From Prolixibacteraceae bacterium (GTDB taxonomy: Bacteria > Bacteroidota > Bacteroidia > Bacteroidales > Prolixibacteraceae): DNA of 64,000 nt. The translations under genes and the position numbers were made by a program. The stretch lies in the NCBI GenBank assembly GCA_028683385.1, contig JAQUIJ010000014.1:62001-126000 (forward strand), written 5' to 3'. Under the pieces are notes generated by a model. The model did not search any database and was not told the DNA's origin. It saw nothing but the letters and a program-made list of their open reading frames with translations. This document shows, piece by piece, positions 1 to 64,000 of this stretch. How positions within the stretch are numbered: position 1 is the stretch's first letter; each line of letters opens with the position of its first letter.

Positions 1-2933
1 TTATAAATAATGTTATTCTGACTATTAAAGCTCGTAGTTTCCTGTCCGGCATTCCCCAAAGTTTCGAGTTGCATTTCTTTGTCATAAACGGTAGGAATAA
101 TTTCACCGTTAAAGGTCGCGAGTTTGGTTCCCTGGCTATTTGCAACATATCCTTTTACTGTTACAACGGAAAGCGTATTTATGGTATCTGTTTCTATTTT
201 AATATCGTTGCCATTGATGTTGGTGGTGATAACCTTGTTACTGGAATTTGCCAACCTTAAAGCCGGATCGGCAAGCAAAGTAAAGTTCAACTGGTTGGTG
301 CCAGTATTGGCCGCAGCTTTTGCCAACCGCATCACATCGCCCAGACGCAGGTTGTTCCCCTGTTGGTCTTTTTCAAAGACGTATTTAAAGAATTTGCTGT
401 TTAACACAAAATTAGCCCCGGAATAAACCAGCCTTGTTGTTGAAAATAGTCCTACACCAGCGCCTATAGGGTTAAACAAAACGTATTCACCAGCCGATGT
501 TTCGTTTTCATCGAACCGACTAAATTCACAGGTCGCTGTTACAACTACTGCCAGGCGATTGTAATTGTCCCAGGAATTGATTCCCGTAATATCTATAACG
601 CTCTCGTCCGCCAGCCCTTTTGCATTGCCGTGGCCGGTATAATTCAGAATCAAAGTTCCTCGTTTTACCCGATTATTGATGGCCACATTCACGTCCGGAT
701 ACTTCTCGCCGCCTGCTGTCATAACCCGCTTATATGTGTCGAGATAAATTCTATCGGTAAAGAACGATGGATAATTTTTATTCACGTAACGGGCGAGGCT
801 TTCTGCCTGATCGGTATGTATAGTCGTATAGCCATCCGCAGTATTTCCATCGTCGGCAATAAAGGTCACTACATTCCGCCAGTTCCCCATACTTTCCTTC
901 ATTTGGTATGTTTTAATTTTATCCAGAACGATTTCCGCTTCTTCAATTGTTCGAGCCGGTATCCGGCCTATTCCTAAATCAACAGTTCCATAAGAACCAC
1001 CTTCTTTCTCATCCAGAAAAACAAAAAAATCGTCGGTAACAAAAGATTCGGTTGGAGAGAGTGAATTATCTGATTGAAAGGTGGGCAGAAAGTTTAGATT
1101 TTTACCCTGGATATTCCGGTTATCGAAGCTTCCGTCTCCCATCAGCAAAATGTATTTCAAGGTATTTTTGCCCGTCTGTTTTCCCTGGTCATAGCACATC
1201 CTAAAATAATTCCTGAAGGCCGCCGGATCAGGTAATCCCCCTGAAAATTCATTATAAATTACTTCGGGAGTAACCACCTGAACAGCCATTTGATCTGAAG
1301 TGCGATGAAGGTCCGCTATGTCATTTGCCACTTTCAGCAGGGTGGGATGGGAAACTATAATCATTTCAGACAACTCGGCAGCGTGTAAATTCTGATTGGC
1401 AACCGTACCAACCAATTCGGCTGAAGGGATCGTTCCACCTGGGTTAAAAGCCACATATTCGCGTGTCAGTCCCGAGTTGGATTTAAATTTTAACTGACCA
1501 TCGGCATAAGTTGCCGGTACTTCAAAAGTATTCGCCGGATCGGTCACATCAAAAATACGTGTCGATGCCACAGCATTAGCCAAAACAAATTCCGAAACCG
1601 GAATCTGTCCGTCAACTCCTCTACCTCTAAATGAATACACGTCGGCATTCATGCTCAAAAGGCTTTGATAATTCACCGAAATAAAATCGAGCCAGGCCTC
1701 CGACGAACTATTTCCGCCCTGGTAGGTCAGTTTCAACTGGATGTTTTTGGATGGCAAGTTTTCAATGTATTTGCCAATCCCATCTGCCGCGAACCAACTG
1801 GTTGGATCGTCGGTATATATAGGCAGAAATGAGAAGCTGCTAAGCGATTTCCCATTCATGGAAACAGCCATTGTACTTGTTCCTGAAGATCTTGCCACCG
1901 CCGAAACAAGAAAACTTGCCGGTTGGTTAAGTTCCGGATTTTCGAGTGTGAAATTCAGAGTTTGAGAACCACCGGAATTAAATCGTTCACCAAACCATCG
2001 GCTTCCAGATGACATCAGGTTTACTGATTCCTTCTCGGAATAATCATATTTAAGAAATGAAGTCACTTTTTTCCCTGCCGTACCAGTTAGTTCAGCAGCC
2101 TTTTCTATGCTTCGTGCGTTTCCTTGGGCACTCAGATAAAAGTAAGTTTCGGTAGAATAATAATTTTGCTGGTGGGTAAACATACCAGTTTCAAGGTTTT
2201 GGCTAAACGATACATTCCCGGTTGAAAAAAAGAATAAGCAATCTTTGCCAGCGTTGTCCTTTCCCTTCCATACCGGGTAAGTCGCCAAATCATCAAAACG
2301 AAGATCATTATTCATAAATGGAAGCATATAGCCCCCGGTTCCATATAAAACAGCCTGATCAGGATTGGCGAAGCCCCATTGTTTGATCTGGTCGTAGGTC
2401 ACTTTATAAATTCCACGATCTTTTGTCTTTATTTTTATCCATTTGCCTGAACCAAGTAACGAGGTCGCTTTCCAGGGATGCGCTACATTCGCTGATTTTA
2501 ACTTGTTCTGGTTCTCGATAATGGAAATAGTAAAACTGACAAGTTTTTCAACCTGATTATTGTTTCTGACAAACGGGAAAATAGTCAGTCGAAGGAACGA
2601 TTTTCCGGCAGAAACCCCAATATCTGATTTGAATGTTATTTCTTCATTCTGAATAGTTTCCAGTGCCGAAACAGAATCATTTACGGATTCAAAAATCGCG
2701 TTCGCGATAACAATATCAGCGGATTCGTCATTCAGTTCAAAACTTTCGAACCAATAGGGAAGGCCAGTTTGATCAATAGAAATACTGCCATCAAAACTAA
2801 GCATATATTTTCCATCCGGTTCAAATTTGATGGAATCGGTTTTGCCTGACCAAATTATTTTACGATGAAAATCACTGGCAGCAGAGGTCGCAGCTAACAA
2901 AAGCAAGTAACTAAAGAGTATGATTCTTGACAT
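1..2933 (-). CDS. porU: PorU, type IX secretion system sortase (C-terminus beyond the window)
   Basis: C25 (gingipain-like) peptidase that removes the C-terminal sorting domain of type IX secretion cargo and attaches the cargo to A-LPS at the cell surface. I translated it by hand: it starts at the ATG at 2933 with a signal peptide (SRIILFSYLLLLAATSAAS) and stays open to base 1, giving 977 visible codons; the stop is outside. The C25 catalytic pair is visible: His768 in NYTGHGNA (bases 630-632) and Cys802 in VTATCEFSRFDE (bases 528-530). The long N-terminal half is the beta-rich region usual in PorU (about 1100-1300 aa in total). It belongs to the host backbone rather than the neighbouring metal cluster. 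Family assignment is firm. Confidence 0.93.
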   Translation of the reverse strand, partial: MSRIILFSYLLLLAATSAASDFHRKIIWSGKTDSIKFEPDGKYMLSFDGSISIDQTGLPYWFESFELNDESADIVIANAIFESVNDSVSALETIQNEEITFKSDIGVSAGKSFLRLTIFPFVRNNNQVEKLVSFTISIIENQNKLKSANVAHPWKATSLLGSGKWIKIKTKDRGIYKVTYDQIKQWGFANPDQAVLYGTGGYMLPFMNNDLRFDDLATYPVWKGKDNAGKDCLFFFSTGNVSFSQNLETGMFTHQQNYYSTETYFYLSAQGNARSIEKAAELTGTAGKKVTSFLKYDYSEKESVNLMSSGSRWFGERFNSGGSQTLNFTLENPELNQPASFLVSAVARSSGTSTMAVSMNGKSLSSFSFLPIYTDDPTSWFAADGIGKYIENLPSKNIQLKLTYQGGNSSSEAWLDFISVNYQSLLSMNADVYSFRGRGVDGQIPVSEFVLANAVASTRIFDVTDPANTFEVPATYADGQLKFKSNSGLTREYVAFNPGGTIPSAELVGTVANQNLHAAELSEMIIVSHPTLLKVANDIADLHRTSDQMAVQVVTPEVIYNEFSGGLPDPAAFRNYFRMCYDQGKQTGKNTLKYILLMGDGSFDNRNIQGKNLNFLPTFQSDNSLSPTESFVTDDFFVFLDEKEGGSYGTVDLGIGRIPARTIEEAEIVLDKIKTYQMKESMGNWRNVVTFIADDGNTADGYTTIHTDQAESLARYVNKNYPSFFTDRIYLDTYKRVMTAGGEKYPDVNVAINNRVKRGTLILNYTGHGNAKGLADESVIDITGINSWDNYNRLAVVVTATCEFSRFDENETSAGEYVLFNPIGAGVGLFSTTRLVYSGANFVLNSKFFKYVFEKDQQGNNLRLGDVMRLAKAAANTGTNQLNFTLLADPALRLANSSNKVITTNINGNDIKIETDTINTLSVVTVKGYVANSQGTKLATFNGEIIPTVYDKEMQLETLGNAGQETTSFNSQNNIIY

Positions 2934-3270
2934 TCAATAAATATTTTTACAATACAACTTTCCGTTTGTTGGGGCCGAATGGTAAGCCCCCAACTAACAG
3001 AACTTATATTTCATCGTAATAAATCAGGCAATCTCTTGTTCTGAATTTATTGATTCAGAATCCAAATATTGTTACAACACAAATAGATTGATTTTGGAAA
3101 TTACAGACTTACCGGGAAAAGGGCACGAGTTAACTTGAATCTCAATTTATAAGCAGAATTCTTTCCCAAGTAATTCTGAAAAATATTCTTTTTAAAATTC
3201 TTCTCCTTCTGCCAATTGACAAAAGAAGAAGAATTAAAGTTATTTGCGCCGAAGAGACTATAAACTTGTA
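2934..3270. other. Intergenic region between porU and the metal cluster
   Basis: AT-rich stretch of 337 bases with no credible gene. It carries the probable terminator of the upstream HMA genes at 3196-3235. I found no TAnnTTTG promoter element in the porU orientation. Confidence 0.6.
3196..3235 (-). terminator. Possible terminator downstream of the HMA genes
   Basis: Imperfect inverted repeat: arms 3196-3210 and 3221-3235, about 12 of 15 positions paired, 10-base loop. Reading the minus strand, the stem is followed by TTTTAAAAAG. It lies about 35 bases after the stop of the HMA gene at 3271. The AT-rich stem makes it only moderately convincing. Confidence 0.4.
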
Positions 3271-3645
3271 TTATTTGTGTTCATATTTCATTGGTTTCAT
3301 CGGAGCTTTGAGCACGGCACGGTCATATTTACAACATGCAGGAAGTCCATTATAAACTTCATCCGTTGCTTTCGCGGCTTCTGTGTCGTGTCCTACTTTG
3401 GCAATTGCTTCCTGCACATTTTGCAAACTAGTTTTAGCATCATTGAGTGTTACTTCAATTTCCTTGGTTTCTTTGTTCCAATCAGCTTTTGAAACACCCT
3501 CTAATGATAAAGCCGCCATTTCAATGCGCTTTTCGCACATTTCACATTTACCATTCACCAAAAACTTTTCTGATTTGATTTTTGCAAATCCAGATAGTGT
3601 TCCCAATAGGATCACTACCACTACACTTAGAACTTTTGTTTTCAT
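3271..3645 (-). CDS. Secreted heavy-metal-associated (HMA) domain protein
   Basis: 124-aa exported metallochaperone-like protein. Signal peptide at about 1-21 (MKTKVLSVVVVILLGTLSGF). One HMA fold follows, with the Cu(I)-binding CEMC motif at Cys34/Cys37. After the domain comes an extra pair, Cys104-Cys105, in LPACCKYDR. The HMA loop MxCxxC is modified to GKCEMC, as is usual in these periplasmic Bacteroidota versions. It is the last gene of a short run with the paralogue at 3675, 29 bases away. A role in binding or handing over Cu(I) in the periplasm is inferred from the family and the cluster. Confidence 0.88.
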   Translation of the reverse strand: MKTKVLSVVVVILLGTLSGFAKIKSEKFLVNGKCEMCEKRIEMAALSLEGVSKADWNKETKEIEVTLNDAKTSLQNVQEAIAKVGHDTEAAKATDEVYNGLPACCKYDRAVLKAPMKPMKYEHK

Positions 3646-3674
3646 ACGAATTAATTTAATGATTAAACTTCCTG

Positions 3675-4094
3675 TTATTTATTTTCACAGCACGCCCCTG
3701 ACTTTTCAACCTTCTTGTAAACACTTTCAGTTGTGCCATGATGATTGTTTTTCTTTCTGTTCTCATCCCGCTTGTATTGACAGCAATCGGGAAGTTTATC
3801 GTAGCCTGATTCACTCGCGCTAAACATTTCAGTATCATGACCAGCCATTGCAATTGAGGTTTGGATCTTTTGCGTGGTTGTCTTTTTGTCATCGTAACTA
3901 ACTGTCAGGCTTTTGTTCGATTTGTCCCATTGGGCGGAGGAGACACCATCCAAAGATTTTACCGCCGTTTCAATACGGTTTTCACACATATCGCATTGCC
4001 CTTTTACTTTGATCTTTTCAAGTTTATTCTCCGCCTTAACCGTAAACCCAATAAACAAGAAGACCGCGATTGCACTAATTAATTTAGTTTTCAT
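3675..4094 (-). CDS. Secreted HMA domain protein, paralogue of the 3271 gene
   Basis: 139-aa exported protein with a signal peptide (about 1-21), an HMA domain with CDMC at Cys34/Cys37, and a second pair Cys104-Cys105 in LPDCCQYKRD. These positions are identical to those in the neighbouring 124-aa protein, so the two are tandem duplicates. The C-terminal tail adds His-His and another Cys-Cys (SGACCENK). It probably binds Cu(I) or another soft metal in the periplasm. It sits 20 bases downstream of the TRASH-like membrane protein, so the three genes are likely co-transcribed. Confidence 0.88.
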   Translation of the reverse strand: MKTKLISAIAVFLFIGFTVKAENKLEKIKVKGQCDMCENRIETAVKSLDGVSSAQWDKSNKSLTVSYDDKKTTTQKIQTSIAMAGHDTEMFSASESGYDKLPDCCQYKRDENRKKNNHHGTTESVYKKVEKSGACCENK

Positions 4095-4114
4095 TTCCAG
4101 GTTTAAAATTTGTA

Positions 4115-4558
4115 TTATTTAAAATGATTAAAATTTTCTCCGGATTCAAAATAGCTTACTTTCCCATTTGATTTTTTGTCCAGAACAATGAACGCGTTTG
4201 ACTTTTTTACACTATTGTGCGAGTACTTATCAACAGCAAACTGCGAATCCTGATAATTAAGCTTCAGTTTATCTGCACACATGGGACAGCAGACATAATA
4301 GGTATCTCCATCGATGATGACAGGAATGGAAGAACCAACATTAAGTTTGTTTCGATACATACATATTTGTTGACCTTTGACTTCTTTATTTTCGAATCTG
4401 GCCAACAACAAATTTTTACGAATATCATATCCATAATAGTTATTGAAGGCAACCCAGGAAACAAAGCCGAAAAAAAGTATTCCGCTGAAAAGGAATAGCC
4501 GATCAATTAATCTATCTGTTTTTATCCTGCGTTTCTGCGCTTCAGTTAATTTTTTCAT
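4115..4558 (-). CDS. Membrane protein with TRASH-like cysteine motif
   Basis: 147-aa protein with a charged N-terminus, one membrane helix at about 21-38, then an extracytoplasmic domain with Cys66 and the motif YYVCCPMCADKL (Cys90, Cys91, Cys94). Spaced Cys next to a CPMC of this kind resembles the TRASH/YHS-type treble-clef metal-binding domains found with copper chaperones. I do not recognise a named family. Its position directly upstream of two HMA genes supports a role in metal sensing or delivery at the membrane. Confidence 0.7.
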   Translation of the reverse strand: MKKLTEAQKRRIKTDRLIDRLFLFSGILFFGFVSWVAFNNYYGYDIRKNLLLARFENKEVKGQQICMYRNKLNVGSSIPVIIDGDTYYVCCPMCADKLKLNYQDSQFAVDKYSHNSVKKSNAFIVLDKKSNGKVSYFESGENFNHFK

Positions 4559-4673
4559 GCGATGATAATTTTTTATTACTGCACTGAACTTTCATATTTG
4601 CACTTTTTCTGGTGATTTATTTGTGCAAGCATGTTCGCTTCTTAAGTTGAAATTATTGGCTTATTCAACACTA

Positions 4674-5021
4674 TTACAAGCTATTGAGGGACTCATTAAA
4701 ATGATGAAACTGTGCTATCTTTTCTGCCTTACAGGGAGGTTGAAACAATTCTCTTAATTCCTGTTCAATCTGAACCCTTTTTTGTTGCTTTGAAAACATA
4801 GTGTAGTGTACAAAAATCAATAATTGTCCGTTGCAGCTTTTTATCCAACAGTTTTTTTTTCCTTGGTCCCCGATTCTGGTTCTCAATTTTGAACTTTCGA
4901 CAATGTCGATTAAAAAATATTCAGTATCCACTTTGCAAACAATTGCAAATACACCAGACTGGTCTTTTATTTTATCAATCGATGCAATTGGCCCAGTAAA
5001 TGAATATTTTCCCAATTTCAT
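4674..5021 (-). CDS. GIY-YIG-like small protein
   Basis: 115-aa soluble protein. The order GVFAIVC ... YFLIDIVESSKLRTRI ... CNGQLLIFVHYT ... IEQELRELFQPPC resembles a small Bacteroidota family with a GIY-YIG nuclease fold, where Arg (in KLRTRI) and Glu (in EQEL) would be the catalytic pair. The usual GES after the second beta strand is VES here, so activity is uncertain. It interrupts the metal cluster, and no functional link to metals is visible. Assignment is from pattern recognition and is tentative. Confidence 0.5.
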   Translation of the reverse strand: MKLGKYSFTGPIASIDKIKDQSGVFAIVCKVDTEYFLIDIVESSKLRTRIGDQGKKNCWIKSCNGQLLIFVHYTMFSKQQKRVQIEQELRELFQPPCKAEKIAQFHHFNESLNSL

Positions 5022-5050
5022 TGTCCTGTTTTTAGTTTTTTTCTGAAGTT

Positions 5051-5506
5051 TTATTGTAAGGTATCTTGTAACGCATTTAAATAATCGATAAGCATTTTCT
5101 TGTTCCCCAGCGATAAACGGGCTTCACGATGAATAAATGTATAGGATGTTAGTGGCATTTCGTCTTTCTCTACTTGGGATACCATCGAACGCAATTTGCT
5201 TTTTTGTTTCCTTACAGAATAGGATCCAAATTCGCTGAAATTTAATTCGGCCTTACCTTTATTGATGTGATTCTGTAAAAACCAACCAACCGGCTGAACT
5301 CTGCTGTACCAGGGATAGCTGGTATTGTTGCTGTGGCAGTTGTAGCAAGAAGTACGCAGGATATGCCCGATATTTTCAGGAACCCCATTGGTTACTATAA
5401 AATCAGAAGGGGGAACCGCCTTATCCTGGTTAGTCCTGGAGGGTATAAACTGAATACCCACCAGAACAACCAACATAACAAAACCTATACGTTTAAGCCG
5501 TTTCAT
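5051..5506 (-). CDS. Haem-binding domain protein (single CxxCH)
   Basis: 151-aa protein with an N-terminal membrane anchor or signal (about 7-21) and one covalent c-type haem motif CYNCH (Cys54, Cys57, His58), followed by YPWYSRVQPVGWFLQNHI. This matches the Bacteroidota 'haem-binding domain' family (Haem_bd). It probably acts as a periplasmic electron carrier. Its start overlaps the end of the DUF3347 gene by 4 bases (ATGA type), so the two are translationally coupled. The context suggests a link to copper redox chemistry, which is inference. Confidence 0.85.
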   Translation of the reverse strand: MKRLKRIGFVMLVVLVGIQFIPSRTNQDKAVPPSDFIVTNGVPENIGHILRTSCYNCHSNNTSYPWYSRVQPVGWFLQNHINKGKAELNFSEFGSYSVRKQKSKLRSMVSQVEKDEMPLTSYTFIHREARLSLGNKKMLIDYLNALQDTLQ

Positions 5507-6105
5507 TTAACTGTAATTTCAACAAGCACTCTGCCACATTTCATCATTTTAGTACCGTAAAAGGGATTTTTAACCTTGTCGGATGTACTTAACCACTTGC
5601 CTCCTTTGTTGTTATTGTACATCGGGCAAAATAGCTGGAACAAGTTTCGGTCTGACCCGGTAATAACAATCAGGTCTTTGAGGTCTCCTCCCAACAGTTC
5701 AAAATGTTCCCTTTGATGGTCAATTTTATCTGCGTTTTCCGAAATATGCTCCGCATTTTCTTTGGCATCATCCAGTATTTCCTTCAATTCTTTTTGTTTG
5801 GGCGCTGGCTGACCCGAAAGATCAAATTTCCCGATGGCATCGAATAATAATTTCCCGGAACTGGCGGCTTTTTTGCTGTTATCATCCACCAAGGCATCTT
5901 TTAAAGCAAGGTAATTGTCGAGGATAGAAGTTACAGAGAGTGAGTGTTTAACCGTTATTGAAGGTATAACTCGTGGTTCCTCTTTCATTTTCGGAGTCAT
6001 ACTGGAATGGCTATTCCCGGAGTTCCCCGAGCCTGAATGGTCGTGTTGGGCGCTTGCCCCCCAGCTTACCAAAGCCAGGAAAAGCATAATCATTGTTGTT
6101 TTCAT
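5503..6105 (-). CDS. DUF3347 domain secreted protein
   Basis: 200-aa protein with a signal peptide (cleavage likely after WGASA, about residue 19), a short His/Ser/Gly linker (HDHSGSGNSGNSHSS) and a helical DUF3347 domain. The domain ends with LFCPMYNNNKGGKWLSTSDKV and NPFYGTKMMKCGRV. DUF3347 domains are common beside CusB-type adaptors and multicopper oxidases and are thought to bind copper. FCPM and MMKCG are candidate ligands. It is coupled to the haem-binding protein by a 4-base overlap. Confidence 0.85.
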   Translation of the reverse strand: MKTTMIMLFLALVSWGASAQHDHSGSGNSGNSHSSMTPKMKEEPRVIPSITVKHSLSVTSILDNYLALKDALVDDNSKKAASSGKLLFDAIGKFDLSGQPAPKQKELKEILDDAKENAEHISENADKIDHQREHFELLGGDLKDLIVITGSDRNLFQLFCPMYNNNKGGKWLSTSDKVKNPFYGTKMMKCGRVLVEITVK

Positions 6106-6122
6106 TGTTTTACATTTAAAGG

Positions 6123-6911
6123 TTAATAACCAAATTTTCTGTTTTGCAGGTATTTTACAACTTCGCTGGTAGTTAGCGGGTTGGTTACATTCCCGGTACG
6201 GAGAAAGAAAATCGTCCGATTGTCTTCGTTGACGAATACAGGATGTTGAGAAGGTTCAATATAGAGCGTGCAAATTTCTTTTGCGTTTATTTCATGGAAG
6301 GCAATATGGATTTTTGTACAAATATCTTTGCCAAAAGCATTTGATATAATCAGAATTAATCGTTGTTGAAATCCATCTTTATCCTTTCTTTTCAATGACC
6401 AGTAATCGTTTTCAAGTCCCAGAATCTCACCGCTGTCGTTTACTCCTATCATTAAAGTTCCTCCTTTTGCATTGAGGAACCCAGCAATTGATTTTAGTAT
6501 TACATCTTCCAAATTTTTATCTGTTTTAATTTGTCGGTAATCGTGCCGTAATGAGGATTTAAACTCGACAAACTCACTTTCTCCGTTGGCGATTAAACTT
6601 GGGATACTTTGTTGTAACAACTGTTTTTTTCCGTAAAGTAGATATTCCCTCTTTTTAATGGATTTATAATAAAAACCAGAGCCCAGACCCATTAATGCGC
6701 CCAGTATTGAAAAAGCCACTGACATGGGCATCATGTGCAAACTGAAAGAATGCCTGACATTTCCCAGAAAAACATCGAATAAATCAGTTAGGGTGTATTC
6801 ATTGGCATTCAATTGAAACCAATAGATAACCATGCTGACCGGGTGTATAAGAAAATATCCGATCAGCAATCCGGCCAAGGTATGGATAATCAGTTCTTTA
6901 TTATTTTTCAT
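6123..6911 (-). CDS. Two-helix membrane module fused to an AlbA_2 (Schlafen-type) domain
   Basis: 262-aa protein. Residues 8-32 and 61-82 are membrane helices with the pattern His10-x12-His23-Pro-x2-Met27, then YWF and HSF (His54). The same module occurs in the two histidine kinases at 8677 and 9810. After a charged linker comes an AlbA_2 domain (about 108-250) with ESEFVEFKSS and FLNAKGGTLMIGV. AlbA_2 domains often bind nucleic acid in regulators. The chimera therefore looks like a membrane sensor with a cytoplasmic nucleic-acid-binding or effector output. I know of no characterised protein with this architecture; function is inferred. Confidence 0.8.
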   Translation of the reverse strand: MKNNKELIIHTLAGLLIGYFLIHPVSMVIYWFQLNANEYTLTDLFDVFLGNVRHSFSLHMMPMSVAFSILGALMGLGSGFYYKSIKKREYLLYGKKQLLQQSIPSLIANGESEFVEFKSSLRHDYRQIKTDKNLEDVILKSIAGFLNAKGGTLMIGVNDSGEILGLENDYWSLKRKDKDGFQQRLILIISNAFGKDICTKIHIAFHEINAKEICTLYIEPSQHPVFVNEDNRTIFFLRTGNVTNPLTTSEVVKYLQNRKFGY

Positions 6912-7060
6912 GGTGAAATATTAAATTTTATGGAATTCGCAATCTGTAATTTTAGAATTAATGGAATGGATAAGGGGTTATGAATCCTTAGTTGTTCTAT
7001 TATACTCTACCTAAACGTTTCCAAGTTTGTCCAAAACCGATGAACTTAATTATGGAAATT

Positions 7061-8557
7061 TTATGCCAATTGATATTGTAACATCATGCCATCATCTTCA
7101 TGTTCAAGGTTGTGGCAATGAAAAACAAATACCCCTTCTAATGTTGCAAATGGGATGATGATTTTTACGGTTTCACGAGGCAAAACTAAAACAGTATCTT
7201 TCCAGCCGCTTTCAGAAGCAGTTAATTTTGCCCTGCCTCCTTTTCTTTCCAATACCTGAAAATGTACGCCGTGCAAGTGCATGGGATGGGGCTCATCGCC
7301 CTGCGAATTATCAAAAACCCATATTTCAGTTGCATTTGCCGCAACTCTTTCATCAATCCGGCTGCTATCGTAAACCTTATCATTGATTCTGTGGATACCA
7401 GTCATATTCATGCCATTGCTCATTTGCATAGCGTTTATTACGAAGGTTCTTGTTTTTGAGGATGAGGAAGGAGGAATAGCATTGATCGAAGAAAGTGAAA
7501 CCGGTACGGTAAAACTATTGTTTACAGATTGTGTTACTTTAAACTTCATAATCTTAAACCCTTGCTTGCCTTGTGCGCTACCGCCATTATCAAACACTCT
7601 GCTCTCTAAAAATATTTCTGTACCAATAGTCGCACCTGCAAAGTTAACAAGCACATCTAATCTTTCTCCTGGGGCTAAAAGTATATTTTTAACAGCTATA
7701 GGATTTTTTAACAGTCCGCCATCGTTGCCGATAATAATGATATCGGTATTATTACTGAAAGCAAGATTATAGATACGGGCATTAGATCCATTTAATATTC
7801 GTAACCTGTAAAATCTTGATGCTACCTCAGCAAAAGGGAAAGCTACGCCATTCACAATAATGGTTTCACCCATATAACCTGACATTACTTCTCCCATTGA
7901 AGGGTTATAGGTAATACCTGATGAAGTAAGCCGCTTATCCTGAATTACCAAAGGAAGTTCAAAATTGCCTGATGGCAGATTCAGGGCTGCTTCTTCTGAA
8001 TCGTTAACCATAAACAAACCAGCTAAGCCCTGAAAAGCTTGTCTGGCAGTTGCACCATCCGGGTGAGGGTGGTACCAGTTTAATCCTGCTCTTTGATTAA
8101 CAGTGAATTGGTAATTAAAACTACTGCCCGGATTTACAATGTCTTCCGGATGCCCATCCATATTGGCGGGAATTTTTAGGCCATGCCAATGGATATTACT
8201 TTTTTCAGAAAGATTATTCTGAAAACTAATGTTGGCATTTGTACCATTATTAACACGAATGGTAGGCCCCAAAATTCCATTTGCCTGATACCCTAAAACA
8301 GAAATGTTGTTGCCATTAACATTAGATGTTGTTGCCTGTGCCGTTAATGATACGTTACCGGTTACTGTGTTGGGAATGGGGAGTAGCCTGCTGAAGTTCC
8401 CTTCAGTTATCGGAAAAGGCTGCCCTCCCATATTCATACCATTATTATTCATCATGTCGCCTTTGGTGCATGAGGCCAAAAGAGAGAAGAAAGAACCACC
8501 AGCAAAAATGCTGCCTGTTCCTATCCCTGTGTTTCTTATGAAATTTCTGCGTTTCAT
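7061..8557 (-). CDS. Multicopper oxidase (CueO/CopA-like)
   Basis: 498-aa oxidase that would oxidise Cu(I) to Cu(II), or another substrate, at a T1 copper and reduce O2 at the trinuclear centre. All four copper motifs are present: HWHG (about 121-124), HPHPDG (about 162), HPMHLHG (about 424) and HCHNLEHEDDGMM (about 480). The N-terminus carries an Arg-Arg (MKRRNF) and a Cys at residue 30 in SLLASC, so it could be a Tat-type or lipoprotein export signal. Met-rich stretches (MMNNNGMNMGG near the N-terminus and MQMSNGMNM) are typical of copper-handling versions. It is a single gene between the AlbA_2 membrane protein and the histidine kinases. Confidence 0.93.
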   Translation of the reverse strand: MKRRNFIRNTGIGTGSIFAGGSFFSLLASCTKGDMMNNNGMNMGGQPFPITEGNFSRLLPIPNTVTGNVSLTAQATTSNVNGNNISVLGYQANGILGPTIRVNNGTNANISFQNNLSEKSNIHWHGLKIPANMDGHPEDIVNPGSSFNYQFTVNQRAGLNWYHPHPDGATARQAFQGLAGLFMVNDSEEAALNLPSGNFELPLVIQDKRLTSSGITYNPSMGEVMSGYMGETIIVNGVAFPFAEVASRFYRLRILNGSNARIYNLAFSNNTDIIIIGNDGGLLKNPIAVKNILLAPGERLDVLVNFAGATIGTEIFLESRVFDNGGSAQGKQGFKIMKFKVTQSVNNSFTVPVSLSSINAIPPSSSSKTRTFVINAMQMSNGMNMTGIHRINDKVYDSSRIDERVAANATEIWVFDNSQGDEPHPMHLHGVHFQVLERKGGRAKLTASESGWKDTVLVLPRETVKIIIPFATLEGVFVFHCHNLEHEDDGMMLQYQLA

Positions 8558-8676
8558 CGTTGTAAAAGTTAGATTAAATGACTATTTATTCTTTCATGTC
8601 AATTACTGTCAAAATACCATTGCCTTATTTTCATGGTGAAATATGTTTTTATCAAAGGCATAAACTAAGCTTTTGA

Positions 8677-9687
8677 TTAATTTTTATAATAAGGGAAATA
8701 TAATTTCACAGTATCTCCGCCATCCGTTGTAGTCCCGATCTCAACTTTTCCTTTTTGTGCTTCACAAATGAGCTTTATCAGCGGAAAATCCAGCCCGTTG
8801 AACCCAACCAAATGGGTTGTACCGCTGCCTAAAAGTTCAAATACATTCTTTTCTTCCTGGGCAGAAAACCAGTTTCCATCATCCCGGATTTCAAGAATTG
8901 CACTGGATATGGATGTATCTTCCCATCCGTCAATTGAGATGTTTTTTTTGCAAAATTGCAGCGCGTTTGAGAGAATGAGATCGATACATGTACTGAATAA
9001 GGCAGCATCAGCGTAGGCAAAGGTTTGACCATCATTTAATCCAGACGAAATGGTAACCGTAACTTGCTTCTGGTCAATCTTCTCACTATGCTTGCTTAGT
9101 AACCATCTTACCTCTTCAAGAAGGTTAATCTTATCGTTTTTAATTTTTTTAGCGTTTGTTCTTAGCTCAGTTATTTTTAAGGCTGTAAGCGAAAAGTTTT
9201 CAAGACGTGTTACCGATGCCTCCAACATATCAACTATACGTCTAAGTTCGCTTGTTGTATCCATGTTTTTAAGTAAACTGACAAAGCCTACAATTCCATG
9301 CAGTGGCGTTCTGATTTCATGGCTGATCAGACGTAGAAAATTTGATTTGATATTGTCTAACTCTATCAGTTGGTCGTTCTTTTCATGTAAGGTTCTTTTT
9401 ATTTTCAATGTTCTGGAATAAAGTCCCGAAACGAATCCGAAGAACCCACCCATCACAGCAAAAATTATACTCATCGGTAACATACTTGAATGGAATGAAT
9501 GCTTAATCCGGGCTACAAACACATCAGCAAATAAGTCGAATGAAATATCTGAAGGGTTAAATTCGAACCAGTAAACCACCATCGTAATTGGGTGCAACAC
9601 AAAAATCGCTATCAGAATACCAATTAATATATGCAGAAGCATAACATTAAAATGAAAATATGGAACGCGATATGTAATTTCTTTCAT
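8677..9687 (-). CDS. Membrane histidine kinase with H-x12-HPxxM module and degenerate ATP lid
   Basis: 336-aa sensor kinase. Two membrane helices (about 17-38 and 70-91) carry the shared pattern His19-x12-His32-Pro-x2-Met36-x2-YWF, followed by HSF (His63). There is no large periplasmic domain, so the metal or redox signal is probably sensed in the membrane. The HisKA phosphoacceptor is His123 (SHEIRTPLHG). The N-box is recognisable (LILSNALQF), but the later boxes read DDGNWF and GFNGLDFPLIK, unlike the canonical DxGxG and GTGLGL, so ATP binding may be weak. No response regulator gene is adjacent. Confidence 0.85.
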   Translation of the reverse strand: MKEITYRVPYFHFNVMLLHILIGILIAIFVLHPITMVVYWFEFNPSDISFDLFADVFVARIKHSFHSSMLPMSIIFAVMGGFFGFVSGLYSRTLKIKRTLHEKNDQLIELDNIKSNFLRLISHEIRTPLHGIVGFVSLLKNMDTTSELRRIVDMLEASVTRLENFSLTALKITELRTNAKKIKNDKINLLEEVRWLLSKHSEKIDQKQVTVTISSGLNDGQTFAYADAALFSTCIDLILSNALQFCKKNISIDGWEDTSISSAILEIRDDGNWFSAQEEKNVFELLGSGTTHLVGFNGLDFPLIKLICEAQKGKVEIGTTTDGGDTVKLYFPYYKN

Positions 9688-9809
9688 GATTTTTTCTTTT
9701 TATCTTGATGCCTATCTCAACAATCGCAGTATCACTCAATCAGCAGCAATAAATTTTTATTCAGAGGTCATTTTGAGTTATGACCTTATAGTTTCTATTC
9801 TTCAATCGG

Positions 9810-10898
9810 TCAGTCAAATTGAGGAATGGTGAAATAAAATATTGAACCTTTCCCTTCTTTGCTTTCCACCTCAATTTTTCCACCTTGCTTTTCGACGAAT
9901 TCTTTACATAGCGTCAGTCCCAGTCCGGTGCTGGGTTCACCTTCAGTTCCATTTCTATTGGTTTGACTATCGAGTCGGAATAAATGATCAACCATCGTGT
10001 TATTCATTCCAATGCCGGAATCTTTAATCGAAATTTCAACTCGATTGTCGCCTTTAATTTTAGCTGAAACATTTATTTTTCCACCTTTATAAGTAAATTT
10101 CACAGCGTTTGAAACCAGATTCCGGATGACAAATTGGAGCATCTTGCTATCGGCAAAAACCGCTAAGTCATTCGGAATATCATAAGTGATTTCTATTTCC
10201 TTGCTTTTTGCTGATTCCAAAATCATTACGATACTTTCCTTCACTTCAGGTAATAGTTCAATCGGTTTCGGGTCGAAAGGAATTAATCCTTGCTGCATCC
10301 TTGCCCATTCAAGTAGGTTTTCGAGTAAATGGTAGAGGCTGGTAGCAGAATTCTCCATGCTTAATGTAATCTGATGAATTTGATCGATTGTCATGTTTGG
10401 TAATTCTTCCACCAATATGCGGGTCAGTCCCCAAAAACCATTTAGAGGGCTTCGTAAGTCGTGGGCAATAATGGAGAAAAAAATATCCTTTTCGTTGTTG
10501 GATTTTTTCAGTTCAGCTATCTTTTCTTCAAGATATTTATTCAGGTTTTTTAGTTTACCTAGTGTTTCATTTAGCTGATATTGCTGTCCATTTATTTCTT
10601 GTTCCTGGCGACGGATTTTCCTGAAGTAAAGTCCGGGCGCTAATCCGGCAATACACCCGATCACTGCAAAAGCCAGCGATACAGACACCGCATCCGGATG
10701 AAAGGCATGTATAAATCCTTTGTTTGAAGCTTCAAGTAGACTTTTTAGTGTAATACCGGCGTTATTGATCTTAAACCAGTAAATAAACATGGTGACGGGA
10801 TGCAATACAAAATATCCCAGCAATCCTCCGGCCACTGTATGGATAAATACAGAACTTTCTGTTATTCGACGAACTGATGTGCTTATTTTTTCATCCAT
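9810..10898 (-). CDS. Membrane histidine kinase with H-x12-HPxxM module
   Basis: 362-aa sensor kinase. Helices at about 18-41 and 70-91 carry His20-x12-His33-Pro-x2-Met37-x2-YWF and HAF (His64), the same module as the genes at 6123 and 8677. A coiled-coil linker (about 95-135) leads to HisKA with His146 (AHDLRSPLNG) and an intact HATPase domain: N-box LVSNAVKF, G1 DSGIG, G2 TGLGL. The second paralogous kinase lies 122 bases downstream. There is no response regulator nearby, so the partner is elsewhere or the kinases act together. It is probably tied to metal stress because it sits directly downstream of the CusABC genes. Confidence 0.88.
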   Translation of the reverse strand: MDEKISTSVRRITESSVFIHTVAGGLLGYFVLHPVTMFIYWFKINNAGITLKSLLEASNKGFIHAFHPDAVSVSLAFAVIGCIAGLAPGLYFRKIRRQEQEINGQQYQLNETLGKLKNLNKYLEEKIAELKKSNNEKDIFFSIIAHDLRSPLNGFWGLTRILVEELPNMTIDQIHQITLSMENSATSLYHLLENLLEWARMQQGLIPFDPKPIELLPEVKESIVMILESAKSKEIEITYDIPNDLAVFADSKMLQFVIRNLVSNAVKFTYKGGKINVSAKIKGDNRVEISIKDSGIGMNNTMVDHLFRLDSQTNRNGTEGEPSTGLGLTLCKEFVEKQGGKIEVESKEGKGSIFYFTIPQFD

Positions 10899-10941
10899 TG
10901 ATTCGCATTTATGAACTTCTAATGTCCGGTTTCCGGTTAAT

Positions 10942-10970
10942 TGATCCGATGACTAGCAGTCACCGGATCA
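10942..10970. terminator. Hairpin between cusB and the histidine kinase gene
   Basis: Inverted repeat TGATCCG (10942-10948) / CGGATCA (10964-10970), with an inner GACT/AGTC stem and a 3-base loop. It lies 21 bases beyond the cusB stop. No clear T-run follows on the minus strand, so it may be a processing or stabilising hairpin rather than an intrinsic terminator. Confidence 0.4.
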
Positions 10971-10990
10971 TCAGGATGAAAGTAAATTAC

Positions 10991-12583
10991 TTATTTCCGA
11001 TAAGCACAGCACTCAGGAAGAGCTATATAGGCAGCATCCGAAGCTTTGTATTTTTCGGTATCGTGGCCAGCATTGGCTATAGCTTTCTGTATGGCATCCA
11101 AATTGGTTTTAGCACCATCAAACTGAACATGCAGCATTTTTGTTTCTGTACTCCATTCTGCCGAACTTACCCCTGAAACGGATTTTGCAGCCGTTTCTAT
11201 CCGGTCTTTGCACATCTCGCATTCTCCGGAAACTTTAATTGTTTGGTGTTCCATGTTTGCCATTTCAGTCCCTTGTTTCATATTCATCACGGCTTTTTCA
11301 CCCGTCATTTCACCATGATTATGTCCAGTCGAAACTATTCCACCTGAAGGGTTCATCATGCTCGGTTTGCCTTCCAATTGGGCTGCTGCATCCACGCTGA
11401 ACGCGCTTTGGGTCACAATTTCTTCACCATCTGCCAAACCGTCCAAAACCACATAACTATTCCCCAATTGAGGTCCCAATTCAATTTCGCGGATTTTGAA
11501 AACAGGCTCCTCGCTGTTGGGTTCCTTCACATACACTATGGAACGTTTTCCTGTCCAAAGCACTGCCGAACGCGGAATAACCAACTTGTCCTGAAATTCC
11601 GGGAGATTTGCTTTTACTAGTCCGGTGGCAAACATTTCAGGTTTTAGTTTGCCACCCGGATTGCTGATCTCAACCCGAACTTTGGCAACTCGGTTTACCG
11701 GATCAATCACCGGATCGATAAACCTAACATTTCCGGAATAAGTTGAACCTGGCAATGCCTGAATAGTGAAATCAATTTTATCGCCAGTTTTAAGGAATGG
11801 AAGATCGCTTTCGTAGGCATCAAACAACACCCAAACTCGCGATAAGTCTGAAACTTCGAAAAGTACCGAACCTTGACTAACATAGTCGCCATTATTGACG
11901 CGCCTTCCAGTAATAATGCCTGAAGTATTCGATTCAACCTCTACATTGGCCTGAACATTCCCTGAACTCTCGATTGCTGAAATTTGGGAATCAGTCAGTT
12001 TCCACTGTCGAAGTTTTTCCTTTGATGCCTCATAAATTTCGGGCTGTGCTTTTTTCGTTTTGACAGATTCGAGCAGTTCCTGCTGGGCTGTTACGAGTTC
12101 GGGCGAATAAATGAGCGCCAGTTTTTGTCCTTTTCTGACTGGCTCACCTGTAAAATTAACCAGCAATTTTTCAACCCTTCCGGAGATATGTGCCACCTGA
12201 TTTTGTAGCAAACGCTCATCTGCCTGAACTTTTCCGTAAAGACGCACTTCTTTTTCTGTGTTTTGGCGCGAAACAACCGATGTGAGCACGTTGGCCAACT
12301 GGGCTGCCTCTTTAGTCAAATGCACGGCAGCCGGATCCATTTCTGCGGTGCCGCTCTGCGTGAGCGGAATTAAATCCATCGCACAAATGGGGCATTTACC
12401 GGGTTTATCCATTCGAATATGCGGATGCATCGAACAGGTCCAAACTTCAGATTTTGAAGCTTCTGCTGCGTGGTCGTGTTTTTCTTCTTTGGCCGGAGAT
12501 GAATGGAAGAATATCCAACCAAGTAAAATGCCCCCAGTCAGAATGAGGCTAAAGCGGACGTATTTATTACTAAATATTTTCAT
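10991..12583 (-). CDS. cusB: RND periplasmic adaptor (CusB-like) with N-terminal HMBD and C-terminal HMA domains
   Basis: 530-aa membrane-fusion protein of a heavy-metal RND pump. Order: membrane anchor (about 10-27); a heavy-metal-binding domain with Cys50 (WTCSMHPHI) and Cys64/Cys67 (GKCPICAMDL); barrel-sandwich hybrid, hairpin and beta-barrel domains (about 110-400); a His/Met linker; and an HMA domain with CEMC at Cys455/Cys458 and Cys525-Cys526 in LPECCAYRK. The C-terminal HMA domain matches the free-standing HMA proteins of this cluster, so the adaptor carries its own tethered chaperone. Third gene of a cusA-tolC-cusB order, 18 bases after the TolC gene. Confidence 0.92.
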   Translation of the reverse strand: MKIFSNKYVRFSLILTGGILLGWIFFHSSPAKEEKHDHAAEASKSEVWTCSMHPHIRMDKPGKCPICAMDLIPLTQSGTAEMDPAAVHLTKEAAQLANVLTSVVSRQNTEKEVRLYGKVQADERLLQNQVAHISGRVEKLLVNFTGEPVRKGQKLALIYSPELVTAQQELLESVKTKKAQPEIYEASKEKLRQWKLTDSQISAIESSGNVQANVEVESNTSGIITGRRVNNGDYVSQGSVLFEVSDLSRVWVLFDAYESDLPFLKTGDKIDFTIQALPGSTYSGNVRFIDPVIDPVNRVAKVRVEISNPGGKLKPEMFATGLVKANLPEFQDKLVIPRSAVLWTGKRSIVYVKEPNSEEPVFKIREIELGPQLGNSYVVLDGLADGEEIVTQSAFSVDAAAQLEGKPSMMNPSGGIVSTGHNHGEMTGEKAVMNMKQGTEMANMEHQTIKVSGECEMCKDRIETAAKSVSGVSSAEWSTETKMLHVQFDGAKTNLDAIQKAIANAGHDTEKYKASDAAYIALPECCAYRK

Positions 12584-12601
12584 CTTATCTGAATTTTAAT
12601 G

Positions 12602-14056
12602 TTATTGAATTTTCATAAATGCCATTAATCGTTTGAGCCATGCAACAGATGTATTGTAGTCGGCTATTGCTTCAACCTGCCGGTACTCGTAATCGAGCGT
12701 TTGTTGCCTGACACGTAGTATATCGGTGAGGGAAGTACCTGATGATGCAAAACTTTTGAACATGATATCGAGAGATTTAGATGCTAACTGATATTGATCA
12801 GCATAAAGTTTCGTCCTGCGCTGAGCATCCTGATACAACTGTAATGCCTGATAATATTCGGTGTGAAGTGAATTCGCCACAGCCTTGTAATTTTGGACAT
12901 TCGCCGATTTCAAAAAGTCGGCTTCGTCACGCATCGCTTTGTACTTTTTACGGTAAATGGGCAAGGAGGCTGTTATCATGGGCATCACCATATCTTTTCC
13001 GTTCATCGGCGATGTTGACATTTCACTTTTATTGATCAGCGAATAATTTAGGCCCAGCCCAACCATTGGGTAACTCATTTTGGTAACCATCTGTTTGCGG
13101 GCTTCCAGCGATTGTTGTTCGAATTGCAGCATTCCCAACATAGGATTATTTTTCAGGATGCTGTCAGGTACAGCCAAGAATGAAGTCTCAAAATTTTCTG
13201 ACTTCAGAGTATCTGGCAAACTGACAATTGCTACCTGCGGCCTGTTCAGATAACTGTTAAATTGTGCAGAAATGGTAATTAACTGGTTGTTTAATAGATT
13301 AATGTTATTCTGAAGATCACCAATTTCAATCTGAATACGATATACATCCGAAAGTCCCGAGCCACCAGTGGAAGAACCCATTGAACTGCCACCCCCCATT
13401 GGTGTGGCAGCTTGGCTTGGAGCTGTTCCGGCAGAATTGCCGGAAGCTCCTCCCATGCTATTCATGCCGGATGATCCGGACGAAGAACCTGGAGTGGAAC
13501 TCTGGGGCATTGATTTGCCAGCAGAAGTAGAACTGTTACCTGATGTACCAGCTTTAAACCTTACAATGGCCAATCGTTCAATCGTCCGAAGCAAACTAAT
13601 GTTTTTCTCCGAAACACGGATATTCTGTTTGACCTTATTCAATTCGTACCACGTGCGTTGCACATCGTAAAATACCTGCAATTTGGCATCACGAAATGTT
13701 TCATATTTCGCTTTGGCCATCAGGCTCATCTCATCTTTGGCATTTTTCAGCACACCAAACCACGGAAACATTTGCATTAGACGGATGTCAGCAAGCTGAT
13801 TCCCACCCATAAGTTCCATAGGTTTTAGGAAAACCCCAAGACTAACATCAGGATCGGGCAAACTTCCCACCTGTGGTACTTTCTGCAAAGCAGCCTCGTA
13901 CTCAGCATACCGCTGAAGTACAGTTGGATTATTTTTGGCGGCAATTTCAAGATAGTTGAATAAAGAATCTGTCGGTTCCTGACCATTTCCAATAACCCAA
14001 CTTCCAAGTGCAAGCAAAAAGAACAGTAATTTTTTATATGCCTGAGTTTTCATCAT
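12602..14056 (-). CDS. TolC-family outer membrane factor of the Cus pump
   Basis: 484-aa outer-membrane channel component for the CusA/CusB pump. It has a signal peptide (about 1-25) and the typical long helices of the OEP family. An unusual Ser/Gly/Met low-complexity insertion spans residues 170-235, between the two helical halves, where it would sit in the periplasmic or equatorial part. The start overlaps the end of cusA by 23 bases, so translation is coupled. ATG codons at 14056 and 14053 are both possible. The Met residues in the insertion may bind Cu(I), which is inference. Confidence 0.88.
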   Translation of the reverse strand: MMKTQAYKKLLFFLLALGSWVIGNGQEPTDSLFNYLEIAAKNNPTVLQRYAEYEAALQKVPQVGSLPDPDVSLGVFLKPMELMGGNQLADIRLMQMFPWFGVLKNAKDEMSLMAKAKYETFRDAKLQVFYDVQRTWYELNKVKQNIRVSEKNISLLRTIERLAIVRFKAGTSGNSSTSAGKSMPQSSTPGSSSGSSGMNSMGGASGNSAGTAPSQAATPMGGGSSMGSSTGGSGLSDVYRIQIEIGDLQNNINLLNNQLITISAQFNSYLNRPQVAIVSLPDTLKSENFETSFLAVPDSILKNNPMLGMLQFEQQSLEARKQMVTKMSYPMVGLGLNYSLINKSEMSTSPMNGKDMVMPMITASLPIYRKKYKAMRDEADFLKSANVQNYKAVANSLHTEYYQALQLYQDAQRRTKLYADQYQLASKSLDIMFKSFASSGTSLTDILRVRQQTLDYEYRQVEAIADYNTSVAWLKRLMAFMKIQ

Positions 14057-17000
14057 CTTGATTGTTTAGGTTATTAATCGCTAATTTATTGTGCTTGGTT
14101 ACTGCATTTTCCCTCCACATGGCCTGAAACATCGGGACAACGAAGACGGTCATTACCTGAATAACCATGCCTCCAAACATTGGTATTGCCATTGGGATCA
14201 TGATGTCGGAACCCTTACCATTCGATGATAAAACAGGCAGCAAAGCGATGACAGCAACAGCGGTGGTCATCATCGCCGGACGGACACGTTTCAATCCGGC
14301 AGAAACAACTGCTTCGCGAACTTCGTGAACAGTTGCCGGGTGCCGGGCTTCGAATACCTGGTGAATATAGGTACCCATGATTACCCCGTCGTTGGTAGCA
14401 ATCCCGAACAGTGCAATGAAACCGACCCAGACCGCGACGCTCAAATTAATCGTGTGCATCTGGAACATATCGCGGAGGTTGATCCCTTCAATTGAAAAGT
14501 TAAGGAACCAGCCTTGCCCATAAAGCCAAAGCATAATAAAACCACCCGCAAAAGCAACGAATACTCCCGAGAAGTGAATTAGTGATGCTGTAACTGTGCG
14601 GAATTGAAAATAGAGCAACAACAATATCAAGAGCAAACTTATTGGTATTACAATTGCCAATCGTTTGGTGGCTCTTATCTGATGCTCGTAATTACCGGCA
14701 AAGTTATATGATACGCCAGTGGGTAATACAAGAGCGCCTGAACTTAGTTTTTCCTTCAATATTTTAGTTGCCTGATCCACCACATCGACTTCGGCTATAC
14801 CTTCGTTTTTATCGAAAATAACATACCCGTTCAAAAATGTATTTTCGCTTCGGATCATTTGTGCGCCACGGGTATAATCAATGTCTGCAATTTCGCTTAA
14901 TGGAATCTGAACGCCGTTCATCGCTGGAATCAGTATGCGTTTAATGTCTTCCGGATTGTCGCGCAATTCGCGGGCATAACGAACCCGGATCGGGAAGCGT
15001 TCACGACCTTCGACCGATGATGAAAGCGCCATACCTCCAACTGCCACCGAAAGAACTTCCTGCACATCGCTCACACTCATTCCATATCGCGCCATCGCTT
15101 CACGGTTAAGCTTGATTTCGAGGTATGGTGCGCCAACGGCACGGTCGTAGAACACCGCAGAAGCTTTGATCGATGGTACTTCTTTCAGCGCTTGTTCAAG
15201 CAACATTCCTCCCTGTTCAATTGCATCCAGATCGGGACCAAATACTTTTAATCCCATCGGAGCACGCATTCCGGTTGAAAGCATTACCAATCTGGTTTCA
15301 ATAGGCTGCAATTTAGGAGCTGAAGTCAATCCCGGAATATTGGTCACTTTAACGATTTCGTTCCAGATATCATTCGGTTTTTTGATTTCAGGTCGCCATT
15401 GCCGGAAGTATTCGCCACTTTCGACAGGGATAAGACTGTCGGCAGAAATAGCCCTAAAACCTTCCTTATTAAGATTGTATTTAGATCCACTTTTAAGTAT
15501 ATAGCTACCATCACGGTCAACCTTAAACTGCATACGATGGCCATTTTCATCCAGTATATATTCGGGACGATAATTGATTGTATTCTCGAACATCTGCACT
15601 GGTGCCGGATCAAGAGCTGAGTTAACCCGGCCCCATTTCCCAACAGCAACTTCAACCTCAGGAATGGCTGAAAGCCTTTTGTCAAGTGTTTCAATGTATT
15701 CGAGGTTCTTTTGAATGCTGGAATGCGGCATACTGGTTGGCATCAAAAGGAACGAACCTTCATTTAAAGATGGCATAAACTCTTTTCCCGTACCCGGAAA
15801 TGTTTCAGTAGAAGACTTCCAAAAAGAAGTTTGCCTGAATTCTTTCCAACCTACTTTTTCCATTCCCGTGGCAACACCACCGAATGTTTTATCAAATCCC
15901 TGCCAGGCCAGCAATCCGAATAACAAAGTAATTGCAGGTATAATGAGGAATTTCCATTTGTGTTCCAATGCCCATCGCATAATGCCTTCATAAAAATGTA
16001 CCATCGACATCAGGGCTGCAAGAATCACCACAATTATTCCACTAACAAAAATAAAGTTTGAGAAGGTGCTGTTGTGCGCGCCTAACGGAAGCCACTCGAT
16101 AGTGAGGTACCAGGCAGCCACAAGTACAGTAATGGCAATGTTGATGTAGTTTGGAAATTCTTTCCGGCGCTCTGGCCAGCGGTAATCGAGCAAATTATTA
16201 ATACCAACAGCGATTAGGGCCAAGGCAGGCCAGACTTGCCAGACAATGACAATCAACACACCGGCAATCATCAAACAACCGTTCCATATCCGTCGGATTT
16301 TTTTTGTATCAACACGAATATTAAAGAAGATATGTGTTAATGTAGGCAATACAACAATACCGAGAATAAACGCTGAAATCAGTGAAAAGGTCTTTGTGAA
16401 TGCCAGTGGATGAAACAGCTTTCCTTCGGCAGCCTGCATGGCGAAAACGGGAAGGAAGCTGACGATGGTTGTAGCAATAGATGTCACTACGGCATCACGC
16501 ACCTCCGTGGTTGCATTGTAAACAACCGACATCAGTTTTTTTCCACGGATTCCTTTATTTTCCGGCATTTCGAGGTGCCGGAGAATATTTTCGACATCCA
16601 CAATTCCAATATCGACCATTACACCAATGGCAATAGCTATACCCGAAAGGGCTACAATATTGGCATCGATTCCGAAAAGACGCATCAAAATGAAAGTCAT
16701 TAGTACGCCAATTGGCAGCAGTCCGGCTACTATAAGTGAGGCCCTTAAATTCATCACCAGAACAATGATGACGATGATACTGATCAGGATTTCGTGCGAA
16801 AGGGCTGATTCGAGTGTTCCGATGGTTTCCATGATCAGCCCGGTACGGTCGTAAAACGGTACGATGGTAACTTTCGAGATACTGCCATCAGGCAACGTTT
16901 TTTGTGGCAATCCGGCTTCAAGTTCCTTGATCTTATTTTTGACATTACCAATAACGTCCATTGGATTTGAGCCGTATCGTGCCACCACAACAGCACCCAC

Positions 17001-17903
17001 AGCTTCAGAGCCAGCTTTATCCAATCCTCCGCGACGGGTAGCCGGTCCAAATACCACGTGGGCCACATCTTTAATCCGCACCGGAACGTTATTCCGGACA
17101 GCAACTACTGAGACCTCAAGATCTTCCAGATTCTTTACATACCCCAAACCTCGGATAATATACTCTACATTATTCAATTCAATGGTTTCTGCTCCAATGT
17201 CGAGGTTGCTTTTGCGCACGGCATTCATTACATCCATGGCCGAAACATTGAACGCTTTCAACGCTTCAGGATTTAAGTCGATCTGGTATTCTTTAATGAA
17301 ACCACCAACTGACGCCACTTCTGAAACCCCTTCAGCAGTGGTAAGTCCGTATTTGACGTAGAAATCCTGAATGGTGCGCAATTCTTGTGGATCCCAGCCA
17401 CCGTTTGGCTTTCCGGTTTTGGGATCACGGCCCTCAAGTGTGTACCAGTAAATTTGCCCCAATGCGGTGGCATCCGGTCCTAAAGTGGGCTGTACGCCCT
17501 GAGGCAAAGTGCCAGAAGGTAACGAATTTAGCTTTTCGAGAATACGTGAACGGCTCCAGTAAAATTCTACATTATCTTTGAAGATAATATAGATAAAAGA
17601 CATTCCGAACATGGAAGTACTCCGTATGGTTTGTACGCCGGGGATACCCAGCAAAGCCGTAGTTAGCGGGTAACTTATCTGATCTTGAATGTCTTTGGGA
17701 GAACGCCCCATCCATTCAGTAGCTACAATCTGCTGATTCTCCCCAATGTCGGGGATCGCATCCACCGCAATCGGATCGCGGGGAAAATAATCAGGTTTCC
17801 AGTTGAACGGCATGTATACCATGCCCAAAACCACAAAAGTGATCAGGAACATAAAGGTAATCAGCCGGTTTTCAAGAAAATATTTGACGAGTCGGTTGAA
17901 CAT
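14034..17903 (-). CDS. cusA: Heavy-metal RND efflux pump CusA/CzcA family, enlarged
   Basis: 1289-aa inner-membrane pump expelling Cu(I)/Ag(I) or similar metals by proton antiport. The family TM4 signature GVMVDIGIVDVEN is at about 425-440. Met-rich porter features resemble CusA: EFMPSLNEGSFLLMPTSMP and MLSTGMRAPMGLKV. E. coli CusA has about 1047 aa; the extra length here is largely an insertion at about 560-680 with three or four more hydrophobic segments, a form seen in Bacteroidota homologues. It is the first pump gene, 28 bases downstream of the YHS lipoprotein and overlapping the TolC gene. Confidence 0.93.
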   Translation of the reverse strand: MFNRLVKYFLENRLITFMFLITFVVLGMVYMPFNWKPDYFPRDPIAVDAIPDIGENQQIVATEWMGRSPKDIQDQISYPLTTALLGIPGVQTIRSTSMFGMSFIYIIFKDNVEFYWSRSRILEKLNSLPSGTLPQGVQPTLGPDATALGQIYWYTLEGRDPKTGKPNGGWDPQELRTIQDFYVKYGLTTAEGVSEVASVGGFIKEYQIDLNPEALKAFNVSAMDVMNAVRKSNLDIGAETIELNNVEYIIRGLGYVKNLEDLEVSVVAVRNNVPVRIKDVAHVVFGPATRRGGLDKAGSEAVGAVVVARYGSNPMDVIGNVKNKIKELEAGLPQKTLPDGSISKVTIVPFYDRTGLIMETIGTLESALSHEILISIIVIIVLVMNLRASLIVAGLLPIGVLMTFILMRLFGIDANIVALSGIAIAIGVMVDIGIVDVENILRHLEMPENKGIRGKKLMSVVYNATTEVRDAVVTSIATTIVSFLPVFAMQAAEGKLFHPLAFTKTFSLISAFILGIVVLPTLTHIFFNIRVDTKKIRRIWNGCLMIAGVLIVIVWQVWPALALIAVGINNLLDYRWPERRKEFPNYINIAITVLVAAWYLTIEWLPLGAHNSTFSNFIFVSGIIVVILAALMSMVHFYEGIMRWALEHKWKFLIIPAITLLFGLLAWQGFDKTFGGVATGMEKVGWKEFRQTSFWKSSTETFPGTGKEFMPSLNEGSFLLMPTSMPHSSIQKNLEYIETLDKRLSAIPEVEVAVGKWGRVNSALDPAPVQMFENTINYRPEYILDENGHRMQFKVDRDGSYILKSGSKYNLNKEGFRAISADSLIPVESGEYFRQWRPEIKKPNDIWNEIVKVTNIPGLTSAPKLQPIETRLVMLSTGMRAPMGLKVFGPDLDAIEQGGMLLEQALKEVPSIKASAVFYDRAVGAPYLEIKLNREAMARYGMSVSDVQEVLSVAVGGMALSSSVEGRERFPIRVRYARELRDNPEDIKRILIPAMNGVQIPLSEIADIDYTRGAQMIRSENTFLNGYVIFDKNEGIAEVDVVDQATKILKEKLSSGALVLPTGVSYNFAGNYEHQIRATKRLAIVIPISLLLILLLLYFQFRTVTASLIHFSGVFVAFAGGFIMLWLYGQGWFLNFSIEGINLRDMFQMHTINLSVAVWVGFIALFGIATNDGVIMGTYIHQVFEARHPATVHEVREAVVSAGLKRVRPAMMTTAVAVIALLPVLSSNGKGSDIMIPMAIPMFGGMVIQVMTVFVVPMFQAMWRENAVTKHNKLAINNLNNQDDENSGI

Positions 17904-17931
17904 GAATATTTTTTTTAGATATACTTATTAA

Positions 17932-18303
17932 TTAAAAAACGCTTGACATCATTACTATCATTAGGGCTGTCATTACCACACCTCCTCCTATCCATCCAAC
18001 AGTAGTCAGTGTTTTTTTATGAGTATCCTTGTGCTGCTTTTGTACAAAGTGATCCGGGTTACTTTTAAAAACCGATAAACATTGCTCACTTTCAAAGTAG
18101 TAATTGTTACCTTGATATTCAAAAGTAAAGCTGCTGCTGTTATCGACATCTTTCCCACAAACCGGGTCTACTTTCACAGTTGAATGTTCATGATTGTGAC
18201 CCTCTTGCATAGAACCAGACATGTGGCCTGGCATCATCATCATACATGATGGAAATGAAGCACCAATTACGAAAACTAAAATAACAATGGAAATTTTTCT
18301 CAT
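17932..18303 (-). CDS. YHS-domain lipoprotein-like protein with C-terminal membrane helix
   Basis: 123-aa protein. An N-terminal export signal ends at Cys20, followed by MMMM and a Met/His-rich stretch. Next is a YHS domain with VDPVCGKDV (Cys49), YYFES and Cys75, then a hydrophobic helix at about 101-120. YHS domains accompany copper pumps and bind metal through the Cys pair. It lies just upstream of cusA, in the same orientation and probably the same transcript. It likely shuttles copper to the pump. Confidence 0.85.
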   Translation of the reverse strand: MRKISIVILVFVIGASFPSCMMMMPGHMSGSMQEGHNHEHSTVKVDPVCGKDVDNSSSFTFEYQGNNYYFESEQCLSVFKSNPDHFVQKQHKDTHKKTLTTVGWIGGGVVMTALMIVMMSSVF

Positions 18304-18323
18304 GATAATAGGATTTTTAAAGA

Positions 18324-18611
18324 TTAATGGTGACCCCCTGAGTGGCCACCAGAGTTGCTACCAGAATTAATAGGATTGTAAGAATTGCCTGAATTCCTGA
18401 GTCTCAAGTCTGCCATATCAAATGCTTCCATGTTCATACCACATTTGGGACATTTGCCCGGATTCATTTCAATAACCTCAGAATGCATCGGACAACTGTA
18501 ATATACTGATTTTGGCTTTGTCTGAGTGGTTGTTCGCCTGTTGCTACTACACGAACTGAATAAAAAACTCAATAAAACAGCCATTAATAAAGCGATTCTA
18601 AATTTATACAT
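18324..18611 (-). CDS. Heavy-metal-binding domain (HMBD) lipoprotein
   Basis: 95-aa lipoprotein with a lipobox ending at Cys21 (SFLFSSC). It has one HMBD: YYSCPMHSEV (Cys40) and GKCPKCGMNM (Cys54/Cys57). This is the same domain as at the N-terminus of the CusB-like adaptor. The C-terminus is Ser/Gly/His-rich (GGHSGGHH). It is the first gene of the YHS-cusA-tolC-cusB run, 20 bases upstream of the YHS gene. It probably binds copper at the outer or inner membrane. Confidence 0.85.
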   Translation of the reverse strand: MYKFRIALLMAVLLSFLFSSCSSNRRTTTQTKPKSVYYSCPMHSEVIEMNPGKCPKCGMNMEAFDMADLRLRNSGNSYNPINSGSNSGGHSGGHH

Positions 18612-18653
18612 TTTTTTATTGTTAATACATTAATACTATATTTCCAATTCAGA

Positions 18654-19724
18654 TCATTGAACAGCGAATTTTCCGTTGATATTTATCTCCTTGTTCAACA
18701 ATTGATAGAAGTAAGTGCCTGTTTTCATGTTTCTTCGTTCAATTACCACTTCGCTCTCAATGTTATCTTCCTTTTTTAGAATTATCCTTCCATAAATATC
18801 AAAAATCAACAAGGTGTATTTTTCACCATTAAAATCCGGATGAATTTTTAGTGTGGCCTTGTCGTTAAACGGGTTGGGATAAACTGTGACGAATTTCTGA
18901 TTTTCAGGGACTTCTTCAATGCCTGTAATCACAGATGTTAATTTTGAAGCATATTCAACGGTCTGATAATTACTATTCTGGCTTAAAATACCTTTTGATA
19001 TTTGAAGTACCGGGAAACCCAACTCCCTGGTGTACCAGTTGTAATAATAATTGCCTTCTGTTTTACTTTTCAATATGGCTGAACCATCGGTATAAATACT
19101 GTCATATACAGTTTCTGAAGTAAAAATGCGAATTGTATTTACTGTTCCCTTCGGTGTTTTTATTGTGCCCCAGGCATCGGCCTTTGAGTAACCAGTCACA
19201 TGTAATACTTTTTGAGTGTATCCTGAAGAATAATAGATTAAGCGCGACTCATTTTTGATTGAATCTCCATATTTCAAAATAGGAAAAATGGGGCGTGGAA
19301 TCGAGTACTTTGATATTTCTTGAACATCAGATCCATAGTAAAACAATCCATTTTCGTTTTTTATATAGAAATCATTTTTACAAGTTTCGATATCGGTATG
19401 CGTAACATGTGAATGGACTTTAGTACATGCTTTGTTAATCGCCAATACTGCTAATGGAAATTTCGAATAATTAGTTGTGGCAGTTGCACTAACCCATTTT
19501 TGCGCATCAGATTCTTCCCCACTTAAGTAACTAAAATCCCAAAAAATGTTTTCACCTTTTCCCCCAGGCAATATATTAATTGACTGAATGCTATCAACCA
19601 TTACGCTTATTTGGGCATCTCCGGTTTTAGGCAAATCATTGTTGTTTAAAACAATTTGGGCATTCAGCAATTGAGCGGAAAGCAATAAGGACAACATATA
19701 AAATATCGATATCCGATTCTTCAT
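18654..19724 (-). CDS. Secreted protein with T9SS type A sorting domain
   Basis: 356-aa protein with a signal peptide (about 1-22, ending LLNAQ) and a beta-rich region of unknown function. The C-terminal type IX sorting domain (about 280-356) begins VYPNPFNDKATL and includes TLLIFDIYGRII and TGTYFYQLL. It would be exported to the surface and processed by PorU. The body has no recognised catalytic motif. A relation to the metal genes is suggested only by position. Confidence 0.85.
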   Translation of the reverse strand: MKNRISIFYMLSLLLSAQLLNAQIVLNNNDLPKTGDAQISVMVDSIQSINILPGGKGENIFWDFSYLSGEESDAQKWVSATATTNYSKFPLAVLAINKACTKVHSHVTHTDIETCKNDFYIKNENGLFYYGSDVQEISKYSIPRPIFPILKYGDSIKNESRLIYYSSGYTQKVLHVTGYSKADAWGTIKTPKGTVNTIRIFTSETVYDSIYTDGSAILKSKTEGNYYYNWYTRELGFPVLQISKGILSQNSNYQTVEYASKLTSVITGIEEVPENQKFVTVYPNPFNDKATLKIHPDFNGEKYTLLIFDIYGRIILKKEDNIESEVVIERRNMKTGTYFYQLLNKEININGKFAVQ

Positions 19725-19793
19725 ATAAGAATTCTTTTTATTAAAATGTAATTATTCACTTTGAATAATTTTTGGTTTTCAGGGAATTAACAT

Positions 19794-19830
19794 GGGGACT
19801 TTTTGCATTTAAGAAACAAGGGGACTTTTT
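19794..19830. repeat. Two direct repeats of an 11-bp element
   Basis: GGGGACTTTTT occurs at 19794-19804 and 19820-19830, 26 bases apart. The second copy runs into the palindrome AAGGTCCACCTT. It lies in the gap between a small lipoprotein gene and the T9SS gene. It could be a regulator site or part of a degraded element. Confidence 0.4.
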
Positions 19831-19912
19831 AAGGTCCACCTTGTTCAACATTGAAAAAGAAACCCCATTCTAATTAACCAAAAGACTATTTATGTGCTTA
19901 ATTCAGATCGTT

Positions 19913-20080
19913 TTAACGACAACCTCCCGAGTGAGATGCATTTCCTGATTGATGCGATGAATGACTGTCTGACTGATAAGGTGTACTTCCACTATGGCCT
20001 AAATGAGATACTCCCATACAACTTGTAAAGGCAAAAAGTACTGAAACAATTAATACTAATCCAACAACTTTTCTTTTCAT
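19913..20080 (-). CDS. Small Ser/His-rich lipoprotein
   Basis: 55-aa product read directly from the sequence: ATG at 20080, stop at 19913-19915. It has a signal with a lipobox ending at Cys21 (LFAFTSC), then a Ser/His-rich tail (MGVSHLGHSGSTPYQSDSHS, then further His/Ser and GGCR). The His residues suggest a metal-binding surface lipoprotein like the HMBD lipoprotein tail nearby. The lipoprotein signal and tight Ser/His composition make it more likely real than chance, but no family is recognised. Confidence 0.65.
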   Translation of the reverse strand: MKRKVVGLVLIVSVLFAFTSCMGVSHLGHSGSTPYQSDSHSSHQSGNASHSGGCR

Positions 20081-20143
20081 AATGATTTTTTTATTTTAAC
20101 TATTTCTTGCCGGGTTAAATCCCTTTATATTGAAATACTTCAA

Positions 20144-20731
20144 TTATTTAATTCCCTGACTTTCCAAAAAATGATTGATTTTGTACTGTTTATGAAATTT
20201 GTCGTATTCACTAAGCGACGTGGCAGACTTAAACTGTGCATCTATAGCATCGTGCAGCATGTGGTTATCAGGAAATGAAGCTTTTAAGTTCAACGGTGTT
20301 AACTCCAATATTCCGTTATCTCCACCTTTACTGAAATAATGGGTTGTAATGGTTTTCGTCCCTCCGCGATAACCAGCTCCTTTGACCGTTTGTTTGGTAT
20401 AAATCCAAAGTATGCCTTTGTCAGCAACCGGATAATGTTCGTTATCCTGAAAGCGCACTATTTTATCATCGCAAAGTTGATAACCCCATATTTCATCCTT
20501 TTTGAGATTATAGGGCTTACCTTCATGTACAACCGTAATAAAATCCTTGCCAAGAAATTCGTTGAGCCTGATTTTGTGTTTTTCAGTGGCGCAGTCTATG
20601 CTATACTCCATTTTCCCGCTGGTGAAGTCGCCAAACGTTTTAAAAACACCACTCTTCTGTGCGAACAACGAACTTGCGCTGATAATAGCAATTCCAGCTA
20701 TCAATACAGCTATTTTTACTAATTTTTTCAT
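20144..20731 (-). CDS. Secreted protein of unknown function
   Basis: 195-aa protein with a signal peptide (cleavage after SSLFAQ, about residue 25). The mature part has YSIDCATEKHKIRLNEFLG, WGYQLCDDKIVRF, and a C-terminal ITTHYFSKGGDNGILELTPL with a helical end. I do not recognise a family. A frameshifted relative lies immediately upstream (20822-21321), showing a local duplication. Confidence 0.7.
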   Translation of the reverse strand: MKKLVKIAVLIAGIAIISASSLFAQKSGVFKTFGDFTSGKMEYSIDCATEKHKIRLNEFLGKDFITVVHEGKPYNLKKDEIWGYQLCDDKIVRFQDNEHYPVADKGILWIYTKQTVKGAGYRGGTKTITTHYFSKGGDNGILELTPLNLKASFPDNHMLHDAIDAQFKSATSLSEYDKFHKQYKINHFLESQGIK

Positions 20732-20821
20732 TTTACTGTCTTTTTAAATTTATAAACTCCGTCTAAAAATGACCAAAAACAACGATTATTAATTTGCACT
20801 AAACCAGTTTGCTGTTTTGAA

Positions 20822-21321
20822 TTAAGTATCAATAGCATTGGGCAATAATATGATATCCTTGAAAGTGGGTTTCAGATTTATTGGTGTTAATTCAAAAATA
20901 CCTCTATCTCCACCTCCACCTCAGCTATAAAATAGGTCGTAATTGTTTGGCCTCCCTCACAATGAGAAGCTGCCTCGACTTTTTGCTTAGTATATATCCA
21001 AAGTGTTCCATTATTGGCAGACTGATAACATTCATTCTCCTGAAAGCGCACCAATTTCTCATCGCTAAGTTGAAAATCCCATGTTTCAGAAAATTTAGAG
21101 CAATAGGATATACTATCCTGAATTGTAATCATAAAATCTTGACCTTGAAAATCGTTGAGTTTTATTTCATTCTTTTCGATATTGTAATCATCATATTCCA
21201 GTTTGCCAGATATATGGCTCTCTGTTGGTTTAAAATTTCTATTTATTTGTGTAAATGATAAACTTATACCGATAATGGCTTTCTCTGCTATTAGAATAAT
21301 CTCCCTCATTGCATTTTTCAT
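20822..21321 (-). pseudogene. Frameshifted duplicate of the 195-aa secreted protein gene
   Basis: The first 144 codons (21321-20887) match the 195-aa neighbour: KNEIKLNDFQGQDFMIT against KHKIRLNEFLGKDFITV, and GTLWIYTKQKVEAA against GILWIYTKQTVKGA. The reading frame then leaves the alignment at TTYF and runs into EVEVEIEVFLN and a stop. In another frame the homology resumes after an in-frame TGA: GGGGDRGIFELTPINLKPTF, ending NAIDT and a stop at 20822-20824. It lacks the last 40 or so residues of the parent. The N-terminal signal is also diverged (no clear cleavage site). It is best read as a decaying copy; a sequencing error alone would not explain the TGA and the short end. Confidence 0.75.
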
Positions 21322-21385
21322 TTGAATGTCAGTTTAAATGATCGATCTAAAATGTTCAGAAACAAATGATTACCAATTGTTGATC

Positions 21386-22567
21386 TTACATAAACCTCAT
21401 AACGATTCCGTTAGGCTTTTTCCCTACTGTAATCTTCATTGTTTCTTTAAGGTTTGCAACGTCAATAACCGATACGGTCTCCTCATTTTGATTGGTAACA
21501 TATCCGGTTTTGCCGTCTTTGCTAAACGCAATTGCATGCGCACCGTTTCCGACTGCAACTTCACCCTTGTGAATATAATCGTCATAGCTTTTCCCAATCA
21601 TATGGATTGCGGCATTGTTCCTTTCCCACATATGAATCATGCTGCCATTCGGATCAGAAACCCACATCTGGTTCATCATTGTATTACGGGCAGCCATCCC
21701 GGGCATAAACCCTAAATCCAACACATCTGTCATCATATTGGTCATGCCGTCAATCATACTGATACTTTGTCCGTCTTCGTTATCCACGTACATCATGCCA
21801 TCCATCCCAGGCCAGGCGCCAACCGGATTTGCTCCAACTTCAATAGATTCAAGCACCTTTTTGCTAACCGCATCTACAATTGTTACTGTGTTCGACATTC
21901 CGTTGGCAACATATGCCTTTTTGCCATCATCCGAAAAAGTGACTTCGGCTGGCATCTGACCTATCGAAAGCGTATTTAAAAGAGAATAAGTGTTTGCATC
22001 AAATACCTTGATTTTACCTTCAGGCATCATTATCGCTGTCCACAATTCTTTGCCGTCAGGAGAAAAAATAGCGTTATGTGCCATTTCTTCAAGAGCAATT
22101 TCCTTTAATAAATTCCCTGTGACAGCATCAATAACCAGAATTCTTCCGGGCATTGCAGCGGTGGTAGTGCTACCACTATGATGCTGACTGTGGGCATCGG
22201 TTGTTCCTCCTGTAGTAGCCGAAGCCTGCATCATACCATGCCCTTCGCTGAAATCTATACCAGGCGCAGCTATAACCAACTTGCTCTTGTCGGGCGAAAT
22301 GTAAATATGATGCGGCCACATGTTGGTCATCCCCATTTCCATTTGACTTTCACCTGAACTACTTTGTAGTTTGGTTAGGTCAATGGTATTCTCAACCTTG
22401 TTTGTGGTAATGTTGATTATCGAAATGGTATTACTTTCGCCATTGACTACATACGCCGCATCAAAATTTACCCGGGTATTGTTCGGTGATGTTTCATCTT
22501 TAGTACAACCTAAAAACATGATAGCGCTTCCAATCAGGATGGCTATTGATAATTTTATATTTTTCAT
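21386..22567 (-). CDS. YVTN beta-propeller lipoprotein, Met/His-rich
   Basis: 393-aa lipoprotein (lipobox at Cys21, IMFLGC). Beta-propeller of the YncE/YVTN type: repeated blades with AYVVNGESNTISIIN, KAYVANGMSNTVTIVD and TGYVTNQNEETVSVID. Loops are rich in Met and His (for example TNMMTDVLDLGFMPGMAARN and AHSQHHSGS), unusual for the family and suggestive of copper binding. Propellers of this type bind ligands or act as scaffolds; no catalytic residues can be named. It is followed on the same strand by the T9SS and unknown secreted genes. Confidence 0.85.
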   Translation of the reverse strand: MKNIKLSIAILIGSAIMFLGCTKDETSPNNTRVNFDAAYVVNGESNTISIINITTNKVENTIDLTKLQSSSGESQMEMGMTNMWPHHIYISPDKSKLVIAAPGIDFSEGHGMMQASATTGGTTDAHSQHHSGSTTTAAMPGRILVIDAVTGNLLKEIALEEMAHNAIFSPDGKELWTAIMMPEGKIKVFDANTYSLLNTLSIGQMPAEVTFSDDGKKAYVANGMSNTVTIVDAVSKKVLESIEVGANPVGAWPGMDGMMYVDNEDGQSISMIDGMTNMMTDVLDLGFMPGMAARNTMMNQMWVSDPNGSMIHMWERNNAAIHMIGKSYDDYIHKGEVAVGNGAHAIAFSKDGKTGYVTNQNEETVSVIDVANLKETMKITVGKKPNGIVMRFM

Positions 22568-22683
22568 AATGTTATTTTAATTTGTGAAAGGAATCAATGA
22601 ATAGCCATGACCAAATTCAAAAACCCTCTTTTCCCGAAGTCGGTTGAACCATGGCTATTGCATTGAAAACAAGTATTGAAAAG

Positions 22684-23085
22684 CTATTTTTTCCTGACGT
22701 ACTTGCAACAAGCGTTGAGCTTGGCATACACCTTATCGTCGGCTTTATATTTCTCGGTGTCATACCCAACAGCGGCAATTTTCTTTTGAATATCGTCGCT
22801 CTTGACTTTTGAAGGATCGTACACGAGTGTGAGTAATTTGGTGGTTTTGTCCCAATTTGCTTTGCTTACACCATCAATTTTCGAGGCTTTTTCAATGCTC
22901 GCCTGACAGGTTTCGCATTCGCCCCAAACTTTTATGGTTTCAGTTTTGGTGGACGTCATATCCATTTTGGCGTCCATTTGGTTTTTGGACATATCCATTT
23001 TTGAATGATCGTGCGTTTGGGCATAAGAGTTTGAACCCAGTACTACTGCCAATAAGGCAATTATAATGATTTTTACAGTTTTCAT
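22684..23085 (-). CDS. Secreted HMA domain protein with Met/His-rich linker
   Basis: 133-aa exported protein with a signal peptide (about 1-23) and a Met/His/Asp linker (HDHSKMDMSKNQMDAKMDM). The HMA domain has CETC at Cys57/Cys60, and a final Cys126-Cys127 is in LNACCKYVRKK. The linker is reminiscent of copper-scavenging tails. It is a third relative of the 3271 and 3675 proteins, with the same Cys-Cys-x-Tyr end. It is probably a periplasmic Cu(I) carrier. Confidence 0.88.
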   Translation of the reverse strand: MKTVKIIIIALLAVVLGSNSYAQTHDHSKMDMSKNQMDAKMDMTSTKTETIKVWGECETCQASIEKASKIDGVSKANWDKTTKLLTLVYDPSKVKSDDIQKKIAAVGYDTEKYKADDKVYAKLNACCKYVRKK

Positions 23086-23221
23086 TTGATTTGAATTTGA
23101 TGTTATGTATTGAAAAAGGCATTAGGTATCAAGATGTAAACATCAGGATACGAGACAATAAGCACCTTCCAGCAAAAGAGATTGAATAATCTTAGAAGCT
23201 GAAAATGAGGTTACATAAACA

Positions 23222-23644
23222 TCAAATACGGAAAACGCAAATTTTGGGCAAGCTTACAGCAGTCGCAAGTAAGAATTCAGGCGGGCTGGTGTTTGCGTTA
23301 TTCTGAAATAAAGAAGTAAGTGATTGAAATGATATGTTTTCAGGTAGAGTAAAAACCTGCAAAACGGATTGTTCAATTGTTTTGAATTCGGAAAACGTGG
23401 GCGAATAATTGTGATCGACCTCGTAAACTGAAATAGTATTGTTGCAGCAGTCTTCGCGAAGGTGACTGCCTGGTCTTGTGCATTCATCTGTTGTTTTGTT
23501 TTCCATACCACATGAAGCAACACCACCCCATACGGACACCTTAAAAGCTGCAAGTTCGCCCCCACAATAATGCTCCGACACGGTGAGTTGTGTCCCCGAA
23601 ATCAGGATGAGCAAAGCGAATAATATGGAGAAAACTCTTTTCAT
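23222..23644 (-). CDS. HYC_CC_PP-type small secreted cysteine protein
   Basis: 140-aa exported protein (signal about 1-23). The conserved pattern is His25-Tyr-Cys27, ASCGME (Cys45), Cys55, Cys66-Cys67, then a distal SPPEFLLA. This fits the Bacteroidota family named for its HYC, CC and PP motifs, which is found beside heavy-metal transport genes. Its biochemical role is unknown; metal binding by the Cys/His set is likely. A relative is encoded on the other strand at 31520. Confidence 0.8.
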   Translation of the reverse strand: MKRVFSILFALLILISGTQLTVSEHYCGGELAAFKVSVWGGVASCGMENKTTDECTRPGSHLREDCCNNTISVYEVDHNYSPTFSEFKTIEQSVLQVFTLPENISFQSLTSLFQNNANTSPPEFLLATAVSLPKICVFRI

Positions 23645-23681
23645 TTGGTTATATCAACGCAAACAACTAAAAAATGTTATC

Positions 23682-23689
23682 CAAAGGTA
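23682..23689 (-). promoter_or_regulatory. Possible -7 promoter element for the HYC_CC_PP gene
   Basis: TACCTTTG on the minus strand fits the Bacteroidota -7 consensus TAnnTTTG and lies 38 bases before the start codon. No TTG-type -33 element is seen at the expected distance, so support is weak. Confidence 0.35.
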
Positions 23690-23748
23690 TAATTATTTTG
23701 ATTTGTTGAATCACTTTCCATTTGGATTAGGAAATATTAACAACTGGA

Positions 23749-24795
23749 TTACTCTAAATCATGTCCGTGCCTGTGGTGCAAATCCGGGTCATGAGGATGT
23801 TCGTGTGTTACAGGATCATGAGTATGGAGGTGCGAATGCCATTTGCGGCTCGGAACAGTTTCTCCCTCGTGTGAATGGTTATGATGCCCGTCGTTGTGTT
23901 TATGGTAATGGATGTGTTCCATAGCAACATGAGTATGTCTGTGTTTATGAGAAAACAGATTGGTGACGATTACAGCTAACGCCAAAAGTGCAATCGAAAT
24001 GAGGTGAACCCATTGGAAAGGTTCATGAACAAATAAATACGACAAAAACACACCCCAAATTGGTGCAGTAGAAAACAAGATTTGACTTCGGGTAGCCCCG
24101 ATATTTTGTGCTGAAGTCACATAAAGTACAATACTGAACCCATAAGCGAAAACCCCAACAATGATTGCCGGAACGACATTTCCTAAAACAATTGCCTTAC
24201 CTGCGATAAGGCATCCGATGATTAAATTAACCGAACCAGCCACGATTCCTTTTACAAAAGTGACTGTTTGAGGAGATGCCCCATCAGTTAAGGCTGTCAG
24301 ATGGTTATCAACCGCCCAGCAAATACAGGCCGCTGTTATGAGCAATCCTGAAATGATGCCGCTTGTACCTTCTCCAAACGAAACAATAATTCCTGCTACA
24401 ATGGTTAGAAAAACGCCAATCCATGTATTCCGGTCGAGGGCATCTTTAAAAACTAATGCGCCTAAAGTAGCAGTTGCTACCAGTTCCATATTTAACCAGA
24501 TTGAAACTGAAGCTGCATTGGCCATTCTTAAACCAGCCAGTAAAAGCAAAGGCCCTGCAAACCCACCAAAGAAAATGATACCAATAGTCTTTGCCCTGCT
24601 ACCCGGTTGAAAAAGCAATTTCAGGTTACTGTTTTTCCTGAAAATATAAGGCAGCATCGCCAACGCAGCACCCAAATAAAGTAAGCCAGCCAATTGAAAT
24701 GAGTTTAATCCGTTCAATAGTAGTTTACTAAATGGAGTAGCCACCCCAAAAAGAAACCCGGAAAGAATACCTATTATGATTGCAAACCGCTTCAT
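23749..24795 (-). CDS. EamA/DMT-family transporter with His-rich cytosolic tail
   Basis: 348-aa inner-membrane protein with about ten membrane helices in two EamA repeats (about 5-280). From about residue 282 a tail unusually rich in His (HKHRHTHVAMEHIHYHKHN and more, with repeated His-Asp-His groups) runs to the end. Ordinary DMT exporters of about 300 aa lack this. Such tails bind Zn, Ni, Co or Cu and often regulate or load metal transporters. It sits next to the czc pump operon, so metal or metal-chelate export is likely, though the substrate is not visible. Confidence 0.82.
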   Translation of the reverse strand: MKRFAIIIGILSGFLFGVATPFSKLLLNGLNSFQLAGLLYLGAALAMLPYIFRKNSNLKLLFQPGSRAKTIGIIFFGGFAGPLLLLAGLRMANAASVSIWLNMELVATATLGALVFKDALDRNTWIGVFLTIVAGIIVSFGEGTSGIISGLLITAACICWAVDNHLTALTDGASPQTVTFVKGIVAGSVNLIIGCLIAGKAIVLGNVVPAIIVGVFAYGFSIVLYVTSAQNIGATRSQILFSTAPIWGVFLSYLFVHEPFQWVHLISIALLALAVIVTNLFSHKHRHTHVAMEHIHYHKHNDGHHNHSHEGETVPSRKWHSHLHTHDPVTHEHPHDPDLHHRHGHDLE

Positions 24796-24834
24796 GATCT
24801 ACTTTTATCCAAAAGTGCTCAATTAATTGGACTT

Positions 24835-24880
24835 TAAAAAATTGGGCTTGTCCGAAGTTTCATCCTCCAAACAAGCCCAA
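24835..24880 (-). terminator. Intrinsic terminator of the CzcB-CzcA-TolC operon
   Basis: Perfect 10-bp stem: TTGGGCTTGT (24842-24851) and ACAAGCCCAA (24871-24880), loop of 19 bases. On the minus strand the stem is followed by a T-run (ATTTTTTAAAG). It begins 11 bases beyond the stop of the TolC gene. Confidence 0.8.
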
Positions 24881-24891
24881 CAATCAATTTT

Positions 24892-26067
24892 CTACCATTC
24901 GTATTGCATCAGATATACCATTTCGAGGTAATAATCTTTTGCTGAAACAAGGTATCGGTCGTAAGTTTCGTACCATGACGAAAGTTCGCGGTAATATTCA
25001 AGCACCGAAATATTGCCGGAATTTAAAGATTTCTTCAACAAGTCCTGGCTTTGGATGCTTTCAGCAATTTTCCGATATCCGTCAAAGTTGCTTCTTAACG
25101 AAACGGCTACCTGATATTTGGCTGCAATGTTCGATTTCAATTGCTGACTGTATGCAAAAGCGCTGCTTTCGGTTGCCTGTTGTTGCGACTGTGCATATTT
25201 TACCGTGTTTTTGTTTTGCCACAACGGAATGCTGATGCCAGCCTGAACGCCCCGGTACGAACCATCAATAATAGTTTCCTGCCCATACCCGGCCTTGAAT
25301 TGCGGCAACCAAAGCGATTGCTGTAATTTTACATTATTGCCAGCTATCTGTTGTTCGTAACCCATTGCTTTTAAGACCGGATCGTTCTGAATAGCTTTCG
25401 CCAGGATTGAATCAACAGGTAATAATTGCCAAACCGGATATTCAGGATTTGTAAGCACAAATGCCCTTCCTCCGTTCATAGCTGCTAAAATCTGCATTTT
25501 CTCTGTCCGTCGTGCTTCGTTCAAACTAAGCTCATTGGCCCATCGCGAGGCTTCGATTCGTACTTTGTTAATTTCCATCTGGTTGGCATCGCCCGACTGC
25601 AAACGTTTTTCAAACAATGATTTCACATTTTCGGCATCGGTAGCCCGTTTTTTCAATTCAACGGCATATTTGTCGAGGTAAACCAGCTCTAAATATTGAG
25701 AAGCTGCTTCAATCAAAACATTTCGGGTGTTGAAGCGGTGCAGTTCACCTGATTTTTCGCCCAATAGTTTTGCTCCGGTCTTTTTACGTGAATAAACAGT
25801 CGGAAAATAAAACGATTGCGATACGCTTAAAGTAGATTTATTCCCAATAACATCATTGTTTCCGGGAAAATAACCGTATTCAACTTGCGGATCGACAGGC
25901 GTTAATCCTGTGCGGGTAAATGCAATTTCTGCATCACGGTTCTGAGACGAAGCCTTTATTTGCAGATTGTTGGCTGCAACGCTGTCTAAAACAGTTTGCA
26001 ACGAAACCTGTGCATTGACCCATTGTGCCAGGATTAGAAAAAGTATAATGAATGGAATGTGTTTCAT
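24892..26067 (-). CDS. TolC-family outer membrane factor of the second RND pump
   Basis: 391-aa protein of the CzcC type with a signal peptide ending about residue 19 (AQWVNA). It has the helical OEP halves, including LKSNIAAKYQVAVSLRSNFDGY and LNSGNISVLEYYRELSSWYETYDRY. It is shorter than the other TolC here and lacks the Ser/Gly insertion. It overlaps the pump gene by 4 bases (ATGA), so it is the last gene of czcB-czcA-tolC. It forms the exit channel. Confidence 0.88.
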   Translation of the reverse strand: MKHIPFIILFLILAQWVNAQVSLQTVLDSVAANNLQIKASSQNRDAEIAFTRTGLTPVDPQVEYGYFPGNNDVIGNKSTLSVSQSFYFPTVYSRKKTGAKLLGEKSGELHRFNTRNVLIEAASQYLELVYLDKYAVELKKRATDAENVKSLFEKRLQSGDANQMEINKVRIEASRWANELSLNEARRTEKMQILAAMNGGRAFVLTNPEYPVWQLLPVDSILAKAIQNDPVLKAMGYEQQIAGNNVKLQQSLWLPQFKAGYGQETIIDGSYRGVQAGISIPLWQNKNTVKYAQSQQQATESSAFAYSQQLKSNIAAKYQVAVSLRSNFDGYRKIAESIQSQDLLKKSLNSGNISVLEYYRELSSWYETYDRYLVSAKDYYLEMVYLMQYEW

Positions 26068-29000
26068 GCTTTTTTTGTTTTAATAATTCCACGACTGTTT
26101 AAAATGCTGTAAACAATTGGCACGATATAGATATTCAGTAAGGTTGAAGTTAACAACCCGCCTAAAATCACTTTTGCCATGGGGCTTTGTATTTCGTTTC
26201 CTGCCAAATCGCCTTTAAATGCCATTGGTATTAAGGCCAATGCAGCCGTTAGTGCGGTCATTAATATGGCATTCAACCGGTCAGACGAACCTTTGGTTAC
26301 AGTTTCAATGAGTGAAACACCTTGATTTTGCAATTTCTGGTAATTTGAAATGAGCAATATTCCGTTTCGGGTGGCAAGACCAAAAAGTGTGATAAACCCA
26401 ATGATGGCCGGAATACTTAGAATTCCTGATGTAATCCAGATGGAAAATACGCCGCCAATCAATGCCAGCGGCAGATTGAGCAAAATAATACCAGCCAGTT
26501 TGAAGTTCTGAAACTCCTGAAACAACAAAAGAAAGATGATAATGATGGCAATAATTGAAGTCAGCATAAGCGTTTGCGATGCTTTTGCCTCGCTTTCGAA
26601 CTGTCCGCCATATTCAATCCTGTACCCTTCAGGCAAATCAATATTCTCGTTGATATTCTTCTGAATATCCTGAACAACACTCCGCAAATCACGTTCTGCC
26701 ACATTGGCCGAGATCACAATTTTACGCTGTACATTCTCCCTACTAATCGAACTTGGTCCCGAAACAGAAACGATATCGGCAACCTGTTCCAACGGAACTT
26801 TTTTGCCGTCGTGCGTGTCGATCAATGCCGAACGAATGCCTTCAATCGATTCGGTGTAGTCCTTGTTCAGGCGCAAAACCAAGTCAAAACTGCGCTGACC
26901 TTCATAGATGTCAGCGAGTTTTTCGCCACCAAACGAAATATCCACAAACTCATTAAACTGCTCGGTTGTAATTCCGTACTGCGCCAGCATATCTCGATTG
27001 GCACGAATCTGAATCTGGGGAATTTCCACTTGCTGGTCCACATTCACATCAACCAGGCCTTCAATATCTACAATCGCACTTTTAACCTGGTTGCCGATAG
27101 AGAACATCTTATTCAGATCAGTTCCGAAAAGCTTGATGGCAATGTTTGCCCGCGTACCAGAAAGCATGTGGTCGATGCGGTGACCGAGAGGCTGGCCGAC
27201 TGTATAAGCAATTCCCGGAATCCGGGCTAAAGTAGTTCGCACATCGGCCATGAATTCTTGCTGAGTCCGTTCTTTCAGTAGAAAGTTCACATCTACTTCA
27301 GCGCTGTTGGTCGTTTGCGAATGTTCGTCCAGTTCGCCACGACCGGTTCTACGGGCCGTACTCGATATTTCAGGAATGGCCAATAATTCAGTTTCGACCA
27401 GGTTACCCAAACGGTTGCTTTCTTCGAGTGAAGTACCCGGTTTTGTGACTACCGATAGCGTTAAAGCGCCTTCGTTAAACTCGGGCAGGAAGCTTCGTCC
27501 AAAGGTTGAAAAAGCGAAAAGTGCGATCACAAACATTCCAAGTGTTGAAAAGATGACCGATTTCTTGTGCCGTAAACTCCAGGTAAGTGATTGCTCGTAG
27601 TAGTGAGTCAGTTTGCGGACCAGCCATTTTTCTTTCTCGTTTTTTGCCAGGTACTTTTCGTTCGAAAGCAACATCTTCGACAATAATGGAGTTAAGGTCA
27701 TAGCTACTACCAGCGACACGAACAAGGATACAACGAATGCAATTCCAAGCGGTTGCAACATCCGGCCTTCCATTCCTGAAAGGAAAAACAAAGGCAGGAA
27801 AGCCACCATGATGATAAGCGTTGCATTAAGAATGGAAGCCCTGATTTCTTTTGAAGCTTCGAAAACGACGGTAAACGACGATTGTCGCTCATGGACTGGT
27901 TTCATCCGGTTCTGCCGAAGCCGTTTATACACATTTTCTACATCAATAATGGCATCGTCAACCAGCGAACCGATGGCAATAGCCATACCTCCCAAACTCA
28001 TGGTATTGATGGTCATTCCTAACATCTTCATTACTAAAATTGCCCCCAGCAACGAAATTGGGATGGCCAGCAATGAGATAATCGTGGTGCGGAAGCTACC
28101 CAGAAAAACAAACAAAACGATGATGACGAAAATTCCACCTTCCATTAAGGCATTTTGCACATTGCTGACCGATGTCTCGATAAAATCGGCCTGGCGGAAA
28201 ATTTTGGTGTCCAATTTTACATCTTTTGGTAAGGTCTTTTGCAATACCGCCAGGTTTTCTTCTATTCGCTGCGTAACCGCTAACGTGTTGGCATTGGGTT
28301 GCTTCGATATGGAAATGATAATGGCAGGTTTCGCATTTCCAGAGGCATATCCCATTTTGGGTGCGCTACCAATCACTACTTCGGCCACATCATTAATCCT
28401 GACCGGTTTGCCATTATTCGATTTAAGGTATGAATTGCCCAACACATCAATATCCGAAGAGCGGGCAATGCCACGCACCACATATTCGTTGCCAAATTGC
28501 CTTACAACGCCGCCGGTTGAATTTTGACTGACCCCTTTGCAAACGTCAGCCAATTCGGACATCGAAACCTGATAGTATTTCATTTTCTGCGGGTTGGCCA
28601 ATACTTGATATTGCTTGTAGTCGCCGCCAATAATGGTAACCTGCGAAACTCCACCTGTTGCCAGAATGAGCGGTTTCACATTCCATTCAGCCATTGTACG
28701 CAAGTCCATCATGCTTGTGCTGTCGGCCTGCATCCCGATGAAAAATATTTCGCCCATGACGCTTGATTGCGGAGCCAACACCGGCTGTCCAACTCCCAAA
28801 GGCATGGTTGATGAAACACTGATGAGTTTTTCACTTACAATTTGCCGGGCCTTGAAAATGTCTGTTCCCCAGTCAAATTCGACCCACACGAACGAAAAGC
28901 CCTGCGATGATGCCGAGCGCACTCTGCGAACATCGGTTGCACCGTTTACCGAAGTTTCTATTGGAAAAGTAACCAACCGTTCTACTTCTTCCGAAGCCAT

Positions 29001-29165
29001 TCCATGTGCATCAGTCATTACTACAACGGTAGGAGCCGTGAGATCCGGGAACACGTCCACATCCATATTTGAAGCAGTTCTCATCCCGAAAACCACCAAT
29101 AACACTGAACTAAGTAAAATGAGATACTTGTTGTTCAGCGAAAATTTGATAATATTATTTAGCAT
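26064..29165 (-). CDS. CzcA/CusA-family heavy-metal RND efflux pump
   Basis: 1033-aa inner-membrane pump, the usual size for the HME-RND family. The TM4 signature GSLVDDAIIDVENVYKRL has two adjacent Asp residues, and the N-terminus has MDVDVFPDLTAPTVVV. The Met-rich CusA-like porter signals of the 14034 gene are weaker, so the substrate may be Zn/Co/Cd or a divalent metal rather than Cu(I). It is the middle gene of the operon: 11 bases after the adaptor, and overlapping TolC by 4 bases. Confidence 0.92.
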   Translation of the reverse strand: MLNNIIKFSLNNKYLILLSSVLLVVFGMRTASNMDVDVFPDLTAPTVVVMTDAHGMASEEVERLVTFPIETSVNGATDVRRVRSASSQGFSFVWVEFDWGTDIFKARQIVSEKLISVSSTMPLGVGQPVLAPQSSVMGEIFFIGMQADSTSMMDLRTMAEWNVKPLILATGGVSQVTIIGGDYKQYQVLANPQKMKYYQVSMSELADVCKGVSQNSTGGVVRQFGNEYVVRGIARSSDIDVLGNSYLKSNNGKPVRINDVAEVVIGSAPKMGYASGNAKPAIIISISKQPNANTLAVTQRIEENLAVLQKTLPKDVKLDTKIFRQADFIETSVSNVQNALMEGGIFVIIVLFVFLGSFRTTIISLLAIPISLLGAILVMKMLGMTINTMSLGGMAIAIGSLVDDAIIDVENVYKRLRQNRMKPVHERQSSFTVVFEASKEIRASILNATLIIMVAFLPLFFLSGMEGRMLQPLGIAFVVSLFVSLVVAMTLTPLLSKMLLSNEKYLAKNEKEKWLVRKLTHYYEQSLTWSLRHKKSVIFSTLGMFVIALFAFSTFGRSFLPEFNEGALTLSVVTKPGTSLEESNRLGNLVETELLAIPEISSTARRTGRGELDEHSQTTNSAEVDVNFLLKERTQQEFMADVRTTLARIPGIAYTVGQPLGHRIDHMLSGTRANIAIKLFGTDLNKMFSIGNQVKSAIVDIEGLVDVNVDQQVEIPQIQIRANRDMLAQYGITTEQFNEFVDISFGGEKLADIYEGQRSFDLVLRLNKDYTESIEGIRSALIDTHDGKKVPLEQVADIVSVSGPSSISRENVQRKIVISANVAERDLRSVVQDIQKNINENIDLPEGYRIEYGGQFESEAKASQTLMLTSIIAIIIIFLLLFQEFQNFKLAGIILLNLPLALIGGVFSIWITSGILSIPAIIGFITLFGLATRNGILLISNYQKLQNQGVSLIETVTKGSSDRLNAILMTALTAALALIPMAFKGDLAGNEIQSPMAKVILGGLLTSTLLNIYIVPIVYSILNSRGIIKTKKA

Positions 29166-29176
29166 GGTTGCGGCGA

Positions 29177-30733
29177 TTAATGTACATGTCCTGAATGAGC
29201 ATCCAAAGTTCCTGTAGCTTGTGCCAGTTTTATGAGAATTGCACCCTTGGTTACAATCCGCTCACCGCTGTTAAGCCCGGTCTTGATTTCAGTTCGGACG
29301 CCATCAGTAGCCCCAATTTTTATTTCCCTTTTTTCAAAAAGTTCGGGCGTAACCTGCACATAAACAAAGAAAGTACCCTGATCTTCCAGTAACGAACTAG
29401 TTGGAACAGTCAACGCCAGTGTGTTGGTTAGTGTTTTTAAATAAACTTCTACAAATCCGCCAGCGGTGAAATTGCCTATGTTGTCGATTTGTAAAGCGAC
29501 AGGAATAAGGAAATTGTCTGAATTGGTTGCCTTGCCAAACGACAGAACTTTACCATTTAATTGTTCGAGCGAATAGGTTTGATTGTCTTGTACCGTGCGG
29601 ATGTTGGCTGAAGCAATTGACCCAAGCATCGGTGCATATTTTTGCTGAACCTCGGCATTCAGCAGAAGTGTTTTGTTCTGTGCAACGATTACAATTGGCT
29701 GCCCTGCTTCAACGTAAGTTCCGTTTTTAACCAGAACCTGTTTCACAAAACCATTCATCGTGCTTTTTACACTCTGCCCCGAAGCGCTGAAATTGGTATT
29801 CAGGTTGTCAAAAACTGCTTTGGCGTTATCGTATTGATTCTTTGCACTGAGCAGGTCTTTTGCTGAAACAATTTTATCCTTTGAAAGCTCAACCGACCGT
29901 TCGTAATCAGCTTTTGCTTTTTCCAGATTGTTCTTCGCTTCGGCATAGCGAACTGAAATATTGTTGTCGGCCATTTCGCTGCCGGAAATGGAGAACAAAA
30001 CCTGACCTTTTGAAACATCTTTTCCTTCCAACACCGTGTTGCCGGAAATCATCACTATGCCATTCGTTTTTGCTGAAACAATAATTTCGTCGCCCTGTGA
30101 CGATTGAACCTGTGCCGTGGTTTTGATTACCTGACCAAACGGCTCATTGCGGGGAAAATCAGTGGCAAAATCAACTTTCCACGACTGCTCTTTGGTAAAA
30201 ACGGTAGTATTAGTTTGGGAAACTACTACTTTTTCAGCAGTTTCGTGCGCTTCGTGATGTTCTGCAAAAACAGTCACCTCGGGAACCAATACTTCAAAAC
30301 TACCTGTTTCGTTGGCGATCTCGAATTTCAATGTTCCTGTTCCTGCCGTTTCGGGCTGAATGTCGAAACTGTAAATGCCTTTTCGGGTTGGTTTATCGAG
30401 TGTCTGGCTTACTTCTTTACCGTTTACGATCAGGCGAATAGTCATGCTTCCGCTTTCCAGAGCTTTAAAATCGGGCAATCTGGAAAAATGCGACAGCACA
30501 TTTGCTGTTTCGCCAACTACAAAGGCATCGGCTTCGGCAAACACTTCGAAATCGGTACTGTATGCGGTATATTGAAATTTTACTTCTTCGTGAGCCTCTC
30601 CATCTTCGTGTGCCTCCTCACCTTCGTGAGATTCGTGAGATTCGGCTGCCTCATTTACTTTCTGTTTATCGCTGCTCTGGCAGCTTACAAAAACGATGGC
30701 AAGCAAAGCCAATAAAAATATCTTTGATTTCAT
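29177..30733 (-). CDS. RND periplasmic adaptor (CzcB-like) lipoprotein with His-rich N-terminus
   Basis: 518-aa membrane-fusion lipoprotein (lipobox Cys18, IVFVSC). Residues 31-50 form a His/Glu-rich stretch (ESHESHEGEEAHEDGEAHEE) and another His cluster lies near AEHHEAHE, as in CzcB-type adaptors that collect metal. An N-terminal beta domain (about 55-150) is followed by the barrel-sandwich, hairpin and barrel core and ends with His-x-Gly-His-Val-His. First gene of the second pump operon. Confidence 0.9.
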   Translation of the reverse strand: MKSKIFLLALLAIVFVSCQSSDKQKVNEAAESHESHEGEEAHEDGEAHEEVKFQYTAYSTDFEVFAEADAFVVGETANVLSHFSRLPDFKALESGSMTIRLIVNGKEVSQTLDKPTRKGIYSFDIQPETAGTGTLKFEIANETGSFEVLVPEVTVFAEHHEAHETAEKVVVSQTNTTVFTKEQSWKVDFATDFPRNEPFGQVIKTTAQVQSSQGDEIIVSAKTNGIVMISGNTVLEGKDVSKGQVLFSISGSEMADNNISVRYAEAKNNLEKAKADYERSVELSKDKIVSAKDLLSAKNQYDNAKAVFDNLNTNFSASGQSVKSTMNGFVKQVLVKNGTYVEAGQPIVIVAQNKTLLLNAEVQQKYAPMLGSIASANIRTVQDNQTYSLEQLNGKVLSFGKATNSDNFLIPVALQIDNIGNFTAGGFVEVYLKTLTNTLALTVPTSSLLEDQGTFFVYVQVTPELFEKREIKIGATDGVRTEIKTGLNSGERIVTKGAILIKLAQATGTLDAHSGHVH

Positions 30734-30769
30734 CTAAAATCTTGTTTAAATTTCTAAATAATTGATTGT

Positions 30770-30817
30770 TGAATGTGTGTAATCTTAACATTATAAGCAA
30801 ATTACATCAAACATTCA
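30770..30817. repeat. Interrupted inverted repeat upstream of czcB
   Basis: TGAATGT (30770-30776) pairs with ACATTCA (30811-30817), and TGTAAT (30778-30783) pairs with ATTACA (30801-30806). It lies between czcB and the upstream His-rich gene. It could be a regulator site or an mRNA hairpin; there is no T-run. Confidence 0.35.
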
Positions 30818-30828
30818 GGAAAAGAAAT

Positions 30829-31263
30829 TTAAACAACAGGTGGAGCCCGTAATCCTATAGAAGCAGAAACAAAATTGGAGTGAGAGGAAGTTATTAATGG
30901 TATTTGTGCATTCTGAATGGTTAGAGGCACAAACAATGGGAATTCATCACTAAATAAGATAGCCTGAAAATGAACGAATTTGGAATGATCATCATCACAA
31001 CCCAAACATTTGAATTCGTGTCTTAACGAATTTATTGGAACGACTACGGCTTGTTTTAAAGCACAAGATTCTGAACTATTTTCACCATCATGCTGGTGAT
31101 TGTGCTCCGATGTATTGTGATTGTGCGCTATGCTATTATCCTGGCAGTGTGCGCCAATGATACAAACCAGTCTTTCGTGGTGGTGATGAGGTACAACAGT
31201 GTGTGCCAACAACACAATATTGGCAAGAAGTATAAAGAATAAGGCTGTTGTCCTTTTAATCAT
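30829..31263 (-). CDS. Small secreted His/Cys-rich protein (HHHH motif)
   Basis: 144-aa exported protein. The signal leads directly into VVPHHHHERLVC (His26-29, Cys34), then Cys40, a His/Asn stretch (HNHNTSEHNHQHD), Cys67 and the pair Cys86-x2-Cys89 (FKCLGCDDDH). The C-terminal half is hydrophobic/beta. It resembles small Bacteroidota proteins with PHHHH found near metal efflux genes. A metal-binding role is inferred; no named family is certain. It is divergent from the plus-strand operon that starts at 31520. Confidence 0.75.
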   Translation of the reverse strand: MIKRTTALFFILLANIVLLAHTVVPHHHHERLVCIIGAHCQDNSIAHNHNTSEHNHQHDGENSSESCALKQAVVVPINSLRHEFKCLGCDDDHSKFVHFQAILFSDEFPLFVPLTIQNAQIPLITSSHSNFVSASIGLRAPPVV

Positions 31264-31519
31264 TCAGGAAAAATTTCTGCGAAGTTAACGCAAAAATCCA
31301 TATAGTTGGATTGTGACTTTGTTAAATTTGGTAAACAGGCCTATCAGGTTGGTATTGATGTGTCGAGTCTAAACTGACTGATAAAGGGGAAAGTGATCTT
31401 AAATAAGATTTGGGGGGTGGGTTTGATAAATGTTTTTGATGCTCACACAGCAAAGATCCGGTTTTGTTAATATATCTAAAGGGCCTTTAAAATTTGGTGC
31501 AGAATAGTACTTTTGGCAT

Positions 31520-31990
31520 GTGAGAACTCTCAGAAAAATAGTTGTAATTGGACTTTCGGTTTTATTTCTGTTCTTATCAACCGGAGTAATGCTGTATCAA
31601 ACTCATTGTGAATGTTTGGGGAGTAGCAAAGTTTCATTGTTTGCAGCCCACGAATTGAGCAACCATACAACCGCTGAAGACAATTGCTGTTCTACAGAAT
31701 CGAAACCTGCCAACTACCATCTGGATATAATACAACAAGCATGCGGATGTGATTTGCCAGTCCTCATTTATCTGAAATTATCCAGACATTTGGGCGAGGA
31801 CTCAACTCTTGAGTATTCATTGGCAAAAATAATCAGTCTTCAGAATGTTGCTGTTATTGAAACAGTTGAACAATTACTTCCGGAAAAATCATTCGTTCAC
31901 TTCACTTATTACACGCCACCCGAGACTAAAAAGGTTGGACGTACATTAGTTAACTTCTTAAAACAATATAAGATAGCCCTTTTCGCATAA
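31520..31990 (+). CDS. HYC_CC_PP-like secreted cysteine protein, GTG start
   Basis: 156-aa exported protein with a signal helix at about 5-25. Cysteines occur as HCEC (30, 32), Cys56-Cys57 and CGC (75, 77), and the distal part has FTYYTPPET, as in the HYC-CC-PP pattern of the gene at 23222. The only possible start giving a signal peptide is GTG at 31520, since an in-frame TAG lies 13-15 bases upstream. It leads a plus-strand operon with the TonB receptor and HMA protein. Confidence 0.75.
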   Translation: MRTLRKIVVIGLSVLFLFLSTGVMLYQTHCECLGSSKVSLFAAHELSNHTTAEDNCCSTESKPANYHLDIIQQACGCDLPVLIYLKLSRHLGEDSTLEYSLAKIISLQNVAVIETVEQLLPEKSFVHFTYYTPPETKKVGRTLVNFLKQYKIALFA

Positions 31991-32047
31991 TCAGGTTTTA
32001 ACAATTCGTGTTTACAATCAGATTATAAATATTTCAATATTATTGAG

Positions 32048-34255
32048 ATGAAAAGAGTTATTGTTTTGCTGTTAATATTCTTAACAGTATATAGTTACGC
32101 CAATCCGATTAAAGGGAAGGTATTGGGGCTCGAAAATGGCGCAAAGAATATTTTGCCGGGCGCTAATATATATTGGGCTGGTACCAATTTGGGAACAATT
32201 GCCAATGAGAATGGCGAGTATAGTATTCAATCCATTCAGGATAACAATTTATTGGTTTTCAGTTTTGTTGGATTTAAAACTGACACTATTAAATGGAGCG
32301 GGCAAAAAGTAATTGATGCTGTTCTGGATATGAATATGGACCTGGACGAAGTTACTGTTGTTCAGAGGAAGAAAGGAACGCACATTTCCCGACTCAATCC
32401 CATTTACACAACACAGATCAATGGGGCCGAATTGCACAAAGCAGCCTGCTGCAACCTATCCGAGAGTTTTTCGACCAATCCATCAGTTGATGTTTCATAC
32501 AGCGACGCGATAACCGGTGCCAAACAGATTAAACTATTGGGGCTCGATGGTACGTATTCGCAATTGCAAACTGAAAATTTTCCGAATTTAAGAGGTTTGG
32601 CTACAAATTATGGATTAACTTATATTCCGGGGCCCTGGCTTGAATCCATTCAGGTTTCGAAAGGGGCTGCTTCAGTTCTAAATGGTTATGAGTCTATTAC
32701 AGGCCAGATAAATGCAAACTTTAAAAAAACTGATGGCATTGAGGCTTTTCATTTTAATGTATTTGCGTCAGCGGAAGGACGGACAGAAGTAAATTCTAAC
32801 TTCGCTGTGAAACTTTCTGAAAAGACATCAACGGCATTCTTTGTTCATCATTATAACTTTCAAAATCGAATTGACGAGAATATGGATGGATTTCTGGATG
32901 AGCCGCTTATGAAGCAAATTCACCTGTTTAACCAGTGGAAATATGACTCAGGAACTGGTTTTATGGTTCATTCAGGGATTCATTACCTGAATGAAGACCG
33001 GGTTGGAGGACAGGCCAACTTCAGGAAAGATATGGAGCGGAATACTTTAAATCCATACGGGGTAAATGTGCAAAACGAACGATTTGAAGGGTACGTTAAA
33101 GGTGGTTATGATTTTAAAGGATCAAGGCATAGCCTTGCGTTTATTTCGAATTTCACATATCACGAAATGGGCTCATACTATGGATTGAACAACTATTCAG
33201 GAAAGGAATACACGATGTATGGGAATTTGGTTCATACTTTTTCGATTGATCCGATGAATGTACATTCATTAAATTCAGGGGCCAGTATAATTGTTGACCA
33301 GGCGGATGAAATCCTCAATCAGAATTCGATTAATACCAACGACTTCGTTCCTGGCGTTTTCAGCGAATACACTTTTAAACCGAACCCAAAGATTACCCTG
33401 ATGGCTGGTTTACGTGCCGATTTTCACAACACATTTGGCACATTTGTGACTCCAAGGGTTCATTTGCGATATGGGCCCAACGAGCTTCTGACCTTTCGGG
33501 TTTCTGCCGGAAAAGGATATCGGTCGCCACGGATTCTTGCCGAAAATAGTTTCCTGCTGGCCAATTCCCGTTCCCTGAATTTTACTGAGAACAAAATTTT
33601 GGAGGAAGCCTGGAATTATGGTGCAAGTGTCAACCTGAAAATACCCTGGACTGAAAGGCCGTTGAATCTGAATGCCGAATATTTCAGGACCGATTTTATA
33701 AACCAGTTGGTTGTAGATCGCGAAAGTTCAGCCAGTCAAATTTTATTGACTGCGTTAGATGGCCAATCGTTTGCTAACAGCTACCAATTGGAGCTTCTGT
33801 ACGAGTTGCTTCCCCGACTCGACATTACGGCGGCCTATCGTGTAAACGATGTCAGGCAAACCATTAATCATGAGTTAGTTCGAAAACCATTAGTCAGCAA
33901 ATATAAAGGGCTTGTTACCATAAATTATACTGACCGGTTGAAAAAATGGATGTTCGATTATAATGCCCAGCTTAATGGTGGCGGGCGTTTGCCAATTGTA
34001 GTTGACAGTCAATTAAATTCACCAACCGAGTTTCCGTCATTTACGGTGATGAATGCCCAGGTTACCAGATATTTTCGGTATTGGAACCTTTATGTTGGAG
34101 CTGAAAATTTGTTGAATTATACTCAGGATCATCCGGTTTTGGATGCCGAACGTCCTTTTGGAAATGAGTTTGACGCAACCCGAATCTGGGGTCCCGTGAT
34201 GGGGCGTAGAATTTATGCAGGTATCAGAATAACATTAAATCATAAAACTAAATAA
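32048..34255 (+). CDS. TonB-dependent receptor with di-cysteine plug, probable metal transporter
   Basis: 735-aa outer-membrane receptor. Order: signal peptide (about 1-18), carboxypeptidase-regulatory-like domain (about 21-100, GKVLGLENGAKNILPGANIY), plug (about 115-225) and a 22-strand barrel. The plug carries AACCNLSESF with Cys134-Cys135, a feature of a Bacteroidota receptor group found with HMA proteins. This suggests binding of a soft metal such as Cu. It is followed after a single base by an HMA gene, so the two are co-transcribed. The direction of transport, import or sensing, cannot be told from the sequence. Confidence 0.9.
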   Translation: MKRVIVLLLIFLTVYSYANPIKGKVLGLENGAKNILPGANIYWAGTNLGTIANENGEYSIQSIQDNNLLVFSFVGFKTDTIKWSGQKVIDAVLDMNMDLDEVTVVQRKKGTHISRLNPIYTTQINGAELHKAACCNLSESFSTNPSVDVSYSDAITGAKQIKLLGLDGTYSQLQTENFPNLRGLATNYGLTYIPGPWLESIQVSKGAASVLNGYESITGQINANFKKTDGIEAFHFNVFASAEGRTEVNSNFAVKLSEKTSTAFFVHHYNFQNRIDENMDGFLDEPLMKQIHLFNQWKYDSGTGFMVHSGIHYLNEDRVGGQANFRKDMERNTLNPYGVNVQNERFEGYVKGGYDFKGSRHSLAFISNFTYHEMGSYYGLNNYSGKEYTMYGNLVHTFSIDPMNVHSLNSGASIIVDQADEILNQNSINTNDFVPGVFSEYTFKPNPKITLMAGLRADFHNTFGTFVTPRVHLRYGPNELLTFRVSAGKGYRSPRILAENSFLLANSRSLNFTENKILEEAWNYGASVNLKIPWTERPLNLNAEYFRTDFINQLVVDRESSASQILLTALDGQSFANSYQLELLYELLPRLDITAAYRVNDVRQTINHELVRKPLVSKYKGLVTINYTDRLKKWMFDYNAQLNGGGRLPIVVDSQLNSPTEFPSFTVMNAQVTRYFRYWNLYVGAENLLNYTQDHPVLDAERPFGNEFDATRIWGPVMGRRIYAGIRITLNHKTK

Positions 34256-34256
34256 A

Positions 34257-34598
34257 ATGAAAAAGACTATTCAATTGATTGTACTTTGCTTTGTTGCAGT
34301 ATTATTTGCTACTGAATTAAAGGCACAGGAACCAAAAAGCGACTCAGTAACAGTTTGTTACAAAACCACAATGGACTGTAATGACTGCCAGGTAACACTA
34401 ACCAATTATCTGAAATTTGAAAAAGGGGTGAAAGATCTGAAAGTTGACCTGAAATCCAATACCATCAAAGTAGTTTACAAGTCAGGGAAAAATTCTCCTG
34501 AGAATTTGGCAAAGGGAATTAAAAAACTAGGGTATGAAGCCAATCCGATTACAGAAAAGGAGTATAAAACCTTAGTTGTCGAATCTCCCGGGAAATAG
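34257..34598 (+). CDS. Secreted HMA domain protein beside the TonB receptor
   Basis: 113-aa exported protein with a signal peptide (about 1-23) and an HMA domain with TTMDCNDC (Cys41/Cys44) and an extra Cys34. It lacks the Cys-Cys-x-Tyr tail of the other HMA proteins. Its start is one base after the TonB receptor stop. It probably receives metal from the receptor in the periplasm. Confidence 0.87.
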   Translation: MKKTIQLIVLCFVAVLFATELKAQEPKSDSVTVCYKTTMDCNDCQVTLTNYLKFEKGVKDLKVDLKSNTIKVVYKSGKNSPENLAKGIKKLGYEANPITEKEYKTLVVESPGK

Positions 34599-34613
34599 AT
34601 TTTAATTTTACAT

Positions 34614-34645
34614 GAGGCTGTCCATAAAGACAGCCTCGTTTTTAA
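34614..34645 (+). terminator. Intrinsic terminator after the TonB receptor-HMA operon
   Basis: Perfect 9-bp stem GAGGCTGTC (34614-34622) / GACAGCCTC (34629-34637), loop CATAAA, followed by GTTTTTAA. It sits between convergent genes and may also stop the minus-strand sulfur operon. Confidence 0.88.
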
Positions 34646-34657
34646 TACTTCACAAAC

Positions 34658-35071
34658 TTATTTCCCTTCTGCCAGTTCATCCATCATTTGTTTGAATGAT
34701 TTAAACAGGCCTGATGCCTGATTAAACAATTCCTGATTGGATTTAACGGCTTCCAGCATCATTTCCATGTTCATGGTTGAAAGAACGGTTTTGTCGTCAG
34801 CTTCATACACAGCTAAAGTACAGGGCATAAATGTTGAAAATTCAGGATTGGTTGTGAGCATCATTGATGCTGTCTTTGCCTGACAAATGTTATAAACGAA
34901 CACTTTCCGTTGGATTGGAAACCCTTTTGATTCAACGATCTCGTGATAAATATAGGTCTGAAGCAAGGCCAGGCTATATTTATTGCACGCTGCTTCGACC
35001 AGTCCGGCAACCTGTTCGGCGGTGAGCTTACTTTCCGTTTGGTGCATTACCAATTCTACCATATTCTCCAT
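34658..35071 (-). CDS. DUF302 domain protein
   Basis: 137-aa soluble protein. The region FVYNICQAKTASMMLTTNPEFSTFMPCTLAVYE followed by DDKTVLSTMNMEMM matches the DUF302 fold, proteins common in sulfur-oxidation or redox operons. Cys residues lie in NICQA and MPCTL. Last gene of the ArsR-rhodanese operon, 12 bases after DsrE. Its biochemical activity is unknown. Confidence 0.85.
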   Translation of the reverse strand: MENMVELVMHQTESKLTAEQVAGLVEAACNKYSLALLQTYIYHEIVESKGFPIQRKVFVYNICQAKTASMMLTTNPEFSTFMPCTLAVYEADDKTVLSTMNMEMMLEAVKSNQELFNQASGLFKSFKQMMDELAEGK

Positions 35072-35083
35072 GATTTGTTGTTT

Positions 35084-35404
35084 TTAGAAGGTTACGGTTT
35101 GGTCTGCCCATACAACCAACTCCACACAATCAACCATCGTTGAAATAGGGCAGGCTTCGGTGCTGTCCAGTTGCCTTGATTTCAGGCAGGTTCCACAAGC
35201 TAAAATTTCTCCGCCAATTTCAACGAATTTCTTTAATTGTTCGTCAACGTTGTACTTTTCATGGGTTAGACCTTCGCATTCAACGGCTTCGCCCATTAAA
35301 AACAGTTTTACTTCATGTCCGGTCTTTTTTGCTGTTACGGCAAAGCGGAAAGCATTCCACGCTTTTTCAAATTCTTTTGTTTCAAGGATAATTCCGATTT
35401 TCAT
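35084..35404 (-). CDS. Cytosolic DsrE-family sulfur carrier
   Basis: 106-aa DsrE/DsrF-like protein without a signal peptide. It has LFLMGEAVECEG and the family Cys motif ACGTCLKSRQLDSTEACP, whose Cys residues carry persulfide in related proteins. It is paired with an exported paralogue immediately upstream. It would accept or pass sulfur within the operon that encodes a rhodanese, SQR and cysteine desulfurase. Confidence 0.87.
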   Translation of the reverse strand: MKIGIILETKEFEKAWNAFRFAVTAKKTGHEVKLFLMGEAVECEGLTHEKYNVDEQLKKFVEIGGEILACGTCLKSRQLDSTEACPISTMVDCVELVVWADQTVTF

Positions 35405-35415
35405 TGTTCTATTAT

Positions 35416-35829
35416 TTAAAATGTTAATACGATTTTATTTTTACGGATCAGGTCATACAAATCGGCCAGTGAAGAGTATTTACAAACTTCCGGCTCGTTA
35501 TTTTTCCGGCTTTGCAGACAAGTTCCACAACCTAGAATAATTCCACCATTCTCTAAAAACTTGTCGGCTTGTTCTTTCATGTCTTTATCGGTTTTAACAA
35601 GATCGTCCAGCTCAACACCTTTACCAAGTAAAAATATCTGCACGGTATCTCCCTGATTTTTAGAATAGTTGGCCAAACGCAGTGCATTCCAAACGGTTTC
35701 TGTGTCGTTTGAATAAATGACCATACCAATGGAGGTTTGGGAACCTGAATTAGGGGCAGGAGATTTGGCATAAGTTCCTGATGTAAATACACATGCAATA
35801 AAGGCCAGAAGAATAAAATGTTTTTTCAT
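35416..35829 (-). CDS. Exported DsrE-family protein
   Basis: 137-aa protein. I prefer the ATG at 35829, which starts a clean signal peptide (KKHFILLAFIACVFTSGTYA); a longer start at 35898 would add 23 residues that run back over the upstream cysteine desulfurase gene. The mature part is DsrE-like with GCGTCLQSRKNNEPEVCKY, matching the cytosolic paralogue's CGTCLKSR. Probably a periplasmic persulfide carrier. Confidence 0.85.
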   Translation of the reverse strand: MKKHFILLAFIACVFTSGTYAKSPAPNSGSQTSIGMVIYSNDTETVWNALRLANYSKNQGDTVQIFLLGKGVELDDLVKTDKDMKEQADKFLENGGIILGCGTCLQSRKNNEPEVCKYSSLADLYDLIRKNKIVLTF

Positions 35830-35845
35830 AGATTTTTGATTTATA

Positions 35846-36988
35846 TTAGTTTGAGAGTTTTTTAACAGCATTAACGAGCACTTCGACGGCAAAATCAATT
35901 TCTTCGTCCGTCGTATGTTTTCCGGTTGAAATCCTTACCGTTGCCGTAGCAGTCCTGAAATCAAGGTTCATCGCATGAAGAACAGAAGAAATAGTTGTTT
36001 CTCCGGAATGACAGGCAGAACCGGTAGAAATTAAAATATCATTGCTGATGAAGGAAGCCAAGGCGTGAGCACTAACATTTTCAAAAGCCACACTTAGGGT
36101 ATTTGGCAAACAATTAGTCAGGTCGGCGTTGATTTTTACTGTCATCCCTAATTTTTCCTGCAATCCACGAAGGAGTTTATCACGGAGGGTTGAAAGGTGA
36201 TTGCTGATCGCTGAAAGGTTTTGTTGTGCCAGTTCACAAGCTTTTCCAAGCCCAACAATGTAGGGAACATTTTCTGTTCCCGGACGGATTCCCTTCTCCT
36301 GACTTGCTCCATGTATTAAATTTTCAATTTTTGTACCCTGCCTGATATACAACGCCCCAATACCTTTGGGTGCATACAATTTATGTCCGGCTATCGTGAG
36401 TAAATCAACGTTGAGTTTCTGTACATCAACTTCGATTTTGCCCAGCGATTGTGCAGCATCGGTATGGAAAGCAATCTGATTTTTCTTTGCAATAGTGGCT
36501 ATTTCACTTATTGGTTGAATTGTTCCCACTTCATTATTGGCGTGCATGATGGTAATTAATGCCGTGTCGGGGCGAATAGCTTTTTCAACATCAGCAGGAT
36601 TAACCCTACCAAAAGTATCTACCGGAAGGTAGGTGATTTCATAACCAAACGTAGCCAGATATTTGCACACTTCGGTTACGGCAGGGTGTTCAACAGCCGA
36701 GGTAATGATATGCTTTCCCTTTTCTTTATTGGCAAGGATGAAACCATGAATTGCCAGATTGTTTGATTCTGTGGCGCAACTGGTAAATACAATTTCTTCG
36801 GGCTTGGCATTGATTAAACTTGCTACCTGTTTACGTGCTTTGATAATGGCTTCCTTGTTGGTTCGGCCAATGGCATAAGCGCTGGAAGGGTTGCCAAAAT
36901 TTGTATCGAAATAGGGCAGCATCTCCGTTATAACCTCCAGGGCTATTGGGGTGGTTGCATTATAATCAAGGTAAATAGGTTTTTCCAT
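35846..36988 (-). CDS. Cysteine desulfurase (NifS/IscS family)
   Basis: 380-aa PLP enzyme that removes sulfur from cysteine and holds it as a persulfide. It has the N-terminal IYLDYNATTPI, PLP lysine in AGHKLYAPKG, and active-site Cys in STGSACHSG. I use ATG 36988 (MEKPIYLDYN) rather than 37009, which would overlap the porin gene. It follows the porin by 10 bases. In this operon it could supply sulfur to the DsrE proteins. Confidence 0.93.
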   Translation of the reverse strand: MEKPIYLDYNATTPIALEVITEMLPYFDTNFGNPSSAYAIGRTNKEAIIKARKQVASLINAKPEEIVFTSCATESNNLAIHGFILANKEKGKHIITSAVEHPAVTEVCKYLATFGYEITYLPVDTFGRVNPADVEKAIRPDTALITIMHANNEVGTIQPISEIATIAKKNQIAFHTDAAQSLGKIEVDVQKLNVDLLTIAGHKLYAPKGIGALYIRQGTKIENLIHGASQEKGIRPGTENVPYIVGLGKACELAQQNLSAISNHLSTLRDKLLRGLQEKLGMTVKINADLTNCLPNTLSVAFENVSAHALASFISNDILISTGSACHSGETTISSVLHAMNLDFRTATATVRISTGKHTTDEEIDFAVEVLVNAVKKLSN

Positions 36989-36998
36989 ATTCGTAAAT

Positions 36999-38108
36999 TT
37001 ATATTCCAATAGCTAACTGAAGGGTAAACATACTTTGGTCATCAATTTCCGAATGGTTAATGACTGTATAATCCAGACTTAGCTTTGCATTGTGTCCTTT
37101 CATATAGTAATTGATACCGCCGCTCAGGAAGTTGGTTTCATTCTTTTGTTCGATAGACACATTTTCGTAGCGAAAATAGGGCTGTAGATTTCCTTTAAAG
37201 ATTGGAGCGCCAAAATAATAGCCAGCCTGAAGGTAGAAAAGATCGGCATTGTCGCCCGGAATAAGTTTAGCGAAAGTATTTGTCTGGGTGCTGTTCTGTA
37301 TATGAATGTATGCCGATTCCACAGTAATAGCATCTTTGGCAACCGGATGATCAAAAAAACCGTCAACAGTCCAAATCATGTTATCCTGGCCAGTGATATT
37401 GTTCAAAGTCAAGTTCTTTTGGTTGTCGATACCAGCACCAAAACTCAATACTTTCTTTTTACCCAAATAGGTTCCCTGGTTGAACCACTCTTTTTCCGGC
37501 TCCAACAAATTGACGACCAAGCGGCCAACAACGCGAAGTTTATCTTCAGGATTGCCAGCATCTTCCACTCCTTCTGAAACCATCATGCGGTATTGCAGCC
37601 TACCGTCAAACGGATTGCCCCAAAGGGTTACACCATCATCCCGGCCCACTTTGCTGGTGTAAAATATACCACCCCGGATTCCACCTTGCATAAATGAAAG
37701 GTCGGTGGTTAGAAGCGACTTGGTTGAAGTGGTTCCGTAATTCCGGGTAAGGGGGACATACATGCGCCCGGCTTGTATTTTGAAACTCTCATTCAAGCTC
37801 AGGGTAATCCATAAATCACGAAAAGCCAAACCACTGCCAAGCCCCTGCGATGGGTTGTCCAAACCATCCTGCCCTAATCGGTCAACTGCAACATGGGCGA
37901 AAAACCCAAGGTAATCGGTTGGCTGTCCCTTTACCGATAAATATGCCCTTCGTACCATAAAGTCATTAAGGGCATTGCCGTTCTTGCCGTTTTCAACATG
38001 TTGATACCACGCCTGCGACCAAAAACCTATATCTAATTTATTTTGGGCAACGGCATTTTCAAGACTAAAAAGAATAGCGATAAAGAATAAAACCATAAGC
38101 TTTTTCAT
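36999..38108 (-). CDS. Outer-membrane porin (OprO/P-like)
   Basis: 369-aa beta-barrel porin. I start at ATG 38108, giving the signal KKLMVLFFIAILFSLENAVA; 38147 is an alternative with 13 more residues. The pattern IGFWSQAWYQHVENGKNGN, FMVRRAYLSVKGQPTDYLGF and IQAGRMYVPLTRNYG matches phosphate-selective porins O/P, which in Bacteroidota often carry anions other than phosphate. In this operon the likely solute is a sulfur anion; that is inference. Confidence 0.82.
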   Translation of the reverse strand: MKKLMVLFFIAILFSLENAVAQNKLDIGFWSQAWYQHVENGKNGNALNDFMVRRAYLSVKGQPTDYLGFFAHVAVDRLGQDGLDNPSQGLGSGLAFRDLWITLSLNESFKIQAGRMYVPLTRNYGTTSTKSLLTTDLSFMQGGIRGGIFYTSKVGRDDGVTLWGNPFDGRLQYRMMVSEGVEDAGNPEDKLRVVGRLVVNLLEPEKEWFNQGTYLGKKKVLSFGAGIDNQKNLTLNNITGQDNMIWTVDGFFDHPVAKDAITVESAYIHIQNSTQTNTFAKLIPGDNADLFYLQAGYYFGAPIFKGNLQPYFRYENVSIEQKNETNFLSGGINYYMKGHNAKLSLDYTVINHSEIDDQSMFTLQLAIGI

Positions 38109-38176
38109 CGACAGGAATTTTAAAGTTTGTTTATGAAATTTCAACATCTTATTACCTTTAAATAAAGACCAAATAA

Positions 38177-39412
38177 TTAAAGTTTAACTGGAATCCCGAT
38201 TAACTTACCACCTGTTTTAAGCAGATTTTTATAGAATTCTTTTTTTAAGCTAATCGGACTTAACCACCATTTTTCGAAAAGCACTTTCCCGATATGCCAT
38301 TTCCAACCAATCTGTTTTAAATGAACCTGTGGATGGGGTTCCCCGAAGAAATCACCGTAGGCAAATCCGGCCAAATCCTCTCCGGCTTCGAGCATGCAAT
38401 AACCGTCGGCACAGAATTTTTCATCCGCTTTCTCTCCTTTAATTTTCCGGACAATGTTTTTTGCAACAACATCGGACTGCAAGTGGGCAAAAACCCCGGC
38501 TTTGGGCAACATCATTGGCTTATCCGGAAACCACCTGCCGGGCAAAGGAATGGAAGCAATGTCGCCAATAGCAAATACATTTTCATGTTTTGTTTCAAGT
38601 GTCTGCGGGTTTACATCGATCCACCCGTTTGCGTTAACAAAATCCGATTGTCTAATAACTTCTGGTGCTTGATGCGGTGGAATGACGATCAACAAATCGT
38701 AATCAAAAGGTTCTTTCCCGTTGAAAAACAGTTGTTTTGATGTTGTGTCAACCGATCCGAGTTGCATGGATGGATAAAATTGAATTCCTTTTTGATCCAA
38801 TATACTTTTTACCGCATTTCCAAGTTCAGGCCCTGCAACTGGCAGCGGCTGTGGTTCGGGAGTGAACAGACTTATCTCAACTTTTTCGCGAATACCTTTT
38901 GATTTTAGAAAATCTTCGATAAGCATTGCCCCTTCGTGAGGTGCACCGGGACATTTGTAGGGCATTGAAGAAATAACCAGCGCAACTTTTCCGCCTGAAA
39001 AATTATTCAACGCATGGTGCAATTTGGACGCACCTTCGAGGGTGTAGAAAGTATGGACGCTGTTGTCCCAGCCTTGTATTTTTTCAGGGGCTAAATCGGC
39101 GCCAAGGGCGATTACCAGAAAATCGTAACGATATTCTTTGTCGCCCGTTTTTACTGTTTTCTCAGCCGGAACAATTTCGCTAACCGTAGCATTTACTATT
39201 TCAATGTTCTTTTTCAGAAGCGATTTGAGAGGGACACGTATTTGCTTTTCGTTTCGGTCGCCGTTCATCAGCCATAAAAACGATGGGGCAAAGGAATGTT
39301 CCTTGTTCTTTTCGATCAGGATAATTTTGTGATCACCACCAATTTGGCTGCTCAATTCATTGGCCGTTACAATTCCCCCAACACCACCGCCTATAACTAT
39401 TATTGTCTTCAT
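38177..39412 (-). CDS. Sulfide:quinone oxidoreductase-like flavoprotein
   Basis: 411-aa FAD protein. The start at 39412 begins KTIIVIGGGVGGIVTANEL (Rossmann GxGxxG); a longer start at 39457 would overlap the upstream gene. Cys in SMPYKCPGAPHE is placed as in SQR enzymes, and FCADGYC near residue 340 gives further Cys; IGDIASIPL is the second FAD motif. It would oxidise sulfide to persulfide or polysulfide and reduce the quinone pool. It starts 5 bases after the ArsR-rhodanese gene. Confidence 0.88.
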   Translation of the reverse strand: MKTIIVIGGGVGGIVTANELSSQIGGDHKIILIEKNKEHSFAPSFLWLMNGDRNEKQIRVPLKSLLKKNIEIVNATVSEIVPAEKTVKTGDKEYRYDFLVIALGADLAPEKIQGWDNSVHTFYTLEGASKLHHALNNFSGGKVALVISSMPYKCPGAPHEGAMLIEDFLKSKGIREKVEISLFTPEPQPLPVAGPELGNAVKSILDQKGIQFYPSMQLGSVDTTSKQLFFNGKEPFDYDLLIVIPPHQAPEVIRQSDFVNANGWIDVNPQTLETKHENVFAIGDIASIPLPGRWFPDKPMMLPKAGVFAHLQSDVVAKNIVRKIKGEKADEKFCADGYCMLEAGEDLAGFAYGDFFGEPHPQVHLKQIGWKWHIGKVLFEKWWLSPISLKKEFYKNLLKTGGKLIGIPVKL

Positions 39413-39417
39413 GTTGC

Positions 39418-40092
39418 TTAATTTGAGTGATTCATTTCCAATTGTTTCATTTTCCATTCGGGATAACCTTCGTCGAGACGGCGAACATTATACCCTTGCT
39501 CGGTAAGTATCCGAACAGCTTCGTCGGCAAGTACACAGAAAGGGCCACGACAATAGGCAATAATTTCCTTATCGGCAGGGAGTGTTTTTAATTTCGCCAT
39601 CAATTCATTCATAGGAAGTGATAAGGCTCCGGTGATGTGGCCGAACTCGAATTCGACGGAAGGCCGGACATCCATAAGCAACACATTGTTATTTTTGATC
39701 ATACTTTCCAGTTCGACGAGACTTACGGCATTGCCCGATTGATTGTCGGTTCGCTGTCGGTTCATGATTTTCTCCAACTCGGCAATTTCGGTTACAGCAT
39801 ATTTAACAACGTGCTGGTAGAGGGCTAAGAATTCATCGTTGACCAGTGAGTAGTAAACGTATTGTTTCTCTTTTCGCGACTTTACAATGTTATTGTTCTT
39901 GAGTACCTGCAAATGTTGTGAGGCGTTGGCAAAATTCAGGTTGGTGATTTGAACAATGGCCTCCACACTTTTTTCGCCTTGCGAAAGCATTTCGATAATT
40001 TCGAGCCGAAAGGGATTCGACAAGGCTTTCAGCAGTTTAGCCAATCCATCGTACATGGCATCTTTAAATTCACGTCCTTCCATAATCATCAA
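39418..40092 (-). CDS. ArsR-family regulator fused to a rhodanese domain
   Basis: 224-aa fusion. Residues about 10-110 form a winged helix of the ArsR type (LLKALSNPFRLEIIEML and QHLQVLKNNNIVKSRKEK). The rhodanese domain (about 120-215) has DVRPSVEFEFGHI and an active loop CRGPFC (Cys181, Cys186). The usual metal-binding ELCVCD of ArsR is absent, and these two are the only cysteines, so a sulfur species sensed as persulfide at Cys181 is likely. ATG codons at 40092, 40089 and 40083 are possible; the third leaves a 20-base leader after the predicted promoter. It would repress its own operon through the inverted repeat at 40124-40161. Confidence 0.9.
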   Translation of the reverse strand: MMIMEGREFKDAMYDGLAKLLKALSNPFRLEIIEMLSQGEKSVEAIVQITNLNFANASQHLQVLKNNNIVKSRKEKQYVYYSLVNDEFLALYQHVVKYAVTEIAELEKIMNRQRTDNQSGNAVSLVELESMIKNNNVLLMDVRPSVEFEFGHITGALSLPMNELMAKLKTLPADKEIIAYCRGPFCVLADEAVRILTEQGYNVRRLDEGYPEWKMKQLEMNHSN

Positions 40093-40108
40093 TTATTGAT
40101 TGAAGGTA

Positions 40109-40138
40109 CAAATATAGGAATTTAATTCAAGTATTCAA
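40109..40138 (-). promoter_or_regulatory. Promoter of the ArsR-rhodanese/SQR operon
   Basis: On the minus strand TATATTTG (bases 40109-40116) fits the Bacteroidota -7 element TAnnTTTG, and a TTG (40136-40138) lies 19 bases upstream as a -33 element. The start codon is 17-26 bases beyond. The -33 region lies inside the left arm of the inverted repeat. Confidence 0.65.
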
Positions 40139-40161
40139 TGTATTTATTGAATACTTGAATT
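40124..40161. promoter_or_regulatory. Operator: 16-bp perfect inverted repeat
   Basis: AATTCAAGTATTCAAT (40124-40139) and its exact reverse complement (40146-40161), with a 6-base spacer. It overlaps the -33 box of the operon promoter, the standard place for a self-repressing ArsR protein. Perfect arms of this length are unlikely by chance in the 400 bases around it. Confidence 0.85.
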
Positions 40162-40356
40162 CGTGTGTCATATTTATCGGTATGGGAGACAAACAATGAC
40201 CATCTTCACAATCGTTACTATTGAATCTTCTGCATACTTTCAAATTAATCCAAATTTTATTAAGGCTGCATAGGCTAATTGTAACACTATGCAAAAACGG
40301 TTGGATGAGCCATATCCTAAACCTGGAAATTCATTTACTAAACAGATGATGAGAAA

Positions 40357-40488
40357 ATGTTAGAATTAACCGCAGAAGAACAAGCAATCTATACCAAGTT
40401 TGTGAATCAAATACGACAATCCATCTATGACCAAAATGAAGTGAAGTTCAATAAGTCTAAAACAGAATTAAGTGAGCATATCAAATAG
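40357..40488 (+). CDS. Possible 43-aa peptide
   Basis: ATG at 40357, TAG at 40486-40488: MLELTAEEQAIYTKFVNQIR... ending TELSEHIK. Charged, mostly helical, with no signal. It could be a remnant of a longer protein or a short regulator. There is no homology that I recognise and the spacing gives no operon context. Low support. Confidence 0.25.
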   Translation: MLELTAEEQAIYTKFVNQIRQSIYDQNEVKFNKSKTELSEHIK

Positions 40489-40865
40489 TAAACTATTTGA
40501 TATATATTGTCTGGCTAAACCTGAACAAGGGAAGAGTGAGCAAAGCAAGCTCGGGGTGAGTCATGAAAAAGACATCTGATGTTTAATCTTTCCATTTACT
40601 TAAAGTTGTCACTATAAAATTATAATCCTTGACAGGCAATGATTTTGAAAGATTTTTGTGTTCGATAAATTGACAAACTGAGGAAAAATGAATTACAATA
40701 ATATTACAAATTATGCTGCAATTAAGTTTTCCAAAAGCTTCAAATCCTCCAACAAATGGTTCGAGTTTTGTACCATAGGGGTCACTTTTAAAACTCGAAA
40801 CCACTTGATTATCAGGTGGTTTTGTTGTTTTTATGGCTTCGGGGTAAACATAGGGTAAACAATTT
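40489..40865. other. Gene-poor stretch before the SNase gene
   Basis: No credible gene. An ORF at 40583-40804 (minus) has atypical composition and a GTG start. It includes a repeated GGGTAAAC (40842-40849 and 40853-40860) and a short stem AACCAC/GTGGTT around 40799-40822. It may mark the edge of the mobile-element-like region that follows. Confidence 0.4.
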
Positions 40866-41357
40866 TTAGAAGATTTTTACGATATTATAAAGCCCTAATT
40901 TCTTCTTTTTTGCAATAGAATTTAGTTTTTGAAAATTGCTTAACTGACTGCAAGCTATAAGGTTATATGATTTTGAATATCCGTCCGCAATCATTTTTTC
41001 ATTCAGACATTTACCATCCGAAAGATACACATAAGCTAAGGTTCTTCCATAAGCATCCTGATGATTTTCCTTCTCTAAAGCTAATGTAACTGGTGTTTCA
41101 GGTGGCGCAAGTTTCAAAAGATACTTGTGTGCCATTCTGCCCAATTCCATCAACAATTGACCGGCAACATGGGTTTCCCGTTCATCCTGTAAAAGTTTGT
41201 TACACGGCTTAATTTCCGGTGCATCTATACCCAAAAACCTTACTTCTTCTTGCTCTTTATTGAAGATATTTTCGACAATTACTCCGTCTCCATCAACAAC
41301 ATTGATGATTTTAAGATGCGTTTTAAAAAAATAAGGTTCTTTTACATTAAACTGCAT
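40866..41357 (-). CDS. Staphylococcal-nuclease-like (SNase) protein
   Basis: 163-aa thermonuclease fold. DGDGVIVEN, VRFLGIDAPEI and YGRTLAYVYL are the recognisable SNase elements; the catalytic Arg-Glu-Arg would be in VRFLGIDAPE, REThVAG and YGRT. No signal peptide is obvious, unlike secreted nucleases, so it may be cytoplasmic. Such genes are common in mobile elements. It is the last minus-strand gene before the plus-strand 268-aa gene. Confidence 0.88.
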   Translation of the reverse strand: MQFNVKEPYFFKTHLKIINVVDGDGVIVENIFNKEQEEVRFLGIDAPEIKPCNKLLQDERETHVAGQLLMELGRMAHKYLLKLAPPETPVTLALEKENHQDAYGRTLAYVYLSDGKCLNEKMIADGYSKSYNLIACSQLSNFQKLNSIAKKKKLGLYNIVKIF

Positions 41358-41445
41358 TGTTTTACATCGTTTTAAATATTGATATTCAAGTAATTAGGTT
41401 GTAAATTTACAATAAAAATAATATTCACATTTAAAAATTATCACA

Positions 41446-42252
41446 ATGGCAAAACAAGCAGGTCCATTAAAATACCAGGGAACTTTGGGTGATATCCGCC
41501 ATTTCAAAATCAAAGGATTACCTGGTCATTATGCAGGTTTAGTTGGTGGCCCTTCGGGCGAACAGGTAAAAACCGCCTCCGAGTTTGAAAGAACCCGTGA
41601 AAATATGAATGAGTTTTCAGGTTGTGCTTCAGCCGGAAAATCAATTCGGGTTGGACTTTCGCAGTTAATGAAACAAATGAGTGACCCGCAATTGACCGGA
41701 AGGTTAACTGCCATCATGAAAAAGATTAATCTGGAGGACCAGACCGAAGCCAGGGGTTACAGGGCAATCCTGATTTCCACGCAACGCCAACACTTAACAG
41801 GATTGGCATTTAATAGAAATGTAAGTTTCGACAGCATTTTTTCAGCTCCGTTCACCCTTGTGAACAATACTGAAAGAAATGGTGCTTCTTTCACTGTTCC
41901 GGCCTTCAATCCGATGAGTTTTGTAAATGCACCTGCAGGAGCAACACACTTCCGATTGATAAATGCAATTTCGGTTATTTCGGATTTTGCGTATAACAGC
42001 AACTCTGGAAATTATGAACCCATCGAACCTGCGCTCAATGAAGTTTCAGATGTCGCCTATTCCGACTATTTGGATTTAGGAACCAAAATCAATGTTGCAA
42101 CTGAAGTTTCTGCAATTCTTCCCGGAGCTCCGGCAATGAATGAAAATGTAAGCGTATTGAATTGCATCGGTATCGAGTTTTACCAGCAGGTTGGAGCAAA
42201 CTATTACCTGTTTAATTCAGGTAATGCACTTAAAGTTCAGGATATTTTCTAA
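41446..42252 (+). CDS. Protein of unknown function, 268 aa
   Basis: Soluble protein without signal or membrane segment. N-terminus AKQAGPLKYQGTLGDIRHFK with a basic helix (TRENMNEF ... LSQLMKQM), and a C-terminal beta-rich half (APAGATHFRLINAISVI). Only one Cys-poor core; no motif I can name. Proteins of this look recur in Bacteroidota next to integrative elements, but I do not recall a family name. It is followed by a strong terminator. Confidence 0.7.
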   Translation: MAKQAGPLKYQGTLGDIRHFKIKGLPGHYAGLVGGPSGEQVKTASEFERTRENMNEFSGCASAGKSIRVGLSQLMKQMSDPQLTGRLTAIMKKINLEDQTEARGYRAILISTQRQHLTGLAFNRNVSFDSIFSAPFTLVNNTERNGASFTVPAFNPMSFVNAPAGATHFRLINAISVISDFAYNSNSGNYEPIEPALNEVSDVAYSDYLDLGTKINVATEVSAILPGAPAMNENVSVLNCIGIEFYQQVGANYYLFNSGNALKVQDIF

Positions 42253-42280
42253 TTGAAATACAGGGCTATTATCTAAGGAA

Positions 42281-42310
42281 GCCTCACCAATCCGGTGGGG
42301 TTTCTTTTTT
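42281..42310 (+). terminator. Intrinsic terminator after the 268-aa gene
   Basis: Stem CCTCACC (42282-42288) / GGTGGGG (42294-42300, one wobble pair) with loop AATCC, followed by TTTCTTTTTT. Confidence 0.85.
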
Positions 42311-42460
42311 TATCATTTTTCACTAATACATAGCTCATATTGCCCTTATCCACGAATCAACTATTGATTAGTCATTCTTTCCCGAAATTGGTACAGCAAG
42401 TGATTTCGGAACCCAAACCAAACATTTTTAAAACAAAAAGAAAAAAAACGAAAAAAAAAG

Positions 42461-42636
42461 AAAAAGAAAGCCTTTTTTGAGGGTGGCGAGGCTGGGCTGT
42501 CAAGGTTTTTGTGAAAAAAATACTACCCGAAGGGTGGAGATTTTTTTTGCAAAACCCGAAGGGCTTAACCTTGATAGCCCAATGTGGGGCGGCTTGTGCG
42601 AAGCCACCCTAACTTTGCTTTCCTTTTTTAATTTTT
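42461..42636. ncRNA. Large imperfect inverted-repeat structure (possible RNA or transfer/att site)
   Basis: Nested arms: GGGTGGC (42481-42487) with GCCACCC (42603-42609), and GGGCTGTCAAGGTT (42494-42507) with AACCTTGATAGCCC (42567-42580, one mismatch), enclosing two small ACCCGAAGGG hairpins. The A-rich block before and T-rich block after (CTTTGCTTTCCTTTTTT) can extend the stem. The whole 170-bp feature folds as one rod with hairpins in the loop. It precedes an excisionase-like gene. Could be a structured RNA, an ssDNA replication or transfer origin, or an attenuator; not identifiable from sequence alone. Confidence 0.55.
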
Positions 42637-42727
42637 TATGCTGTATTGTATCCCCATACTTCTTTTGACGATAAATATCAATAAGGCACGTATCACTGTT
42701 TTTCTTTTGTAGAAAAAATCAGTTTGT

Positions 42728-43066
42728 ATGGAAAATCCATTTGAAATAATCATTCAAAGATTAGATTCTATTGAACGATTGCTTATTGAAATGAAAACAG
42801 GTTCACGTAATGAAAATGCACCAACCTGGAAAGGCAATGAATTAATGAATGTGCAGCAAGTGGCTGAGTATTTATCATTGGCAGTTCAAACAATTTATAG
42901 TTTAGTACACAAGATGGAAATACCCAATTTTAAACGTGGTAAGAGGCTTTATTTTAAGAGAACAGAGATTGATGATTGGATTGGGCAAGCAAGGCGGAAA
43001 ACGATGTCTGAAATTGAGCAGGAGGCTTCAAATTATTTGTTTAGGAAACGGAAACCTAAAATTTGA
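42728..43066 (+). CDS. Excisionase-family / HTH_17 DNA-binding protein
   Basis: 112-aa protein. It has an N-terminal helix (about 1-30) and an HTH_17 domain with NVQQVAEYLSLAVQTIYSLV and a wing IPNFKRGKRLYFKRTEIDDWI. Highly typical of excisionase-like factors in Bacteroidota integrative conjugative elements. It suggests the surrounding region is, or was, a mobile element, with the structured site just upstream as its target. No integrase is in the window. Confidence 0.85.
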   Translation: MENPFEIIIQRLDSIERLLIEMKTGSRNENAPTWKGNELMNVQQVAEYLSLAVQTIYSLVHKMEIPNFKRGKRLYFKRTEIDDWIGQARRKTMSEIEQEASNYLFRKRKPKI

Positions 43067-43113
43067 AACAGAATGCACATGACCGGCACAATCCAAACGG
43101 GGTGAGCAATATC

Positions 43114-43527
43114 GCAGTGGAAAGTAAATAGCACGATGCTGATTGCGGGTGGGGAAAAAACAAAGGTGGTGATTGAGCGAAATGTAGCAATTGCAGGGAA
43201 TGGAATGTAGCATCAGATGGCTGGTTTTATAGGGATGGAATTGTATTGCAAATTTGCAAATGTTGCAAACTCTACAATTTGCGCGCTGGGTAAAAAGCAG
43301 CCGCGATGCGGAATGAAATATGGGCTGGATTGCGGAATGGAGCGAATGAGCCACTTTTGTTGTGCGGTGCTGAAGTTGGTGAGTGAAAGAAGGCAAAATG
43401 CAGTGTAAGGATAGTGAAGTGAATGCAGCGAAGCGAAGGAACGAAACGCCTGAACGGAATGACGCCGATTGAATGAACCTACTGCAAGCACAGGATAGGA
43501 GATAAACTAAATTTTACTTTCCACTGC
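43114..43527. repeat. 414-bp segment bounded by a perfect 15-bp inverted repeat
   Basis: GCAGTGGAAAGTAAA at 43114-43128 and its exact reverse complement TTTACTTTCCACTGC at 43513-43527, 384 bases apart. No open reading frame of note inside and no clear target-site duplication outside. Could be a MITE-like element or the ends of a long structured region. Confidence 0.5.
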
Positions 43528-43621
43528 ACCGCTGAAAGGGAGGTGGGGAATTTTGTGGTTTTCTTTCCGGGATGCTGAAAAAAGCACTGATGCTCGCGAA
43601 CGAGGTGGGCTGGGTTGTGTG

Positions 43622-43719
43622 GCTATTTTACATAGTGGGATTATAGGGCTGGCAAAAACACTTCATTTATACCATTAAAAGTTGCCTGTGCCTATAATAG
43701 CCCATTATGTAAAAATAGC
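43622..43719. repeat. Imperfect inverted repeat, 26-29-base arms
   Basis: Left arm 43622-43647 and right arm 43691-43719 pair almost throughout (GCTATTTTACATAGTGG with CCCATTATGTAAAAATAGC, and ATTATAGG with CCTATAAT), with a 43-base loop. It is the most extended stem in the 953-bp gap and a candidate recognition site for a relaxase, recombinase or regulator. Confidence 0.6.
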
Positions 43720-44019
43720 TTAGGGTTGTATTTTTTCTGGTGCTAATGGGCACGGTGGTGGCGGTTGGAGTGACCATGTTTTTTTGCTTTTTGTGGGTTG
43801 GGAAGGCTCTTAGCCAACGGAGGAACGACGGACGGCTATGTGCCTTATGAGCGATGGGTTTGCAAAAAATGTGACAGAAAAAAACAACAGAAGGGTTGGC
43901 TGCGGGGAAGCCGGCAAAAAGACCGTGCAAGCCCTGAACGTTTCATTTCAAGTGAAGGGCGGGGATTTTTGACGGCTGTGGGAAATGTACAGTTGAAAAG
44001 GATTTTGTATCTATTAAAG

Positions 44020-44853
44020 TTATGACAAATAATCAATTGTTGTTTGAAAATATTTTTGCCAATTATCTTGAGTTATAATTTTTTTATTTGTCTTTACACT
44101 ATCAATTAAATCTAAAGCATTTTCATACTCTAAAAATAAATCAGGTTCTTGAGGCTTCGCAATTAATAAGTCGAAGCGAATTTTACGCTTTACAGCATAA
44201 TCATGTAATTGTATCAACTGACTATGAATTAAGGCTGATTTGTTTTGAATTGAATTTAAATCAGATAAATCAAAACTAACAGGCTTGACAAAATTATCTG
44301 CCCAGACATAATCAAATTTTACTGTAGCAGATTTTAGCTTTATTGATTCATTCTTTTTTAGTCTTTCCAATATTTTATCGCTTTTGCTGGATAAATAACC
44401 GCTAAACTGTTTAATAATAAACTGTTCGTTATGCTTAATAACATTAGGCTTTTCAATATTTATCCCAGGTAAAAGCAGCTTTGAGTATTCAGAGATAACA
44501 ATATCTTTAGAGTTAAATACATTTTTTACAATAACCGGCTCACGAAAAATCAAACCAGATGCATCCTGTGCAAGAATATTGTTATGAATGAATAATGAAA
44601 AATCAACTTGAGAAGCGCTAACGCTAAATAGGTCAACCTTGTTTTTTATCCGATTTAAGATTGATTTTAAATAATTTTGAAAGAGCGATGTGTTAAAATT
44701 TGGATATACAGATTTCACCCGAGTATGACCACCTTCAACGAATTCCAATGAATTATCAGATGGAAAATAAAAGAGTATTCCAACATTCAGTATCTCACCT
44801 AAGGCAAGACTATGCTTGTACTGCAAAACACTATATTTGAAATATTCGTTCAC
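44020..44853 (-). CDS. DUF3037 protein, last gene of the BREX operon
   Basis: 277-aa soluble protein. The N-terminus YSVLQYKHSLALGEILNVGILFYFP is the DUF3037 signature; the rest is helical. DUF3037 proteins are usually encoded beside a HipA-like kinase, as here, with a 4-base overlap. Its role, perhaps substrate or antidote of the kinase, is unknown. It follows brxL and the OLD gene in the same orientation, so it may be transcribed with BREX. Confidence 0.8.
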   Translation of the reverse strand: MNEYFKYSVLQYKHSLALGEILNVGILFYFPSDNSLEFVEGGHTRVKSVYPNFNTSLFQNYLKSILNRIKNKVDLFSVSASQVDFSLFIHNNILAQDASGLIFREPVIVKNVFNSKDIVISEYSKLLLPGINIEKPNVIKHNEQFIIKQFSGYLSSKSDKILERLKKNESIKLKSATVKFDYVWADNFVKPVSFDLSDLNSIQNKSALIHSQLIQLHDYAVKRKIRFDLLIAKPQEPDLFLEYENALDLIDSVKTNKKIITQDNWQKYFQTTIDYLS

Positions 44854-45644
44854 TGTATCGAAATTCTTAAAAGTTCAACAAATTTACGAATATTTTGTTT
44901 GACTTGGGCTAACCAAGCCATAATTTCGCTCTGATTATTAGGAAATCCCTCATTATATAAGAAATGAAAATACTCATTTAATTTATTGACATTTAAGCTG
45001 TTCAGGAAAAATTCAAATTCTTCAAAATAACTTGATTTGGACTTAAATGTGGATTGTTTTAGATAGCTGTAGAATAAGTGGTATTTTGAGAAATTATCTT
45101 CAATATAAAAGCTGTTAAAATTAATATCAGCGATATATTTGGGATTAAAAGCTAATTCGTGGTCAATTAAATACGCACTTTCCGCACTTAATAATAAATT
45201 CGTTTTTATTTGACCTCTGTCATAATTTCGTATTAAATTATCAAAGCCGTAAGTTGTGTCAATTTCAATCCGATTTTTGTAAATGCTCTTTGGCAAACCT
45301 AAAATAGCGCTATTTACATCAGATATTAATTCTGTGGCAAATTTTGGACGAGGGTCAGCATTGTAATATTGTTGCTGATGTTCAGGCTCCAGATTCATTG
45401 TAATTTCTTCGGGAATATTAAGCAAAACACATTTTGGAACTGGCAGCTCGAACTCGGTCGCAAGGAAATTACAAATAACTTCATTATTTAAACAAAAAGA
45501 ATTAATCTGCGCTGTTGTAAACAATTTAACAACATACGTTTTTAAGCCCTCTGGAGTATTAGCAAAAACAACCCAAGGCTTGGTTCGACCAGATTTTTCA
45601 TCAATGAAGTCTTCAATTTGTATTACATCGTAAATTGGTAACAA
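44850..45644 (-). CDS. HipA-like kinase-fold protein
   Basis: 264-aa protein with weak kinase motifs of the HipA_2/PI-kinase-like type: TYVVKLFT (Lys), NLIRNYDRGQIKTNLLL (catalytic Asp and Asn) and SAYLIDHELAF (metal-binding Asp). It is adjacent to a DUF3037 gene with a 4-base overlap, a known pairing. It could phosphorylate a host or phage target. HipA itself is a toxin; whether this one is toxic, and whether DUF3037 controls it, is not visible. It follows the OLD gene by 58 bases. Confidence 0.75.
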   Translation of the reverse strand: MLPIYDVIQIEDFIDEKSGRTKPWVVFANTPEGLKTYVVKLFTTAQINSFCLNNEVICNFLATEFELPVPKCVLLNIPEEITMNLEPEHQQQYYNADPRPKFATELISDVNSAILGLPKSIYKNRIEIDTTYGFDNLIRNYDRGQIKTNLLLSAESAYLIDHELAFNPKYIADINFNSFYIEDNFSKYHLFYSYLKQSTFKSKSSYFEEFEFFLNSLNVNKLNEYFHFLYNEGFPNNQSEIMAWLAQVKQNIRKFVELLRISIQ

Positions 45645-45702
45645 CTTATTTTTTAATTAGTATTTGCAATTCATCCTTGGTAGCATGGCATTTAATATCA
45701 TT

Positions 45703-47718
45703 TCATGCATGCGCTACTACATGGTTTAAAAATACGAAGTATTCATCACAGTTTATCAATTCAACTATTGGGGTTTGCTCATTTATAAGCTGGGAAACAA
45801 TAAAAATTGGTTTTTCCTCCTTACCGGAAATGCCTCGTGTTTTCTGGAGGCACGACTCTGTATAATAGTTCTCCAATTCATTATCCATGATAAATACATT
45901 AATTTTTTCAAGTCTTTTCAGGTATGCCTTTATTTCGGATTGATGTTCAGGTGCGAAGTGGCCTAATATTTTGGCTTTAAATGGTTCCTTAATAGTTTTC
46001 CGAAGCTCTTTCTTATCGACTTTAATCCCTTCTTTTTCAATTGTTTCCGTAAAATTATCTATCTGTTCAAGTATCTTCCTTGAAATTTCAAATTTGTTAA
46101 GATTGAGTTTACTTTTTAATGCATTCAACTCATCGTGAACCGCTTGTTGATAATGTAATCCAGTAAAGAAATCATTTAAGCCGCGCAAGAAAAAATCGAA
46201 ATCTGCTAAAACAAAAGTTGGTATTTTCAATTCATTAAGCTTTTTTACGTATTTCCAAAACTCAGCCTTACCGCCAACTGCAACAACTGAAATGTTTTGT
46301 TCGTTTAGCCAATCGCTTCCTAAATCGGTATTAAGCTTGGACCCATAATATTGGGCAGCTGCTTCAAGTATGTATTTATCACTACCTTCGACCAAAATTA
46401 CTTTATCGGCAAAGAACATCTCAGCATTTTGAGTTTTGGTTAAAATCTGTTTTTCCTTTGAGTCTGTAAATTTTGTATTTGTGCCTTGTGTACCTAGCTG
46501 ATTATCTTTTCTAACCGAAATAATACTCAGGTTTTCATGGGCTGATGTAATAAATTCCGGCGAATGGGTTGTGATTATGACTTGATTTTTATTGCCATGC
46601 AAAAAATCATCAATCCGGTGTGAAATAACCCTGCGCGCCTGCGGATGCAAATAAATTTCCGGTTCTTCAACTGCCAATAAGGATGATGAAGAATGTGCGA
46701 TATTATTTGTGTAATAGTTGAATAAACCAATCACAACTGCACTTTGAATGCCTGAACCTTTTTCCTGAAGCAGACTATTGAATCCGTCGTCAACGTATAT
46801 TAAAGCACTTTTATAAATATCAATTTTTGTGTCCGGGTTGAATTGGAACGATATTGTGGTATTTGGAAAAGCAACTTTTACTTTGGGGCTGTTAATTTCT
46901 TCTTGTAATTCGGAGAATACACCATCGGAGGCCAACTTTAGTTGTTTAAAAGCATCTAAAAGTTCAGCATTATCGGTTTTAATATACTCTTTCAGTAATT
47001 TGCCAAACCATGACCATTGACTTATCCGAAGTTCATTCTGCGGGTCACGGAAAGAATGAATTATTGCACTTTGCAAAAGCTCGTTACGGATGGGAGCTGA
47101 AAAAGCCATAATCCAACCCACTTGGTCATTTTCCCTGTAAAAGAAGCGAATTTCTTTATGAAACTTGCCATCTTCAAGTTGATAAGCTCTAAAGCCATAA
47201 GCAAAGATGTATTTATTCTCAAACTCATTTTCATACGTTGCCTGATGCCGCAATTTGGGATTTACATAGTTTGAATATATGCCATCATCATTTTCACTAA
47301 TATTAGTGACTGCTTCAAGTGAGCCTAAAAAATCTGAAATAGGTTCATAGGGCAATGTGTGACGAACAGCTTCTTTGATTGGTTTTTTGTCGTTCCAATC
47401 ACGAACCAGGGAATGGTATTTATACCCAAAGCACTTGTATATTTCATCGTAATTCAACGCTTCATGCACATCCCTCCTCAGTTCACAAAAAATATAAATT
47501 GGTTTTGAGGTATCACTATTAAAAAAATCATTTGCGGTGATATTGTCTGACTTCTGCCATGTTGGACTGCTTTCACCCAAAATCAAGTCAATGGCTTTGA
47601 TAATGTTACTTTTCCCTGCATTATTTTTCCCAACAATTACATTTTTGCCTTGTTCGAAGGTCAATGAAAGTTGTTTGATTGACCTGTAATTACTGATTAT
47701 CAGTTTGGATAGGTGCAT
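45703..47718 (-). CDS. OLD-family nuclease: ABC ATPase with TOPRIM domain
   Basis: 671-aa protein. SMC/RecF-like ATPase: Walker A GKNNAGKSN (30-38), signature and Walker B region LLAVEEPEIYLHPQARR (about 350), and TTHSPEFITSAHEN. A C-terminal TOPRIM domain begins VILVEGSDKYILEAAAQYY (about 435) with a DFD later. OLD-family proteins cut DNA and act in phage defence. It starts 18 bases after brxL, so it is part of the BREX operon although not a core BREX gene. It may supply an extra effector. Confidence 0.9.
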   Translation of the reverse strand: MHLSKLIISNYRSIKQLSLTFEQGKNVIVGKNNAGKSNIIKAIDLILGESSPTWQKSDNITANDFFNSDTSKPIYIFCELRRDVHEALNYDEIYKCFGYKYHSLVRDWNDKKPIKEAVRHTLPYEPISDFLGSLEAVTNISENDDGIYSNYVNPKLRHQATYENEFENKYIFAYGFRAYQLEDGKFHKEIRFFYRENDQVGWIMAFSAPIRNELLQSAIIHSFRDPQNELRISQWSWFGKLLKEYIKTDNAELLDAFKQLKLASDGVFSELQEEINSPKVKVAFPNTTISFQFNPDTKIDIYKSALIYVDDGFNSLLQEKGSGIQSAVVIGLFNYYTNNIAHSSSSLLAVEEPEIYLHPQARRVISHRIDDFLHGNKNQVIITTHSPEFITSAHENLSIISVRKDNQLGTQGTNTKFTDSKEKQILTKTQNAEMFFADKVILVEGSDKYILEAAAQYYGSKLNTDLGSDWLNEQNISVVAVGGKAEFWKYVKKLNELKIPTFVLADFDFFLRGLNDFFTGLHYQQAVHDELNALKSKLNLNKFEISRKILEQIDNFTETIEKEGIKVDKKELRKTIKEPFKAKILGHFAPEHQSEIKAYLKRLEKINVFIMDNELENYYTESCLQKTRGISGKEEKPIFIVSQLINEQTPIVELINCDEYFVFLNHVVAHA

Positions 47719-47736
47719 TAAATATATCGCTATGAC

Positions 47737-49782
47737 TCAATCCAACAATGCTTTTATCAAGCAGTCTTTTAAGTCGGTGTAGTACTGAATGTTGATTTTG
47801 GTGACCATATCATCGGAAAGCTCATTTAATTGTTTTCGGGCGTTTAGTGGTATTAGGATTGTAGTCGCTCCTTTTTCAACCGCTAATTCGGCCAAATTAA
47901 CCGCGTTATAAACCAAATCGACTGAACCTCCAAGATTAAGCTGCCCGACTATAATCAGGCCACCTTTGGTGCTTTTTTCAAGCAAAGCGCTGCACAAGGA
48001 AATTAACACAGCCATGCCCATTCCGTTTCCACTCTTTGACGCATCAAATGCCCTTAACTGAATTGAAAATTCATGCGAACGTGGGTCTCTGTCGCCAACT
48101 AACTCCTTGGTTTTGCTGTATAGATTTTGTTCTGCATATTTCACACTTTCCTGAAATTGCGGTGGGGCCGGTTTGTTTAATATTTTTACGCCAGAACCGG
48201 GACCTACATTGACTTCGATTTTGTATAAACCGGTTGAATCTTCTTGTCCACCTGCATTCAATGCCCAAATCTGGCCGGGAGGCAGTGGGTCATCACCAAT
48301 TGTATTTTCACTGTGAATTTCAGGAGTAGTTACAAATGTTTCTATTCCTTCTTCTCCAATCCGGTAACTGAAATGGGTATTCCGAAACTCTGCTGAACCA
48401 ATTCGCTTTTGCTGTTCCTTAACCCTCCTTCTGTATTCCAATGAAACCTTTATTGCCCATTCCAACAATTCGTCGGAGACCGGAGCATCTGGTCTTGGCT
48501 GCATCAATTTCAGCAATCCATTCAGGGTTTTATTAACAGCAGTCGTATCTCTTCCGCTTAATGCGCCACCGTAATCAATACGATATGCAACCGAAGAAAT
48601 TCGGCTTATGTCGCGCAGTCTTGTCCAGCATTCTGCAAGAAAATCGCTGACTAAGCCAAAATGATTGGTGAAATAGACTTTGTTTAATTTTGGAAAGTCC
48701 CAGCCCGGCACGAAAGCATGAATACGGTCCATAAAAGCCGTATCATCACGCATTTCCTGTGGGAGCGGACCAAATAAGTGTCCAATTCTTTGCTGATGTT
48801 CAACATCTACTTCAAAGTTGCCCACCATCACAATGCCGCCGTCTGCCCTTATTGGTTCTTTACCACGGCTGAACTCGCCACTTTCCATGTAACCTTTCAT
48901 GATGTTTACACCATCTTTCTGGTCGAATGATACTCCTGAAACCTCGTCGAAGCAAACGACATCGTATTTACAAACAAGGCCACGTTCGCCGCTTCCCATG
49001 TTTACAAACATCTTTGCAACGGTAGCTTTACCTCCCGAAACCAAATGCGAATAGGGTGAAATCTGCTGGTAAAGATGTGATTTCCCTGTTCCTCTTGGCC
49101 CAAGTTCTATCATATTGTAGTTGCGTTCCAGAAATGGAAGCATTCGAACAAAAAGAACATTTTTTGCCTTTTCTGATAATTCGGTTGGTTCCATTCCAAC
49201 GCTTCGTATTAAAAAATCTTTCCATTCTTCGAGCGTGAAATGCTCCCTGCCTTTATAGAGAATATCCAGAACATTTCGCTGCGACAATTGGATGGGCCGA
49301 ATATTTGTAATCCCAAAAGGTCTGCCATTGTTTTCCTGGGCAATAGCTGCATCGTATTCCAATTCGATTTCAGCATAAAAACCGCCGGTAAGCATTCGGT
49401 CGTTGGCATTTACCACCTCTGCCGAAATGCGAACCTTATTGAGTTGCAAGCTTGGTAAAGTGGCAATATAACTGTCGGTATTTGTATCTAATTTTGCCGT
49501 TACAATATCAATGATTTTTATTGTTCCTTTTTCACGGGCTTTTGACTTAAAATATTCTTCTTCACCCGGACGAACGGTTCTGTCTTGAAGCTGCCGTTTT
49601 ACAATTTCCAAGCCTTCCAGAATTTCGGCTTCGTTGGTAGTTGCGCAATACCGGCCTAAGAGAAATTCAATTACATAAGTTGGCACCGGATAAGTTTTGC
49701 GGAATTGCTCTAACAAGTCTTTTCTTACAATAAAGCCTTCGAAAGCATTGGCTGCAATTTGGTCGATTTTATCTAATTCCAT
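47737..49782 (-). CDS. brxL: BrxL, BREX AAA+ ATPase with Lon-like C-terminus
   Basis: 681-aa BREX type 1 protein. N-terminal region, then AAA+ domain with Walker A GPRGTGKSHLYQQ (about 228) and Walker B KYDVVCFDEVSG (about 270), then a Lon-type (S16) domain at about 560-681. In my alignment with Lon, the catalytic Ser of DGPSAG falls in SGNGMG and the catalytic Lys of GGLKEK falls at GGSVDL, so both residues are missing. BrxL forms rings on DNA and is needed for defence. Starts 11 bases after the pglZ stop. Confidence 0.93.
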   Translation of the reverse strand: MELDKIDQIAANAFEGFIVRKDLLEQFRKTYPVPTYVIEFLLGRYCATTNEAEILEGLEIVKRQLQDRTVRPGEEEYFKSKAREKGTIKIIDIVTAKLDTNTDSYIATLPSLQLNKVRISAEVVNANDRMLTGGFYAEIELEYDAAIAQENNGRPFGITNIRPIQLSQRNVLDILYKGREHFTLEEWKDFLIRSVGMEPTELSEKAKNVLFVRMLPFLERNYNMIELGPRGTGKSHLYQQISPYSHLVSGGKATVAKMFVNMGSGERGLVCKYDVVCFDEVSGVSFDQKDGVNIMKGYMESGEFSRGKEPIRADGGIVMVGNFEVDVEHQQRIGHLFGPLPQEMRDDTAFMDRIHAFVPGWDFPKLNKVYFTNHFGLVSDFLAECWTRLRDISRISSVAYRIDYGGALSGRDTTAVNKTLNGLLKLMQPRPDAPVSDELLEWAIKVSLEYRRRVKEQQKRIGSAEFRNTHFSYRIGEEGIETFVTTPEIHSENTIGDDPLPPGQIWALNAGGQEDSTGLYKIEVNVGPGSGVKILNKPAPPQFQESVKYAEQNLYSKTKELVGDRDPRSHEFSIQLRAFDASKSGNGMGMAVLISLCSALLEKSTKGGLIIVGQLNLGGSVDLVYNAVNLAELAVEKGATTILIPLNARKQLNELSDDMVTKINIQYYTDLKDCLIKALLD

Positions 49783-49793
49783 GACTATTTTTT

Positions 49794-52103
49794 TTACTCG
49801 CCTACTGTTGTTGATTTTTTATCAATTATTCTCCCGGTTTCATCCAAAAGAACTATGGTTGCCGCCTGTGATTCTGCTTCATCGCTAACCATTAAAGAAC
49901 CTTTATTGTCTTTCAATGATTTGTTTCTCGATTCTACAATTGTTGAAGCTGAATCGTTGTATTTAGTGCGTATATCAATGGTAAAACCGTCATTTGCGCC
50001 TTCCGTATTGATGGCACACTTTAAATTTACCCATTTGATTTCGGTAATTTTTGCTACTGATGCTGAAACGTTTGAATTTTCGATAATTATTGTCGGAACC
50101 AAACATTCGTGTAACGAAATGCCACCGTGGGCATATTCCTGATTTGCCTTAAAAAATGAAATGCCTGGAGCATAGGCAATAAAGATGGATGGATTCCATC
50201 GCCACGGGAGGTGCAATAAATCGATTTTTGCACCTTCTTTAATCAGCGCACACCGACCCCAGCGGGTTTCCGTTAAACCTTCATTGAGTTGTGTTTTAGG
50301 TAAACCACCAGGCAATAAAAGCCAGCCGTGGTCGGTAACAATTTTAATCCGCTTTATCCCTTTTTCAAACGCAACATCCAATACCTCTTGTACTTGTTCA
50401 AATAATTCCTCTACACGTTTTACCAGGCCCGATTGCTCTTCGTGGCCTTTTGTATCAATTTCCCCTATTTCATGCCAACATTTATTAGCTGGACTGATTC
50501 CGGATGATGATGAAATAAATTTAAATCCACTTTCGGCCAATGCATCGCGGAAGGCTTCTGTTTGCAAGTCTTTCCCTGATTGAAGTTGAGGCCGGAACTC
50601 CTTAATATCGCTTGTTGTTGAAACCAAATTAGCAATTGGCGAAGCATTTGGTTTTGCCGTTGGGGTTAATGATGGTATTGCCGACCAATTTGCATTTAAG
50701 CTTACTTTGTATTTTTTGTTCAGCATACGGTTACAAAATTCCTCTGCCAATTCGAACCGGAGGGCATCAACAAAAAGTACAAATTCCTCTGTTTCTGTAT
50801 TTGTTACCTGACCAGTAAAAGGAGAGGTATCTTTTTCAATCAGCTTTTGAAATTTATTCGTTATGGATTCCAACCAAGGTTTATAAATGCATTGAATCAA
50901 CGATTTTATGAGTGCTTTGTCTTTTTCGGATTTTACCGCTGCCAATGATTTGCGCATGGCCTGGTCAACCTGAAAACCGTTTGTGGTATAGTAATTTTTC
51001 AGTTCTTCAATTGATGTTGAAGGGAATGTTTCGATTGCTTTTTCAGCCATCTTAGCCAAGTATTGTAAAGCATCGGCCAAAGGCGACTGCCCTAATTCAA
51101 ACCAAATCCAATTCCTTCTTTCTTTATGGCTTTGTTCTAAAGTATTCAGAACACCAAGCGCTTCTTTGGGGTGCAGTTTCGATGCCTTTTCAAGACCTTT
51201 ATACAATTCATCCTCTTGTTGTTCGTTTATCTGCGGCCAGCTTTCAGAAGGCAAAGCAAACATGCCGCTACCCAAATCAACAGGTTTGGCTAAACGCAAA
51301 AGGTCTTCAATTTCGGGATATTTGCCGGGGGCATTGGCATACATTTGCCACACCTGTTTCCAGCTGTTGCGCTGTGAACCTAATTTTTCGGCAATGGCTT
51401 TAATGTTTTTATGGTCGGGTTCAAAGTCGTATTGTGTTTTACACAAGCTTGTAAATACTGTTCGTTTTCCTTCCTCCATATTTTGCAGGAAAGCATCGCC
51501 TTTGCACATCCATTTTAAAACGGAAGGGATTATATCGGGTAATAACTGGCTGTTGATATATTCTGAATCGATAACCGATTTGCCGGTAAATACCTCACTA
51601 TCCTGAAAGATGGTTGGCAACGCTTGTTTAAGCGCGTATTTTGTTGCACCATCCTTGGCGACCTGCAAGCCCAAGCCATTTACCGAATTTTCGACAAAGG
51701 CGAGAATTGTCCATTCTTTGCCATTTTCCTGTGTGAAAATCGTGCCGGTATATTGGTACTCCAACAAAGGTTGAAATTCGAGCCCTGCCTTTTCTACGTT
51801 TCTCAAATCTGTTTTTGCTACGCCCGGCAGATAAATAACCGGAATTGCCCCTTCTTCCCAAATGGCTTCGGGTAGTGTTCTTGCGACCATGCATTTTAAC
51901 CATATTGCAGGGCCTTGTTTTTTGGCAGGGTCGTATTTCCCGTAAACCAACAAATGTGGCAATACTACTTGTAAGTCGGATATAACTTCGGCCCACTGAC
52001 TTTCAGGGTCGGGCCAAAGAATCACTTCGGGTTTCACCATGATACTGCTATTGTGCTGACCCGCTTGTTTTAAAGCTTTTATTACCTTATCGAAGATGCT
52101 CAT
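49794..52103 (-). CDS. pglZ: PglZ, BREX phosphatase-like protein (type B)
   Basis: 769-aa protein of the alkaline phosphatase superfamily, a core BREX gene. Its PglZ domain has the metal-site pattern LFVDALRFELAEEF (Asp, about 445), IVTDHGWLLLPGG (about 590) and HGGISLHE (about 658). The N-terminus with IPVIYLPGV fits the type B form. BREX PglZ is needed for both methylation and defence. It overlaps no neighbour: 13 bases after the AlbA_2 gene stop and 11 before brxL. Confidence 0.93.
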   Translation of the reverse strand: MSIFDKVIKALKQAGQHNSSIMVKPEVILWPDPESQWAEVISDLQVVLPHLLVYGKYDPAKKQGPAIWLKCMVARTLPEAIWEEGAIPVIYLPGVAKTDLRNVEKAGLEFQPLLEYQYTGTIFTQENGKEWTILAFVENSVNGLGLQVAKDGATKYALKQALPTIFQDSEVFTGKSVIDSEYINSQLLPDIIPSVLKWMCKGDAFLQNMEEGKRTVFTSLCKTQYDFEPDHKNIKAIAEKLGSQRNSWKQVWQMYANAPGKYPEIEDLLRLAKPVDLGSGMFALPSESWPQINEQQEDELYKGLEKASKLHPKEALGVLNTLEQSHKERRNWIWFELGQSPLADALQYLAKMAEKAIETFPSTSIEELKNYYTTNGFQVDQAMRKSLAAVKSEKDKALIKSLIQCIYKPWLESITNKFQKLIEKDTSPFTGQVTNTETEEFVLFVDALRFELAEEFCNRMLNKKYKVSLNANWSAIPSLTPTAKPNASPIANLVSTTSDIKEFRPQLQSGKDLQTEAFRDALAESGFKFISSSSGISPANKCWHEIGEIDTKGHEEQSGLVKRVEELFEQVQEVLDVAFEKGIKRIKIVTDHGWLLLPGGLPKTQLNEGLTETRWGRCALIKEGAKIDLLHLPWRWNPSIFIAYAPGISFFKANQEYAHGGISLHECLVPTIIIENSNVSASVAKITEIKWVNLKCAINTEGANDGFTIDIRTKYNDSASTIVESRNKSLKDNKGSLMVSDEAESQAATIVLLDETGRIIDKKSTTVGE

Positions 52104-52116
52104 TTCATGTGTTTAT

Positions 52117-54132
52117 TTACTCGGCTGCTTTGTATGCCTGATTCGGATTATTGGGATTATCGGGAAAAAGTCTTTGTAATTTTCCACTGTTTACGAGATA
52201 AGGCAAAATTTCATTTTGCAAATAAGCCGGACTTCTTTTTACTGCCAAAGCAATTTGTTCAGTGGTGATATACTCTGTTTTACAAGTATTTATAATTAGC
52301 TCATAAAGTTCTTCTTTTGGTAATTTTTTAGCATTGACCTTCGCTGATTTTTTAGCTTTTTGTTTTGAGGTGTCAAGCTTAGGTGTCAAGGTTTGATAAC
52401 TGTCAAGGTTTGGTGTCAAGGTTTGCAAGCTGTCAACCTTTTTAGTTGCGCTTTCAGTCTTGTTTGACAGTGGATTAGAACTGTCAACCTTTTGCTCGGA
52501 GGTGTCAAGGTTTGGTGTCAAGGTTTGCGAGCTGTCAACCATTTGTTCGGAGGTGTCAACCTTTGAATCAGTTTCCGATTCAGCGGGATTCGCAAAATTA
52601 GTGTTCAAATGATAGGTTGTCCAGCGACTTTTATTCTCTGAAATCAGAAAGCCCTCTTTACAAAGTTCCTGAAGGATTTTGGTAATGTCAGTTCTGTGAA
52701 GGTTAATAGAATCCTGCAGACGGTTGTTGTTTACTTCGCCTTCAATCTGACAAATAGCCAGGATATTTAATTCGACCTTACCTAATAAATCGACTCTGTT
52801 CCCAAAAAGCTCTCGGAGTGAAATAAGTGTTTCTTCGGGGAGTATACTAAATTTAGGAAGCTCAAGAATTATTCTGTCCGGCTGCGATTCCACCAATAAA
52901 TAAGGACGACGCCATTGTGCATATTCCCAACCGTACATAATTTTACTCACCCCGCTGCCCGCTTTTTCGGCACTACCTATCATCATAAACATTTTTTGCA
53001 AGGTGGTGTTGCGACATTCGCTTGTGCCCCCGTGGTAGTACTGTCTGATTGAAACCAATAAAGTTCCGGGATTTGAGAACTTATAGCTGTCGATTCGTTG
53101 TTCGATTACTATATTGTTCTGGGCAGAATAATCGGTATGAATCAGCGCATTTACAAAAGCTTCGCGCAGGGCAATGTGTGCGGGTGTTTCGTCCTGACGA
53201 ACACCGTCTTTTAGCTGAAATGGTTTGGGCAAACTCGAAGCCAGTTTAGGCCATACCATGCGGTAAAACTGAAACAAATTGGCTTCCCAGTTACCATCGG
53301 GGCAAATTCTGTCTGTCCAGCGTATTTCAGGATTGCGGCTCAGAATTTCGCGATAGTCGGGGAAAAATTTTGGGCAACATTCCGGGTCGATAATACTATT
53401 CGTTTTGCCAAACATAAGCATTCCGGCTAAAGTAATTCCTTCATTTTTAGATTTTCGGTCGTAGCGATAAGCACCTAATTGCGTAAGAAATTCTTTGTCG
53501 TTGAGCAATAACCATGAATGAGTTATATGTATTGAAGAAAATAGCTGGCGGTATTGTCGAATGCTGTTTGCATCGTAATCGTCGAAAGTAAAACCTTCCA
53601 GAATGCGACTATCGGCATGGGTATTCAGGTCAGCGTCTGCAATCATGCGGCTTACTTCTTCTTTGGTGCAACGGTAGTCGCCCTCGTGATTTCGTTTGTA
53701 GGTATTACCAAATGGATTGGTGCTAATGAAAACCGGACGCTGTACACGGGTTGCAACAGGTATTTTAAAAGCCAGAAAATGGTTTCCTTCAAATGTAACT
53801 TCCACCAGGTCGGTATTCGATAAAAGATTTACCGAAACTTTTTGTGTATTATTGGCACCATCCCAAAATGCTTTTTTGTATGTGCTGATTTTATTGGTGG
53901 GCAGACCTTCAAAAATCAATTCGTTTTTCTGCTCTTTTACTCCCAATACGATAAACCCTCCTTTGGTATTGGCAAAAGCCGAATAGGTTTTCCAGAATTC
54001 GTCGGGGAAACCGCCTTTGGCTGATTTGTATTCTATTTCTTCCGATTCGCTTTCGGGAAATGAACCGAAAACCCTTGCGATAAAAGGGTGGTCGTAAGCA
54101 TCATCAAAAAGTGAAAGTTGCCTGTGTTCCAT
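52117..54132 (-). CDS. AlbA_2/HATPase_c_4 protein inserted in BREX between pglX and pglZ
   Basis: 671-aa protein. AlbA_2 domain (about 28-130, EYKSAKGGFPDEFWKTYSAF, NTKGGFIVLGV) and a HATPase_c_4 region (about 330-420, ALREAFVNALIHTDYS and GSGVSKIMYG), followed by winged-helix segments. Between about 535 and 610 it has irregular repeats of TLTPNLDTSEQKVDSS. Proteins of this kind occur in many Bacteroidota BREX loci and may regulate them or act as an extra defence arm. It is separated from pglX by a 275-bp gap with a REP-like hairpin. Confidence 0.87.
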   Translation of the reverse strand: MEHRQLSLFDDAYDHPFIARVFGSFPESESEEIEYKSAKGGFPDEFWKTYSAFANTKGGFIVLGVKEQKNELIFEGLPTNKISTYKKAFWDGANNTQKVSVNLLSNTDLVEVTFEGNHFLAFKIPVATRVQRPVFISTNPFGNTYKRNHEGDYRCTKEEVSRMIADADLNTHADSRILEGFTFDDYDANSIRQYRQLFSSIHITHSWLLLNDKEFLTQLGAYRYDRKSKNEGITLAGMLMFGKTNSIIDPECCPKFFPDYREILSRNPEIRWTDRICPDGNWEANLFQFYRMVWPKLASSLPKPFQLKDGVRQDETPAHIALREAFVNALIHTDYSAQNNIVIEQRIDSYKFSNPGTLLVSIRQYYHGGTSECRNTTLQKMFMMIGSAEKAGSGVSKIMYGWEYAQWRRPYLLVESQPDRIILELPKFSILPEETLISLRELFGNRVDLLGKVELNILAICQIEGEVNNNRLQDSINLHRTDITKILQELCKEGFLISENKSRWTTYHLNTNFANPAESETDSKVDTSEQMVDSSQTLTPNLDTSEQKVDSSNPLSNKTESATKKVDSLQTLTPNLDSYQTLTPKLDTSKQKAKKSAKVNAKKLPKEELYELIINTCKTEYITTEQIALAVKRSPAYLQNEILPYLVNSGKLQRLFPDNPNNPNQAYKAAE
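52360..52580 (-). repeat. In-frame repeats within the AlbA_2 gene
   Basis: Several copies of a unit around TGTCAAGGTTTGG and its neighbours encode (K)VDSSQTLTPNLDTSEQ, with Thr/Ser/Leu variation. They form a flexible linker between the HATPase-like part and the C-terminal winged helix, likely to change length by slippage. Confidence 0.7.
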
Positions 54133-54140
54133 AAACTATT

Positions 54141-54444
54141 TATTTTCTCTTGCTCTTCGTTTTTTCTCTTTAATCAAAATCGGAAAGGTAGTTTTTATCT
54201 TACTGAATAAATATTGAACTGTTTCCAAAATGGAAATGGTTGCTTCTTATTCCGTCCGAAAAAAGGTAAATGCCTTGTTCAACTTCGCAGCGCGGACGGT
54301 TTTTCTGTTCATTCATTTTACCCGGGGCTTCACCCCGGGCTACAAATATTTCGCCCGTACCGGGCTGAAACTCCAACTTCATGGTATTGCCCTTTCGTTA
54401 TTAAAAGTTACTGCATATTTTCTCTTGCTTTTCGTTTTTCTTCC
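54141..54444. repeat. Direct repeat pair flanking a REP-bearing insert at the pglX 3' end
   Basis: TATTTTCTCTTGC and following bases occur at 54141-54170 and 54416-54444, 275 bases apart, about 85% alike. The right copy is the coding end of pglX (RKARENM-Q-stop); the left copy would read RRARENK-stop. So the 275-bp gap looks like an insertion that duplicated the pglX end. Confidence 0.65.
54321..54365. repeat. REP-like tandem palindromes
   Basis: Hairpin CCCGGGG-CTTCA-CCCCGGG (54321-54339) followed by GCCCG-TAC-CGGGC (54353-54365), with TACAAATATTTC between. The pair has the layout of REP/RAYT-type palindromes. It is GC-rich in an AT-rich gap and lies between pglX and the AlbA_2 gene in the BREX operon. 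Confidence 0.75.
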
Positions 54445-57400
54445 AAACTCAAATGTTTGTCGTTGTCCCTCTCTTCACCCCAGGGTGAGCCGGGAGGGTT
54501 TTTGCCGCGGTCAACTCCCCATTTGATGTTGAATTTGGTGCGTAATACACCAGCTTCGACAAACGGACGGATATTTAAACGTACTCCATCGTTTAAGTCG
54601 GGTTCCCAGCCGATGGGTTGATGTTCAAGGGGTTTCCAGCGCACAAAAATATCGTAGGGCGCTTCGCCTTCCAATATGGCTACCAATTTCTCTTTGAGCT
54701 TGTTGGCAGCGCTTAATAAACCTTCGGCACCGCTTTCTTCGGCTTTCTTTTTGGCATCGCACATGCGAATCCAATCGCCTAAGTAGGTGTAAATGAGTTT
54801 GACCAGATTCTCTTTGGTGAGCTTGTGGTAATTGACCAAAGCAGAAAAACCGTCGTTGCGGCCATCCCAAATATGCCAGATAAACGGGCGGTTTTGGAAA
54901 ACCTTGCAATGTTGAGCAAAAAACTCTTTGCGCAACCAATCTTCCAAATTAGCCGAAGATGCACCTTCCTTGGTTAGCAGTTGGTTAATGGTTTGGTTGT
55001 TCCATTCGCTGCCAAAAACGGTTTGCAGGTAGGCGCGCAAGCGGTCGGCACCGGCTTCCTCACCATTCACCGATGGAATACAAAAAATACCATCATCATC
55101 GGTTAATTCATCAAATTCTTTTACCGCTTTTATCAATTCTCTGGCTTCGTCGGCCAACTCCATTTCTTTATCATTTTCGGCAGGCCAGCGATAACCCAAC
55201 AGCCGGGCAACTGCCACTTGTAAAGGATTTTCGGCTTTTATGGGGTGCCCATGAAACAGCCATTGCGTAGCATCGTCACTGTAAGGTTTGGGTAAGCCGT
55301 TGGGGTATTTTTCTTCGGCTACTTTTTGCCAATGCTCTAAGTCGAAAGGTATTTTAGCTATTGTGGCGCAAGTGACAGATACCTTCTGGTCAATTTTTCT
55401 TATTTCTTCTCTGAAATATTTAGTTTTTGAAAACGCATATAATGCAGGTAGGTATTCGACCTTTTGGGGAACGATTGCATGAATATTACCATCGTAGATT
55501 TCACCAGTATAGATAAATGTAGGTAATTCTGACATTATTGAAACAACTACACCCAATTTACCCCAAGCCTTTTGCCCCTGATACCTACCACCTATTTCTT
55601 TGTAAATCTTTTTAAAGAGTTCACTTCTAAAAATCTGGTACATTCCACTGTAATCATTATCTCCTATTCCGCTTCCGTGCATAAAGATATATTCAGACTT
55701 TATTGTATTAACTTCCCAAAAACCAAAAACAAGTCTGTTTCTGTCAGAGGCCATTGTTCCTTGCAATGAATCAGCAAAAGATGACAGTAGTTTTATATCC
55801 TGATTAAACTCTCCAAGAACGACCCTTGCATCCGGATTCCCCAACTGTTCCTTTTGATTTACGATTTTTAATTCATTAGTTTTAAGTGCTACGTCTTTGG
55901 CAGCAGCATTAGGGGCTTCACTAACATCAAGTCCAATAATTGATTGGTTGTCGGTGGGTTTTGTATTGGAGATAGAAATTAGTATAGCTTTAACAACTTC
56001 TCCTGTAATTTGACTAAAAGCTCCGGCACCTAATCTTGCAATAAAATTCCATTGTAGATTTTTTAACAGGATTTCCCGATACTTCTTATAGGTAGTCAAG
56101 AACAACCAGTTTTGAGGAATAACCGTAGTAACTGAACCATGCGGAAGGGCCGTCTTAAATAACCTTTCTAAAAATACGGTGGCCAAATCCCCTTTTGCAT
56201 CCGTATAATACTTCAAGACATAATCGGAAAGTACAGTGTCAAATTTGCCTTTTCCCAAGTACGGCACATTTGTAATTTGCAATGTATATTTCTGTGCCAG
56301 TATTTCCCCCGCTTTTGCAATACCGGCAGCCATAACCCCACGTTCTATCAGGTCTTTGTCGGCTTCGCCTTCCAGAGCTTTTGCCAATACGGGTTGTAAT
56401 TGTTCAAAGCTGGCGGTAAAAGCATCGGCTTTAATGGTGGAAGGGTCTAACAGACTTCCTAATTCGGGCGCTAATTGGAAATGATTGTATAACATCCGCA
56501 TTCCATTTTCCATACGGGCTTTATCAACCGGGTCGGCAATCTTATCCACCAACTTTACCCAATCTTCCACTTTGCCTTTTGGGGCAATGCCACTGCAAGC
56601 CAGATTCATTTCGGGCAGTTCTTTGTAATGTCCGCAAAATTTCCACGCTGTTAGAGCGAGGTTAAAAGCTGCAATTTGGGTACACCGGGCATCCAACTCC
56701 AAACCGTGCAGGTTTTCGGTAATTACGCGGTTGGTAGCTTCCTCTTTGGTCAAAGCTTCTTCATACATCCGCAAACTGGCAAATACCGGGAATAACGAAG
56801 CCACAAAATGGCCGGAACCCATGCAAGGGTCTAAAGATGTAACTTCTGCTGTTTTATCGGGCCAACCTTCGAATTTACCGGCGGCGGGTGTTCCATCTTC
56901 TAAAAGCCTTAAATATTCAAATTTTACTGGTGGTGTAACCCCGGGGTTGCGGCTTACCCACCAGGCTCCAAGCGTATTGTCGATTAAAAAATGAACCATG
57001 TAAGGTTCAGTAAAAAGCTGTGTTACGGCGGGTAATTTAGCCCCATCGATTTTAGCCCCACTTTTATTGATGTCTTCTTTTGCCTGACTTTGCCAAAACT
57101 GATAGACCCATCCCAATGCATCGTCGGCGGTAAATATGGCTTTGTCTAAACCGGCAATAATTTCTTCGAGTTTTATGCGGTCGTTGCTTGCAAACGTTAC
57201 CTGCATCACAGGGTCATCGGTACGGAAAATGGCGGGTAGCATTTTTGAGGCATAAGAGGCGGCTGCTTCCCATTTATCGGCAAATCCTTCTTCTTTGGCC
57301 AGTTCTTCGCAATCGTCGAGGGTTACTGCCACGCCATCGGGGTGCATCAACAAGCCGTTTGCTTCGAGAAACCGGGCAAACAACATTTTGTGCCAGGTTT

Positions 57401-57653
57401 CATAAGCCAGCTCATAAGTAAGGTGTTCAATTTGTTGCGCACCGGTAGCAGGGCATTCATCGCCAAGCAACCTTGCTTTTTGGCGCAACCTGTTCCGCAG
57501 CGAGCGTTGTTCGGGCAACATGTGGCTAAATGGTTCGGGATTGTCGATTGCCAGGCTGTGCAAAGCATTAAAAGCACCTTCTTCCGATGTATTTCGGGCT
57601 TTTTTTACAGCATTTTCAAGCGTGCTGCGTTGTTGAGTGGTTAGTACTGCCAT
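54408..57653 (-). CDS. pglX: PglX, BREX adenine-specific DNA methyltransferase
   Basis: 1081-aa BREX type 1 methyltransferase that marks host DNA at non-palindromic adenines. SAM-binding motif I is DPCMGSGHF (about 276-284). Motif IV reads NVPYLGKG (about 462), not the common NPPY. A long C-terminal part would contain target recognition. Its start shares one base with the brxC stop (57653), so translation is coupled. The C-terminus ends RKARENMQ. The stop region is duplicated at 54141. Confidence 0.93.
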   Translation of the reverse strand: MAVLTTQQRSTLENAVKKARNTSEEGAFNALHSLAIDNPEPFSHMLPEQRSLRNRLRQKARLLGDECPATGAQQIEHLTYELAYETWHKMLFARFLEANGLLMHPDGVAVTLDDCEELAKEEGFADKWEAAASYASKMLPAIFRTDDPVMQVTFASNDRIKLEEIIAGLDKAIFTADDALGWVYQFWQSQAKEDINKSGAKIDGAKLPAVTQLFTEPYMVHFLIDNTLGAWWVSRNPGVTPPVKFEYLRLLEDGTPAAGKFEGWPDKTAEVTSLDPCMGSGHFVASLFPVFASLRMYEEALTKEEATNRVITENLHGLELDARCTQIAAFNLALTAWKFCGHYKELPEMNLACSGIAPKGKVEDWVKLVDKIADPVDKARMENGMRMLYNHFQLAPELGSLLDPSTIKADAFTASFEQLQPVLAKALEGEADKDLIERGVMAAGIAKAGEILAQKYTLQITNVPYLGKGKFDTVLSDYVLKYYTDAKGDLATVFLERLFKTALPHGSVTTVIPQNWLFLTTYKKYREILLKNLQWNFIARLGAGAFSQITGEVVKAILISISNTKPTDNQSIIGLDVSEAPNAAAKDVALKTNELKIVNQKEQLGNPDARVVLGEFNQDIKLLSSFADSLQGTMASDRNRLVFGFWEVNTIKSEYIFMHGSGIGDNDYSGMYQIFRSELFKKIYKEIGGRYQGQKAWGKLGVVVSIMSELPTFIYTGEIYDGNIHAIVPQKVEYLPALYAFSKTKYFREEIRKIDQKVSVTCATIAKIPFDLEHWQKVAEEKYPNGLPKPYSDDATQWLFHGHPIKAENPLQVAVARLLGYRWPAENDKEMELADEARELIKAVKEFDELTDDDGIFCIPSVNGEEAGADRLRAYLQTVFGSEWNNQTINQLLTKEGASSANLEDWLRKEFFAQHCKVFQNRPFIWHIWDGRNDGFSALVNYHKLTKENLVKLIYTYLGDWIRMCDAKKKAEESGAEGLLSAANKLKEKLVAILEGEAPYDIFVRWKPLEHQPIGWEPDLNDGVRLNIRPFVEAGVLRTKFNIKWGVDRGKNPPGSPWGEERDNDKHLSLEEKRKARENMQ

Positions 57654-60600
57654 TATTTTAAAATTATTGAGCTTGAATTTTTAAGTAATTCCTCCAATTC
57701 GGTTTTCAGTTCGGCAATATACGATTCAATGTCGGCCTGATTTGTTAAGGTTTTACGCGGCAAACTATAGGTACTGGCCTGTGGCGCTGACAATAAAATG
57801 GCATCTTCAAGTGCTGCCTGAAACTGGCCCGACAAAGCCGCAATTTTTGTATCCCACGCATAAAGCGAAGCTTTTTGCAGTTGGTTGAGCAGAGCATGAG
57901 CATCGGCAGGTTTTATCTCGGGTTTGCCCAATAACTGGTGTTTGGCCAATGTGATGTGTTTTTGCTCGGGCGTTAGTTTGACGAAGTATTGATTTTCCTG
58001 CAATTCAGCCATTTTAAGGGTGTAACTTTCGATAAACCGTTCTTTCTGCTTGTTTAGCAAAGTCATTAATTTATCAGCAAGCTCATTTAATTTTGGCTGA
58101 ATGGGGTCGGGTTCCTGAAGCAATAAGCGGTCTTCGCGAATTGCTGTAATCTCAGTTTTCAGTTGTTCAAAATCATCGGAATCGGGAGCATGGTTTGCCA
58201 GTTCTTTTAACAGGTTCCATTGTGGCTCGCGTGCTAAAACCAATTGAGCCTTATTACTCCATTCGGTATATTTCTCGCGAAGCGTGGTTTGCTGTTGCAA
58301 AATTTCCAATAGCCTTTCGTTTCCTTCTTTATTTTCAATGTCTTTTATAAAATTCAAATTGATGGGTTCGGGTCGCGGAGCATCGCCGCTTACCATATTT
58401 GCCAGCATTTTAAGCTTTTCGATAAAGGTGTTGGATAAGGGGAAAATCTCCTGATTGGGAGGACACGAAATGCCTACTTCCTGAAACAGTTTTTTTATGG
58501 CAATTTTATCTTTGGCCGATAAAATATGTACTTCTTTCTTAAACGTGGCCTGATTTATTTTTCCTTGTTTCAGGTCCATTTCCGATGAGGAAATCCAGTT
58601 TACATTTTTCAACATTATCAGCATGGTATCTACTGCATCCTGGCTCCATCCATAAGGCGATTTCATAAACTGGTTACGGATGTCTTTACCCGTTTTTGAG
58701 GCATTTCCAATGTACCGTAATATTTCAGCAGCCACCGGATGTTTATCCACATCGTCTTTGAAATTTATGGAGTTTAACGCATCGGGAATACCTGCTTCGG
58801 CTTTTTTCAATGCCTGTCCCCAGTTTAAAGAATCGGCTTTACTTTTGAACTCGGGGAATTGGCGGTCGGCAATGCTGTTAAGGGCTTCCTGAATGTTGTC
58901 TTTTAACGAACCCGACTGAACAGCATTTCCACCGGCAAGATAAACTTTAGTTTCGTCGCAAATTTTTTCAATCAAATCCTGAATGGCTACTTTGGCTTGT
59001 GATTGCCTTGTTTCCATGCTTTTTTTTGCTTGTTCGCCTTCGGGTGTTGATGGCAAACCCATTGCATTGATGGCAAACCCGGCAGCCAGAAATTTGATGA
59101 TTTCTATTTTCAGTTCAGATTCCCTGAATTTTTTAACGAAAGCAAATGCGAGCGGAGCATTGTTGCCAGCAGCCCTTATTTCGTTCAAAACAAGTGTTTC
59201 ATTTTCATACCATCCATCACGAATCCATAAATTTAGTTTATGCTCGGTATTGGGTGCGGTGTCTTTATCCCACAATTCAAAATCGCGTTCTATTCTTGAA
59301 TACCCATGCGAAACCCTTACAGTTTTTGTTTTTTCCTTAAAATGGGAGACAATTTTTTCCCTTCTGTGGTTTTGAATCTGGTCGTCGCCCGAATTGAGCA
59401 GTTTGATGTATTGTTTGCTAAACTCCTGTTCCCATTCCTGCCCCACTTTTGTTTGAAGTTTAAATTCATCGCCAACAGGCATCAGCACATTTTCAGTCAC
59501 CAGTTTTTTGACCAATTCCTTCACTTTTGAGCGGAATGCTTCAGAATTTGTATTCAAATTGTCAATCAGCAGGTCGGCAATCACTTTTTCATTCGATTTC
59601 AGCCCTGTATCCGGAATTTCAGCAGTAATTTTTTCGAGCAGAAAAACTGCACTTAAAATTCGGCCTTCAATTTCAGCATCGCCACCTTTGGCTTTACGTT
59701 CCTGAATAAGGTTGCTTGTGTCGTTCAGTAAAAGTCCAGACTGGATGAGGTCTGACCGGTTTTGTGTAAAAATAAAATCGGGAGGAATAACAGAACCTAC
59801 TTCCTTGTTTGCCAATGATTTTAAACCGTCATCAATTAATCGCAACTGATTCCGAAGCTGTCCCGAAGTACCAGCCACATCAATTACCTGCAATACTTTA
59901 TACCAAAACTTGCGCGTAGAAGGCAGCAAGGGATAATCTGCAACCAATGTATTTTTGTCTTCGGTAATGTAACCAAATACTGTCCCTTCCATGTTGCGCG
60001 AAATTTCGCCCAATGCCTGGTCGAGTTGTGTATTTAAAGAGGTTACACAGGAAGGTTTTTTATTTAAAATGGTTTTGCGGATTACTGTTTGAATATCGGT
60101 GTTTGTAAGCTGAATGGGTACACGAAACCGGGCCATGAGTTTTTGAAGGTCTTTTGTGTCGGTTAAAGCATTTTGCCCGGTGCCAACCAATAAAAATTTG
60201 CCATCGAACCTTGAACACAAATCTTCGGCAAGTAATTGTACATCGAAAGCAAGGTTACTATCCTGCCCGATGAATTGTTGAACCTCGTCTAAAATAATGA
60301 TGGTGCAAGGTATTTTTTCGCCAAAAGTTAGCGGAAGTATTTCATCGCGGATGGTTTTTACAAAATCCTCCCTGCCAATGGTTTCAACCCTTGCAAATTG
60401 TGCCCTGAATAAATCGAGCAGTTTGGCTTCGTTTTCCGCTATTTCAGGCATCATTTGCAATACCGCTTTGGCAAGTGCTGTGGAAACAAAAATTCGCTCA
60501 ATTTCTGTTTTTACATTTTTACCTGATGCTTCTAAAATTGCCTGAACACCATCATAAATACCTTCTTTTTTTAGCCAGTGTACAAATTTGAAATGATGGT

Positions 60601-61087
60601 ACTGCTGCGGAAGCCCTAAGGCATTCAGAAAAATTTGCATGAATGAATAACGGATATCCTTTGATGGAAAATCGCGCAATGTACCTGCTATCGACAAGCG
60701 TCCCTGAATTTTTTGTTTCCGGTCAACTTCAACAAACAAATCTTTTATTTCCTGTGGAAGAATATTGATATTCCGGGCGGTTTTTCCGTTGCCAAAATCG
60801 AAATCATTCCATAGGTAGCTTGCCATTTTTACCAGATGTGATTTTCCGCTTCCATAAAAGCCACTTACCCAAAAAGCAGGCTGGACAGTACTTTCATAAT
60901 TCTGCAAATAAAATTCGAGCATCTTTTTTAATCCGTCATGATACTCTCCTTCGCATACAAAAGTTCTCAATTCGTATTCTGCTACCAATAAATCATCATT
61001 CTCATTGATGTTTCTGATTTTTGCAACACCTTCGTTTTTAAGATTTACTTCTTCAGGATTCAGGGTGAAAAGTTCTCTAATTTTCAT
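57653..61087 (-). CDS. brxC: BrxC, BREX ATPase
   Basis: 1144-aa P-loop ATPase, slightly shorter than the usual 1200 or so. Walker A GFYGSGKSH (76-84), Walker B CTIIILDEVQQF (about 261), then a long helical C-terminal half (VKELVKKL ... DAHALLNQLQKASLYAWD). BrxC is a core BREX gene needed for defence and methylation. It starts 9 bases after the brxB stop and ends with a base shared with pglX. Confidence 0.94.
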   Translation of the reverse strand: MKIRELFTLNPEEVNLKNEGVAKIRNINENDDLLVAEYELRTFVCEGEYHDGLKKMLEFYLQNYESTVQPAFWVSGFYGSGKSHLVKMASYLWNDFDFGNGKTARNINILPQEIKDLFVEVDRKQKIQGRLSIAGTLRDFPSKDIRYSFMQIFLNALGLPQQYHHFKFVHWLKKEGIYDGVQAILEASGKNVKTEIERIFVSTALAKAVLQMMPEIAENEAKLLDLFRAQFARVETIGREDFVKTIRDEILPLTFGEKIPCTIIILDEVQQFIGQDSNLAFDVQLLAEDLCSRFDGKFLLVGTGQNALTDTKDLQKLMARFRVPIQLTNTDIQTVIRKTILNKKPSCVTSLNTQLDQALGEISRNMEGTVFGYITEDKNTLVADYPLLPSTRKFWYKVLQVIDVAGTSGQLRNQLRLIDDGLKSLANKEVGSVIPPDFIFTQNRSDLIQSGLLLNDTSNLIQERKAKGGDAEIEGRILSAVFLLEKITAEIPDTGLKSNEKVIADLLIDNLNTNSEAFRSKVKELVKKLVTENVLMPVGDEFKLQTKVGQEWEQEFSKQYIKLLNSGDDQIQNHRREKIVSHFKEKTKTVRVSHGYSRIERDFELWDKDTAPNTEHKLNLWIRDGWYENETLVLNEIRAAGNNAPLAFAFVKKFRESELKIEIIKFLAAGFAINAMGLPSTPEGEQAKKSMETRQSQAKVAIQDLIEKICDETKVYLAGGNAVQSGSLKDNIQEALNSIADRQFPEFKSKADSLNWGQALKKAEAGIPDALNSINFKDDVDKHPVAAEILRYIGNASKTGKDIRNQFMKSPYGWSQDAVDTMLIMLKNVNWISSSEMDLKQGKINQATFKKEVHILSAKDKIAIKKLFQEVGISCPPNQEIFPLSNTFIEKLKMLANMVSGDAPRPEPINLNFIKDIENKEGNERLLEILQQQTTLREKYTEWSNKAQLVLAREPQWNLLKELANHAPDSDDFEQLKTEITAIREDRLLLQEPDPIQPKLNELADKLMTLLNKQKERFIESYTLKMAELQENQYFVKLTPEQKHITLAKHQLLGKPEIKPADAHALLNQLQKASLYAWDTKIAALSGQFQAALEDAILLSAPQASTYSLPRKTLTNQADIESYIAELKTELEELLKNSSSIILK

Positions 61088-61096
61088 TTTGGTTAG

Positions 61097-61651
61097 TTAT
61101 AATGTTATAGGTCTTGCCAGATAGTCCCATCCATCACGGGCATCGAGCAAACGGTATTGATTGTGTTCAAATTCTCCGGGGAAAAATATTAGTAAACGCC
61201 CTTTAAAATCTTTATCGCATCTTTTGATAATTTCAGAAAGGCGCGCAAATCCAAATAAAGAAGATACATCTTTAAGGGCGATTAATGTATCCTGGTCTTG
61301 TTCTATTTGGGCTAATTCATTTTTTAGGAACTGGATGGCAAACGGAATAAACTCGGCTTCCAATTGGTCAACAATGTATTCGGGGCTATTGAAATAATCA
61401 TCTTTGTATTCGTGGCTGGTCATCCATAAAGGAAAACAAGGTTTCAACGAAATGCTTTTCCATTTTTTTCCGGCTTCCATTGTGGCAGTTTCAAAATCAC
61501 CGAGGCGAAAATCGATTTTGCGCTGTTCAGCCGGGTCGTAAACCAAAAACCAAATGCGCTCCTGCCCGGATAATGCCGATGCCCAGGGCTCTTTGATAAC
61601 TTTTACAAAAGCGCTTAATAGTTGCTCAATCTTTGATTGCATGGATACCAA
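61097..61651 (-). CDS. brxB: BrxB (DUF1788)
   Basis: 184-aa core BREX protein of the DUF1788 family: ERIWFLVYDPAEQRKIDFRL, EYIVDQLEAEFIPF and GRLLIFFPGEFEHNQYRLLDARDGWDYLA. Function unknown beyond its requirement in BREX. The start at 61651 (MVSMQSK) overlaps brxA by 26 bases; ATG 61642 is an alternative. Confidence 0.93.
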   Translation of the reverse strand: MVSMQSKIEQLLSAFVKVIKEPWASALSGQERIWFLVYDPAEQRKIDFRLGDFETATMEAGKKWKSISLKPCFPLWMTSHEYKDDYFNSPEYIVDQLEAEFIPFAIQFLKNELAQIEQDQDTLIALKDVSSLFGFARLSEIIKRCDKDFKGRLLIFFPGEFEHNQYRLLDARDGWDYLARPITL

Positions 61652-62357
61652 TTTTAGTTAACAAATGACTAAACGAAATCACCGTTACATTTCCGGCATA
61701 TTGGTAATGTATTAAATCGCGCTTTGCACACTCAATGGCTAATTCTCTTAACTTGCTTTCATTGATGCAGAGAGATTTTACACCCACGCCGGACCAAATA
61801 AACTCACCTCTCGCACCATTGAGATAAGCAATAAGAAAGGCAAAACAGGCGATTCGATAACTTATTTCGGGCTGTGTCCGAATGTTCTTCACCTTTCCAA
61901 CAATAAACCCAGCCTGTTTCCACGAACTGCCAATGTTTTGTGCCATTGATTTTCTTGTGGCCGCTGAATACCGGTTAGGATGATATTTTTCTATGTTTTC
62001 TTCAAGTCGCTCAACTGTAACTTTTTCGCCGATTGCCGTTTGTTGAACAACGCTAATACTCTGCTCAAGCATTGTATCATGATGTATAGCGAAGATAAAC
62101 GCTAACAATGGCTTTTCGCTTGCCTCTGTTATTGACCAGAAATATTGAAAGGCTTTAAATGAATGATTGTCAAGGTCGAAACCATACAGATTCTTCAGGT
62201 AACGGGTAGTTTTTTCCTGGCCTGACTGGGTTTTTTTTCTGGTTACATTTTCATTTAGAGTATCATTAAAATTACCTGTTTCACTTGCAAAATCCATCAC
62301 TTTTTCAAGTTCTGCAAACATGATGGTGCGGCTTGTATGTATGGTTTTAACCTTCAT
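61626..62357 (-). CDS. brxA: BrxA (DUF1819)
   Basis: 243-aa core BREX protein of the DUF1819 family with the winged-helix-like NusB-type fold reported for the family. The sequence SKLRELAIECAKRDLI near the C-terminus and FAFLIAYLNGARGEF support this. It starts 5 bases after the XRE gene stop, so the regulator and brxA are one transcript. Confidence 0.93.
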   Translation of the reverse strand: MKVKTIHTSRTIMFAELEKVMDFASETGNFNDTLNENVTRKKTQSGQEKTTRYLKNLYGFDLDNHSFKAFQYFWSITEASEKPLLAFIFAIHHDTMLEQSISVVQQTAIGEKVTVERLEENIEKYHPNRYSAATRKSMAQNIGSSWKQAGFIVGKVKNIRTQPEISYRIACFAFLIAYLNGARGEFIWSGVGVKSLCINESKLRELAIECAKRDLIHYQYAGNVTVISFSHLLTKIGIHAIKD

Positions 62358-62362
62358 TACTT

Positions 62363-62650
62363 TTATTTTAGGATTTTTCCCAATTCTTTTTTTGCTTCTT
62401 CGAGCGCTTTCAAACCTACAACTTCTTCTTTAGCCATATCAAAGAGTTTGTCTGCCAGCCAAAGTATAAGTAGTTCCTCTTCCTCTATCCCTAAAAGCGG
62501 AGCCATCTTTTTTAGATGGATGCGGCTCAAAGGTTTTTCGTTACTTTCAATCTTGCTGATGTAGGCTGTATCAACTTCCAGTTCAGCAGCAATTTGCCTT
62601 TGAAGCAGTCCTTTTGATTCACGGAGTTCTTTAAGTTTTTCGCCCAGCAT
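62363..62650 (-). CDS. XRE-family regulator leading the BREX operon
   Basis: 95-aa DNA-binding protein with a Cro/C1-type HTH at about 4-60 (LKELRESKGLLQRQIAAELE and DTAYISKIESNEKPLSRIHL) and a helical C-terminus (EEVVGLKALEEAKKELG). It probably represses its own promoter and the BREX operon via the palindrome at 62718-62744. brxA begins 5 bases later. Confidence 0.9.
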   Translation of the reverse strand: MLGEKLKELRESKGLLQRQIAAELEVDTAYISKIESNEKPLSRIHLKKMAPLLGIEEEELLILWLADKLFDMAKEEVVGLKALEEAKKELGKILK

Positions 62651-62684
62651 TTTATTCCTATTTTGATACTTGTCCGGTAAAGGT

Positions 62685-62712
62685 CAAATATAAACATAAA
62701 AACCAAAGACAA
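62685..62712 (-). promoter_or_regulatory. Promoter of the XRE-BREX operon
   Basis: TATATTTG on the minus strand (62685-62692) fits the -7 consensus TAnnTTTG; a TTG (62710-62712) lies 17 bases upstream as the -33 box. The start codon is 34 bases further. The -33 box directly borders the TTGCAA operator array. Confidence 0.65.
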
Positions 62713-62714
62713 GA

Positions 62715-62744
62715 TTGCAAACTTTGCAAAACTTGCAAAGTTTG
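62715..62744. promoter_or_regulatory. Operator: three TTGCAA sites at 9-bp steps in a 27-bp palindrome
   Basis: Perfect arms CAAACTTTGCAA (62718-62729) and TTGCAAAGTTTG (62733-62744), spacer AAC. TTGCAA occurs at 62715, 62724 and 62733, every 9 bases, about one helix turn. It abuts the XRE promoter and ends beside the DUF3987 stop codon. It is the likely binding site of the XRE repressor. Confidence 0.85.
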
Positions 62745-64000
62745 TTAGTGTTTCAGTTTTTGATAAATTCCATTTCGTGTTTTTTCCAACCACTTGGAAG
62801 TAACCAGTTTAGAAAGATAGAGGTCGGCGGTACGTTCCTTTATACTGAAGAAGTTAGCTGCCAGGTCGATGGCTTCTTTTCTTTTAAATGAGTTTGGAAG
62901 TTTGTCAAAAAACTGTTTTAGCAGTTTGTCGGTAACTGTAGCTTGTTTTGGCAATTCCCTAAACATGAAAACTGAATGTTCCTGATAGACTTTTACCAAT
63001 GCCAAAGCCAACTCAAAATCATTCTCCGAACAGATAAATTCGTTTGATAATTCACCGTTGTCGAAATACCGCAATGCGGTTATTATCATTGCAACCCTGA
63101 AAAGAATGAGGCCTAAGCGTTTTGATGTACCTGAAAGGTCCTCGCTTACAAATGTTGCCAGTGTTGTTAGTCCATCTTCTCCAAAATCATTGAGCCTATC
63201 CCATTGGTCGGGGGTAAGTTTGAAATGTATTTTTTCACAGTGTTGAAGGAACTCGACGAATCTCATTACACTGTCTGAAAGAATTTCAAAATATTCAGTC
63301 AGATTGATTCCGTTAAAGGTATCGCTTGCCCTAATCCAAACAATATCAGACTTGAACGTGTAATAAATAAAACGACTGAATAAACCATCCTCTGCTGATT
63401 TGATTAAATTCTCAACCTGACTTGGAGTTCCTGCAAGTGCCACTGATAAACGAGGTTTTTTTATTTCAACCCATTCCTTGTTGGTTTTACGGCTGTATGA
63501 AATTGGTTCATGGTGAAATGCTTTACGAAGTAAGTCGGAATAACTTCCCCAATCTTGTTTTAAAACATTTCCCATTGAATCGGCCTCGGTTTCACAAAAA
63601 ATGCCTTGCTCATCACCTTCCTTCAGGTGTTGGATTACTCTTGCACTGCTATTATTTCCAGGTATGAACAGGACTTTGAAGGGTGGTTCTTCAGGCGGAT
63701 TTAATTCGGAAATGTTTTGTTTTTTATCGTTAAGTTTTCGTTTGTACTCCTGGAGTTCAATGTTGTATGCCTTTAGTTTTATATTGCTTTCAGCAACTAA
63801 TTTGTCGTGAAATTTGTCACCCAGACTTTTGGCGTATGTTAATGAACCCTTGCCGCTTGCGGCGGGTGCAATAATAAAACAGAACAAGTTCGCGTAATGC
63901 TCTTTTGCCCGATACAGGCCAACTACATTTCGCATACATCCACTAATGATACTGATTGCACCTGTCAGAAAAACATCGCGCTCCCTGCGGTCTTCAAATA
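62745..64000 (-). CDS. DUF3987 P-loop protein (5' end beyond the window)
   Basis: 417 visible residues; the frame is open to base 64000 (ERDVFLTGAISIISGCMRNV precedes the first ATG at 63935). P-loop APAASGKGSLT, and an IFCETEAD motif, identify the DUF3987 family. Such genes accompany HTH and primase genes in Bacteroidota integrative elements. The C-terminus has HTH-like RTADLYLSKLVTSKWLEK. Its stop lies on the operator upstream of the BREX XRE gene, so it is a separate transcriptional unit. Confidence 0.9.
   Translation of the reverse strand, partial: FEDRRERDVFLTGAISIISGCMRNVVGLYRAKEHYANLFCFIIAPAASGKGSLTYAKSLGDKFHDKLVAESNIKLKAYNIELQEYKRKLNDKKQNISELNPPEEPPFKVLFIPGNNSSARVIQHLKEGDEQGIFCETEADSMGNVLKQDWGSYSDLLRKAFHHEPISYSRKTNKEWVEIKKPRLSVALAGTPSQVENLIKSAEDGLFSRFIYYTFKSDIVWIRASDTFNGINLTEYFEILSDSVMRFVEFLQHCEKIHFKLTPDQWDRLNDFGEDGLTTLATFVSEDLSGTSKRLGLILFRVAMIITALRYFDNGELSNEFICSENDFELALALVKVYQEHSVFMFRELPKQATVTDKLLKQFFDKLPNSFKRKEAIDLAANFFSIKERTADLYLSKLVTSKWLEKTRNGIYQKLKH

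Follow-up and report, generated by a model that had tools for sequence, protein, structure and literature searches.

Three genes on the minus strand of the window, the whole stretch of 64,000 nucleotides analysed here, encode proteins that begin alike and end differently (Table 1). A sequence-only reading had proposed that their common pair of membrane helices, with His and Met at matching places, looks like a Cu(I) or redox sensor. The three reading frames were found where that reading had placed them, and its residue numbers (H10/H23/M27 in AlbA2, H19/H32/M36 in HK1 and H20/H33/M37 in HK2) were correct. The motif H-x12-H-P-x2-M-x2-Y-W-F was present in all three proteins, followed before helix 2 by HSF in AlbA2 and HK1 and by HAF in HK2.

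The genes lie in a copper cluster. CusB-, CusC- and CusA-like genes also adjoin the module in relatives, where the DUF3347 and haem-binding-domain proteins beside AlbA2 are kept as well, and the copper context that had been proposed holds out to Acidobacteriota. The multicopper oxidase gene is located inside the span 6123-10898 given in that reading.

Table 1. Positions in the window of the module-bearing genes, their domains and the neighbouring copper genes.
Feature	Position	Strand	Basis
AlbA2	6123-6911	-	ORF
HK1	8677-9687	-	ORF
HK2	9810-10898	-	ORF
Two-helix input module of AlbA2, residues 1-85	6657..6911	-	Alignment, conservation, AlphaFold2 helices
AlbA_2 (Schlafen-type) output domain of AlbA2, residues 106-258	6138..6596	-	Pfam PF04326 6.7e-19; fold matches
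Two-helix module on HK1 (H19, H32, P33, M36, W40, H63, M69, M72)	9400..9687	-	Alignment, AlphaFold2
HK1 kinase core	8689..9348	-	Pfam HisKA 1.1e-11, HATPase_c 8.5e-6
Two-helix module on HK2 (H20, H33, P34, M37)	10605..10898	-	Alignment
HK2 kinase core	9819..10490	-	Pfam HisKA 1.3e-7, HATPase_c 6.4e-26
CueO-like multicopper oxidase, between AlbA2 and HK1	7061..8557	-	Pfam and NCBIfam
CusB-, CusC- and CusA-like efflux genes, upstream of HK2, same direction	10991..17903	-	ORFs; named by sequence reading
DUF3347 and haem-binding-domain proteins, downstream of AlbA2	5051..6105	-	Pfam

Homology and outputs of the two-helix module

The N-termini of AlbA2, HK1 and HK2 are one homologous intramembrane input module. 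They could be aligned over 108 columns with 20 invariant, and those of HK1 and HK2 are each 37% identical to that of AlbA2. Chance resemblance is ruled out by an AlbA_2 protein from locus L024, which matched HK2 of the window over 100 residues in BLASTP (E 1e-20). In AlbA2, whose numbering is used throughout, the module consists of a first membrane helix with H10, G14, H23, P24, M27 and W31, an amphipathic helix, and a second membrane helix with M60, M63, G71, G75 and G79. AlphaFold2 monomer models placed helices at residues 5-34, 41-55 and 58-109 of AlbA2, leaving a segment of 23 residues between the membrane helices, and at residues 10-43, 50-64 and 67-140 of HK1. The hydropathy maxima of AlbA2 lie at about residues 7-34 and 55-82. 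In HK2 the Met pair of helix 2 is replaced by Ala and Val, and its orthologue (L025, entry 146) also has neither M60 nor M63.

Searches of Pfam, NCBIfam and, twice, of PDB sequences returned no convincing named family, in agreement with the earlier statement that none was known; PDB matches such as citrate synthase (E 0.19) were taken as chance. The module is spread over Bacteroidota, Acidobacteriota and Planctomycetota. A claim for Chlorobiota was dropped, as L027 carries the same module gene as L122, which is from the window's own order.

As had been proposed, differing outputs share the module: AlbA_2 domains, HisKA kinases and, in relatives with a short-loop variant, a SpoIIE phosphatase. 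The output domain of AlbA2 scored 69 bits against PF04326 (SLFN_AlbA_2; cut-off 25.3). Foldseek matched it to 3lmm (E 7.6e-7) and SLFN13 (E 6.1e-5), with TM-scores by query of only 0.43 and 0.30. By motif spacing, not superposition, E111, E116 and D159 correspond to the catalytic acids E205/E210/D248 of SLFN13 (PMC5862951, as excerpted), the E-x4-E with a later Asp being common to both. All three acids were present in 23 of 27 aligned AlbA_2 homologues, and at least one was lost in the other 4. PADLOC gave no match for AlbA2, and we know of no nuclease assay on the membrane-anchored AlbA_2 group.

In HK2 both HisKA and HATPase_c are clear and the GLGL motif is intact. HK1 has an intact HisKA domain, an HATPase_c score of 26.6 bits (Pfam cut-off 26.4) and a G2 box that by eye is degenerate (GFNGLDFPL); it may act as a partner protein and not as a complete kinase. 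No response regulator (PF00072) was matched inside the window; the genome has 84 matches, one of them on the window's contig (23.6 kb) outside the window, and a possible partner may be encoded elsewhere in the genome. The short-loop relatives are a kinase (L024, entry 10678) and a SpoIIE protein (L030, entry 12411), both with the motif HPLSMLI and both in copper islands. When their alignment was searched in 296 Bacteroidota genomes, only HK1 and HK2 of the window were returned, and this branch stays thin. AlbA_2 homologues with other inputs and no module (L065-L069, L092-L096, L100-L105) were left uncounted; for L067, Pfam did not bear out a possible receiver domain.

Residue conservation in copper and zinc/cadmium clusters

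The contig scan used peptide patterns containing H23 or M27/Y30/W31/F32, so in L024-L039 the conservation of these columns is in part a product of the selection; the A3 and A6 profiles also include the module. The weak matches L005, L006, L013 and L014 were judged chance. The counts are based on 33 rows from copper contexts and 14 from zinc/cadmium contexts. Excluded from both were the two short-loop rows, loci with no metal genes (L047, L133 and L038, the last a 5.9-kb contig), L046 (broken frame), L048 (pump type unclear), broken or cut copies (L052 entry 5535, equal to L010/L018; L029 entry 5247; L032 entry 1686), duplicates (L122, equal to L027; L072, L076 and L077, near-identical to L071) and the stand-alone copies of 96 residues (L041, L042, L073 entry 17043).

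Beside copper genes, His23, Pro24, Met27, Trp31, Met60 and Met63 are near-invariant, and His10 and His54 are less so. In the 33 copper rows, which still include near-copies and several rows per locus, H23, P24 and W31 were each present in 33/33, M27 in 32/33, and M60, M63 and H10 in 31/33. His54, of the HSF/HAF motif, was found in 21/33 and was ruled out as a core ligand. Among the copper rows found with the AlbA_2 profile (L106-L109, L112, L123, L134), H23, M60 and M63 were kept in 7/7, M27 and W31 in 6/7 (W31 is F in L134) and H10 in 4/7. The two short-loop rows keep H23, P24, M27 and M63 and have neither H10, W31 nor M60; with them the totals of 35 become H23 35, M27 34, M63 33, W31 33, M60 31 and H10 31.

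His10 is not essential: the copper-context copies L109, L123 and L134 have P, Y or A at this place, and further copies that retain His23 have Q, K, E or D. A conserved His pair in the membrane helix was not found, as His23 stays where His10 is replaced (L109, L123, L134, L038, L046). Of the ligands originally proposed, His23 and Met27 thus stand, while His10 is dispensable and His54 is not part of the core; Met60, Met63 and Trp31, better kept than His54, had not been listed.

The same AlbA_2 protein also occurs in zinc/cadmium clusters with a CzcA-type pump and a ZntA-type ATPase, and there the His and Met residues are replaced, usually with Asp57-x-Asp59. The module of L073, for one, has Q23 together with the DxD motif. 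P24, G14, G71, D57 and D59 were each present in 14 of the 14 zinc/cadmium rows, and H23, M27, W31, M60 and M63 in none; neither His10 nor His23 was kept. L135 and L136 have neither the His/Met residues nor D57/D59, so that D57-x-D59 is present in 14/16. The columns that best separated the two groups were 23, 60, 27, 56, 31 and 63.

The contrast was also counted by locus, with pump types called without consulting the module residues. The nearest classifiable pump at 46 loci was copper-type at 18 (17 with H23) and zinc/cadmium-type at 18 (1 with H23); 10, including L107-L109, had no pump in view. After addition of L134 (copper, with H23), L135 and L136 (both zinc/cadmium, without H23), H23 was present at 18/19 copper-type and 1/20 zinc/cadmium-type loci, which are not independent and on the copper side partly pattern-selected. 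With NCBIfam, P-type ATPases scored higher for the copper family than for the cadmium family in L031, L034 and L134, and higher for the cadmium family, with copper below cut-off, in L046, L049, L071, L073, L110 and L135. On the AlbA_2 tree there were only two independent contrasts on well supported branches and three on all branches; L046 was coded there as having no ligand set, although part of the set is retained in it. The window's own genome contains both types: in the pair of paralogues L004/L049, the latter in a zinc/cadmium cluster at 44 kb of the window's contig, the output domains are 73% identical and the modules 13%. A module swap in L049/L050 was withdrawn, since the module branch is so long (4.75 changes per column) that fast divergence is indistinguishable from exchange.

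The sequence-only reading had made conservation of His and Met in homologues its test; they are mostly kept beside copper pumps and lost mainly beside zinc/cadmium pumps, a pattern that fits a metal site. Some contexts are impure. L046 (Sphingorhabdus), with a cadmium-type ATPase and a CzcA-like pump, keeps H23, P24, W31, M60 and M63 and has lost H10 and M27, and its frame holds a stop. L071 and L072, zinc/cadmium-type copies, have a CusA-type pump 7.9 kb off on the opposite strand. A CopA-type ATPase lies at 7.9 kb in L113, a CzcA-type pump at 7.8 kb from the copper-type copy in L052, and an oxidase near L049.

L048 (Pontibacter) is an exception to the zinc/cadmium pattern: it has no His/Met residues and lies 86 bases from a split RND pump that is nearer to the CusA of the window.

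Proposed copper site and alternative explanations

The module is probably an intramembrane input that responds to Cu(I) through a His/Met/Met/Trp set like that of CusF and that has moved among outputs. His23, Met27 and Trp31, which together with F20 span no more than 80 degrees of an ideal helix, would form one face of helix 1 in the periplasmic half of the membrane, and Met60 and Met63 in the first turns of helix 2 would complete a Cu(I)/Ag(I) site. The two helices would be joined by the short periplasmic segment (amphipathic helix, 23 residues) with no periplasmic domain, and Cu(I) would arrive from the periplasm or the membrane. Its binding may draw the helix tops together, and the shift would travel down helix 2, drawn in the models as one helix continuing toward the output. 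There it would switch kinase activity in HK2 and nucleic-acid binding or cleavage in AlbA_2 proteins. The module would have been transferred between outputs, and in zinc/cadmium clusters the same output would be served by a module with different residues at the equivalent places.

A less probable explanation is that the helices dock onto the inner-membrane pump or another partner, which senses the metal, the residues being fitted to differing partners. A pump of known type was in view at 36/46 module loci, transporter-coupled intramembrane kinases exist (PMC8534201, in the part available), and F56, G75 and G79, which are not metal ligands, likewise distinguish the groups or vary between them. 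However, the best separating columns are chiefly His/Met/Met against Gln, Leu/Ile and Asp, as metal choice predicts, and L031, L034 and L054, with a CopA-type ATPase and no RND pump in view, carry the same residues. It is more doubtful still that the helices merely anchor the outputs near pumps, with His and Met conserved for packing; Pro24, Gly14 and Gly71, kept in both groups, would suit packing, but a pure anchor would not be expected to retain intramembrane His, Met and Trp residues, or to replace them jointly according to which metal the cluster handles.

H-x12/13-H pairs hold haems in cytochrome b or NADPH oxidases, and a haem b redox sensor, in which two subunits bind a pair of haems across the membrane through His10 and His23 and the redox state drives the outputs, would agree with the H-x12-H in one helix, the several conserved Gly and the nearby haem-binding-domain gene, but it is very improbable given the variation of His10, the 140 degrees between His10 and His23 on an ideal helix and the absence of both from the zinc/cadmium rows.

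Relation to known sensors and biological meaning

The Cu(I)-responsive input proposed here resembles several known systems in part. Intramembrane-sensing kinases such as SaeS and BceS combine a kinase core with two membrane helices that are joined by a short extracytoplasmic linker, and they have no sensor domain (PMC8534201, PMC5083920, as excerpted). This helix layout was found here in AlbA2 and in the HK1 model, and HK1 and HK2 have the HisKA and HATPase_c core. None of the intramembrane kinases described in the available parts of these sources carries metal ligands in its helices, whereas the present module has a conserved His/Met/Trp set and is also attached to AlbA_2 and SpoIIE domains. 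A HAMP domain is present in SaeS (PMC5083920, in the same part); none was matched by Pfam in the window kinases. CusS and CopS are likewise membrane kinases adjoining CusCBA genes, but CusS holds Ag(I)/Cu(I) with His and Met in a periplasmic sensor domain of residues 35-187 (PMC10100754, as excerpted), for which the segment of 23 residues leaves no room. The ligands of CusF are H36, M47 and M49 with W44 as a cap (PMC4462101), the Trp making a pi-cation contact (PMC6235853; both in part); His, Met, Met and Trp are present and conserved in the module, where they may surround one Cu(I). CusF, however, is a small soluble beta-barrel, whereas the module is helical in both models, with the residues spread over a pair of membrane helices, and no sequence kinship was apparent. 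AlbA2 shares output family and fold with the Schlafen AlbA_2 proteins SLFN13, SLFN5 and DIP2311 and differs in its predicted membrane anchoring through a putative metal sensor.

The module is a putative plug-in copper sensor of a kind not known to have been described, attached to different signalling machines. CueR, CsoR and CopY bind copper in the cytoplasm and CusS in a periplasmic domain; a sensor with its copper site inside a pair of membrane helices would represent a third type. A kinase of Bizionia argentinensis was discounted as a copper-sensor candidate because it has no periplasmic domain (PMC11213822, as excerpted), and the putative intramembrane site is a reason to revisit it. Where copper-type and zinc/cadmium-type copies of one protein occur in one genome, exchange of their modules can test metal choice. 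An AlbA_2 output would connect metal stress with nucleic-acid handling at the membrane, a connection found in no title or abstract start among the literature matches listed.

More tentatively, the module may belong to a family of plug-in intramembrane metal sensors, in which a two-helix hairpin has five set ligand places close to the periplasmic side, with His/Met/Trp for copper or silver and Gln/Asp for zinc, cadmium or cobalt. Such a hairpin would be passed between histidine kinases, a PP2C-type phosphatase and a nuclease of the Schlafen type. If so, one metal cluster could drive several unlike outputs, among them the handling of RNA or DNA at the membrane under the control of a metal.

The two-helix module and its distribution

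Reading of the open reading frames and alignment confirmed the three proteins AlbA2, HK1 and HK2, together with the residues that the sequence-only reading had named in them. In an alignment of 108 columns, 20 positions are invariant among the three N-termini, and the modules of HK1 and HK2 are each 37% identical to that of AlbA2. The AlbA_2 protein of locus L024 matched HK2 over 100 residues with an E value of 1e-20, which confirmed the common descent of the modules. In Pfam and NCBIfam scans of the three proteins only the outputs were matched (SLFN_AlbA_2 from Pfam in AlbA2, kinase-core models from both databases in HK1 and HK2), while the module had no family match. PDB sequence searches with the AlbA2 module and with an 18-row module alignment gave weak matches only, taken as chance; within these libraries the claim that no described family is involved held. 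The surrounding copper cluster, encoded on one strand, comprises CusCBA-like genes, a CueO-like oxidase, DUF3347 and heavy-metal-associated-domain proteins. A 115-residue protein was also kept in the copper clusters of L024, L026, L032 and L033. The same 64-kb stretch holds both the copper cluster and a BREX-like defence set.

Features in the window and the stand-alone module of locus L073
Feature	Position	Strand	Content
115-residue protein	4674-5021		without significant Pfam match
AlbA2	6123-6911	-	module, AlbA_2 output
HK1	8677-9687	-	module, kinase output
HK2	9810-10898	-	module, kinase output
BREX-like set	47737-61087	-	BrxL, PglZ, AlbA_2-like protein, PglX, BrxC
AlbA_2-like protein of BREX-like set	52117-54132	-	assigned by eye; weak pAgo-type model matches
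Stand-alone module	L073:17043-17330		96 residues, zinc/cadmium type, no output domain

AlphaFold2 placed helices at residues 5-34, 41-55 and 58-109 of AlbA2 (mean pLDDT 86) and at residues 10-43, 50-64 and 67-140 of HK1 (mean pLDDT 77). The membrane helices are joined by a segment of 23 residues that contains an amphipathic helix. By the positive-inside rule a basic stretch marks the cytoplasmic side, and the one after helix 2 places the outputs in the cytoplasm. Met60 and Met63 (AlbA2 numbering) lie in the first turns of helix 2 in the model. On ideal-helix projections H23, M27, F20 and W31 of helix 1 fell within 80 degrees, as did M63, F67, M60 and G71 of helix 2; H10 and H23 were 140 degrees apart.

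A profile of the three modules (E 0.01 or better) matched in 9 of 61 genomes screened as relatives, including the window's own, and two of the nine matches (G049 and G058) were weak and taken as chance. A pattern-led scan of an 84,980-species collection gave 16 module loci, some sharing a genome, and, judged by record titles, showed spread to Acidobacteriota and Planctomycetota at 34-35% identity; a broken copy (L046) was located on an alphaproteobacterial plasmid. The module was rare in an even phylum sample (3 of 395 genomes, counting the window's own), and the two other genomes held just a 96-residue stand-alone relative. Copper or heavy-metal genes (Cus-like genes, multicopper oxidase, DUF3347, HMA proteins or P-type ATPases) were in view at 15 of the 16 scan loci, the sole exception being L038 on a contig of only 5.9 kb. 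With the copper-family model of NCBIfam (cut-off 397) the P-type ATPases of L034 and L031 reached 599 and 595 bits, and with the cadmium-family model 379 and 400 bits, also above its cut-off of 313.5.

Module residues beside copper and zinc/cadmium genes

The 33 copper-context rows all contained H23, P24 and W31, and M27 was present in 32, M60, M63 and H10 in 31 each and H54 in 21. The counts for H23, M27 and W31 are partly by construction, because the scan patterns contained H23 or M27-Y30-W31-F32. Searches with the full-length profiles A3 and A6, in which the output domain contributes most of the score, gave a sample with less bias. Its seven copper-context copies (L106, L107, L108, L109, L112, L123 and L134) all had H23, M60 and M63, while M27 (Ala in L108) and W31 (Phe in L134) occurred in six and H10 in only four. 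The copper labels of L107-L109 are the weakest: these loci show an oxidase, DUF3347 or CusB-like fragments, and no pump is in view there. HK2 of the window lacks both M60 and M63.

The A3 and A6 searches also found a protein with two helices and AlbA_2 in a zinc/cadmium setting, with a CzcA-type pump (1466-1477 residues), its adaptor, a P-II-like protein, P-type ATPases and, frequently, Fur-like repressors identified by eye. All six ATPases tested (L046, L049, L071, L073, L110 and L135) scored higher with the cadmium family than with the copper family, for which they were below the cut-off. The 14 rows from this setting all had G14, P24, D57, D59 and G71, but none had H23, M27, W31, M60 or M63; position 23 was Gln in 12 and Ser in 2. 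The expected His and Met conservation in homologues held for H23 and M27 beside copper genes but was mostly lost beside zinc/cadmium genes, and H10 varied in the A3/A6 sample. Two zinc/cadmium-type copies on Pontibacter plasmids (L135 and L136) lacked His and Met and also D57/D59, and with these the Asp pair was present in 14 of 16. After collapsing at 80% identity (24 copper and 7 zinc/cadmium rows), columns 23, 60, 27, 56, 31 and 63 separated the groups best; the Fisher test for H23 gave 4e-7, with rows that are not independent.

The nearest RND or P-type pump at 46 module loci was also classed by BLAST score, blind to module residues. H23 was present at 17 of 18 loci with a copper-type pump and at 1 of 18 with a zinc/cadmium-type pump, and at 10 loci no pump was in view. 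Adding L134, L135 and L136 brought the values to 18 of 19 and 1 of 20. Mixed contexts occurred at L071, L072, L113 and L052, where a pump of the opposite kind was 7.8-7.9 kb from the module. The copper-type exception, L048, had no His or Met, although its adjoining split pump was nearer to the window CusA. L046 kept H23, P24, W31, M60 and M63 despite its cadmium-type setting, yet it had lost H10 and M27 and contained an in-frame stop. With no metal genes in view, L047 and L133 (without His and Met) and L038 (with H23, M27, M60 and M63) were counted neither way. On the AlbA_2 tree the context labels need three changes; there were two contrasts on well supported branches and three on all branches, and the two tested had the expected direction.

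A paralogue (L004/L049), likewise composed of two helices and AlbA_2, is encoded outside the window on the same contig, about 24 kb from AlbA2. It lies in a zinc/cadmium cluster (G000 contig C52, 32-50 kb) with a CzcA-type pump and a ZntA-type ATPase besides the P-II-like protein and this His/Met-free AlbA_2 protein, though an oxidase is also close. Identity to AlbA2 is 73% in the output domain of the paralogue and only 13% in its module; the copper-type copy L012 has 73% and 61%. The module of the paralogue has been either exchanged or subject to very fast divergence (branch length of 4.75 on the module tree).

Outputs of the module

The module was seen on AlbA_2 and on two kinase lineages, and a relative that has a shorter loop and H-P-x2-M was joined to a SpoIIE phosphatase domain in Carboxylicivirga (L030) and to a kinase in L024; both loci are copper islands. 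The best module tree has four output changes, but supported branches force only one. The module is thus mobile among outputs and the proposed swapping stands in kind, whatever the exact number of moves. In two genomes (G286 and G258) stand-alone modules of the zinc/cadmium type (L073 and L042) lie close to a ZntA-type ATPase.

The kinase core of HK2 is intact. In HK1 HisKA is intact, the HATPase_c score is marginal (Pfam) and the ATP-lid motif (G2 box) is degenerate by eye (GFNGLDFPL; GLDFPLIKL in orthologues and GLVFPLLKL in L031), and HK1 is possibly a pseudokinase or partner kinase. No response regulator was found within the window; of the genome's 84 matches, one lies elsewhere on this contig.

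A signalling role is plausible for the AlbA_2 output, since relatives fuse it to other inputs, namely a periplasmic solute-binding domain (SBP_bac_3) plus a helix in L092 and L093 and a cyclic-nucleotide-binding domain in L066. In L100-L104, too, AlbA_2 is the signalling output at the membrane for periplasmic inputs of other kinds; the extracytoplasmic regions of the three scanned (L100, L102 and L104) had no Pfam match. The AlbA2 output fold matched DIP2311 and Schlafen structures with modest TM-scores. AlbA2 has the acidic residues of the Schlafen RNase site (PMC5862951, in excerpt), as have 23 of 27 aligned rows; nuclease activity is thus possible for AlbA2, though not for every member of the group. 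In L123, L135 and L136 the second Glu of E-x4-E is Ala, which suggests binding without cleavage.

Proposed sensing site

The architecture resembles that of intramembrane-sensing kinases (PMC8534201 and PMC5083920, in excerpt). The genomic context is similar to that of CusS-type copper sensing; unlike the module, CusS senses through a periplasmic domain (PMC10100754, in excerpt). Among the open-licence matches listed, no title or abstract opening that paired AlbA_2 or Schlafen proteins with copper, with metal efflux or with membranes described such a module, nor did those on kinases with copper and intramembrane sensing. In the favoured reading, His23, Met27 and Met60/Met63 would bind Cu(I) towards the periplasmic side of the membrane, and Trp31 would cap the site. 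The same ligand set (His, Met, Met, Trp) is found in CusF as H36, M47, M49 and W44 (PMC4462101 and PMC6235853, in excerpt). Binding of Cu(I) would move the top of helix 2, and as this helix runs into the output, it would carry the movement there.
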